A stretch of 33,045 nt of DNA from Actinomycetota bacterium (GTDB taxonomy: Bacteria; Actinomycetota; Actinomycetes; Nanopelagicales; Nanopelagicaceae). The notes beneath the pieces are model-generated. The model had not been told where the DNA came from and made no database searches. It was given only the letters and a program-made list of their open reading frames with translations. Location: positions 1 to 33,045 of the forward strand of contig JAQBVO010000014.1 of NCBI GenBank assembly GCA_027728065.1, written 5' to 3'. Below, piece by piece: positions 1 to 33,045 of the stretch (the first letter of the stretch is position 1; each line of letters opens with the position of its first letter). The translations under genes and the position numbers were made by a program.

Positions 1-22
1 TCATCGCCGCAATTAGCCTCAT
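1..22 (-). CDS. mnmA: tRNA-specific 2-thiouridylase MnmA, N-terminal codons only (partial)
   Basis: Only seven codons lie in the window, reading MRLIAAM. The ATG overlaps the stop codon of the cysteine desulfurase in an ATGA arrangement, so the two are probably translationally coupled. MnmA proteins begin with a similar hydrophobic strand followed by AMSGGVDS, the ATP-pyrophosphatase loop, and the visible residues match the start of that strand. MnmA thiolates U34 of certain tRNAs using sulfur delivered from a cysteine desulfurase, so the neighbour makes sense. The same order (etfB, etfA, cysteine desulfurase, mnmA) is known from mycobacteria. The call rests on seven residues plus context. 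Confidence 0.65.
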
Positions 23-1164
23 GAGATGTTCGCCGCCCTTGCACGGGCAATTACATCGGGAAGCACTGACGTTACAAAATCACACTCGCTTTGCGTGCTT
101 GTCGCGCCAAAGGAAAAGCGAAGTGAGGATTGGGCCGTTATTTCGCTGTGGCCCATAGCAAGTAAAACATGGCTGGCCTCATGCACACCCGCGCTACATG
201 CTGAGCCAGTAGAGCATGAGATCTTCTGGGCATCCATGAGCAGTAACAAGGTATCGCTCTGTGTTCCAGGAAATGTCACGTTAACGATTCCAGGTAAGCG
301 CTCTGATGTAAGGCCGTTAATAACTGCCTCGGGAATAAGGGCTTGGATAGAGGTTATGAAACGATCACGAATTGCCGCCACAGATTGGGCGTTGTAATCA
401 TCACTAACTGCCGCAGTTGCAAAACCCACAATACCTGGAGCATTTAAAGTTCCACTGCGAATTTCGCGCTCTTGTCCCCCTCCATGCAGTAGTGAGGGGA
501 TCTCTATGCCGCGCTTTAAAATGAGTGCACCGATTCCAAGTGGTCCACCAATCTTGTGAGCGCTCAAAGAAAGTGCGCTCACTCCTAATGCGTCAAAGGA
601 TAAAGGTACTTTCTTAAAACTTTGTACAGCATCGATATGGACTGCTATATCACCGGAGGCGGCAACAATGGCGGCAATCGGCTGAATTACCCCGGTTTCA
701 TTATTTGAATGCATCACCGATATAACTGCGATCTCGGGCCCGCGCTTTGCAATCAGATCGGTAAGAAAAGCCAGATCAATGACTCCATCAGAGTTAACTG
801 GAATTTGAATTACCTCTGCGCCTTCATGTGTTGCAAGCCATTGGGCTGGATCCAAAATTGCGTGGTGCTCGATACTTGAAATTACGACGAGATTCTTTCC
901 ACGCTTGCGTCCAGCCCAGTACATCCCTTTGAGTGCGATGTTATTAGCTTCGGTGCCAGATGCGGTGAAGATAATCTCACTCGGTAGACAAGCAATTTCT
1001 TTAGCTAAAAGCTCTCGGGCATCTTCTAATTTCTTTCGAGTTGCGCGGCCGTGCGTATGCAGACTCGATGGATTCCCAAGAACACTTGCCTGATTAGTCA
1101 TCGCAATCAATGCGCTCTCAAACATAGGCGTAGTCGCAGCATGGTCGAGATAGATTGAAGACAT
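19..1164 (-). CDS. iscS: Cysteine desulfurase (NifS/IscS family)
   Basis: PLP enzyme that takes sulfur from L-cysteine, giving alanine and an enzyme persulfide for Fe-S clusters and thiolated tRNA. From the chosen start (MSSIYLDHAATT, 381 aa) the family signatures are in order: SSIEH with the PLP-stacking His near residue 100, HIDAVQ near 176-181, SAHK with the Schiff-base Lys near 204, and GSACSAG with the catalytic Cys near 323. The reading frame is open for 65 further codons upstream, but those overlap etfA and lack family similarity. ATG 1164 has GGA about 8 bases upstream. ATG 1173, giving MSPMSS, is the alternative. Length is normal for the family. It follows etfA with a gap of about 10 bases and overlaps the mnmA start, which suggests one operon supplying sulfur for tRNA thiolation and Fe-S proteins. 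Confidence 0.95.
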   Translation of the reverse strand: MSSIYLDHAATTPMFESALIAMTNQASVLGNPSSLHTHGRATRKKLEDARELLAKEIACLPSEIIFTASGTEANNIALKGMYWAGRKRGKNLVVISSIEHHAILDPAQWLATHEGAEVIQIPVNSDGVIDLAFLTDLIAKRGPEIAVISVMHSNNETGVIQPIAAIVAASGDIAVHIDAVQSFKKVPLSFDALGVSALSLSAHKIGGPLGIGALILKRGIEIPSLLHGGGQEREIRSGTLNAPGIVGFATAAVSDDYNAQSVAAIRDRFITSIQALIPEAVINGLTSERLPGIVNVTFPGTQSDTLLLLMDAQKISCSTGSACSAGVHEASHVLLAMGHSEITAQSSLRFSFGATSTQSECDFVTSVLPDVIARARAANIS

Positions 1165-1174
1165 GGGGCTCATC

Positions 1175-2128
1175 CTAGGACTTACGTGCTTTAACGCCCT
1201 CCGTAGCCTTTGGAAGCACGGCAAAGAGATCGCCAACCACGCCAAAATCGGCGATTTCAAAAATCGGAGCCTCTGGATCTTTATTGATGACAACAATGGC
1301 CTTACTTGTCTGCATGCCTGCACGATGTTGAATCGCACCTGAAATTCCGCATGCAACATATAACTGTGGACTTACTGTTTTTCCAGTCTGGCCTACTTGA
1401 TGAGAGTGCGGATACCAACCCGCATCGGTCGCTGCGCGCGATGCACCAACTGCGGCACCAAGTGAGTCGGCGAAGGCTTCAACTGCGGCAAAGTCACCAT
1501 TAGTTCCGCGTCCTCCCGAAACTACGATGTCGGCCTCTGTGAGTTCAGGCCGGCCACCTTGGAGTGGAGGTTTTGAAGATGTAATCGTTGCCTTCTTAGC
1601 ACATTCGGAGATCTCAAATGAAAGGCTTTCAACTGCTGGGCTGGCAGCTTTTAAATCGGCGGTAATTGAGTTAGGGCGGACAGTAATAATCGCAGTTCCG
1701 TGGCAGACCTGAGAGTGCACAGTCGTTGAGCCGCCAAAGACCAACTGAGTCGCAGTTAAATCAGCGGCCACATCGACTGCATCGGTGATGATTCCGCAGT
1801 TGCTTTTAACTGCAACTCGGCCAGCAACTTCTTTACCAAATGCATGGGAAGCAATCAAAATTGCAGCTGGGTTTTTAGTGGCGATTATCTGAGTTAGAAC
1901 ATCGGCCACAGCGCCAATGCCATGGGCTGCGAAACTATCTGATTCAACTACTATTACTTTGCTAATAGCTCCTTGATTAAGGCTAGCGGCATAGGTAGCG
2001 CCTTGACCGGTTGGCGCAAGTACCACTGCAGTTACTTCCCCGATTCGCGCAGCGGCAGTGGCAAGCTCGGCAGTTATCTTAGTATTTTTTCCACCGATAA
2101 AATCGGCCAGAATTAGGCAGCTGGTCAT
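1175..2128 (-). CDS. etfA: Electron transfer flavoprotein subunit alpha
   Basis: FAD-binding subunit of the heterodimeric electron transfer flavoprotein, which takes electrons from acyl-CoA and other dehydrogenases and passes them to the quinone pool. The protein has 317 aa. The N-terminal half (about 1-190) is the ETF alpha/beta fold. The C-terminal FAD domain carries SGGRG (204-208), [11 protein letters not shown] (228-238), [11 protein letters not shown] (244-254), [12 protein letters not shown] (261-272) and NKDPEAPIF (282-290) followed by an Asp. All are family hallmarks. Its ATG overlaps the etfB stop codon by four bases (ATGA), which indicates translational coupling and co-expression. 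Confidence 0.96.
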
Positions 2129-2910
2129 ATCAACTTCTTCTCGGCTAAAAAGGTGACAAGCTGATCTGCCCCGCCACCATCATCACTGACTTTGATTCCA
2201 GCTGCACGTGGTGGACGTGGCGATGCATCGATGACAACCGACCATGCATTTTCAATTGCAATACCCACTGCATTCAAATCCATTACTTCGATACTTTTCT
2301 TTTTAGCCGCCATAATGCCTTTAAAGGATGGATAGCGCGGCTCATTGATTTTTTCGACGACTGAAACGATTGCTGGAAACTGCCCAAACATCTCATCAAC
2401 ACCAGTCTCACTTACGCGAGTAATCGATACTTTCTTGGCGACGGGATCAACTTTTACCGCCGATGCAAAGGTAAGTTGGGCACAACCCAAACGCTCCGCA
2501 ATCATCGCCGGCACAACACTCATGCGTGCATCCGTAGATTCGGTTCCGCAGAGAACTAGATCAAACTCACCTTTAAAAATGACAGTGGCTAAAACCTGCG
2601 ATGTGCTCAGGGCATCGGCTCCAACGAGTGCGCTATCGCTTACTAAAATCGCATTATTTGCACCCATCGAAAGCGCTTTGCGCACCGCCTCGGTTGCACG
2701 CTCTGGCCCCATTGAAATCACGGTGATCGTGTTGGCTCCACCCTCGTCATTGCCGCCATGTGCCTCGGCGATTGCAAGCGACTCCTCAATGGCATATTCA
2801 TCTAGGTCATTGAGAACTACATCGACATTGACTCGATCCAGGAGGCCATTGACCATCTTCTTCTCGGCCCAAGAATCAGGGACCTGTTTGATGCAGACGG
2901 CAATCTTCAT
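2125..2910 (-). CDS. etfB: Electron transfer flavoprotein subunit beta
   Basis: AMP-binding beta subunit, partner of the alpha subunit encoded just downstream. The start MKIAVCIKQVPDSW is the canonical EtfB N-terminus. An in-frame extension to 2970 adds 20 residues without family character and was rejected. With this start the protein has 261 aa, the usual length. VLNDLDEYAIEESLAIAE and the CGTESTDARMSVVPAMIAERLG region are typical of the family. Upstream of the ATG on the minus strand is an A/T-rich stretch containing TAATAT at about 2917-2922, close enough that the transcript could be leaderless or nearly so. This would be the first gene of the etfB-etfA-iscS-mnmA operon. Confidence 0.95.
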   Translation of the reverse strand: MKIAVCIKQVPDSWAEKKMVNGLLDRVNVDVVLNDLDEYAIEESLAIAEAHGGNDEGGANTITVISMGPERATEAVRKALSMGANNAILVSDSALVGADALSTSQVLATVIFKGEFDLVLCGTESTDARMSVVPAMIAERLGCAQLTFASAVKVDPVAKKVSITRVSETGVDEMFGQFPAIVSVVEKINEPRYPSFKGIMAAKKKSIEVMDLNAVGIAIENAWSVVIDASPRPPRAAGIKVSDDGGGADQLVTFLAEKKLI

Positions 2911-2961
2911 GGCCCTTATATTACTAATGAGTAAAGGGAATGGCGACCGCAGGTGCTGTAG

Positions 2962-3239
2962 AAAGGGCATTATTGCCCAGTACTTCCTGCAGATTGGAGA
3001 ATTCTAGGCGCAACCGTTATAAATAGTGGAACCAATTTTGCCATCTGCTCTAACGCGGCAGATGCAGTTGAACTCTGTCTCTTCAATGAGCTTTATGACT
3101 CTCTGCTCGAAACGCGCTTTGCAATCTGACATCGCTTGGGGCCGATCCAACTCATGGATCATTGCTCTTGATGAATTCATCAAGGTAGGAGAGTGTTTTT
3201 ATACTTCCAGATCAACAGTGGGACGAATTATTTAGGTAA
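2962..3239 (+). pseudogene. Relic of a glgX-like glycogen debranching gene (N- and C-terminal fragments)
   Basis: This occupies most of the 478-bp gap between etfB and fabD. The frame starting at 2962 has no start codon and runs to a TGA at 3127-3129. It reads LGATVINSGTNFAICS, then DAVELCLFNE, the CBM48 opening seen in GlgX-type debranching enzymes (LGAT...GxNFA.FS..A..VELCLFD). A different frame at 3129-3239 reads DPTHGSLLLMNSS, then an in-frame TAG at 3186-3188, then ESVFILPDQQWDELF and TAA. This resembles the GlgX C-terminus, where LLLLNA is followed by PV.F.LP...W. The picture is a gene with its central roughly 600 codons deleted, no start, a frame change and an internal stop. The N-terminal match is convincing and the C-terminal match is weaker. 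A 69-residue ORF at 3026-3235 is a shadow of this relic. Confidence 0.6.
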
Positions 3240-3304
3240 ATCTGCGGTGCTAGTCAAGATATTGCAACCTATGAGCCATTCATCATGCAGGCTCAAACAA
3301 AGAT

Positions 3305-3324
3305 CACTGTGCCTGAACACAGTG
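3305..3324. promoter_or_regulatory. Perfect inverted repeat upstream of fabD, candidate operator
   Basis: CACTGTG-N6-CACAGTG is an exact 7-bp inverted repeat with its centre about 75 bases before the fabD start. It lies between the glgX relic and the operon and is the most regular dyad in the gap. It has no T-run behind it, so it does not look like a terminator. Its position fits an operator for a regulator of the fatty-acid operon. Known actinobacterial regulators of this operon are FasR and MabR, but no match to their sites is claimed. Confidence 0.4.
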
Positions 3325-3388
3325 CGTAGGTATGGCTAATTTCGCGTACTAGGTAGTAATTGCAAGGAGCAGGTAATATCTTGTAATC

Positions 3389-4297
3389 ATGTTGGCACTC
3401 ATCGCACCTGGTCAAGGATCACAAAGCCCAGGGATGCTCGACTCTTGGATTCAAGATCCAACATCACGGGGTTTATTAGAGCAATGGTCGGCCGATATTG
3501 ATTTAGATTTAATACGTCTTGGCACAAGCGCAGATGCCGATGAGATTAAAGATACAGCTAATGCCCAACCACTCATCGTTGCCACATCTTTATTATCGGC
3601 TTATGCATTAAGGGTTAATAACTACGCCGTTGTTTCGGGCCACTCGGTCGGTGAGTTAACTGCAGCTGCATTGTGCGGGGCGATTACCGATACCGACGCG
3701 CTACAACTTGTGCGCGCACGTGGAATTGAGATGGCTAAGGCTGCAGCACAATCTGCCTCTGGAATGTCGGCGCTCCTTGGTGGCGATCGCAGTGAAGTAA
3801 TTGCAGCGCTTAAATCTTTAGGTTTAGTTGCAGCAAATGAAAATGGTGCAAGTCAGATAGTTGCCGCCGGAGATTTATCGGCCCTTGCAACCCTGGCGGC
3901 AGAGCCACCGGCAGGTGCACGCGTAAGGGCTCTGGCAGTGGCTGGAGCTTTTCATACCTCTTATATGTCCCCTGCAGTTGCAGCCATCGCCACAATTGCC
4001 GCCACTATCCCCACGCGCAAACCATTAGTTCCGACTATCTCTAACGCAGATGGCGCAGTTGTAGGTGATGCTGATCTGATACTTGCCGGGATCGTTAGCC
4101 AGATCGCCAGCCCCGTGCGCTGGGATCTATGCATGGAAAGATTGAAAGCTATGGGTGTTACGGGTGTCATTGAATTAGCCCCGGCGGCAACTCTGGTTGG
4201 CTTGCTCAAGCGCACGGTGCCAGAGATTGAAAGCTTTGGGCTCAAGAGTGCACAGGATTTAGATGCTGCGCGTGAGTTCGCAGAGAGGCAGGCATGA
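3389..4297 (+). CDS. fabD: Malonyl-CoA:ACP transacylase FabD
   Basis: Loads malonyl groups from CoA onto acyl carrier protein for chain elongation. The 302-aa protein starts with the typical APGQGSQSPGM loop. It has the nucleophile motif GHSVGEL with Ser86, QxxxxxxRG-type residues (QLVRARGIEM) near 106-115, and the catalytic His in GAFHTSYM at 189. It opens the operon fabD-fabH-acpP-fabF-accD. The AAGGAG at 3364-3369 is about 20 bases from the ATG, too far for a normal Shine-Dalgarno. TAATAT at 3374-3379 sits 9 bases before the ATG and could be a -10 element giving a leaderless message. No in-frame alternative start exists just upstream. The stop codon overlaps the fabH start. Confidence 0.96.
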   Translation: MLALIAPGQGSQSPGMLDSWIQDPTSRGLLEQWSADIDLDLIRLGTSADADEIKDTANAQPLIVATSLLSAYALRVNNYAVVSGHSVGELTAAALCGAITDTDALQLVRARGIEMAKAAAQSASGMSALLGGDRSEVIAALKSLGLVAANENGASQIVAAGDLSALATLAAEPPAGARVRALAVAGAFHTSYMSPAVAAIATIAATIPTRKPLVPTISNADGAVVGDADLILAGIVSQIASPVRWDLCMERLKAMGVTGVIELAPAATLVGLLKRTVPEIESFGLKSAQDLDAAREFAERQA

Positions 4298-5313
4298 GCA
4301 TAAAACTTCCAGCTATGGGTAATAGCCAAATACTCTCTGTTGGTTCATATCGCCCTAAACGCCTTGTACCTAACAGTGAAATCGTTGATCGCATTAAATC
4401 AAATGATGAATGGATTGAGCAGCGTACCGGTATACAAAGCCGTCGCATCGCCGGCCCAGATGAATCCGTTATCTCAATGGCTCAGGCCGCTTGCGAACAG
4501 GCACTCAAGCGTGCAAAGTTAACAATCGCCGATATCGACACTGTAATTCTTGCAACAATCTCCTATCCATTTCAAGCACCTAGTGCGGCAACTGAACTTA
4601 TTAATGTATTAGGAAACCCAAAGGCAGCCGCCTTTGATATTAGCGCGGCATGTGCGGGCTTTTGTTATGGCGTTGCGATGGCAAGTGATCTAGTTCGTGC
4701 TGGAACATCTAAATATGTTTTAGTAGTTGGTGTTGAAAAGCTTTCAGATTTTACCGATCCTGACGATCGAGCAACTGCATTTATCTTTGCCGATGGCGCT
4801 GGCGCAGTTGTAATTGGAGCGAGTGATAAAGCAGGTATCGGACCGACGGCATGGGGATCAGATGCCGATTCGCGCGATGCAATAATTTTAAATCCTGCAT
4901 ATACCGAGTTTAGAAATGCTCCCGATAAAGGCGTTACCGCACTTGGTTGGCCAAATATTTCTCAGCAAGGCCAAGTTGTATATCGTTGGGCGGTATTTAC
5001 CGTGAGTAAAATCGGTATAAAAGCCCTTGAAGCCGCAGGTGTTCGCCCCGATGAGCTCGGTGCATTTATCCCACATCAAGCAAATATGCGCATCATCGAA
5101 TCAATGGCCAAGAAGATTAAAATCCCAGAGAGTGTTCTTATCGCCGACGATATTCGTGTTAATGGAAATACCTCAGCTGCATCGATTCCCCTTGCAATGG
5201 ATGCACTTCTTGATGCGCATCCAGAACTACATGGCGAACTGGCGTTGTTGATTGGCTATGGGGCTGGCCTGGTCTATGCCGCCCAAGTCGTTGAGTTACC
5301 CCCAGCGCCTTGA
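4294..5313 (+). CDS. fabH: 3-oxoacyl-ACP synthase III FabH
   Basis: Condenses an acyl-CoA starter with malonyl-ACP, the first step of type II fatty-acid synthesis. The 339-aa protein carries the complete Cys-His-Asn triad: Cys120 in DISAACAGF, His261 in FIPHQANMRI and Asn292 in VNGNTSAAS. The ATG at 4294 overlaps the fabD stop (ATGA), which supports this start. MGNSQILSVGSYRPKR seven codons later is an alternative that matches the shorter family N-terminus. The acceptor subgroup (branched or straight starter) cannot be read from sequence alone. Confidence 0.96.
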   Translation: MSIKLPAMGNSQILSVGSYRPKRLVPNSEIVDRIKSNDEWIEQRTGIQSRRIAGPDESVISMAQAACEQALKRAKLTIADIDTVILATISYPFQAPSAATELINVLGNPKAAAFDISAACAGFCYGVAMASDLVRAGTSKYVLVVGVEKLSDFTDPDDRATAFIFADGAGAVVIGASDKAGIGPTAWGSDADSRDAIILNPAYTEFRNAPDKGVTALGWPNISQQGQVVYRWAVFTVSKIGIKALEAAGVRPDELGAFIPHQANMRIIESMAKKIKIPESVLIADDIRVNGNTSAASIPLAMDALLDAHPELHGELALLIGYGAGLVYAAQVVELPPAP

Positions 5314-5319
5314 GATTTT

Positions 5320-5360
5320 CGCCATATGAGGGCGTAGATACTCGTAAGTATCGGTTTTTT
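5320..5360 (+). terminator. Tandem hairpins and T-run between fabH and acpP, possible partial terminator
   Basis: Two adjacent stems lie just after the fabH stop: CGCC-N7-GGCG at 5320-5334, and GATACT-CGTA-AGTATC at 5337-5352 followed by GG and six T (5355-5360). The second has the form of a weak intrinsic terminator. Being inside the operon, it may attenuate read-through or stabilise a processed acpP message. The short stem makes strong termination unlikely. Confidence 0.4.
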
Positions 5361-5422
5361 CAGAGAGAATGACGGCCTACCAATGAGAGTAAATAAACCA
5401 GCTAACGGATGGAAAAAATACA

Positions 5423-5671
5423 ATGGCACTTGCACAAGCTGACGTACTTGCGGGATTAAAAGAGATCGTTGAAGAAGTAGCTGGTATCCCTGCTGCATCG
5501 ATTGAAATGGGCAAGAATTTCACCATCGATCTAGAGGTCGACTCGCTAAGCATGGTTGAAGTTGTCGTTGCTGCAGAAGAGCGCTTTGGAGTCAAGATTC
5601 CAGATGAAGCAGTTACAGATTTAGCCACTGTTGGCGATGCTGTTAACTTCATCGTCAATGCAGCTAAGTAA
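5423..5671 (+). CDS. acpP: Acyl carrier protein
   Basis: Small acidic carrier (82 aa) that holds growing acyl chains on a phosphopantetheine arm. The attachment Ser41 lies in LEVDSLSMVEVV, the standard DSL motif. The four-helix ACP pattern is complete, including the DEAVTDLATVGDAVNFI region of helices III and IV. Other features are a weak GGA about 13 bases upstream of the ATG, a hairpin and T-run in the preceding 109-bp gap, and fabF 18 bases downstream. The gap could hold a separate promoter so that the carrier is made in excess over the enzymes, but none is clear. Confidence 0.96.
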   Translation: MALAQADVLAGLKEIVEEVAGIPAASIEMGKNFTIDLEVDSLSMVEVVVAAEERFGVKIPDEAVTDLATVGDAVNFIVNAAK

Positions 5672-5689
5672 TTAAGTAGAGGGTTTCTC

Positions 5690-6925
5690 ATGCCTGCCCG
5701 TCGTGTTGTGGTCACTGGTCTTGGTGCTACAACGCCACTCGGGGGCGAGGTTGCTACATCCTGGTCTGCGCTTCTAGCAGGCACGAGTGGGGCTCGTTTA
5801 CTGAGTGAGGATTGGGCACAGACTATTCCAGTCCATTTTGCCGCCCGTGTAGCAGTTGAGCCCAGCGAACAGATGGAGCGGGTAGAGATGCGCCGCTTAG
5901 ATCGATCCGAACAGTTTGCCATCATTGCTTCTCGTGAGGCGTGGAGAGATGCAGGAGAACCACAGCTGGATAAAGAGCGCTTAGGAGTTGTTATCGCATC
6001 GGGCATTGGTGGTGTAACAACCCTGCTTGATCAATACGGTATTTTACGTGAAAAAGGCGCACGGCTTGTCAGCCCACACACTGTTCCGATGTTGATGCCC
6101 AATGGTCCTGCGGCAAATGTTGGTCTTGAACTTCAAGCAAAGGCCGGTGTTCATACGCCAGTAAGTGCATGTGCATCGGGGGCCGAGGCTATTGGTTATG
6201 CCTTAGAGATGATTCGCAGTAACCGCGCCGATTGTGTTGTTAGTGGAGGCGTTGAAGCTGCAATCCATCCCATGCCTATGTCGGGATTTGCAGCGATGAA
6301 GGCGTTATCGACTAGAAACGATGATCCTGCATCTGCATCACGTCCATATGATCTAAGCCGTGATGGCTTTGTCTTGGGCGAAGGCGGCGGTATTTTAATT
6401 CTGGAAGAGTATGAACATGCACGTGCACGTGGTGCAAAGATTTACTGTGAACTCGCAGGCCAAGGCTTAACCTCTGACGGCTATCACATCGCAGCCCCTG
6501 ACCCTGATGGCGCGGGTGTACAGCGCGCAATTAAATTTGCGCTCCTCGATAGCGGTTTAACAACTGCAGATATCGTCCATTTAAATGCTCATGCAACATC
6601 GACCCCCGTAGGAGATATCGCCGAAGCTAACGCGCTGCGAGCAGCCCTTGGCATCGATGCCGACCATGTTGCAGTCTCTGCTACGAAATCAATGACAGGG
6701 CATTTACTAGGTGGGGCTGGCGCTATCGAATCAGTCTTCATCGTTAAAGCGCTACAAGATCGCCTGGCTCCCCCAACGATTAATATCGAAAATTTAGATC
6801 CAGCTATAAGTATTGATGTGGTGGGCAATAAACCGCGCACACTGCCAGCAGGGGATATTGCAGCCCTGAATGACTCATTTGGCTTTGGTGGACATAACGT
6901 TGTTCTAGCTTTTAAGAGCATATAG
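5690..6925 (+). CDS. fabF: 3-oxoacyl-ACP synthase II FabF (KAS II)
   Basis: Elongating beta-ketoacyl-ACP synthase, 411 aa, with the Cys-His-His set: Cys161 in VSACASGAEAIGYA, His301 in LNAHATSTPVGD, and Lys333/His338 in ATKSMTGHLLGGAGAIE. The C-terminal NSFGFGGHN-type motif is present as DSFGFGGHN. AGAGGG lies about 10 bases before the ATG. The stop TAG directly abuts the ATG of the carboxylase gene, so the two are probably co-translated. The order acpP-fabF(kasA)-carboxylase beta parallels the mycobacterial FAS-II operon. Mycobacteria have two condensing enzymes at this spot (kasA, kasB), and here there is one. Confidence 0.96.
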   Translation: MPARRVVVTGLGATTPLGGEVATSWSALLAGTSGARLLSEDWAQTIPVHFAARVAVEPSEQMERVEMRRLDRSEQFAIIASREAWRDAGEPQLDKERLGVVIASGIGGVTTLLDQYGILREKGARLVSPHTVPMLMPNGPAANVGLELQAKAGVHTPVSACASGAEAIGYALEMIRSNRADCVVSGGVEAAIHPMPMSGFAAMKALSTRNDDPASASRPYDLSRDGFVLGEGGGILILEEYEHARARGAKIYCELAGQGLTSDGYHIAAPDPDGAGVQRAIKFALLDSGLTTADIVHLNAHATSTPVGDIAEANALRAALGIDADHVAVSATKSMTGHLLGGAGAIESVFIVKALQDRLAPPTINIENLDPAISIDVVGNKPRTLPAGDIAALNDSFGFGGHNVVLAFKSI

Positions 6926-8317
6926 ATGTCAACCACATCGCTAGACCCGCGCGATCCAGAGGTACGCATTGCGCGCTTAGTCGATGATGGAAAGTTTACT
7001 TTTCTAATCCCACGTACTGACTGCGGAGTGATTGCAGTAACGGGTTTAGTAAAGGGCAATAAAGTTGTAATTTTCGCATCAGATGCAACGATCAAAAGTG
7101 GTGCCCTCGGTGTTGATGGTTCAAAGGTTATTGTCACGGCCTACAAAGCTGCGATGGGGGCGCAGGTGCCTGTTATCGGTATCTGGCACTCAGGTGGCGC
7201 GCGATTAAGTGATGGCGTGGCATCTCTTGATGCATTTGGCGAGGTTTTCCAATCGATGATTTCGGCAAGCGGTCGCATTCCACAACTCTCATTAGTTCTA
7301 GGACCAACAGCAGGCGGTGGCGCATATGGGCCAGCGTTGACCGATGTTGTAGTCCTTGCACCAGAGGGACGCATCTTTGTCACAGGCCCCGATGTTGTAA
7401 AGAGCGTTACTGGCGAAGATATCGATATGGCGCTACTAGGTGGACCAGAGGCTCATAAGAAAAATAGTGGGCTCGCACACATCATTGCGCCAACTGAACA
7501 GAGTGCCTTTGATGATATCCGCGATTTGACCGCACTCTTTGCCAATCACGGCTTTATGAGCCCAGATGTTAAAGATATTGATCTATCTATATTCGTTCCC
7601 GACTCCAAAATCCGCACCTACGAAGTCCATCCACTGGTAGATGCGATATTAGATCAAGAGAGCGAACACATCGAACTACTTTCAATGTGGGCACCTAACA
7701 TGACAACGATTATCGGACGCTTGGGTGGTGCCACCGTTGGTGTGCTGGCTAATAACCCAGCCCACCTTGCAGGGGTTTTAGATGCTGCAGCTGGTGAAAA
7801 AGCCGCTCGCTTTGTACGTACATGCGATGCATTTGGAATACCACTGATTGTGATTGCAGATGTACAGGGCTTCTTGCCTGGAGCAGGACAGGAGTGGGAG
7901 GGCGCGGTTAGGCGAGGTGCAAAGTTATTGCATGCATTTGGCGAGGCAGTTGTTCCGCGTGTTACGTTGATTACTCGCCGTGCATATGGCGGTGCATTCG
8001 TTGCAATGAACTCAAAGGCATTGGGTGCAACACGTGTATTTGCCTGGCCACAGGCCGAGGTTTCAATTATGGGAGCAGTGGCCGCGGTGCGCGTATTACA
8101 CCGGAGAATTCTAGCCGATATCCCGACCGAACAAAGAGAATCAATGGAGTTAGAGCTAGCGGCCGAACATGAAAAGGTTTCAGGTGGGGTCTTAAAGGCG
8201 ATTGAAATCGGTGCAGTTGATGAGATGGTTGCACCGCAGTTCACGAGGAGTGCACTAGCAAAAACAATTGCAGATTCACCACACCGCCGTGGTAGCCACG
8301 GCAATATTCCGCTTTAA
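6926..8317 (+). CDS. Acyl-CoA carboxylase beta (carboxyltransferase) subunit, AccD6-like
   Basis: Transfers carboxyl from carboxybiotin to an acyl-CoA, most likely acetyl-CoA, giving malonyl-CoA for the operon's own pathway. The 463-aa protein has both crotonase-fold halves. The N-half carries SGGARLSDGVASL and the oxyanion loop GPTAGGGAYGPAL. The C-half has PLIVIADVQGFLPGAGQE and RRAYGGAFVAMNSKALGA, then VFAWPQAEVSIMGA. A zinc finger like that of E. coli AccD is absent, which is normal for the propionyl/acetyl-CoA carboxylase beta family. The biotinylated alpha subunit is not in the window. Location directly behind fabF is the basis for comparison with AccD6. Substrate preference is inferred. 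Confidence 0.93.
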   Translation: MSTTSLDPRDPEVRIARLVDDGKFTFLIPRTDCGVIAVTGLVKGNKVVIFASDATIKSGALGVDGSKVIVTAYKAAMGAQVPVIGIWHSGGARLSDGVASLDAFGEVFQSMISASGRIPQLSLVLGPTAGGGAYGPALTDVVVLAPEGRIFVTGPDVVKSVTGEDIDMALLGGPEAHKKNSGLAHIIAPTEQSAFDDIRDLTALFANHGFMSPDVKDIDLSIFVPDSKIRTYEVHPLVDAILDQESEHIELLSMWAPNMTTIIGRLGGATVGVLANNPAHLAGVLDAAAGEKAARFVRTCDAFGIPLIVIADVQGFLPGAGQEWEGAVRRGAKLLHAFGEAVVPRVTLITRRAYGGAFVAMNSKALGATRVFAWPQAEVSIMGAVAAVRVLHRRILADIPTEQRESMELELAAEHEKVSGGVLKAIEIGAVDEMVAPQFTRSALAKTIADSPHRRGSHGNIPL

Positions 8318-8318
8318 T

Positions 8319-8411
8319 TTATTTCGTAGTACGTCGCAAAGTTAATGACCCTACACCAAGTAATATCACCAAGAAGAGCAATATGACTAGCACGGAGAAT
8401 CGTTCTACCAC
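8319..8411 (-). CDS. Possible 30-residue single-span membrane protein
   Basis: A GTG-initiated ORF on the minus strand fills most of the 138-bp gap between the carboxylase and SIMPL genes. Its 30 codons begin VVERFSVLVILLFLVILLG and end SLTLRRTTK before TAA. It has one acidic and one basic residue, a helix of about 18 hydrophobic residues, then a basic tail, a plausible topology for a small membrane protein. No Shine-Dalgarno is visible and an in-frame TAG lies five codons upstream of the GTG. It could also be the C-terminal membrane anchor of a decayed larger gene, since hydrophobic segments ending in RR..K are common there. It lies 44 bases downstream of the SIMPL gene on the same strand. 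Confidence 0.3.
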   Translation of the reverse strand: MVERFSVLVILLFLVILLGVGSLTLRRTTK

Positions 8412-8455
8412 CCCGAATGACGGCTAGATCCGTTATCAAGATGACTGATGCCATG

Positions 8456-9217
8456 CTAGTTGGTTTTAAATGTTACCGATAGGGTGGCGGTTACGGTTTT
8501 TTCAATCGTGCTTGTGTCGTAAGCCCCATAATCAGCCGTCATTGTTGAATCAGGTGTTGTGATCTGGATTGGCCCAGCCTTTACATTTACTAAGGATCCC
8601 AGTTGGCTACCGACGGCCTTAGTAAGGGCTTCGGCACGCAACTTTGCATCCTTCATCGCCTCGCTCATTAACGCTGGGCGAAGCTCGGGCAGGTTAGAGA
8701 TGTAGTACTGAGGTCCATAGTTATTAACATTAATTCCAGTCTCTAGTATCGCCCCGATTCCTTGGCTGAGCTTTGATACTAGTTGCACATCACTGGTTCG
8801 AACGGTTACATCGCGGTTAGCTCGGTAGGAGAGAATGCGCCCCGTTGAATTACCGTTGACGTACTCTTCGTTGGCATAGGTCGATACAGGGCCAAGAGTT
8901 AATGCCTCACTTGAGATACCACCAGTGGTTAAATACTTTGAAAGCGCTGCGACATCGGAATCTACTTTCTTGACTGCAGTGCCTACATTCGGAGATGAGA
9001 GATTTACCGAAAGTATCCAAACAGCGTTATCGGCCGTTGCAGTAGTCTTTGCAGATCCTGTCACGGTTATTCCATCACTGCTGCGGGATGCAAAACCAGA
9101 TCCAACGCGCATTAATCCGATGCCAAGTGCCAGAGAGAGAATAATAGCAGAGATAATAATTGTTACCGCTTTGCGTCGCTCGACTGTGATGAAAGGCGAT
9201 TCGTTTAATTGGCTCAT
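8456..9217 (-). CDS. SIMPL (DUF541/YggE-like) domain protein, membrane anchored
   Basis: 253 aa with a short basic cytoplasmic N-terminus, a transmembrane helix at about residues 17-39, and an extracytoplasmic SIMPL domain from about 49 (GITVTGSAKTTATADNAVW) to the end. The repeated pattern of beta strands and the run ALMSEAMKDAKLRAEALTKAVG (split by helix boundaries) near the C-terminal half are typical. Family members such as E. coli YggE are linked to oxidative stress, but their biochemistry is unclear. The ATG is preceded closely by TATTAT (six bases between), which could be a -10 element for a leaderless transcript. No lipobox is visible. Confidence 0.85.
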   Translation of the reverse strand: MSQLNESPFITVERRKAVTIIISAIILSLALGIGLMRVGSGFASRSSDGITVTGSAKTTATADNAVWILSVNLSSPNVGTAVKKVDSDVAALSKYLTTGGISSEALTLGPVSTYANEEYVNGNSTGRILSYRANRDVTVRTSDVQLVSKLSQGIGAILETGINVNNYGPQYYISNLPELRPALMSEAMKDAKLRAEALTKAVGSQLGSLVNVKAGPIQITTPDSTMTADYGAYDTSTIEKTVTATLSVTFKTN

Positions 9218-9233
9218 AACTTAATAATACACA

Positions 9234-9743
9234 TCAAATTGCACGAAGATGGGCAATCTCTTGATGAGCAACTCCGCGAAATGGTTCAAGTTCATTCTCC
9301 CAATCACTACCGATAATCAGAGATAGCCCCAAACGTATCGACTCTTCATCAAAACTTTGCGCAAGCACTGCATCAATCTGATTCTGATTCATAATTACCG
9401 AACCTGAAAGATCTGTTAACGCACGGTGAATTCCCAACTCTGGAGTACAACGAAATAACTCTCCCCCATTGTTATTATCCTCTTGCACTTCAAAGTAGAT
9501 GTAGTGCCAACTACGCAATACGGTTGCAATAGCGCTAGCTACACCTTCGCGATCGCGCCATGAAAGAGCACACTTATACGTACCGGCCTTGAGTACCTGA
9601 GGCGTCCAGTCACATCTGATCTGTGGCGTTAATAAATCGACCAGCGCCCAATCAATATGGTTGCGCAGCGCCGATGGGGCGCTATGAATGGTCAGATCGC
9701 CTCGCACAGCTAAAGATGTGGAGGAGCGGGTTAAACGTTGCAT
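9234..9743 (-). CDS. DUF3145 family protein
   Basis: 169 aa. The opening GDLTIHSAPSALRNHIDWAL, followed by CDWTPQVLKAGTYKCALSW, a WHYIYFEVQED segment and the RCTPELGIHRALTDLSGSVIMNE-like stretch, match what I know of actinobacterial DUF3145 proteins. No catalytic motif is recognised and the function is unknown. The start is supported by AGGAG six bases before the ATG. It lies upstream of the SIMPL gene on the same strand with a 16-base gap. Its promoter region is shared divergently with the cold-shock gene. Confidence 0.75.
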   Translation of the reverse strand: MQRLTRSSTSLAVRGDLTIHSAPSALRNHIDWALVDLLTPQIRCDWTPQVLKAGTYKCALSWRDREGVASAIATVLRSWHYIYFEVQEDNNNGGELFRCTPELGIHRALTDLSGSVIMNQNQIDAVLAQSFDEESIRLGLSLIIGSDWENELEPFRGVAHQEIAHLRAI

Positions 9744-9869
9744 TGAAATCTCCTAGCAAGGACGCCGATTGCGACCTTCCCCAGCCGCCTTTTCGCACTT
9801 ACTAGTACCCTAATTACACACCCGTCACGCTCATACTGTCCAGCCTGACTTTAGGCATACGGGCCGGTA

Positions 9870-9889
9870 GGCGCTAGAGTTGGCGCTAG
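9870..9889 (+). repeat. 8-bp direct repeat upstream of the cold-shock gene
   Basis: GGCGCTAG occurs twice, at 9870-9877 and 9882-9889, 12 bases apart start to start. This is about one helical turn, as in protein-binding direct repeats. It lies about 120 bases before the csp start, in the presumed promoter zone of the 261-bp divergent spacer. No regulator is assigned and no convincing -35/-10 pair was found. Confidence 0.3.
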
Positions 9890-9956
9890 TCCGACGCTTA
9901 ATCAGTACCCGTTTCATGTAATACATATTCGGTATCGCTGGCGCAAGAGGAAGACC

Positions 9957-9979
9957 GTGGTCGGGGATTTCTCGGCCAC
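9957..9979 (+). promoter_or_regulatory. Leader hairpin just upstream of the cold-shock gene's ribosome binding site
   Basis: Positions 9957-9965 pair with 9971-9979 over nine base pairs, two of them G-T wobbles, with a five-base loop (9966-9970). AGGA of the ribosome site is at 9991-9994 and the ATG at 10005. Cold-shock mRNAs of other bacteria have structured leaders that change translation with temperature. This hairpin is placed to do that, or to protect the 5' end. The role is inference and the base pairing is visible directly. Confidence 0.45.
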
Positions 9980-10004
9980 CCACATATCGAAGGAAAAGTA
10001 AAAC

Positions 10005-10208
10005 ATGGCAACAGGTACAGTTAAGTGGTTCAACTCTGAAAAGGGTTTCGGTTTCATTGCAGTTGATGGTGGCGGACAAGATGTATTCGTTCACTACTCA
10101 GCAATCCAAGGAAACGGTTACAAGTCCCTTGAAGAGGGTCAGGCAGTTTCATTTGAGGTCGTACAGGGTCCAAAGGGTCCTCAGGCCGATGCAGTAAACC
10201 CTGCCTAA
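10005..10208 (+). CDS. Cold-shock protein (CspA family)
   Basis: 67-aa single-strand nucleic-acid binding protein with one OB-fold cold-shock domain. RNP1 is KGFGFIAV and RNP2 is VFVHYSAI, the canonical pair. It begins [14 protein letters not shown] as in most actinobacterial members. AGGA ten bases before the ATG decides the start. It is a single-gene unit: divergent from DUF3145, with a hairpin in the leader and a strong terminator 16 bases after the stop. Whether it is cold-induced or constitutive cannot be told from sequence. Confidence 0.96.
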
Positions 10209-10224
10209 TTCCCACCGCTTTATA

Positions 10225-10261
10225 AATAACCCCTACTGGAAACGGTAGGGGTTATTTTTTT
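10225..10261. terminator. Strong bidirectional intrinsic terminator between csp and the M23 peptidase
   Basis: A perfect 12-bp stem (AATAACCCCTAC at 10225-10236 with its complement at 10245-10256) around an 8-base loop ends in a run of seven T (10255-10261) on the plus strand. On the minus strand the stem is followed by TATAAA, which is less ideal. The right arm contains the stop codon of the convergent peptidase gene, so one structure closes both genes. Confidence 0.88.
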
Positions 10262-10854
10262 ACCCAATACGGTTCTGGTGGAATATCACCAATCTTTAAT
10301 CGCTTTGCCTCGACCTTCTTTGCAGGAGATAAGTCCTTGCCTACCTTCCAGGCATCTAAATACTTCCAAGGCCAAATCATTCCGCGTCTCACCCACCAGG
10401 TCTGCGGTGGCGTACTCCAGGAGATTCCAAAGTGAATATGTGGCTTCGTTCCACGGGCACTACCTGTGGCACCTACTGTGCCTAGAAATCTTCCAGCCTT
10501 AACTGTGACCCCTGGCTGAATACTTTTAGGGATAGAGCGCAGATGTGATGCGTAGTATCTCACTCCATCCTCTCCAATGAAGGAGAGATAGAGCCCTCCT
10601 CTATCAGCACCTAAATTTGTTTTGCCAGACCACGAATCTATCCGATTTACCTCATCAATTACTCCAGATGTAACTGCAACATATTTACAACCCGACTTAG
10701 CCAAGATGTCTGTAGCCGGATAACCATGGTGCGCCTTGGCATATGTGTAGTCACAACCAATAATTGGAAAAACATAGATAGGCGCTGCATGTGAGCCGAC
10801 TATTTGGACCATCTGAAACGAGATAATTAAGGATGCCAATAGAGTTTTCTTCAT
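10252..10854 (-). CDS. Secreted M23 (LytM-type) peptidase domain protein
   Basis: 200 aa with a Sec signal peptide (MKKTLLASLIISFQMVQIVG, likely cut after SHA at about 23). The lysostaphin-like zinc peptidase fold shows HHGYPATDI (His43/Asp49), a YASHL segment near 101-105 and PHIHFGI with the HxH near 139-141. A cysteine pair (Cys34, Cys56) may form a disulfide. It is expected to cut peptidoglycan cross-links or act as a scaffold outside the membrane. The variant spacing in the first motif matches the HDYPATD-type subgroup. It is transcribed towards csp and ends inside the shared terminator. No partner gene is visible. Confidence 0.85.
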   Translation of the reverse strand: MKKTLLASLIISFQMVQIVGSHAAPIYVFPIIGCDYTYAKAHHGYPATDILAKSGCKYVAVTSGVIDEVNRIDSWSGKTNLGADRGGLYLSFIGEDGVRYYASHLRSIPKSIQPGVTVKAGRFLGTVGATGSARGTKPHIHFGISWSTPPQTWWVRRGMIWPWKYLDAWKVGKDLSPAKKVEAKRLKIGDIPPEPYWVKK

Positions 10855-11044
10855 CCCATAAAGATAAGGGAGAGATTGAGTAATGCTTTAGTGCCACCCT
10901 TCAGGAGATCTAATTATTTGGCGACAGGAAGGTATTGGCTATTACCAAAGAACTAATTTATTTGATTTTCATCTATCCATCAGAGTTCTGTGAGATGGCT
11001 AGAAGTGTTTGCTACGGTTTTATCTTGTAGCATAGGCCACGAAA

Positions 11045-11118
11045 GGGGCGGTAGCTCAGTTGGTTAGAGCCCCGGACTCATAATCCGGTCGTCGTCGGTT
11101 CGAGCCCGACCCGCCCCA
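11045..11118 (+). tRNA. tRNA-Met (anticodon CAT)
   Basis: A 74-base cloverleaf folds completely. The acceptor GGGGCGG pairs with CCGCCCC, then discriminator A. D-arm GCTC/GAGC, anticodon stem CCGGA/TCCGG around CTCATAA, and T-arm GTCGG TTCGAGC CCGAC follow. CCA is not encoded. The G-C acceptor pairs and elongator-like D-arm argue against initiator tRNA. A lysidine-modified tRNA-Ile2 also has a CAT anticodon and cannot be excluded without modification-enzyme determinants. Its last nine bases start the 61-bp repeat that recurs at 22067, so it marks the left edge of the island. Confidence 0.93.
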
Positions 11119-11170
11119 CTCACAAGACTATTAACTCATCTCTTAAGGGCAGTTGGATTTAATCTTCTTC
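11110..11170 (+). repeat. Left copy of the 61-bp island-flanking direct repeat (att-like)
   Basis: It begins with the last nine bases of the tRNA-Met gene and runs 52 bases beyond. Aligned without gaps to 22067-22127 it has 56 identities and five substitutions. The shared segment includes ATTAACTCATCTCTTAAG (exact in both copies) and the last four codons plus stop of a minus-strand reading frame. The arrangement, intact tRNA on one side and a copy of its 3' end on the far side, is that of island integration at a tRNA gene. Confidence 0.85.
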
Positions 11171-11230
11171 CTCCTTAGAATCACCATCAAATGCAGCACT
11201 TTTTAGCTGGGAAGTAGTTAGTACATCAGA
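11159..11230 (-). pseudogene. C-terminal relic resembling the end of the DUF2231/cytochrome b5 gene
   Basis: On the minus strand the frame ending at the TAA 11161-11159 reads TTSQLKSAAFDGDSKEEED. It occupies the position, relative to the repeat, that the C-terminus of the 22116-22943 gene (QSKKTIAPPSAGYEDD) holds at the right border. The stop codons correspond exactly (offset 10957). Identity falls off quickly beyond the repeat, with only a few conserved residues. I read it as the cut-off tail of a diverged copy of that gene, carried in or left behind when the island formed. The frame is open into the neighbouring SDR stop region. It could instead be chance open frame. Confidence 0.4.
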
Positions 11231-12000
11231 CTTCCGCCGCTGACATTGAGCGTAGCACCGTTGATGAATGACGAGTTATCGGATGCTAGAAAAATCACTG
11301 CCCGTGCCAACTCTTCTGGCTGGCCAATGCGACGAAGAGGACATGCAGCCGTTGCGGCGGCAATAATTTTGGGGTCATTGTCATTATGTTGCATCGGCGT
11401 ATTAATCTGGCCGGGTGATAAGACATTTACCCGAATTCCATGTGGTCCAAATTGCCCAGCAAATCCCCGAGTCATGGTAACAATTCCCCCTTTTGCGGCC
11501 ACATATGCATCGCTGCCATTTACAGGACCCGTCATCCACGCACCCGAGGTGCAATTAATTATTCGCCCTGGCGTCTTACGCTCAATCATTGCAGCCCCCG
11601 CCGCGCGATTGAGGAAAAATCCAGATCGCAGATTTACATTAAATTGATAATCCCAATCATCTTCTGTCACTTCCGCAAGTTTCTTGCGTCGAAGACCTCC
11701 TGCAATATGGGCTAAAACAAATATTTCCCCATATACATCTAGGGTCTTATCAATAATTGCCTCACAAACTTCACTAGTTTGAAGATCTGCGACATGGAAA
11801 AAATGCCGTGATGGATCTTGCATCTCCTTGGCTAAAGAATCCAGCTGTGCTTGATTACGCGCTGTCGCAAAGACTCTTGCACCGACAGCATCGAATAGAA
11901 GAGCGCTTGCACGCCCAATCCCACTCGAAGCTCCAGTAACTACAACTACTTTATCCTCTAACCCAAAGCCTAAAGAAAGATCACTCCGATTAGAAGGCAT
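11218..12000 (-). CDS. SDR family oxidoreductase (island operon, last gene)
   Basis: NAD(P)-dependent short-chain dehydrogenase of 260 aa from the chosen ATG at 12000. It has the cofactor loop VTGASSGIG, an AHIAGG strand in place of NNAG, the catalytic Ser in INCTSGAW and YVAAK with Tyr and Lys, then RVNVLSPGQI and a GATLNVSGG end. The open frame reaches 12090, but the extra 30 residues overlap the upstream enolase-superfamily gene and lack family similarity. The start used overlaps that gene by 11 bases. As part of the operon it probably oxidises or reduces a hydroxyl of the intermediate made by the dehydratases. The substrate is not inferable. Confidence 0.9.
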   Translation of the reverse strand: MPSNRSDLSLGFGLEDKVVVVTGASSGIGRASALLFDAVGARVFATARNQAQLDSLAKEMQDPSRHFFHVADLQTSEVCEAIIDKTLDVYGEIFVLAHIAGGLRRKKLAEVTEDDWDYQFNVNLRSGFFLNRAAGAAMIERKTPGRIINCTSGAWMTGPVNGSDAYVAAKGGIVTMTRGFAGQFGPHGIRVNVLSPGQINTPMQHNDNDPKIIAAATAACPLRRIGQPEELARAVIFLASDNSSFINGATLNVSGGSLMY

Positions 12001-13132
12001 ATTTGGCAAGGACCTTTTCGTTGACATTAATACCAAGTCCTGGTTTGTTAGGAACGCCGATGCTTCCATTTTCGGCAACAAATGGCTCATCTACTAACTC
12101 ATGTTGCATTGGGTTCTCATCGGGTTTTAGTTCTTGCAATAAGCAACGTGGGGTTGAAGCTGAGAGTGCAATAGAGGCAGCTGTATTTACAGCGCTCGAC
12201 CACGCATGGCTGTTAAACCATAATCCGGCAGCTTCTACAAGCCGAATAATGTCAAGGGCTCCGGTGATGCCCTCAACACGTCCGACATCGCAACCAATGA
12301 CATCGAGAGTGCCTGAATTAATTACTTCGGTATAACCGCGGTAGTCCCACTCGCGCTCACTACCAGCAAACATAGTCGTACTATGTTGGCGCAGTTTGCG
12401 GAAATGCTCAAACTCCCATGGTTCAAATGGCTCTTCTACCCATTTAAGGTCTTGCTCTTCCCATGCCTGCACACGAGCAATAGTTTCATCAACGGTCCAG
12501 TTAAGGGACTGACCACGATCCATCATGATCCATGCCTTTGGCCCAGCTGCAGCTCGTAAGTCCTTTACGAATTTGATGTCACGATCGATGTCATAACCGA
12601 CGCGAGCATCTCCACGCTTGCCCATACCAATTTTAAATCCAATATAACCGTCCTTAACAAACTTTTCATGACGCGCAACTTCAACATCCAAATTAGCATT
12701 AAACACATGCGTCGAAGCCAGTACCGGCAATCGTGTATCGGGCGCAGCATCGCGCTTGCCTATCATCTGTATGAGGGATTGACCAATAATTTTTCCTTTG
12801 AGATCCCAGAGGGCAATATCAATAGCAGAGAGTGCAAAATGTGCTAGACCTCCACGATATGAGTACCACCAGGTCTGCTTGCGGATATCTCGCCAGATGC
12901 CAATATTTTGTGTTGGATCTTTACCAATTAGATCATCAGTCAAAGCCTTGATGATTTCTACCGTTCCGCGAGTGCTACCTGGGAACTGTGTAATTGCCTC
13001 CCCCCAACCAACGTGCCCATCAGTTGATTCGATGCGCACAAAGGTGAGAAAACGCATGGAGTTATTATCATTTGGCTCTGGGTAAGTAACAGGATGAACC
13101 GTTACTCGCGCGATTGTTGGAACGTTTGCCAT
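11990..13132 (-). CDS. Enolase-superfamily (mandelate racemase group) enzyme, probable acid-sugar dehydratase 2
   Basis: 380 aa with the MR/MLE N-terminal capping domain (about 1-130) and TIM barrel. Visible active-site positions are GFKIG with Lys167, Asp205 in WIMMDRGQ, Glu233-234 in WVEEPFEPWE, Glu259 in AGSERE, Asp282 in GCDVGRVEG and His309 in NSHAW. The Asp-His pair is that of the mandelate racemase subgroup, which abstracts a proton next to a carboxylate. Most relatives dehydrate aldonates to 2-keto-3-deoxy acids. The first Lys of the usual KxK is Gly165 here, and the residue after the first metal ligand is Arg rather than the usual Ala-Asn. Specificity is therefore open. GGGAG lies upstream of the ATG. 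It overlaps the SDR start. Confidence 0.88.
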   Translation of the reverse strand: MANVPTIARVTVHPVTYPEPNDNNSMRFLTFVRIESTDGHVGWGEAITQFPGSTRGTVEIIKALTDDLIGKDPTQNIGIWRDIRKQTWWYSYRGGLAHFALSAIDIALWDLKGKIIGQSLIQMIGKRDAAPDTRLPVLASTHVFNANLDVEVARHEKFVKDGYIGFKIGMGKRGDARVGYDIDRDIKFVKDLRAAAGPKAWIMMDRGQSLNWTVDETIARVQAWEEQDLKWVEEPFEPWEFEHFRKLRQHSTTMFAGSEREWDYRGYTEVINSGTLDVIGCDVGRVEGITGALDIIRLVEAAGLWFNSHAWSSAVNTAASIALSASTPRCLLQELKPDENPMQHELVDEPFVAENGSIGVPNKPGLGINVNEKVLAKYAF

Positions 13133-13163
13133 TTCCTTCTCCCTTTTTACTCTCTGCTGATTA

Positions 13164-14111
13164 TTATTTGAGATCTTCTGGGTAAGCAGGCTGCATCTCT
13201 GCAGTTGTTACCCACCCACTTCGTGCATGGATAATTCTCTGTATTGAATTTGCCACCATATTTTGAGAGCCCACTTGTGAGCCAATACCTGGCTTGAGTT
13301 GGGTAGTTTGAAAGACCTTGCCATCAAGGGATAGTTCGATTTCATCTATGGCGCTCTTCCCAAGTGAAGGTAGATCAATATGGCCATAAAAGTGGGATGT
13401 AAACCAAATCTTGCCATTAACATAGGCGCTGTATGTTTGATTGACGCCAGCGCTCTCACCCGCACGAACGGTAAATCTTCCAGGCAAATCTATTTCTTTC
13501 TCACTAATGACTGGCAATAATTCTTTAGAAATCTTTTCAATGTTGAGCCCCATAGCCGTTGCGACAACGCTCATGGATTGCGGGAATCCTGCGTGCCCCA
13601 AGATCTCTTCCTTAGCGACCGCTTCTGCAAATGTTGCTGGAGTTTTGCCCAGGCCAATACGGCCTAAAACAGTTGCACCAAACCCTGCGATGCTCACAGT
13701 GCGACGTACCACAACTGTGCAACCTCGGGGCGCTGCACCTAGCAATGTTAAAACTAGTGAATCAAAAATAAGTCCAGGGTTAACGCCGGTGCCTGCAATG
13801 GAAACAGATTTGGATTTAGCTAGCGCATCAAGATCGTCGGCTCGCTTTGCATCAACTGCCCATGGATAGGCACACTCTTCGGCAGAGACTAGAACATTTG
13901 AGCCAGCTTTTACTGCTCGCTCGATATCGTTTGCGACATCTTTAAAACGAGTGGTAGTTGCGATGATGACAACGTCGGCACCTGATTCAAGAGCTTTGCC
14001 ACTTGCATCTCTACCAAAAGGTCCTAGTACTTTGTGGTGTGCGATATCAGAGAGCAACTGCGAAACAGTTGTTCCTAACTGACCATGACCATAAATCGCA
14101 ATTGTTGCCAT
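13164..14111 (-). CDS. DapB-like NAD(P)-dependent dehydrogenase
   Basis: 315 aa. The N-terminal Rossmann fold has the glycine-rich IAIYGHGQLG loop, a VVIIATTTRFKDV strand and a region like dihydrodipicolinate/2,4-diaminopentanoate dehydrogenases (NVLVSAEECAYPW, then GTGVNPGLIFDSLVLTL). The C-terminal half resembles the DAP_DH_C-type domain of 2,4-diaminopentanoate dehydrogenase. This is not lysine-biosynthetic DapB: the DapB signature and a lysine operon are absent. It lies between the two enolase-superfamily genes, with AGGGAG seven bases before the ATG. A role in oxidising or reducing a keto or imino intermediate of the island pathway is likely. The reaction is not known. Confidence 0.75.
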   Translation of the reverse strand: MATIAIYGHGQLGTTVSQLLSDIAHHKVLGPFGRDASGKALESGADVVIIATTTRFKDVANDIERAVKAGSNVLVSAEECAYPWAVDAKRADDLDALAKSKSVSIAGTGVNPGLIFDSLVLTLLGAAPRGCTVVVRRTVSIAGFGATVLGRIGLGKTPATFAEAVAKEEILGHAGFPQSMSVVATAMGLNIEKISKELLPVISEKEIDLPGRFTVRAGESAGVNQTYSAYVNGKIWFTSHFYGHIDLPSLGKSAIDEIELSLDGKVFQTTQLKPGIGSQVGSQNMVANSIQRIIHARSGWVTTAEMQPAYPEDLK

Positions 14112-14134
14112 CTTCGTCTCCCTTTAAGGCCTGC

Positions 14135-15250
14135 CTATTTATCGACGCGATATTGCGCGATGAAATCTTCATCGAGCTCCCAACCAAATCCAGGAGCATC
14201 AGGAAGAACAAATTCACCATTTACCAAGGGTTGGCGATTTGCGAGCATTTCCCAGAAAATCGGATCGCGAGTAGGAGAAAATGATTCAACATAGGTTCCG
14301 TGAGGTACTGAAGCGAGTAGGTGTGATGCAACTTGTGCTTCTTCATGGTGACCTAGTTGCACATCAAAAGAGGCTGCAAGGGCTGCCACCCGACGCCACT
14401 CAGTTGGTCCGCCACCCCATGATGCATCGTAATTACACACATCGATTGCGCCGTTAACCATCATCTCACGCATGCCAACACGAGAGATTTCACTCTGTCC
14501 TGCAGCAACATTGACATTTCCGCGAAGACGAATGTCGCGAAGTCCGCGCCAATCAGCATGCCAACGAGTTGGCTCTTCAAACCAACGCAGGGGAATTTCA
14601 CCCTCAATATGAGAAAGGAAATTAATAGCTTCATTGACGGTGTATCCCTGGTTGGCGTCAACAACAAATACAAAGTTATCGCCAACAATTGACTTTGCCA
14701 AACGAAGACGTGCTGCATCTTCCTCAGGTGGTTTAGCACCAATCTTAAATTTCATTCCAACCATGCCAATTTCATCTTTAAAGAATCCAAGTTCGCGCTC
14801 TAAATCTGCTTCACTTGAACCGTAATAGCCGCCGATTCCAATCATTGGAATACGATCGCGGAATCCGCCCCATAATCGCCAAAGTGGTTGATTAGTGTAC
14901 TTACCAAATGCGTCCCATATTGCGCTATCAACGCAGGCAATTGCTTGCATAGGAATTGCGCGGTCTCGTAACTGATCCAAAGTTACGGGCACCATTGCAT
15001 GCCAGATTTTTTCTACTTGTCGTGAATCCATTCCAGTAACAAGAGGTGCAATCTCATCATGAATGATTGCGAGAACCTCATTCTGCTCTTCATCTGTGTC
15101 GGCGTTATAACTCTGGCCAACGATGCCATCAGATGTTGTGATGCGCGTAATGACTGTGCATCGGTTGCGCATCTTGTAATACGACCCTTTATACAAGTGC
15201 TTCAGCGGCACTCTTATTGGAATCGTTTCGATTTTCTCTATTTTGGACAT
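14135..15250 (-). CDS. Enolase-superfamily (mandelate racemase group) enzyme, probable acid-sugar dehydratase 1
   Basis: 371 aa with a full mandelate racemase-group active site: MKFKIG (Lys167 and Lys169), VDANQG (Asp198, Asn200), WFEEP (Glu225-226), AGQSE (Glu254), NYDASWGGG (Asp275) and GHHEE (His301/302). A KxK base on one face and an Asp-His pair on the other permit racemisation or syn-dehydration of a 2-hydroxy acid. In gene clusters with dehydrogenases, such enzymes usually dehydrate sugar acids. It differs clearly from the second enolase-superfamily protein of the operon, so the two probably act on different substrates or epimers. GAGGGA seven bases before the ATG is a good ribosome site. 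The lipoyl gene lies 19 bases upstream. Confidence 0.9.
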   Translation of the reverse strand: MSKIEKIETIPIRVPLKHLYKGSYYKMRNRCTVITRITTSDGIVGQSYNADTDEEQNEVLAIIHDEIAPLVTGMDSRQVEKIWHAMVPVTLDQLRDRAIPMQAIACVDSAIWDAFGKYTNQPLWRLWGGFRDRIPMIGIGGYYGSSEADLERELGFFKDEIGMVGMKFKIGAKPPEEDAARLRLAKSIVGDNFVFVVDANQGYTVNEAINFLSHIEGEIPLRWFEEPTRWHADWRGLRDIRLRGNVNVAAGQSEISRVGMREMMVNGAIDVCNYDASWGGGPTEWRRVAALAASFDVQLGHHEEAQVASHLLASVPHGTYVESFSPTRDPIFWEMLANRQPLVNGEFVLPDAPGFGWELDEDFIAQYRVDK

Positions 15251-15269
15251 GGTGATTCCCTCTTCCCGC

Positions 15270-15509
15270 TTACTTACCTTCGCAAATTACAATCGCTTCA
15301 CCTGTTTTAATCTCGCCGCCTTCCTTGAAGAGCAGTTCAAGAATCGTTCCAGCAATTGGCGATGGAACTTCAACTGTTGCCTTATCTGTTTCAACTTCCA
15401 TAATCATGTCACCAGCAACAATCGTGTCACCGACCGCCACCTTCCACGCAACTAAGTAGACCTCATCAACGGTGTCACCAACGCGTGGCATTTTGATTGT
15501 CATCTTCAT
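15270..15509 (-). CDS. Free-standing lipoyl-domain protein
   Basis: 79 aa consisting of one biotinyl/lipoyl domain. The lipoyl-lysine motif is EVETDKATVEV with Lys43, and SPIAGTI and KEGGEIKTGEAI form the surrounding hairpins. ETDKA is the form found in E2 subunits of 2-oxo acid dehydrogenases, so lipoate rather than biotin is expected. The E2 linker, peripheral-subunit-binding and acyltransferase domains are absent, and the TAA follows the domain immediately. Its ATG overlaps the E1-alpha stop (TAATG). It should carry acyl groups formed by the E1 encoded next to it. How they reach CoA or another acceptor is not visible here. Confidence 0.9.
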   Translation of the reverse strand: MKMTIKMPRVGDTVDEVYLVAWKVAVGDTIVAGDMIMEVETDKATVEVPSPIAGTILELLFKEGGEIKTGEAIVICEGK

Positions 15510-16507
15510 TAGCGACCGACCTTTGCAGGTGTGAAAATGTTTTGGAACATAGAGGCTAAATTTGGCTCAGGGGAGGCTTGGCATGTTGCGACAACTTTCT
15601 CGATAGTCGCCTTCATATCTGATTGGATTTTGGCAATCTTCTCAGCGTTAAGTGCACCACTTGCTACTAGGCTTTCTTCAGTGAGCTTGATTGGATCGCG
15701 CTTCTGCCATTTCTCTAATTCACCCTCTGGACGATAGAGAGCTTGGTCTGCACGTGAGTGCCCCGCAAAACGATACGTCTTAGCTTCAATAAGAGTCGGT
15801 CCGCCACCGCTACGTGCGCGATTAACGGCTTCTGTAACTCCCTTTTGAACTACTCCTATATCCATGCCATCTAGCGAAAAGTGCGGCATATTGTAGCTAT
15901 CGGCACGCATATGAAGATCTTCGATGGGAGTCGTAATATTGATGCGAGAATATTCTCCGTAAACGTTGTTATCACAAATGAAAACTACTGGAAGGTTCCA
16001 GATAGAGGCCAAGTTAAGAGTTTCATGGAAGGCGCCGATATTTGCAGCACCATCTCCAAAAACAGCTACCGCAACATCATCTGTTTTGCGCACTTGGAAA
16101 GAAAGTGCCGCGCCTGCAGCTATTGGCATACCTCCACCGATAATTGCAGATGTTGGAAGCAATCCAAGATCCATATTGCTTAAGTGCATCGAACCACCAA
16201 CGCCACCACAGCAACCAATTGTCTTACCCATGATCTCACCCAAGACAGCTTCTGGACTTAAACCAAGTGCAAGAGCGATTCCGTGGCCACGATAAGTTGC
16301 AGAGACGATATCCGTTGGACGCAAGACACTTGCTAATCCAACTGCGAGCGCTTCTTGCCCTAGGCATAGATGAGTGGTTCCGCGGATTAAACCAGCGGCA
16401 AAAAGACCGTTAATCTGCTCTTCGAACTCACGAATTTCGATCATTCGTTCATATTGAGCTACGGAATCTTCTTGTACCGCTTTGCGACGTTTGAGTTCTA
16501 CCGACAT
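15509..16507 (-). CDS. Thiamine-diphosphate 2-oxo acid dehydrogenase E1, alpha subunit
   Basis: 332 aa. Decarboxylates a 2-oxo acid on thiamine diphosphate and transfers the acyl group to a lipoyl arm. The ThDP motif is GDGAANIGAFHETLN (GDG at 151-153) closing with Asn180-181 in ICDNNVYGE. TYRGHG and YRFAGHSRADQALYRPEGE match the acetoin/pyruvate-type E1-alpha family. The start overlaps the E1-beta stop by one base (TAATG), and a nine-residue N-terminal extension of the frame was rejected. Substrate may be pyruvate, but a sugar-acid-derived 2-oxo acid made by the two dehydratases is more consistent with the operon. Confidence 0.92.
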   Translation of the reverse strand: MSVELKRRKAVQEDSVAQYERMIEIREFEEQINGLFAAGLIRGTTHLCLGQEALAVGLASVLRPTDIVSATYRGHGIALALGLSPEAVLGEIMGKTIGCCGGVGGSMHLSNMDLGLLPTSAIIGGGMPIAAGAALSFQVRKTDDVAVAVFGDGAANIGAFHETLNLASIWNLPVVFICDNNVYGEYSRINITTPIEDLHMRADSYNMPHFSLDGMDIGVVQKGVTEAVNRARSGGGPTLIEAKTYRFAGHSRADQALYRPEGELEKWQKRDPIKLTEESLVASGALNAEKIAKIQSDMKATIEKVVATCQASPEPNLASMFQNIFTPAKVGR

Positions 16508-17523
16508 TATTTTAAGCCTTCCAATTCCCACCAAGATTTCGGAGAAGTTCCAGATTTGAATGATTCGATCAACTGACGAGCAACATCATCGGCTGTTGGA
16601 ACAAATCGCGCTTCAAGAACACCGCTATAAGGAACTGGTACGTCTGGAGTAGTAATACGAAACGGTGCTCCTTTAAGTTGACTAAATAGTTCTGACGTAG
16701 CTGCAGCCACGATTTCTGAGCCCCATCCACCGCTCTTGGGGGCTTCTTCTACGACAACTAGACGACCAGTTTTTTTAACTGAAGCAAGCACGCCTTCACG
16801 ATCCCATGGAACCACTGTTGCAAGATCAATAAGTTCTACGTCCAGGCCAGATTTTTCAATTGCGTTTCGAGCAACATTAACCATTTGGCCAAGAGCTACG
16901 ACAGTAATATCAATTCCCTTGCGTAGAACTCGCGCTTTCCCTATTGGGAGTGACAAAGAGGTATCAACTTCTCCACGTTCTGCGTAAAGAATGCGTGGCT
17001 CAAGAATCATGACTGGATCTGGATCTTGAATCGAAGCACGCATTAATGAGTACGCAGATTGCGCGTCACTTGGACAGACAACTTTTAAACCGGGAGTTGC
17101 TGCAACCCAGTTTTCAAGAGTTTGTGAATGTTGGCAACCAAAACCAAGTCCAGAACCTACTGATGCGCGCACGACCATAGGCACAGAAAGCTTGCCATTG
17201 CTTAGGTAGCGCATCTTTGCAGCCTCAGTTACGAGTTGATCAAGTGCAACTCCAAGGAATTCCATAAACATGATTTCGACAACGGGCTTCATACCCATAA
17301 TGGCCGCACCAACTGCTGCGCCAGTAAATCCCATTTCAGAAATAGGAGTATCGCGAATTCGAAGCGGCCCGAACTCAGCAAGCAAACCTTCTGAAGTTTT
17401 AAATGGACCTTCAGCTTCTGCTACATCCTCACCAAATAACATGACAGTCGAATCTGCTCGCATCTCATCGGCAAGGGCGCTAACAATCGCCTGTCTAAAT
17501 CGCATTGGTGTGGTTGTACCCAT
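16507..17523 (-). CDS. Thiamine-diphosphate 2-oxo acid dehydrogenase E1, beta subunit
   Basis: 338 aa transketolase-like beta chain, partner of the alpha chain downstream. Family features are FGEDVAEAEGPFKTSEGL, RDTPISEMGFTGAAVGAA, EIMFMEFLGVALDQL, then the C-terminal domain with ELIDLATVVPWDREGVLASV and VVEEAPKSGGWGSE. The end after VPYSGVLEARFVPTADDV is a little longer than average. It is the first gene of a seven-gene minus-strand operon. GGGAG about eight bases before the ATG is a strong ribosome site. A TATA-rich stretch in the 98-bp divergent spacer probably holds the promoter. Confidence 0.92.
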   Translation of the reverse strand: MGTTTPMRFRQAIVSALADEMRADSTVMLFGEDVAEAEGPFKTSEGLLAEFGPLRIRDTPISEMGFTGAAVGAAIMGMKPVVEIMFMEFLGVALDQLVTEAAKMRYLSNGKLSVPMVVRASVGSGLGFGCQHSQTLENWVAATPGLKVVCPSDAQSAYSLMRASIQDPDPVMILEPRILYAERGEVDTSLSLPIGKARVLRKGIDITVVALGQMVNVARNAIEKSGLDVELIDLATVVPWDREGVLASVKKTGRLVVVEEAPKSGGWGSEIVAAATSELFSQLKGAPFRITTPDVPVPYSGVLEARFVPTADDVARQLIESFKSGTSPKSWWELEGLK

Positions 17524-17621
17524 CTCACTCCCTCTATCGCTGCCTCAATTGCTCAATATATGCCCCAACTGGAATCGTTGCTAGAATATTCTCGTGAGCC
17601 CAATGAAGTCAAGCCCGAGCT
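17524..17621. promoter_or_regulatory. Divergent promoter region of the E1 operon and the CoA-transferase gene
   Basis: The 98-bp spacer drives the seven-gene operon leftward and the CoA-transferase gene rightward. CATATATT (minus strand, about 17555-17562) is a candidate -10 for the operon. AGAATATTCT at 17583-17592 is a perfect 10-bp palindrome. GAATCGTTG at 17572-17580 recurs at 18788-18796 upstream of the LacI gene, so it may be part of a shared operator. None of these is proven. Confidence 0.4.
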
Positions 17622-18752
17622 ATGCCACCATCTGAGGCACTTGGATCAAACTTGCCTCTTTTTGGGGTCAAAGTTTTAGATGCCACCTCCAATATTGCAG
17701 GCCCCTTCAGTGGCGCGGTTTTAGCAGACCTAGGCGCTGAAGTCATCAAAATTGAAACCCCTAGCGGTGATCCCGCCCGAGCGATGTCCCCTATCGATGG
17801 GGATCGGTCGGCATATTTCCATGTGGTCAATCGCAATAAGAGCGCTATGAGCATCGACCTGAAATCAAAAGAAGGTCGAGCAAAGCTAGATGGAATGCTT
17901 GATGAGTGTGATGTTTTCTTGACCAATTTTCTTCCAGAGAGATTGCAGGCTCTGGAACTAACCTCCCTCGAGTTACGGGCAAAGCGACCTCGATTGATCT
18001 GCGGCAATCTCTCCTCATATGGAGTCGAAGGACCAGATGCAGCAGCACCCGGTTATGACGCGACAGTGCAAGCGCGCACTGGAATCATGCATGTTACAGG
18101 CGAGCCCGATGGCAATCCCGTCCGTGCCGGAGTATCTGTTTTAGATATCGGTGGAGGAATGTGGCTAGCCATTGGAGTGCTTGCGGCATTGGTCAAACGC
18201 GATAGGACTGGAGAAGGAGGCGTTGTAGAAACCTCTCTCTTTGAAACTGGCGCTCTTTGGGTAAGTTATCATTTATCTGCCAACCAACTTACAGGTAAAG
18301 CCTCAGTGCGATCTGGTGCAGGTCATCCAGCCTTTTCCCCCTACGGACTCTTCACAACATCCTCTGGCACATTATGCATAGGTGTCGGTAATGACAATAT
18401 TTTCTCGAAGCTTTGCACGTTGATTAATCGGAGTGATCTATTAAGTGATGTGCGATTTAGAACAAATTCCGATCGTGTTACCCATGCGGCAACACTAAAA
18501 GTTGAGATTGAAAATGCACTTGCAAGTAATGACGCAGTGCACTGGGCGCGAATATTAGGTGGGGGCGGAGTACCTGCTGATCGCGTTTCGCTACCTGAAG
18601 ATCTTCGCGACGATTACCAAGCTCAAGCAATGACAATCTTGCTTAATTACCCAGATCCAACAACTCAATTGGAGCAAATTCCAGGACTTCCACTCCGCTT
18701 CGATGGCAAGCGACCACCCATCCGCTTCCCCGCTCCTCACCTAGAGCACTAA
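17622..18752 (+). CDS. CoA-transferase, class III (CaiB/BaiF family)
   Basis: 376 aa, transfers CoA between organic acids through an aspartyl-CoA intermediate. The N-terminal LPLFGVKVLDATSNIAGPFS, the LGAEVIKIETPSGDPAR segment and the catalytic Asp146 in GYDATVQARTG fit the family. GGGMWLAIGVLAAL and HPAFSPYGLF follow as usual. Only ATG 17622 is available because an in-frame TGA lies at 17604-17606, and no clear ribosome site precedes it, so the transcript may be nearly leaderless. It diverges from the E1 operon, which suggests that the acid it activates belongs to the same pathway. The donor and acceptor are unknown. Confidence 0.9.
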   Translation: MPPSEALGSNLPLFGVKVLDATSNIAGPFSGAVLADLGAEVIKIETPSGDPARAMSPIDGDRSAYFHVVNRNKSAMSIDLKSKEGRAKLDGMLDECDVFLTNFLPERLQALELTSLELRAKRPRLICGNLSSYGVEGPDAAAPGYDATVQARTGIMHVTGEPDGNPVRAGVSVLDIGGGMWLAIGVLAALVKRDRTGEGGVVETSLFETGALWVSYHLSANQLTGKASVRSGAGHPAFSPYGLFTTSSGTLCIGVGNDNIFSKLCTLINRSDLLSDVRFRTNSDRVTHAATLKVEIENALASNDAVHWARILGGGGVPADRVSLPEDLRDDYQAQAMTILLNYPDPTTQLEQIPGLPLRFDGKRPPIRFPAPHLEH

Positions 18753-18828
18753 GTCAGTTGATTATTTCTCCGCCTGAAACCCCATGTGAATCGTTGACAC
18801 ACATCCTGTTAGCCTCTCTAGAGTCTGC

Positions 18829-18903
18829 TTACTCACGGGAGGTGGGCACAAATAGCAAACGATCCTGTTCGGCCTCAATACCTATGATTCTTAGATCTAT
18901 CAT
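18829..18903 (-). CDS. Possible 24-residue ORF with a near-perfect ribosome binding site
   Basis: The minus strand of the 266-bp spacer before the LacI gene contains AGGAGGAG six bases in front of an ATG, the strongest Shine-Dalgarno in the window. The ORF MIDLRIIGIEAEQDRLL continues FVPTSRE to TAA. A second frame from about 18853 leftward stays open for 24 more codons (PPVSKQTLERLTGCVSTIH and on), so this may be a gene broken by a frameshift. The product is not recognised. It diverges from the LacI gene and converges on the CoA-transferase. It could be a genuine small protein or the stump of a replaced gene. Confidence 0.4.
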   Translation of the reverse strand: MIDLRIIGIEAEQDRLLFVPTSRE

Positions 18904-18938
18904 GGCTATCTCCTCCTAATTTTGCTCTGGCAATTTTA

Positions 18939-18961
18939 CTGGAAATATGTCAAAATTCCAG
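18939..18961. promoter_or_regulatory. Inverted repeat upstream of the LacI gene, candidate operator
   Basis: CTGGAA-N11-TTCCAG is an exact 6-bp inverted repeat, and several inner positions also match. It is followed directly by AATCGGTTCC, a near-palindrome centred on CG as LacI-family operators usually are. It lies 58 bases before the chosen LacI start and next to the start of the divergent small ORF, a natural site for autoregulation. There is no experimental or motif-database support. Confidence 0.35.
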
Positions 18962-19018
18962 AATCGGTTCCATTATGAGTAATACCTATTTGCTCCCGCG
19001 AACAGGGGTGTGAGAGTT

Positions 19019-20041
19019 ATGTCTGAGGAAACATTTACCGGCAAGATTACCATTCGCGATGTTGCAGTTCGGGCAGGAGTTGCTCTTTCAAGTGTCTCTC
19101 GAGTTATGTCAGGTCATCCTGATGTATCACTTGCAATGCGTGCGCGCGTTGAGGAAGCTGTTTCAACTCTTGGTTATGAACCAGATCTAATAGCGCAATC
19201 ATTGCGCAGCGGAAGTACGAGGATAATTGGATTTATCATCCGCGATATTTCAAATCCACTTTATGCATTAGTTGCCCGCGCATGCGAACAAGAGTTACAG
19301 CGTCATGGGTATTCGATGATCTTAATGAATTCAGATGCAAACATTGAAACCGAATCGAAGAATTTCCAAATTATGCGCCGCCGCCGAGTAGATGGTGTGA
19401 TTGCCTCTCTCGTTGACGAAGGTGATCCGTCAGTCAAGAAGTCACTAATTTCATTGAATGCTGCAATAGTTTTACTTGACCGCGAAGTTAAAGGGATACA
19501 CACAAGTGCCGTTCTTACTAATCACTATCAAGGGGTTTATGAGGCTACAAAACATCTAATAGACGCTGGGCATACAAAAATCGGCTTTGTTACAGGAGAT
19601 GAGAACGTTTATACAACCCGCAATCGTATGCGGGGATTTAAACAAGCTTTCGGCGATATAGGTAAGGAAATTGATGAATCGTTTCTTGCCTTAGGTGGCT
19701 TCGACGCGGAATATGCTTTTGTGCACACTCACAATCTAATGACAAGCCAGCCTCGGCCAACAGCATTAATGACTGGTGGAATTAGTTCAACTTGGGGCGC
19801 ACTTCGAGCGCTCAAAGAGATAGGCCTTAAAGTTGGTGAGGATTTGGCTTTTGTTGCTCTGGATGAATGGCCTTTGTTTGACATTTTTTCACCAGAGATT
19901 TCTTGCGTGTATCGCGACGCACGAACAATTGGTGCAGAATCCGCGCATATGATGTTACAAATTCTCAAGAGTGGGGTACAAAAAAAGTTAATAATAGAAA
20001 CAAAATTTACCGCTCGATTTAGTTCGGGGGGCGGTTTGTAA
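19019..20041 (+). CDS. LacI/GalR family transcriptional regulator
   Basis: 340 aa. The N-terminal helix-turn-helix is TIRDVAVRAGVALSSVSRVM, followed by the hinge helix LGYEPDLIAQSLRSG (about 51-65) and a periplasmic-binding-protein-like sensor (from RIIGFIIRDISNPLYALV). ATG 19019 is preceded by AGGGG with a 10-base gap. GTG 19010, three codons earlier, is the alternative. LacI regulators normally sense sugars or their phosphates and repress the linked catabolic genes. As the only regulator in the island it probably controls the E1 operon, the CoA-transferase and perhaps the alcohol dehydrogenase pair. The inducer is unknown. Confidence 0.93.
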   Translation: MSEETFTGKITIRDVAVRAGVALSSVSRVMSGHPDVSLAMRARVEEAVSTLGYEPDLIAQSLRSGSTRIIGFIIRDISNPLYALVARACEQELQRHGYSMILMNSDANIETESKNFQIMRRRRVDGVIASLVDEGDPSVKKSLISLNAAIVLLDREVKGIHTSAVLTNHYQGVYEATKHLIDAGHTKIGFVTGDENVYTTRNRMRGFKQAFGDIGKEIDESFLALGGFDAEYAFVHTHNLMTSQPRPTALMTGGISSTWGALRALKEIGLKVGEDLAFVALDEWPLFDIFSPEISCVYRDARTIGAESAHMMLQILKSGVQKKLIIETKFTARFSSGGGL

Positions 20042-20098
20042 CGAGTCGTCAAGGGACGAACTTTAATAAACACTTACTCTAAATATAATTTAATTAAG

Positions 20099-21211
20099 TT
20101 AGTACGGGTGAATTACTTGCCTTACTACTTGAGCACTTTGAAGAGCGTCCATTGTTTCATTAACTTGAGACATCGGGCTAACGGATGTGAGTAGCTTTTC
20201 TACTGGCAGTTTGCCTGCTCTCCAAAAATCTACAAATTCAGGTATATCTACGCGGGGATTTGCAGAGCCAAGGTAGGAGCCGCGGATTGTTTTCACATCT
20301 GAGACTAAAGACAATGCCGAAATTGAAAACATCTCTGACGCTGGAGGCAATCCAACGGTGACAGTTATTCCTCCACGACTTGTGGCCTCATATGCCGATT
20401 TCAACGTATCTGCACGTCCCGCACATTCGATAGCAACGCCAACACCTGCAGGGAGTTGATCGCGCAAGTTCTCACGCGGGTCGAGTGCAAAATCTGCACC
20501 AAGTGAGAGCGCAAGTTCTCTCTTAGAGGCAACTGGATCGATAGCAAATATGGGAGATGCTTTAGAAATGACAGCACCAATCAATGCAGAGAGGCCAACA
20601 CCACCAAGTCCCCATACTCCAAGAGATTGACCCTCTTTTGTGTGAGCAGAATTTCGAACAGCGCCAATACCTGTAAGTAGAGCGCAACCAAAGAGTGCTG
20701 CAATATCGAAAGGAATGTCATCAGGAAGTTTAATCAGTGAACGCTCATCAAGAACTGCATACTGGCTATAACAAGAAACTCCGTTGTAGTGATTAACAGG
20801 TGCGTTGTTAAAACTTATTCGTGATCCCCCTTCTATCATTTCACCACGTGCATTAGACGCTGCACCGATTGAGCAAAATGCGGGTGTGCCCCATAGACAT
20901 TCGCTGCATGTGCCGCAACTAGGCAAGAAAATACTTGTTACGTGGTCACCGACTTTAAGGTTTTTCACGGCGGCACCAAGTTCGACCACCACGCCGGCTG
21001 ATTCGTGTCCGCCAACAAGGGGAAGCGGACGTTGTCGAGTTCCATTAACCACTGAAAGATCTGAATGACAGATACCAGCCGATTCAATTTTAACTAGCAC
21101 CTCACCGGCTCGAGGTGGCGCTAGATCAATCTCAACAATTTCAAGTGGGCGAGATCTTGCATAAGGAAGAGGCGCTCCACTTTCCCGAATGAGCGCAGCA
21201 AGTGATTTCAA
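20099..21211 (-). CDS. Zinc-dependent alcohol dehydrogenase (MDR superfamily)
   Basis: 370 aa. Catalytic zinc ligands are Cys48 (GICHSD), His69-Glu70 (GGHES) and Cys176 (FGCALLTG). Structural zinc cysteines are 99, 102, 105 and 113 (CGTCSECLWGTPAFC). The NAD loop is GLGGVG at 201-206. The full set resembles class III-like and mycothiol-type alcohol dehydrogenases. The frame opens with TTG, with GGAG five bases upstream and no nearby ATG, so a TTG start is proposed. It is 15 bases behind the SDR gene and probably co-transcribed. It converges on the LacI gene. Likely role is oxidation of a primary or secondary alcohol in the island pathway. Confidence 0.92.
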   Translation of the reverse strand: MKSLAALIRESGAPLPYARSRPLEIVEIDLAPPRAGEVLVKIESAGICHSDLSVVNGTRQRPLPLVGGHESAGVVVELGAAVKNLKVGDHVTSIFLPSCGTCSECLWGTPAFCSIGAASNARGEMIEGGSRISFNNAPVNHYNGVSCYSQYAVLDERSLIKLPDDIPFDIAALFGCALLTGIGAVRNSAHTKEGQSLGVWGLGGVGLSALIGAVISKASPIFAIDPVASKRELALSLGADFALDPRENLRDQLPAGVGVAIECAGRADTLKSAYEATSRGGITVTVGLPPASEMFSISALSLVSDVKTIRGSYLGSANPRVDIPEFVDFWRAGKLPVEKLLTSVSPMSQVNETMDALQSAQVVRQVIHPY

Positions 21212-21226
21212 AGAAACTCCAAGTTC

Positions 21227-21985
21227 TTAGACTCTTAAATCAATGGTAGCGCCACCATCAACGACGATGGTTTGCCCATTGATATATGAGGCTCCTTTAG
21301 ATGCCAAGAAAACAACGACCGATGCTTGCTCCTCAGGCCGCCCCATACGTTTGATTGGCACGGCTTGAGCAAATGCTTCAGAGCTAACTTCTTTGCCATC
21401 AACAAAAACGCGATTCTGCGTCTTAGTAAACCCAGGTGCTACTGCAACTACACGAATATTGTCAGGGGCCCACTCAACTGCAAGAACCCGAGTCAATGCT
21501 TCGAGTCCGGCTTTTGATACCGAATAAGAAAGGCGGCCTGGCAGACCAATGCGCGCAGCAATTGATGCAATCGAAATAATTGTCGGGTAAGGAGATTTCT
21601 TTAGATGTGGATAAGCAGCACGACAACAGCGAAACGCACCATCAAGATGCACATTTGTTATAAAACGCCAATCTTCATCACTATATGTGTGCGTTGCGCC
21701 TTGACGGAAGTTTCCTGCATTATTTACCAATACATCAAGGTGACCAAAACGTTTGATAATCTTTGCTATACCTTGATCTACAGATTCAGTCGATCCAACA
21801 TCAATGGAGACTGTAAAAACGCGATCACCCGTTGGATCTAATCCTCTTGCAACTTCTTGCGCTGCATCCTCTCGAAGATCAGAGACAACAACGTCATAAC
21901 CATCTGCAAGGAATTGCTTACACATTTCTGAGCCGAGGGCTCCGCCACTTCCCGTTACTAAGGCCACTGGGCGAGATAAACTCAT
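21227..21985 (-). CDS. SDR family oxidoreductase (island, right end)
   Basis: 252-aa classical short-chain dehydrogenase: cofactor loop TGSGGALG (11-18), NNAGN, catalytic Ser in ISIASIAAR, YSVSK, VAPGFTKTQ and the C-terminal YINGQTIVVDGG. It differs clearly from the SDR at the left end of the island. No Shine-Dalgarno precedes the ATG. A 7-bp inverted repeat (22008-22029) lies 23 bases upstream and may be an operator. With the alcohol dehydrogenase downstream it could carry out two successive oxidations of a polyol or sugar. Substrate is not inferable. Confidence 0.92.
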   Translation of the reverse strand: MSLSRPVALVTGSGGALGSEMCKQFLADGYDVVVSDLREDAAQEVARGLDPTGDRVFTVSIDVGSTESVDQGIAKIIKRFGHLDVLVNNAGNFRQGATHTYSDEDWRFITNVHLDGAFRCCRAAYPHLKKSPYPTIISIASIAARIGLPGRLSYSVSKAGLEALTRVLAVEWAPDNIRVVAVAPGFTKTQNRVFVDGKEVSSEAFAQAVPIKRMGRPEEQASVVVFLASKGASYINGQTIVVDGGATIDLRV

Positions 21986-22007
21986 CTAGTAAGTGAATCA
22001 GTAAGGA

Positions 22008-22029
22008 CCCAATTAGACAAGCAATTGGG
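22008..22029. promoter_or_regulatory. Inverted repeat upstream of the right-end SDR gene
   Basis: CCCAATT-N8-AATTGGG is an exact 7-bp inverted repeat between the SDR start (21985) and the right flanking repeat (22067). No T-run follows on either strand, so an operator is more likely than a terminator. Confidence 0.35.
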
Positions 22030-22066
22030 CGGCTCAAGTATGGCGAAGATCCCATAAATGGTAGCG

Positions 22067-22127
22067 CCCGCCCCACTCGCAAGATTATTAACTCATCTCT
22101 TAAGAGCAGTGGGATTTAATCGTCTTC
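22067..22127 (+). repeat. Right copy of the 61-bp island-flanking direct repeat (att-like)
   Basis: It matches 11110-11170 at 56 of 61 positions. It starts with the last nine bases of the tRNA-Met (CCCGCCCCA) but nothing before it resembles a tRNA. Its right end encodes the stop and last residues of the DUF2231/cytochrome b5 gene. CTCTTAAGAG inside it is a perfect palindrome here and imperfect in the left copy. Confidence 0.85.
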
Positions 22128-22943
22128 GTATCCAGCACTGGGTGGTGCAATAGTTTTTTTACTCTGCTCTAAAGTAATTTGGCCGCCGACTGGGCCCAAT
22201 AGGAAACTTCTCAAAAAATCATTGGGCTTGGCTTGAGTGCCGTGCTGACCAGTAAATGCCTTCGTACCATCCTTTCCACAGATATCTGAGATTACCGATA
22301 CCCCACCAGGATGCTCTTGAATAAAACTCGTTAAGTTATAGACATTTCCATTAACAATGCTCCAGCAAGCAGAGGCAGAGTTTCGCAGTGTGACCTGCGA
22401 ATTTGAGAGCTCAACTGCTCCCTCACTTGTCGATCCAGAGGCTGTGCCGCCTTGGCTTTTAGAATCCTCTAGCGCAACCCCGCCAGTGGTGGCAATTCGA
22501 TCCTTCCAGGTCGCTGTTGCCCCTGAGTGGCCGACGATAAAGGTAAGAGCAAAACTAGTTACGGATAATACCGTTGCAATTAGTTTTAAAGAGTTTTGTA
22601 TAAAAGCTCGATTATTTCTTAATTTAATTCTGGATTTGTCAATGAGAAACCATAGTAAAAAAATGAATGTGAGTCCAAGTAGAACTTTTGGTAACCGTTC
22701 ACCTTGCGCGGCATGGGCGCTGGGTAGACCAACTCGTTGCGATAACTCCTGGCCAGATTGTTCGGCAATAAATGCAGAGACTGTTGCTGCCGATAAGATG
22801 ATCAAGACAAGAGGAGTGTAATTGGCCCGTAATCTGGGAGTGAATACAACTAAGAGAACTCCGAGCCCGGCCAGTGGAGCAAGCACGACAACGGCGTGGG
22901 TAACGAGTGGATGGATCGGTAATCCTTGAATCAAATCAAACAA
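22116..22943 (-). CDS. DUF2231 membrane domain fused to a cytochrome b5-like heme domain
   Basis: 275 aa. Four predicted transmembrane helices (about 15-35, 44-61, 86-102, 118-138) form a DUF2231-like domain, including the GHSGA motif after the last helix. After a Ser/Gly-rich linker (about 150-185) comes a cytochrome b5-like domain with VYNLTSFIQEHPGGVSVI (His211) and a second candidate heme ligand in TGQHG (His234). The paired Cys193 and Cys222 may form a disulfide. Orientation suggests an extracytoplasmic heme domain, so an electron-transfer role at the membrane is likely. The start is TTG with GGAG eight bases upstream. The C-terminus lies inside the island's right repeat. Confidence 0.8.
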   Translation of the reverse strand: MFDLIQGLPIHPLVTHAVVVLAPLAGLGVLLVVFTPRLRANYTPLVLIILSAATVSAFIAEQSGQELSQRVGLPSAHAAQGERLPKVLLGLTFIFLLWFLIDKSRIKLRNNRAFIQNSLKLIATVLSVTSFALTFIVGHSGATATWKDRIATTGGVALEDSKSQGGTASGSTSEGAVELSNSQVTLRNSASACWSIVNGNVYNLTSFIQEHPGGVSVISDICGKDGTKAFTGQHGTQAKPNDFLRSFLLGPVGGQITLEQSKKTIAPPSAGYEDD

Positions 22944-23142
22944 GACCTAACTCCCTTGTGCGCTAACAGAGTGCGATAGTAACAGTGAACAGAGATATTA
23001 GATGCTACGGCGCGCTTTCTAGAGGCAGGTGTGCTTTAGGTGTGATGTACATCGCGCATTTTTTTAGGCCGCTGGTACAGGGGATTTTTTACCCTCTTAA
23101 AACGTAGTACCACTCATTACCAATTTCATGTCATAGTTATCT

Positions 23143-23997
23143 ATGGCTCAAAACAATCGCATCATCAAGAAATGGAGCATGAGAGATACTAAACATTGCA
23201 TCGTTGTACCAACAGATTTAGATCAAAAATACTCTCGTGGCGTACTAGGAATAATTACCGGTTCTGCGCAGTATCCAGGTGCAGCGGTTCTAACAACATC
23301 GGCGGCGGCGGCAACAGGTCTTGGCCTGATTCGTTTCTATAGCTCCTCTGGATTAGCACATTTAGTTTTACACACAACTCCCTCGGCAGTTGTACAGCCT
23401 GGAAAGGTTTCGGCCTGGTTAATCGGCTCTGGTATTCCTAGCGACAAATACTTAAATTTCTCAACGTGGCTCCGTCACCGTTGGTTCAAACTAGCCTACC
23501 TACAATCTATGCCCACTCTGCTTGATGCCGGCGCACTTGAATTAGCCGGTAGTCTTGAGCAGCCGACCTTGATTACGCCACATAGTGGTGAGCTCTCACA
23601 ACTATTAACGCAGCGAGGTGTACCTGTATCGGTTGAAGCTATCGAAGGTGATCCGAAAAAGTGGGTACAGGTGGCAGCATCTACACTCGGCGTGACTGTA
23701 CTACTCAAGGGTGCGCGGACTTTAGTTGCTAATGATGAGATTTTGATTGAACTGCCAGTTGCAACTCCATGGTTAGCAACTGCTGGCAGTGGAGATGTGT
23801 TGGCGGGCATTATTGCTGCATTGATTGCTACAAATACTATTAATATATTAAACGATCCAAATCATTTAGCGCAGGTAGCAGCAGCTGGTGCTTTTATTCA
23901 TTCATCTGCGGCAAAGATTGCCTCTAGGGGTGGCCCTATCTCTGCCGAGATGCTTGTGACGGGAATCTCTGGGGCCATCATTCAAACACTCAAATAA
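23143..23997 (+). CDS. nnrD: ADP-dependent NAD(P)H-hydrate dehydratase
   Basis: 284 aa of the ribokinase-like NnrD family, which repairs hydrated NADH and NADPH. KYSRGVLGIITGSAQYPGAA matches the family entry, followed by TPHSGE (145-150), LLKGARTLV and the catalytic loop AGSGDVLAG with Asp218. The NnrE epimerase domain often fused in front is absent, so the epimerase must be separate. ATG 23143 has no ribosome site. Met13 (MRDTKH) is a reasonable alternative with GGAG just upstream but very close. Upstream is a 199-bp spacer in which I found only a 10-bp palindrome at 23044-23053. Confidence 0.9.
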   Translation: MAQNNRIIKKWSMRDTKHCIVVPTDLDQKYSRGVLGIITGSAQYPGAAVLTTSAAAATGLGLIRFYSSSGLAHLVLHTTPSAVVQPGKVSAWLIGSGIPSDKYLNFSTWLRHRWFKLAYLQSMPTLLDAGALELAGSLEQPTLITPHSGELSQLLTQRGVPVSVEAIEGDPKKWVQVAASTLGVTVLLKGARTLVANDEILIELPVATPWLATAGSGDVLAGIIAALIATNTINILNDPNHLAQVAAAGAFIHSSAAKIASRGGPISAEMLVTGISGAIIQTLK

Positions 23998-24045
23998 AGT
24001 AAGTTTCTAAAGATTAGTAATTTTTTCTCTGTTACTCTCATCATC

Positions 24046-24714
24046 ATGAATGAACGCGTGTTAGTTGTTGTTAATGATGGCTTCGAACTCTCAACTCTTG
24101 TTCCAGCTCTTAGATTGCATGATATGGATGTTATCGGTGAGGCTCGAAGTGAAGGCGTGGCAATAACTCTTCTACATAGATTGCAACCTGATGTTGTCTT
24201 ACTTGATATGCACGTTGCTGGAATCTCTGCCATTGCAATCGCAGTAAATCTACGAAAGGCAAAGCCCAATATTGGCATTGTTATTCTTGAGAGTTGCGCA
24301 GATATTAGGCTGCGTGGTGAACGAAGTATTGATATCCCTGCCGGCACCAAGATAGTACTTAAGAAATCTGCAACAGATCTCTTGGTCTTATGCCAAGCTA
24401 TCACTGAATCTAAGATTTCAGCCCAGGAAAATCATGCTGTTGCATGGATCAATGGCAGCGTATCTATCCATGAAGCATCACTTGGAAAATTGCTGGTTCA
24501 ACTCACCGATGCACAAGTTCAGACTCTACGTCTTGTCGCCGAAGGCTTCACTAACGCCCACATTGGTCGCATGCGATATGTCAGCGAAAAGGCCGTTGAG
24601 CAGATGATTTCGCGAGTGACACAGGAGTTTAATATTCAACCCGATCGCGATAGAAACATGCGAGTGCAGTTAGTTAATGAATATAACAAATGGCTTAGCG
24701 CGTCCCGACACTAA
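24046..24714 (+). CDS. Orphan response-regulator-like protein with LuxR-type HTH
   Basis: 222 aa. The N-terminal part (about 1-115) follows the receiver fold, with the phospho-acceptor position Asp54 in VVLLDMHV and a Lys at 105-106 (IVLKKSA). The usual acidic pair after strand 1 is reduced to Asn10-Asp11. The C-terminal part LTDAQVQTLRLVAEGFTN and onward to about 205 resembles a LuxR/GerE helix-turn-helix. No histidine kinase lies nearby. The unusual acidic pocket and the divergent HTH suggest that phosphorylation may be weak or absent. No ribosome site is seen before the ATG. It precedes the small DnaX-like gene by about 40 bases. Confidence 0.75.
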   Translation: MNERVLVVVNDGFELSTLVPALRLHDMDVIGEARSEGVAITLLHRLQPDVVLLDMHVAGISAIAIAVNLRKAKPNIGIVILESCADIRLRGERSIDIPAGTKIVLKKSATDLLVLCQAITESKISAQENHAVAWINGSVSIHEASLGKLLVQLTDAQVQTLRLVAEGFTNAHIGRMRYVSEKAVEQMISRVTQEFNIQPDRDRNMRVQLVNEYNKWLSASRH

Positions 24715-24753
24715 CCGCGCTGCTCTAGGCAATCACGGGTAAAGTTGGCCTTT

Positions 24754-25011
24754 ATGGAGCTGGGTCAGATACGAGAGCGCTGGAACGAAGTTCTCGATGC
24801 GCTCCTTGAAAAAGATCGAATCACCTGGCTTGCTTTTTTCGATGCCCGCTTAGCTGAATTTGATGGCACCCTCCTCACTCTTGACTTCTCAGATAGCAGA
24901 AAGCTTGGAGCTGCTCACGAATACTCCCAGACCCGGTTAAAACAGCATCAACTATTGATCTCTACGGTTAAAGAGTTGCTGCTTATCGATGTTGAGATTG
25001 CCGAACGATGA
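24754..25011 (+). CDS. Small protein resembling domain III of DNA polymerase III gamma/tau
   Basis: 85 aa from ATG 24754. The open frame begins at a TTG three codons earlier. The pattern IRERWNEVLDALLEKDRITW, then FDGTLLTLDFSD and a C-terminal LLLIDVEIAER, resembles the roughly 100-residue domain III of DnaX: W..vL..v...... ..all......G..L.l.f......LGl.v.I. No ATPase or zinc finger is present, so it is not a full DnaX. It overlaps the GH25 gene start by four bases (ATGA), so the two are translationally coupled. It may be a split-off oligomerisation or clamp-loader accessory protein, or a family sharing only the fold. Identification is by pattern only. Confidence 0.5.
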   Translation: MELGQIRERWNEVLDALLEKDRITWLAFFDARLAEFDGTLLTLDFSDSRKLGAAHEYSQTRLKQHQLLISTVKELLLIDVEIAER

Positions 25012-26627
25012 ATCTGCGCCCTTTAATCACCCTACTTACGATTTCATTGATTGGTTTCGGTCTACCCAGCGCCAGCGCAAGTACGCCGCAACTCTCACTT
25101 ACGCTGCGACAAACACCATCAACCTCAGAGGCTCTATTGACCTTCTACGGCACAATCAAACCTGCTAAATCTGGAGTCACGGTGGATATTCAGATAAGAA
25201 ACGCGGGTAGTTGGAAACCAACGAGATTTAAATCTAAAACCACTAAAGCAGGTACGTGGAAAGTTACGGCTCTTGCTACAGCTATCGACTCAAAGGTTGC
25301 CTATCGAGCAGCTGCACTCACGGGCGGCAAAAAAATCTATTCGCCAACACGCTCTATTACAATTTCACAGGTTGCACAAATATCCCAAACCGATCCATCC
25401 CTTGTTATCGCTGGGTTAGGACCAGGTGGACGTATTCATGGCGCCGATATTAGTCGTTGGCAGCATCCCAATGATAAGCAGATTGATTTTGTAAAAATGT
25501 ACGAAGCTGGTCTGCGATTTGTAATGATTAAAGCCTCTGATACACGCGCTGATGCCGATGCGCTCACACTTAAGTATTTAGTAATGGATCACAACGCCGC
25601 ACAGGCGGCGGGAATCTATACCGGTTTTTATCACTATGCCATCCTGCCTGATGTTTCAGATGATGATGGGATCATTAGAGATGCAACTGCGCAGGCTCAA
25701 AAAGCTATTTGGCGCTTAGCATCCATTGGAGGTTATACCCAACGAGATCTACCATATGCCCTTGACCTTGAAAATAAATGTGTTCGCGTATCTGCATCAG
25801 GTGCATGCGCAAAATATGCCACGCGCAGTCAGGTAACACTCTGGGCTAAGGTTTTTCTAAAAACACTGAAGGAAAAAACAGGTAAGGTTCCGATTCTGTA
25901 CTCTTATCCGAATTTTCTTGAGAGTTCAATGCTTCGAAATGCTGAATTAGCACAGTATCCATTGTGGCTAGCGCATTATGCAATTGATCCTTTTGATCCG
26001 ATCAATCAACCTGGGTTAAAGTCTAGTGGTTGTTATGTACATTCATGGACAGGTGCTAACTGCGATTCACAGTGGACGATCTGGCAGTACACATCCTGTG
26101 GGATTGCACCTAAATATGGTGTGCCTGGATCGCGATTAGATCTTAATGTTTTTAGAGGTACGCCACAGGCCTTTGTAGATTTAGTCCAGGGTAGTTGGTC
26201 ACCGAGTTTGGTTGATTTAATGCCTCGAAATGAGCCGACGCTTCTGAGCGTGCTCAATGCCTCGGCATCAACGACCAATAAGTTCGTAACTTTTTCCGTG
26301 GCAGTCACTCGCCCAGATCTCTCTCCTGTTGTCACAGGCAGTGTGAAGCTCGTCTTTGATGCAGTTAATAGCCCGACCCCGAAACCAACTCAGAGCGTGT
26401 TACGGGCAACTAGTGGGGCATGGACGCTGACCATCAAAGATGTACCAGCGGGCACTTACACTGGAAGTATTGTATTTACCGATGTATCTCAAACGCATGC
26501 ACAGAGTTCAATGCCCGTAGCTTTTGAAGTTGAACAAGGAGCAATACCAACACCAACGAGTGCGCCAACAGTTAAGCCAAAACCCAAGCCTTCAGTTAAT
26601 GGCTGCGCAAAACAGATTAAGAATTAA
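25008..26627 (+). CDS. Secreted GH25 lysozyme (muramidase) with flanking beta-rich domains
   Basis: 539 aa. Signal peptide about 1-25 (ending SASAS), an Ig-like beta domain about 27-120, then a glycoside hydrolase family 25 barrel about 143-395. The barrel shows HGADISRWQHPN (Asp147), RFVMIKASDT, GFYHYA and the catalytic ALDLEN (Asp253, Glu255), then WQYTSCG and DLNVFRG. A second Ig-like domain (about 415-510) and a Pro/Lys-rich tail (PTPTSAPTVKPKPKPS) follow. It should hydrolyse the muramic acid linkage of peptidoglycan outside the cell, in remodelling or competition. The start overlaps the previous stop. The end overlaps glpD by 11 bases in convergent orientation. Confidence 0.9.
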   Translation: MNLRPLITLLTISLIGFGLPSASASTPQLSLTLRQTPSTSEALLTFYGTIKPAKSGVTVDIQIRNAGSWKPTRFKSKTTKAGTWKVTALATAIDSKVAYRAAALTGGKKIYSPTRSITISQVAQISQTDPSLVIAGLGPGGRIHGADISRWQHPNDKQIDFVKMYEAGLRFVMIKASDTRADADALTLKYLVMDHNAAQAAGIYTGFYHYAILPDVSDDDGIIRDATAQAQKAIWRLASIGGYTQRDLPYALDLENKCVRVSASGACAKYATRSQVTLWAKVFLKTLKEKTGKVPILYSYPNFLESSMLRNAELAQYPLWLAHYAIDPFDPINQPGLKSSGCYVHSWTGANCDSQWTIWQYTSCGIAPKYGVPGSRLDLNVFRGTPQAFVDLVQGSWSPSLVDLMPRNEPTLLSVLNASASTTNKFVTFSVAVTRPDLSPVVTGSVKLVFDAVNSPTPKPTQSVLRATSGAWTLTIKDVPAGTYTGSIVFTDVSQTHAQSSMPVAFEVEQGAIPTPTSAPTVKPKPKPSVNGCAKQIKN

Positions 26628-28290
26628 TTTTTTCATCATCGAGTAAAAGTTCATCAAGGGCAGCTAATTCTCGATCCACTAATGACTCATAGGAGCTTAC
26701 TGAAGCCTTGCGCTCCATTGCACTCCAGCCCAAAACTGGTGCGATTATCTCTGCAACCGCATCTGCTAAATCAATTCCACCGTTATTAGCCTCGAATGCG
26801 ATATGTGTGCGACGTGAGATCACATCTTCGACGGTGCGCGCACCTTCATGGCTAGCAGCATAGTAAATCTCAGCCTTGATATACGGCAAATCTGCCGTTA
26901 ACTTCTTAGCAAGGGCTGGCTCTTGTCTAATTAAATCTAATATCTCACTAATCATCGAGCCGTAACGATTAAGCAGGTGTCTAATGGTTTCAATATCTAA
27001 CCCACTCTCAGATGAAATGCTCTCTACCTGTTGTATCAAAGCAAAGTAGCCATCAGCACCAATGAGTGGGAGTTTATCGGTGACTGATTCAGGGATGATT
27101 TTGCGAAGTTCATTGACTGCAAGATCGATAACATCCTTACCCATAACGCGATAGGTCGTGTATTTACCGCCAGCGATACTCACAAAGCCTGGAGCTGGGC
27201 GATCAACGGTATGCTCACGTGAAAGCCTGGTTGTGACTGAGTTTTTATTGTTAGCAACTAGCGGCCGCAAGCCGGCATAGACACCGATTATCTCTTCACT
27301 TTTTATTGCAGGGGTTAAAACCCGATTGGCTTGATCAACTATGTACTGCACATCTTCAAGATTGGCCAAAGGTTTGGTGCGATCACCCGTATATGGAGTA
27401 TCGGTTGTCCCAACAATCCACTTATCGGCCCATGGAATAATAAAGAGGACGGAAATTGGCGTTTTAAGAATTATTCCGGCATCAGAGTTAATCGCCCACC
27501 CTGGCAGAACAATATGTATGCCTTTACTCATAGTAACCTGATACCCAGCTTTAAGATTAAACTTTTCATGCAGATCATCGCTCCAAACACCCGCGCACAT
27601 TACGCTAACACTGGCTTTGATCGCAATGCTCTGACCCGTCTCTAAATCCTTAGCATTGACACCGACGACGCGTTTGCCTTCGCGAATAAGTGACTGAGCA
27701 CTCACACGAGTGGCGATTATCGCGCCATGTCGGGCTGCAGTGCGTGCCACTGCAAGAGTGTGCCGAGCATCATCTACTTGAGCATCGAAGTATTTAATAG
27801 CACCCATAATGATATCTGGGCGCAGTGATGGAGCGATTTCGTTTATCTGTTTTTGTCCCAAATGCTTATGCCAAGGTAGTGCACGTTGAAAACCACGTAG
27901 TGCGTCATAGATGGCAAGGCCTGCCCCGACGTATGTACGCTCTTTGAATTTTTCCGTCAATGGAAATAAAAAACCAACAGGCTTGACTAGATGCGGACAC
28001 AAAGTTGAAACCAAAAGCTCTCGCTCGTGGAGTGCTTCGCGAACTAGTTTGAAATCATACTGTTCCAGATAGCGCAGGCCTCCGTGAATCAACTTGCTCG
28101 AGCGGCTCGATGTTCCCGCCGCGATATCTTGAGATTCAATAAGGGCGACCTTTAGCCCACGCGATGCGGCATCCAGAGCGGCTCCAACACCATTTACTCC
28201 TCCGCCAATTACGAGAACATCAAAACGCTGACTACCAAGAGTTGCGATAGCACTTTGGCGCTGATCGGGGTTGAGTTGGGTTAGAAACAT
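26617..28290 (-). CDS. glpD: Glycerol-3-phosphate dehydrogenase (FAD)
   Basis: 557 aa. Oxidises sn-glycerol 3-phosphate to dihydroxyacetone phosphate and passes electrons to quinone. The FAD-binding [16 protein letters not shown] (26-41), [17 protein letters not shown] and the later [16 protein letters not shown] are diagnostic. The length is normal for bacterial GlpD with its C-terminal helical domain. It is divergent from glpK across a short spacer, so both genes for glycerol use are controlled together. No glpF transporter is present. GGAG lies 12 bases before the ATG. Confidence 0.95.
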
Positions 28291-28358
28291 GTGCGTTGCA
28301 TCTCCATAATGGCCTTTGTAGAGTTAAGCCTAACCCACTAGAGACGAGTTTGCTTCAC
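28291..28358. promoter_or_regulatory. Divergent glpD/glpK promoter spacer
   Basis: For glpK, TTGCAT at 28296-28301 and TAGAGT at 28319-28324 are separated by 17 bases, a plausible sigma-A promoter with start near 28331. On the other strand CATTAT lies before glpD with a weak -35. No obvious operator palindrome was found. Confidence 0.4.
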
Positions 28359-29846
28359 GTGAGATACATCGGAAGTTTGGACCAGGGCACGAGTAGTACT
28401 CGTTTTATGATCTTTGATCATGCGGGAAAAGTTGTGGGCCAGCATCAAGTTGAGCATCGCCAGATACTGCCTCAAGCTGGTTGGGTCGAACACGATGCCG
28501 ATGAAATCTGGGAGCGTACGCAGGAAGTTATAGTGGCCGCACTCAAGCAGGCCGATATTCTTGGCTCGGATTTAGCGGCAATTGGAATCACAAATCAACG
28601 CGAAACTACCGTCCTCTGGGATATCACGACCGGTCGAGCACTATCTAATGCCATCGTATGGCAAGACACACGGACCACTGATTTTTTAGCCGGCCTTACT
28701 CAGGATGAGCAAGAGATTATTCGTTTTAAAACCGGTTTAACAATTGCGCCATATTTTTCCGCCAGCAAAATGAACTGGATGCTCAGGAATGTGCCGGCAG
28801 CTAGTGGGGCAAACGCGCGCTTTGGAACCATTGATTCATGGCTTTTATGGAACCTATCGGGTGGAGTTCGCGGCGGGGTTCATGCAACCGATGTGACTAA
28901 TGCCAGCCGAACTCTATTGATGAACCTAGAGAGTTTAGAGTGGGATGAGGAGCTCCTGAAGATTTTTGGGATCTCGCCAGAGTCACTACCGGTTATTAAA
29001 TCCTCATCCGAGGAGTACGCACTCACCGATCCACATGGTCCCTTTGGTACTGCAGTTCCTATCGCTGGAATTGTTGGAGATCAACAGGCCGCGATGGTTG
29101 GGCAGGTATGTCTACAACGGGGTGAGTCAAAGACAACTTATGGCACCGGTAACTTTGCTTTACTTAATACTGGTACTGAAATTGTTAGATCAAAAAATGG
29201 CTTGCTAACAACGGTATGTTTTAAATTTGGAAATGAGCCTGCACACTACGCCCTTGAAGGTTCGGTTGCAGTAACGGGCTCTGCTATTCAATGGCTGCGT
29301 GATCAGCTAGGCATTATTACCAATGCCTCAGAGACTGAGAGCTTAGCCGCATCAGTAAGTGATAGCGCAGGTCTCTATTTTGTACCGGCATTTTCCGGAC
29401 TCTTCGCACCCTATTGGCGCAGTGATGCTCGAGGGGTAATTGTGGGATTAACTCGGGCGGCCACAAAGGCCCACCTTGCACGTGCAGCCCTTGAAGCTAT
29501 TTGTTATCAGACACGCGATGTGATGGATGCGATGGTCGCTGATAGTGGTGTTCCTATGAAGCAGATGCGCGTTGACGGTGGCATAACTGCAAACTCTCTG
29601 TGTATGCAGATGCAGGCCGACATCATGGGAATCGACATATCTAAGCCACTCATCGCAGAAACTACTGCGCTAGGTGCTGCATATACCGCGGGCTTGGCAG
29701 TTGGTTTTTGGTCATCACCACAAGAACTTCGTGCACAGTGGCAAGAATCACGCCGCTGGTTATCGACTAGCACCCATGATGAGCGTGAAAAAGGCTATGC
29801 GCAGTGGAAAAAAGCAGTTGAGCGAAGCCTTCATTGGGTGGATTAA
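28359..29846 (+). CDS. glpK: Glycerol kinase
   Basis: 495 aa from the GTG at 28359. Phosphorylates glycerol to glycerol 3-phosphate, feeding GlpD. FGGY kinase signatures: [18 protein letters not shown] at the N-terminus, [10 protein letters not shown] and IVWQDTRT, then [25 protein letters not shown] and [11 protein letters not shown]. The open frame runs upstream to 28296, but the extra 21 residues lack family similarity, whereas GTG matches the usual M/V-x-YI..DQGT start. No strong ribosome site is visible. The open frame of a decayed gene on the opposite strand reaches into its 3' end. Confidence 0.95.
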
Positions 29847-30008
29847 ATCTTTGTAATCTCCACTAGGAATGCATTTGCCGGCACTGGCTAGATCGGCTAC
29901 ATAGCCAACGAAGGCTGCACCCCAATGGCCGATTACCAACGCTCCATCTACGGTTTCCAGCAGCAACGAACTGTGTTCACTGCGAAGGAGTGCCGATTGC
30001 TTAAGCAC
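29847..30008 (-). pseudogene. N-terminal relic of an alpha-galactosidase-like (GH36) gene
   Basis: Most of the 182-bp spacer between glpK and galT is an open minus-strand frame starting GTG at 30008. It contains LLRSEHSSLLLETVDGALVI then GHWGAAFVGYVADLASAGK. This resembles the N-terminal domain of GH36 alpha-galactosidases, in which a [L/S]R...S.l......G.L...HWG pattern opens the beta-sandwich. After about 54 codons the frame runs into glpK and has no further similarity, so at most the first tenth of the gene would remain. Its location next to galT and the galE stump supports the reading. The match is by eye and could be chance. Confidence 0.4.
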
Positions 30009-30028
30009 ACAGGTAGAGTATCCACACT

Positions 30029-31141
30029 ATGGCGCAGAGTAAGAGATTATCGGCCGGCATAACGCGCACTAATCGCGAGATGGCCGATGGCCGCACAATT
30101 CGCTATTACGACACTAAACACCAAACGCGTACTTCCCATGATCGCCGCCCAATCGAAGAGCAACCTGGAATTGGTGAACTGCGGCTAGATCCCTTAGTCA
30201 ATGAGTGGGTTGCAATGGCCGCGCACCGTCAAGGACGGGTTTTTTTACCACCAAAAGAGCTCTGCCCGCTATGCCCAACAACGAGTGAGCTTTTAACTGA
30301 GATTCCTGAATCTGATTATGAAGTAGTTGTCTTTGATAACCGCTCACCATCTCTGCGTCCACCAGATGCAGATTGGGCACTGCCTGATGTAGCTGGTCCA
30401 GATAGCGATTTAGGTACGGCCGCTGGAAAGTGCGAAGTGATCTGTTTTACCGCAGATCACGGAAAATCTTTTAAAGACTTATCCCCCGACCGCGTGCATG
30501 TATTACTTGAAGCCTGGATTGATCGAACAGAAGAGCTCTCTCTGGAGCCGTTTATCGAACATATCGCACCCTTTGAAAACCGCGGCGAAGAGATTGGCGT
30601 GACGCTTGCCCACCCGCACGGCCAGATCTATGCATACTCATACCTTCCACCACGTGTTGAAAAAATGTTAGCCACAGCCAATTCCTACAAGGCTTCAACG
30701 GGCAAAATCTTATTTGATCAGATCCTTGCGCGAGAAATCCGTGATCACAAGCGCATCATTGCGCGCAACAATGATTGGATTGCATATGTTCCCTATGCAT
30801 CACGATATCCATTTGAAATCCACATCGCACCTCTCGAGCCGGTCGCAGATTTGACCGAGCTCACCCAGGTCGCTCGCGATGGATTTGCACCAATTGCCTT
30901 GGAAATCATGAAGCGTTTGGATGGAGTCTTTGGAATTGAGATGGCCTATATCGCTGCCTGGCATCAAGCTCCAGTGCGAGTTGGCCGCGATGTACTGAGA
31001 CTGCACTGGCAGATTACAAGTGTTCGGCGCGCTCCTGGAAAGTTAAAGTATTTAGCAGGCTCTGAATCTGCGATGGGTGCATTTATTATGGATATGCGTC
31101 CAGAGCAATCAGCGGCTCAGCTTCGCAAAGTCAAGCTCTAA
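30029..31141 (+). CDS. galT: Galactose-1-phosphate uridylyltransferase
   Basis: 370 aa. Exchanges UMP between UDP-glucose and galactose 1-phosphate (Leloir pathway). The active-site HPHGQIY has His195 and the nucleophile His197. Cys79 and Cys82 in CPLCP are zinc ligands, and the later FEIHIAPLEP and WHQAPVR parts complete both HIT-like halves. The ATG is preceded by TAGAGT at 30014-30019 with nine bases between, suggesting a leaderless message. The gene appears intact. The galE start follows two bases after its stop but is cut off, and no galK is in view, so a complete Leloir pathway would need those genes elsewhere. Confidence 0.93.
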   Translation: MAQSKRLSAGITRTNREMADGRTIRYYDTKHQTRTSHDRRPIEEQPGIGELRLDPLVNEWVAMAAHRQGRVFLPPKELCPLCPTTSELLTEIPESDYEVVVFDNRSPSLRPPDADWALPDVAGPDSDLGTAAGKCEVICFTADHGKSFKDLSPDRVHVLLEAWIDRTEELSLEPFIEHIAPFENRGEEIGVTLAHPHGQIYAYSYLPPRVEKMLATANSYKASTGKILFDQILAREIRDHKRIIARNNDWIAYVPYASRYPFEIHIAPLEPVADLTELTQVARDGFAPIALEIMKRLDGVFGIEMAYIAAWHQAPVRVGRDVLRLHWQITSVRRAPGKLKYLAGSESAMGAFIMDMRPEQSAAQLRKVKL

Positions 31142-31143
31142 TC

Positions 31144-31176
31144 ATGCGCATATTAGTAACTGGCGGTACAGGCTAC
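31144..31176 (+). pseudogene. galE: Relic of the galE 5' end (11 codons)
   Basis: Two bases after the galT stop an ATG opens MRILVTGGTGY, exactly the start of UDP-glucose 4-epimerase (next expected residues IGSH). From 31177 the sequence departs: QVKARRLSN and so on, ending at TGA 31237-31239 inside the antisense ACT-domain gene. AAGTCAAG occurs at 31128-31135 and again at 31178-31185, close to the break, so a short-repeat deletion is possible. No galE remainder is present. Confidence 0.7.
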
Positions 31177-31194
31177 CAAGTCAAGGCGCGCAGA

Positions 31195-31434
31195 TTATCC
31201 AACGGGGGTTATCGAAATAACCTCTACTCCACCCATTGAGTTGAGTAAGTCAACTAAATCACCTGGATCCTTACCCGGCAGTGCAACGGTAATATCATCA
31301 AAGCCACGTCCACCCTCTGACTTTAAAACTACGAGTTCGCGAATATCTCCACCAGCTGCACCAATAGCCGATGCCAAAAGACCCAAAGATCCAGGGCGAT
31401 CTGGAAGAGCGACGTTAAGTCGAAACAGTGCCAT
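31195..31434 (-). CDS. ACT-domain protein
   Basis: 79 aa made of a single ACT domain: FRLNVALPDRPGSLGLLASA with the DRPGSL ligand loop, then GGDIRELVVLK and a terminal GVEVISITPVG strand. ACT domains bind amino acids or similar small ligands and usually dimerise. Free-standing ones act as sensors or partners of an enzyme. No catalytic domain is present. AGGA sits several bases before the ATG. It converges on galT and its end lies a few bases beyond the galE relic. Confidence 0.85.
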   Translation of the reverse strand: MALFRLNVALPDRPGSLGLLASAIGAAGGDIRELVVLKSEGGRGFDDITVALPGKDPGDLVDLLNSMGGVEVISITPVG

Positions 31435-31492
31435 ACCTAAATCCTACCCGAAGATATTTCGCTAACGTTACAGATATCTTACGAGGGCATAT

Positions 31493-32614
31493 TTAATTAG
31501 ATGGTGCCGATCCAAGCGTAACTGTGAAGCTCTGCGATCCTCCCGAAGGTAAATCTACGGTAACGGTTACCTTCGATCCTGGCGCATATGATCTAATTCT
31601 AACAATCGCCCCGACGTTATCGGCTATCTTTAAACCATCAATAGATCTGATAATCGAACCAGCAGGAATTCCCGCTTTTTCAGCGCCCTCACCCGGGCTA
31701 AGTCTTAAGATCTTCGCCCCCGTACCCGTAAATGTTGTGTCAAAGAAAACACCTAAGACTGGTCGTGTTGATTTACCCGTTGAAATCAACTCATCGACAA
31801 CTCGCTTAGCCTCATTAAAGGGAATTGCAAAGCCAAGGCCAATGTTTCCGCTAGATCCACCACTTGAAAGTGATGCGATAGCTGAGTTGACACCGACGAT
31901 GCGACCAGATGAATCAAGGAGTGCTCCACCCGAGTTACCTGGATTAATTGCTGCATCGGTCTGGATCGCATTGACAAAGGACTCCGAACCTATACTTCCA
32001 GTTGTAACAGGGCGATTAAAGGCTGAGACGATTCCGCTTGTCACCGTACTTGCAAGTCCCAGAGGTGAACCAATCGCCACAACTGGATCTCCTACACTTA
32101 ATTTAGAGGAGTCACCGATGCTAATAATCGGAAGATTGCCCTTTTCCACTATGATCACGGCAATGTCATATGCGCTATCACGACCAACGATAGTTGCTGG
32201 GATCATATCCCCGTTAAGCAGCTCAACAATGATTGTGCCACTGGTTGCAGCCGCTGCAACGACGTGATTGTTGGTAATAATGTATGAAGAGGTCGCGTTA
32301 GTTTTATAAATTGATCCAGAGCCAGTGCCAGATCCAAAGGCAGCGTTGACTTTGATTGAGACAACCGATGGGGTAACTAAGGCAGCGATCGATCGCACAT
32401 CGATTGATGAGCCGCCAAGGCGAATCAAGGTACGGTTTGAGCTACACGTTCCGCTACTGGAGAGATAGATCGCCTGAGTTCGCTTATCAACGCATGCCTG
32501 TAGGCCAACTGGCTCAGAGATCGCCGCTGAAGCAACTCCTGCCACTACCGTTGCACCGAGAATAAAGCCAAGACCGATCTTTGTAACAGTTGATTTCACT
32601 TGTCTATCCCTCAT
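31493..32614 (-). CDS. Secreted/membrane HtrA-like S1C serine protease with PDZ domain
   Basis: 373 aa from ATG 32614. The frame opens at a TTG two codons earlier. A signal-anchor helix (about 10-32) is followed by a short Cys-containing segment (Cys41, Cys57) and a trypsin-like domain with His117 (NNHVV), Asp150 (SAYDIAV) and Ser228 (INPGNSGGALL). A PDZ domain at about 285-370 (RPVLGVFF, then AEKAGIPAGSIIRSIDG) ends the protein. It is expected to degrade or process misfolded proteins outside the membrane. GAGAG eight bases before ATG supports the start. The protein is the window's last complete gene before the tRNA-Asn fragment. Confidence 0.93.
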   Translation of the reverse strand: MRDRQVKSTVTKIGLGFILGATVVAGVASAAISEPVGLQACVDKRTQAIYLSSSGTCSSNRTLIRLGGSSIDVRSIAALVTPSVVSIKVNAAFGSGTGSGSIYKTNATSSYIITNNHVVAAAATSGTIIVELLNGDMIPATIVGRDSAYDIAVIIVEKGNLPIISIGDSSKLSVGDPVVAIGSPLGLASTVTSGIVSAFNRPVTTGSIGSESFVNAIQTDAAINPGNSGGALLDSSGRIVGVNSAIASLSSGGSSGNIGLGFAIPFNEAKRVVDELISTGKSTRPVLGVFFDTTFTGTGAKILRLSPGEGAEKAGIPAGSIIRSIDGLKIADNVGAIVRIRSYAPGSKVTVTVDLPSGGSQSFTVTLGSAPSN

Positions 32615-32740
32615 ATCCAAATCTCTCTCATCATCCTTTGCCTTCCAATGGCCAAACTACTCCTTCATCCTATTAATTCTCTGAGCATCCCCTGCTAAAG
32701 CAATGGTAATCAATGGGCGGGTTAGATGCATTTTTTAGGG

Positions 32741-32785
32741 CTCCCTGACTTGGATTCGAACCAAGAACCTGTCGATTAACAGTCG
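32741..32785 (-). tRNA. 3' fragment of tRNA-Asn (GTT), 5' half missing (att-like)
   Basis: On the minus strand the anticodon arm CGACTGTTAATCGAC, then the T-arm CTTGG TTCGAAT CCAAG and the 3' acceptor strand TCAGGGA plus G are intact. Anticodon GTT means Asn. The matching 5' acceptor TCCCTGA and a D-arm are absent upstream, and even the 5' side of the anticodon stem is altered beyond CGA. A functional tRNA is impossible. A tRNA 3' part starting in the anticodon arm is the usual core of tyrosine-integrase attachment sites. Confidence 0.8.
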
Positions 32786-32876
32786 TGCCAGTCTGGATTC
32801 TAAGCGTATCTCTAAGTGTCTTGCGGTAATGACTTACGCCTATTTCACGCCTGAAAGTACCAGGTAGAACCACTAG

Positions 32877-32909
32877 GTGTAAGGACGGTGTTAGGCAAGT
32901 GTTAGGCGA
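32877..32909 (+). repeat. Three 11-bp iterons next to the tRNA-Asn fragment
   Basis: GTGTAAGGACG, GTGTTAGGCAA and GTGTTAGGCGA follow head to tail at 32877, 32888 and 32899. The last two share GTGTTAGGC exactly, and the first matches it at seven of nine positions. A period of about one helical turn close to an attachment site fits arm-type integrase sites or excisionase sites. Confidence 0.55.
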
Positions 32910-33027
32910 TTCACTTTCCTTCTATGAGGATTTTTCGTCTGCCATCTTCTTTGGGCCTCATTCAACGGATATGAAAGGGCCTGAGCGAAAAACACTAGAC
33001 ACTTCCACCCTCTAAAAAGGAGAGAAT

Positions 33028-33045
33028 ATGTCCAGTCATTACCCT
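33028..33045 (+). CDS. Start of an unidentified gene cut by the window end (partial)
   Basis: ATG at 33028 follows AAAGGAGA with about four bases between, a strong ribosome site. Only MSSHYP is visible. It would be the first gene of the element bordering the tRNA-Asn fragment. No function can be assigned. Confidence 0.5.

Follow-up and report, generated by a model that had tools for sequence, protein, structure and literature searches.

A variable metabolic island at the tRNA-Met gene of Candidatus Planktophila and a repeat that may mark an insertion border

Introduction

How did a block of catabolic genes come to lie between a tRNA-Met gene and a second, imperfect copy of the tRNA's last bases? 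The question is raised by a 33,045-nt stretch of DNA from a member of the Nanopelagicaceae (contig JAQBVO010000014.1 of assembly GCA_027728065.1; hereafter the window). A sequence-only reading had proposed that the two copies bracket an 11-kb island without an integrase, the product of an old insertion or of homologous exchange between relatives. We compared the locus within its genus, taken to be Candidatus Planktophila, using 135 genomes, among which no other genome of the window's own species was found.

Results

The repeat and its two copies

A direct-repeat search of the window returned, as its longest hit, a 61-nt pair at 11110-11170 and 22067-22127 (56/61 identical, 92%; spacing 10957); the runner-up measured 31 nt at 71%. 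BLAST of the tRNA and its flank against the window recovered the second copy as well (E 1.4e-20). This confirms the duplication as first read, with copies that have diverged by 8%. In its own genome (1,396,558 bases, 45 contigs) the 61-mer matched twice, both times within the window, so it is not a dispersed genomic repeat. As had been read, the repeat begins in an intact tRNA-Met and runs into the end of a protein gene: the left copy covers 10 bases of the tRNA (CAT; 11045-11119, plus strand; ARAGORN), the presumed insertion target, and 51 bases past its end rather than the 52 first counted, and the right copy takes in the final three codons and the stop of a gene for a DUF2231/cytochrome b5 protein (22116-22127). 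Outside these 61 bp the two sides had no detected similarity to each other. Searched alone, the 51-base block matched only the window among 80 loci and had no match in viral contigs; a search with the tRNA and its flank returned no full-length relative from the 135 genomes, the match continuing for about 27 bases, with gaps, in G119 alone.

ARAGORN found no tRNA in the window besides 11045-11119, which upholds the claim that the right copy has no tRNA body, with one qualification. An unanchored local test for a collapsed tRNA, made first, was not significant (232/2000 shuffles and 221/1982 other stretches reached the score). An end-anchored alignment gave a weak trace just 5' of the right copy, its score being reached by 17/2000 shuffles and by 14/1639 other window stretches. 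This signal was weak and post hoc, and a decayed tRNA at this position was not kept.

Genes of the island

The conserved left flank, defined by synteny, ends with an M23 peptidase gene (10252-10854, minus strand; PF01551). Beyond the tRNA, an open frame ending in the left repeat copy may be a gene 3'-end remnant of about 13 codons with a stop and an acidic tail (11159-11198, minus strand); it had no relatives among the loci searched, and DNA homology to the cassette in other genomes begins only 3' of it, at 11199. The catabolic cassette (11218-18752) encodes, by Pfam and NCBIfam matches, an SDR, two enolase-superfamily dehydratases, a DAP_DH_C-type dehydrogenase, E1 alpha and beta subunits of the 2-oxo acid dehydrogenase type and a family III CoA-transferase. 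Pfam matches also identified a LacI-family regulator (19010-20041, plus strand), a zinc alcohol dehydrogenase (20099-21211, minus strand; 85% in the G017 island), a second SDR dehydrogenase (21227-21985, minus strand; 90% in the G017 island) and the DUF2231/b5 protein (22116-22943, minus strand; PF09990, PF00173). The conserved right flank, again by synteny, opens with the gene for NAD(P)H-hydrate dehydratase (NNRD; 23143-23997, plus strand; PF01256).

The cassette is not unique cargo, dehydratase relatives being present in 24/135 genus genomes; named records, Phytohabitans among them, contributed 24 loci with such relatives, and many have different neighbours. A block about 83% identical in DNA lies off-site in two other MAGs (over 11199-17139 in L115 and 11199-18747 in L116), and in G017 an 80% identical block sits at the same tRNA, inverted relative to its neighbours. 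Relatives of the b5/DUF2231 protein (48-52%) were found in G068, G069 and G132, either on separate contigs or a long way from the tRNA. The tRNA-Met allele of the window is 100% identical over 76-77 query bases to those of G044, G041, G105, G107 and G116 and differs in the anticodon stem from those of the sister species G054 and G017.

Occupancy across the genus

The surroundings of the tRNA were obtained from 94 of the 135 genomes, that of the window included, and the 69 with a right-flank gene on the same contig were counted; the count leaves out 41 genomes for which no tRNA region was fetched, the second loci of seven genomes, and G126, which starts inside the tRNA. Occupied loci were found in 54/69, with 0.95-15.2 kb (median 6.3 kb) between tRNA-Met and the right flank. 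Another 13 were empty, with less than 400 bp between tRNA-Met and the right-flank gene; one of these, G071, is on a contig beginning 55 bases 5' of the tRNA, its left side unseen. M23 on the left and NNRD or a regulator on the right were visible in the fetched stretch at 8/13 empty sites. Two loci were special: G020 has only a 3' half-tRNA before NNRD, and G017 has cargo on the other side. The G003 locus carries a fresh tandem duplication (1257 bp, 99.9%) holding two intact tRNA-Met copies.

At the simplest empty sites (6 genomes), the NNRD match starts 9-42 bp after tRNA-Met, a distance that runs to the start of the tblastn match and not to the start codon. A tRNA-Met directly followed by the DUF2231/b5 gene, the empty form suggested by the sequence-only reading, occurred in 0/69 genomes. 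Since NNRD directly follows the tRNA at these six sites, the b5/DUF2231 gene is itself inserted, and the island reaches about 1 kb beyond the right repeat copy. A short block 5' of NNRD (23100-23142, plus strand) aligns with the stretch from tRNA 3' end to NNRD of G027 and G020 (MAFFT and inspection) and is the probable true right border of insertions. The catabolic island at the tRNA 3' end stands as first read; its right border moves from the repeat, which is an internal boundary between cargo and b5 gene, to about 23.1 kb, giving a variable segment of about 12 kb (about 11120-23100).

Cargo varied between the same flanks, as anticipated from the window. It comprised 81 ORF families, of which 37 occur once and none is shared by a majority of the occupied sites; 1141/1378 locus pairs had no ORF family in common, and 93 had half or more in common. 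On the flank-gene tree (61 scored genomes) occupancy required at least 8 changes, shuffled labels requiring 9-11; a recount without G126 still gave 8. Across the 69 genomes, the same site, varied content and conserved flanks are those of an additive tRNA-targeted island.

Half-tRNA scars in relatives

We then considered the traces that insertions have left. Among 99 loci scanned (L108 and L109 had too little tRNA and were skipped), 10 repeat the 3' end of tRNA-Met downstream of the gene, all on the tRNA strand, against none on the opposite strand and none in each of 20 shuffle rounds. Scars start at the anticodon stem-loop in G028, G082, G108, G087, G120 and G103, and also in G020 and G014; at the T-loop region in G114, G040 and G061; and between these positions in G022. 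Scar arms are common to different genomes in two cases, G108/G087 (a 1.3-kb element, 85% identical) and G020/G014. A mirror-image junction, a 5' half-tRNA followed by a common 62-bp arm (87%), was found in G017 and G113 and was absent from the other genomes of the 135; 5' half-tRNA matches in G069 and G071 proved to be contig ends and were dropped. For several of these scars the contig is short and may have been assigned to the wrong genome (G108:C53, G087:C137, G082:C28, G020:C43, G014:C41, G113:C41). In G003, half-tRNAs also lie at 46.8 and 48.2 kb, far from the tRNA at 413-415 kb, where they may close cassettes of a second island.

The longer scars break at the anticodon loop, as left by site-specific integration, and their presence in some relatives shows that site-specific insertion operates at tRNA-Met. 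A scar is present at 3 of the 54 occupied right-flanked loci (G114, G040, G120); the remaining seven scars are on contigs ending before any right-flank gene. The 51 occupied loci without a scar leave room for homologous exchange of whole islands.

An ACGC motif at a fixed distance before the crossover was seen in 5/10 arms, or 4/8 without near-duplicates (1/2000 shuffles), counts that include one G003 arm found using the motif itself. When each family was represented by a single arm and the two G003 arms were omitted, it was seen in 3/6, a count reached by 144/5000 shuffles, and a pattern search of the 135 genomes gave 4 matches versus 2 for the reversed control pattern. ACGC as a shared motif was not upheld by these stricter counts and is a lead only.

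Search for a recombinase

The absence of an integrase noted in the window extends to the site as a whole: phmmer and HMM searches from eight tyrosine recombinases of the genome found none among the open frames of 101 loci. The positive control worked, and the best other match (E 0.037) was a 98-aa frame. Serine recombinases (PF07508) occurred in 3/135 genomes, none at the tRNA-Met locus. In 10/13 single-contig genomes the tyrosine-recombinase matches numbered just two, presumably XerC and XerD. The lone 300-aa protein of the G087 1.3-kb element had no Pfam or PHROG match and so is no recognisable recombinase. A linked integrase, as borne by tRNA islands, ICEs or prophages, was not found at this site; with none in the island, a recombinase would have acted in trans or have since been lost.

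Discussion

We consider it somewhat more probable than not that the locus belongs to the additive flexible genomic islands, with the 3' part of tRNA-Met as a recurrent insertion site in Candidatus Planktophila and the window repeat as an insertion border. Metabolic gene blocks would enter between tRNA-Met and NNRD, some leaving the tRNA intact with a 3' tRNA fragment at the far end. Fragments starting at the anticodon loop or T-loop follow a pattern that suggests crossover of the tyrosine-recombinase type. The window would then hold two layers, the b5/DUF2231 gene by NNRD and, between that gene and the tRNA, the catabolic cargo as a second insertion. The repeat would be the border left by this second insertion, most likely an attachment scar that is eroded or of the 3'-end type, and probably represents the worn edge of one insertion at tRNA-Met. 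It comprises the last 10 tRNA bases and 51 beyond, whereas the relatives' scars comprise about 17-49 tRNA bases and 0-8 beyond.

Cargo could also have arrived by homologous recombination, carried by a relative's circle or fragment with a tRNA end and a b5-like gene end, or by replacement of the island through its core flanks. We regard this as possible but on the doubtful side. The 8% difference between the copies, the reach of the repeat into a gene end and the acidic tail of the possible remnant after the left copy, which resembles b5 relatives, all fit it, as do the many scarless occupied loci and a cargo identity to G017 (80-95% in amino acids) near that of the flank genes (69-89%). The four tRNA allele types among the six genomes scored in the window's clade could likewise reflect exchange of the tRNA together with its surroundings, but across the full tree most alleles follow inheritance (14 changes versus 33-40 for shuffled labels), and general allele swapping is not supported. 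Moreover, the two sides match over only 61 bp and similarity was not detected further out, the 51-base part has no relatives among the 80 loci or viral contigs, and tRNA plus flank has no full-length match in the 135 genomes. The same abrupt ends, unlike those of a duplication, speak against an origin in which the tRNA 3' end and following gene were duplicated in tandem, the pair was later split by cargo and the second tRNA body was deleted; its precedent in G003 and the collapsed-tRNA trace, not significant when unanchored, leave it quite improbable. The proposal of insertion or exchange is borne out in part, scars in some relatives pointing to insertion at the tRNA, and the window alone cannot separate the two.

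An improbable but more specific form of insertion would be a cassette system with a recombinase in trans and no linked integrase, sharing the tRNA-Met anticodon loop as its site, with half-tRNAs (3' or 5') as cassette ends and an occasional allele swap. If so, cassettes would be built with a 3' half, the tRNA being kept on the left, or with a 5' half and upstream flank, the tRNA being rebuilt on the right as in G017. One resident or helper recombinase would serve all cassettes, including the half-tRNA-closed ones in the second island, somewhat like an integron.

The tRNA-targeted additive flexible island is a kind already known in aquatic bacteria, and the Planktophila site is a new case. Candidatus Actinomarinales, also streamlined aquatic actinobacteria, are described as having an additive island (fGI1) and tRNA-repeat islands at conserved positions with variable content, their tRNA genes being targeted by small gene cassettes (PMC7771536). 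The main island in that description carries cell-envelope sugar genes and involves five tRNAs, whereas the Planktophila site has largely metabolic cargo, a single tRNA-Met, some anticodon- or T-loop breaks and mirror-image junctions. In the streamlined freshwater genus Candidatus Methylopumilus, the additive fGI-2 has recurrent insertions that differ in size and are marked by repeats of the final 20 bp of tRNA-Lys; that case, as reported, concerns another phylum, another tRNA and mostly unknown-function proteins (PMC10872708). Tycheposons, cargo elements of streamlined plankton bacteria, resemble our case in their tRNA-Met border, which ARAGORN located here; that source characterises them by a tyrosine recombinase gene (PMC10872708), which was not found at the 101 loci. 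In Islander-type islands, as outlined in PMC4383910, tyrosine integrases catalyse integration, the split tRNA is restored by the island and a displaced fragment lies at the far end. Displaced 3'-end copies of this type occur at 10/99 Planktophila loci, versus none on the opposite strand, and are missing from 51/54 occupied right-flanked loci; the search at the site yielded no integrase, and the window fragment holds only 10 tRNA bases.

Two testable questions follow: which recombinase, if any, puts cargo-only cassettes into the tRNA genes of integrase-poor streamlined bacteria, and whether the tRNA gene is replaced during insertion. With empty, filled and half-filled versions of the site found side by side, the locus maps species-to-species differences in metabolic gene blocks to one site, in a freshwater genus that is abundant and has members in culture.

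Structure of the island in the window

A repeat search of the window returned the 61-bp direct repeat at exactly the position claimed for it by the sequence-only reading (11110-11170 and 22067-22127), the other direct repeats being far shorter. Its left copy overlaps the 3' end of the intact target, tRNA-Met (11045-11119), by 10 bases. The 1.4-Mb genome to which the window belongs as contig C26 (33,045 bases) contains these two copies only; the repeat is not a dispersed one. The catabolic cargo has the tRNA on its left and the b5 gene (22116-22943, minus strand; DUF2231 and cytochrome b5) on its right, and the repeat is the border of the cargo. In two relatives from the window's clade, G027, whose site is empty, and G020, in which solely a 3' half-tRNA lies ahead of the NAD(P)H-hydrate dehydratase gene (NNRD; 23143-23997, plus strand), the stretch from the tRNA 3' end to NNRD aligns with 23.10-23.14 kb of the window, in an alignment made without a significance test. 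This implies that everything from the tRNA end up to that point, the b5 gene included, was added. Relatives of the b5 protein (48-52%) are located elsewhere in three genomes of the genus (G068, G069 and G132), and more distant ones (34-36%) adjoin NNRD, in the opposite orientation, in G118 and G099.

By Pfam and NCBIfam, the cargo encodes two SDRs, two enolase-superfamily dehydratases, a DAP_DH_C-type dehydrogenase, E1 alpha and E1 beta, a family III CoA-transferase, a LacI regulator and a zinc ADH; since the NCBIfam scores shown are below their cut-offs, its substrate cannot be named. DNA homology to the cargo begins at 11199 against L115 and L116, loci of two other MAGs with a related catabolic block, and at 11212 against genome G017, in which the cargo lies on the opposite side of an intact tRNA. 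It ends at 18747 against L116 and at 18743 against G017; the L115 locus stops earlier. Neither the tRNA nor the conserved flank genes were found beside the block in L115 and L116. A dehydratase match was also obtained in Candidatus Planktophila versatilis (NZ_CP016774.1). The dehydratase or the cassette also occurs in MAGs whose record titles name Streptomyces griseus and Bifidobacterium breve (L115, L120, L132 and L136); these look like mislabelled aquatic actinobacteria. Island GC (44-49%) is similar to that of the flanks and thus gives no compositional sign of foreign origin. A CCCAATT/AATTGGG inverted repeat adjoins an SDR gene upstream (22008-22029), a possible operator or hairpin.

The tRNA-Met site across the genus

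When the tRNA and its flank were used as a query against the genus, taken to be Planktophila, 128 of 135 genomes matched, and we collected 100 loci from 93 other genomes which, with the window, make 101 loci from 94 genomes. DUF3145 and M23 peptidase genes recur on the left of the site, and NNRD, a regulator, GH25, GlpD, GlpK and GalT on the right (Pfam on the window's copies). Occupancy was counted in the 69 genomes with the tRNA and a right-flank gene on one contig. In 13 the site is empty (<400 bp between the two): the NNRD match starts 9-42 bp from the tRNA in six, and the regulator comes next, with no NNRD match in between, in seven. The site is occupied in 54, by 0.95-15.2 kb (median 6.3 kb). 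The remaining two are G020, with its half-tRNA ahead of NNRD, and G017, with cargo on the opposite side of the tRNA. What lies between the shared flanks differs among relatives.

Open reading frames of at least 100 aa, called mechanically and grouped, gave 81 families at the occupied loci; 37 are singletons and none is present in more than half of these loci. No family is common to 1141 of 1378 locus pairs, and 93 pairs have at least half in common. Among the Pfam families listed (25 of 162) for 102 representative proteins were ABC sugar transport, GFO/IDH/MocA, LacI, GH43 and 2-keto-3-deoxygalactonokinase. Genome G003 (L004) carries two intact tRNA-Met genes at the hotspot, both within a recent 1257-bp tandem duplication (99.9%).

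Mapped on a tree built with FastTree from five flank proteins (64 genomes), occupancy (61 scored) changes at least 8 times, against 9-11 for shuffled labels, and is thus almost independent of kinship. The tRNA allele type (six types, 61 scored) changes at least 14 times, against 33-40 for shuffled labels, indicating that the allele is mainly inherited, yet changes more often than six types require. Four allele types occur among the six scored genomes of the window's seven-member clade.

Partial tRNA copies at and away from the site

We scanned 99 loci for scars, defined as a downstream copy of the last 17 bases of the tRNA with at most one mismatch. Ten loci have one on the same strand and none on the opposite strand; shuffled 17-mers gave no match over 1.17 Mb in 20 rounds. 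Three scars (G114, G040 and G120) are among the 54 occupied sites with a right flank, and the other seven are on contigs that end ahead of it. Integrases cross over in the anticodon loop and the T loop of tRNA genes. In the numbering of the gene (75 bases, with the anticodon at 35-37), scars of the longer type begin at about 27-35 (G028, G082, G108, G087, G120 and G103), as do the half-tRNAs of G020 and G014, both outside the ten-locus count; short ones begin at 53-59 (G114, G040 and G061) or at 48 (G022). The scars of G108 and G087 have a 1.3-kb element in common (85%), and those of G020 and G014 a common arm. A mirror-image junction occurs in G017 (L023) and G113 (L139), where a 5' half-tRNA-Met stops at the same loop in both and a common arm comes next (62 bp, 87%, E 6e-16), which contains the palindrome AATCAACTTGATT and was detected in none of the other genomes of the 135 searched. 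In G017 the intact tRNA is at the opposite end from this half.

Recombinases and the origin of the repeat

Eight tyrosine-recombinase matches were counted in the window's genome; every other genome with a match has between one and five. Presumably, XerC and XerD account for the two strongest of the eight; the other six (L085-L090) map to contigs other than the window, and tRNAs (Tyr, Asn, Thr, Val and Lys) adjoin five of them. None of the eight falls in the window, which upholds the reported absence of an integrase. With these eight as queries, all of which recovered one another, searches of the 101 loci (5939 open frames) detected no recombinase at cut-offs of E 0.001 for phmmer and 0.01 for HMM, though a very divergent one would escape them; at a relaxed E of 1, one 98-aa frame appeared (E 0.037).

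Site-specific insertion at tRNA-Met best accounts for the scars that exist. Where an occupied locus lacks a scar, as 51 do, scar decay and homologous exchange are both possible. As for the repeat of the window, we lean towards an eroded attachment site; its formation by homologous recombination is a weaker, though still appreciable, possibility, and duplication is improbable.

Islands of the same kind in other lineages are described in PMC7771536 and PMC10872708, the former pointing to its reference 5 for envelope islands of Nanopelagicales. The tRNA-Met site was not found in passages of PMC12381374, nor was it named in the titles and partial abstracts of other papers; an earlier description elsewhere is possible.

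Two tRNA-Met-like 3' halves (88% over 42 bases and 79% over 47) were also found in G003 (L149, G003:C1:36001-56000), at record positions 46772-46806 and 48130-48176 (46.8 and 48.2 kb). They flank a 1.4-kb stretch 0.37 Mb away from the tRNA, among genes that, judged by sequence, we take for a putative envelope-sugar island. Cassettes closed by half-tRNAs may exist away from the target tRNA.

Follow-up and report, generated by a model that had tools for sequence, protein, structure and literature searches.

A 46-nucleotide tRNA-Asn fragment as the very probable scar of an integrase-carrying element in a streamlined actinobacterial genome

The half tRNA-Asn gene near the right end of the window is almost certainly the scar of an integrase-carrying element that inserted into tRNA-Asn, the gene having been rebuilt at the other end of the element. 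The window, 33,045 nucleotides long, is the entire contig C26 of the genome G000, which comprises 45 contigs and 1.4 Mb and is estimated to be ~99% complete. Two copies of the attachment site (att), an integrase with its catalytic motifs, an empty site in relatives and matching repeats at the element ends were all observed directly. That C26 and a second contig, C34, carry opposite ends of a single element is our inference.

The original prediction described the 3' part of a tRNA-Asn as perfect from the anticodon arm onwards and its 5' half as gone, which is what the window holds. The displaced 3' fragment of tRNA-Asn(GTT) occupies positions 32740–32785 on the minus strand, some 260 bp before the contig ends, and represents one boundary of the element (att site). 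It reads CGACTGTTAATCGACAGGTTCTTGGTTCGAATCCAAGTCAGGGAGC and is an exact 46-nt match to positions 28–73 of the intact tRNA-Asn, with the 5' strand of the anticodon stem at one end and the gene's 3' terminus at the other. The first 27 nt of tRNA-Asn are missing, the bases ahead of the fragment are unrelated, and ARAGORN made no tRNA call on 32740–32785. A 43-nt query taken from the fragment, run against all 1.4 Mb of the assembly at up to three mismatches, found two sites only, the fragment itself and the intact tRNA-Asn on C34, while the reversed control pattern of the query gave zero matches in the same assembly. An exact match of 46 nt is far more than chance can account for.

To the right of the fragment, the original prediction expected an intact tRNA-Asn whose 3' bases are the same. 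The gene lies on C34 (C34:20400–20472), is recognized by holding the sole other copy of the 46-nt fragment in the assembly (C34:20427–20472), and has a consistent orientation. Its left neighbor is dnaG. The rebuilt tRNA-Asn is identical over 73 nt to the gene of many relatives, so the host retains a working tRNA. The integrase gene that was also expected in the neighborhood directly adjoins it, 94 bp to the right (C34:20567–21733, minus strand). Its product is a tyrosine integrase (Phage_integrase, E=5e-22; PHROG integrase, E=2.5e-69) in which all the catalytic motifs are present, namely R (ARRGE), K, HxxR, LGH and Y. Beyond the integrase, the gene order continues with a 240-aa protein without a family, an AlpA/HTH_17 protein that matches PHROG 66 “excisionase and transcriptional regulator” (9.7e-7), and a truncated gene of which the contig end leaves the first 19 codons only. 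The AlpA-like protein would control excision and the truncated gene may encode a replication initiator. At 0.45–0.47, the G+C content in the parts of the element differs little from the host's 0.48.

Relatives preserve the site in its empty form. We inspected 25 genomes of the same genus with a tRNA-Asn match, each of which has a single such match and lacks any additional 3' fragment. At its right end, C26 carries an HtrA-like serine protease gene (31493–32620, minus strand; Pfam Trypsin_2, PDZ), a galT-like gene (30029–31141, plus strand) and glpK, the latter two together forming a second synteny marker of the chromosomal flank. An htrA relative lies at most 1.5 kb after tRNA-Asn, on the dnaG contig, in 17 of the 25 relatives. 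Six more, in which htrA was not found at that place, have galT and glpK within ~10 kb after tRNA-Asn on the same contig, and the contigs of the remaining two end too early to judge. dnaG and either htrA or galT-glpK are accordingly joined across tRNA-Asn in 23 of the 25, and since these neighbors in relatives are split between C34 and C26 here, exactly at the tRNA, foreign DNA has been inserted. The contiguous flanks of the relatives, together with the intact tRNA and the integrase on C34, place the element to the right of the fragment, as had been proposed. The half gene might instead be an ancestral pseudogene or duplication with no insertion involved, as tRNA fragments can persist without elements, but the lone tRNA-Asn match of every relative, the flanks joined in relatives but split here and the integrase beside the intact copy leave this reading practically no probability.

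The regulatory-looking repeats that had been noticed at the start of the element proved to be real. Positions 32887–32907 (minus strand) carry the 21-bp sequence GCCTAACACTTGCCTAACACC, a direct repeat of two CCTAACAC units spaced 11 bp apart, and an exact copy is found at C34:20541–20561. The C34 copy lies 68 bp past the intact tRNA-Asn, the window copy 101 bp from the displaced fragment, and both have the same orientation relative to the element; no further copy was found at up to three mismatches in the window and C34. The window copy belongs to the element end opposite the integrase, which occupies the ~190 bp between the att fragment and an insertion sequence (32786–32976). The 21-bp repeats are probably integrase arm sites on both arms of attP, as their layout suggests, and the integrase would bind them.

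The gene with a strong ribosome site that had been assigned to the element is a different matter. The sequence and the site (AAAGGAGAGAATATG) are real, but what begins there is OrfA of an IS3-type insertion sequence: the left end of the latter covers 32977–33045 (plus strand), and OrfA begins near 33028 (MSSHYP...) and is cut by the contig end. These final 69 bp of the window have exact copies at C13:1097–1165 and at the start of C2 (C2:1–69), and 68 of the 69 bp recur on C31. The C13 copy continues into OrfA (MSSHYPAEFKQKAIELV..., HTH_Tnp_1 4.5e-8) and then OrfB (HTH_21 5.8e-7, rve 1.1e-16), that is, the OrfA helix-turn-helix and the OrfB HTH_21 and rve DDE core of the IS3 family, of which the window has the first 69 bp only. 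We also considered the 69-bp stretch as a regulatory module common to the elements, which is ruled out because the C13 copy is the start of an insertion sequence.

By these matches, C26 stops within the insertion sequence, ~190 bp inside the element, and it does so because the IS3-type sequence is repeated in the genome. C34 likewise ends in a 69-bp stretch that recurs in a sibling element on C31, so the assembly gap is explained on both sides. Searching the assembly for contigs that continue the element beyond C34 or C26 recovered only the C31 sibling and copies of the insertion sequence; the middle of the element is absent from the assembly and no contig spans it. As a contig end is 260 bp away from the fragment, at a place where shared 69-mers break the assembly, an artefact of assembly or binning might be suspected. 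It is highly improbable: the repeated insertion sequence accounts for the break, 190 bp with a correctly oriented arm repeat separate it from the fragment, and the flank genes are the syntenic neighbors of tRNA-Asn in relatives.

Insertion at tRNA-Asn very probably took the following course. The attP of the element carried an identical copy of the last 46 nt of tRNA-Asn. The tyrosine integrase recombined attP with the single chromosomal tRNA-Asn gene at the anticodon arm. The attP copy thereby completed the 5' 27 nt of the gene on the C34 side, where the intact gene, the dnaG flank and the integrase end lie, while the 46 nt of the old 3' part were displaced as a scar to the C26 side next to the htrA flank. 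In the excised circle, the attP junction is predicted to run from the arm repeat on the C26 side through CGACTG...GGGAGC into AAGTAGTCCC on the C34 side. Integration through the anticodon region with the tRNA rebuilt at the other end was the central claim of the original prediction, and the 46-nt duplication, the integrase and the empty site in relatives bear it out.

The genome holds at least three related elements, at tRNA-Asn, tRNA-Thr and tRNA-Val. The sibling at tRNA-Thr(CGT) comprises C31:3788–5113, with fragments at C25:510–555 and C25:934–980, and its integrase is 59% identical to that of C34; the sibling at tRNA-Val comprises C33:22132–23418, with a fragment at C45:182–227 and an integrase 57% identical to that of C34. 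Both share the layout of att sites, arm sites and integrase with the tRNA-Asn element. Similar 11-bp-spaced pairs occur at both of their ends, and CCTAACAC-type repeats precede each side of their displaced fragments on C25 and C45. In the C31 sibling the genes follow in the order seen on C34, and the gene that is cut short on C34 after 19 residues is present in full, encoding 276 aa. The 276-aa protein matches phage O-like replication initiators weakly (best E=2e-4); searches of plasmids and phages with it found nothing, and solved structures gave no meaningful match. A G-U pair was noticed in the acceptor stem of the rebuilt tRNA-Thr, as if its 3' half had been imported from elsewhere.

The tRNA-Thr locus bears on whether C34 and C26 belong together. 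C25 carries two successive tRNA-Thr 3' fragments 424 bp apart (98% and 79%), which suggests two successive or tandem insertions there. With this precedent, and with the middle of the element unassembled, the C34 and C26 ends could come from different members of a tandem array at tRNA-Asn. We regard this as unlikely, because the tRNA-Asn 3' part has only two copies in the assembly and the 21-bp arm repeats are identical at both ends, whereas those of the siblings differ. Estimated from the C31 sibling, the tRNA-Asn element would measure ~4 kb, or ~5 kb including the IS3-type insertion near its right end.

The tRNA-Val sibling shows in turn how such elements can degenerate. Its integrase reads HDLGPL where the others read HD(L/Q)RHL and has lost the HxxR arginine, so it is probably inactive. 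Decay of this kind does occur in the family, therefore, and an IS3-type copy sits near the right end of the tRNA-Asn element. The latter might thus be a decayed element as well, its ends being remnants that have lost the ability to excise. We consider this doubtful, though clearly less remote than a tandem array, in view of the C34 integrase, which is intact and complete in its catalytic motifs, of two att copies without a difference in 46 nt and of arm sites at both ends.

An integrase of this clade was present in 0 of the 36 genus genomes searched (best E ~1e-10, C-terminal part only). The nearest relative found, 64% identical, comes from a different actinobacterial MAG (L142), where it adjoins tRNA-Met and the arm motif recurs. 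An intact tRNA-Met in the window (11045–11119) seems to correspond to the tRNA that the L142 element uses, and no fragment of it was found within the window. Viral contigs gave no match with a single integrase sequence and distant relatives only, at 24–32% identity, with the alignment of the three integrases.

Integration at the anticodon arm of a tRNA gene with repair of the gene is a textbook principle. In the Islander collection, 2083 of 3919 islands are anticodon-centered and 3760 of 3919 have 3' fragments (PMC4383910), and by these frequencies the element belongs to an already known kind. It shares with Islander class “A” (anticodon-loop attachment) an intact tRNA and a same-orientation 3' fragment, a tyrosine integrase in between beside the tRNA, and an anticodon crossover. 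With C34 followed by the reversed C26, as ordered in relatives, the 3' fragment lies downstream of the tRNA in the same orientation, C34:20567–21733 places a tyrosine integrase inside the element, and the joined flanks of the relatives supply the empty site that Islander looks for. At least 2.4 kb of the element is assembled on C34 and 0.26 kb on C26, against an Islander range of 2–200 kb between tRNA and fragment; the middle of this element is not assembled, so its continuity is putative and its length an estimate.

Among better known elements, and as these are generally understood, pSAM2 and other AICEs share the actinobacterial host, a tyrosine integrase with a nearby Xis-like small protein, a replication-type gene and a tRNA target. 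The hallmarks of AICEs are an FtsK/SpoIIIE-type double-strand DNA transfer protein and a replication initiator gene of their own. On the assembled parts of our element there is no FtsK-like transfer gene, the replication gene is weakly O-like, and the size appears smaller. Phage satellites of the PICI-like type, again from general knowledge, share the integrase, an AlpA-like regulator, a replication-initiator-like protein and a small gene set. They are characterized by capsid or packaging interference genes and by mobilization through a helper phage, whereas the assembled parts here have no packaging or capsid-interference gene and the integrase relatives on viral contigs are distant. No conjugation, capsid or packaging gene was found on the C34 and C26 ends, and the element may spread as a satellite-like or integrative-plasmid-like passenger. 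Tycheposons, described in Prochlorococcus and reported in freshwater Methylophilaceae (PMC10872708), can be likened to it by description, as tRNA-targeting tyrosine recombinase elements in genome-streamlined plankton.

The present find adds a clear example, from a streamlined actinobacterial genome of 1.4 Mb in which several related elements occupy different tRNA genes. Elements with matched arm sites and displaced fragments form a natural set for studying how related integrases change their tRNA target. They are also a reminder that draft assemblies of streamlined genomes break at exactly such elements. We tentatively entertain, at somewhat less than even confidence, that they represent an undescribed family of minimal satellites or integrative plasmids (integrase, AlpA-like regulator, O-like replication initiator and small membrane protein) that radiated inside a single streamlined, planktonic actinobacterium to Asn, Thr and Val tRNA genes at least, by divergence of the integrase while the type of arm-site pair was kept.

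Several other loci of the genome carry tRNA copies or integrases. At C31:253–324, a sulfotransferase gene is followed by a 3' half resembling tRNA-Lys, with shorter similar stretches on C17, C2, C40 and C44; its origin by integration into the tRNA-Lys of C39 was rejected, as the acceptor-stem bases do not match the C39 gene. Intact or partial copies of tRNA-Tyr occur at C15:1163–2628, C15:7143–7198, C18:25798 and 27954, and C42:12–97. A split integrase and a DNA-methylase-like gene adjoin one of the copies on C15, and this locus is probably another island. Two more distant tyrosine integrases lie at C39:384–1989 beside tRNA-Lys and at C7:278–1402 near the contig start. Within the window, positions 9867–10258 (plus strand) match the cspA thermoregulator RNA family marginally (78.3 bits; gathering score 78).
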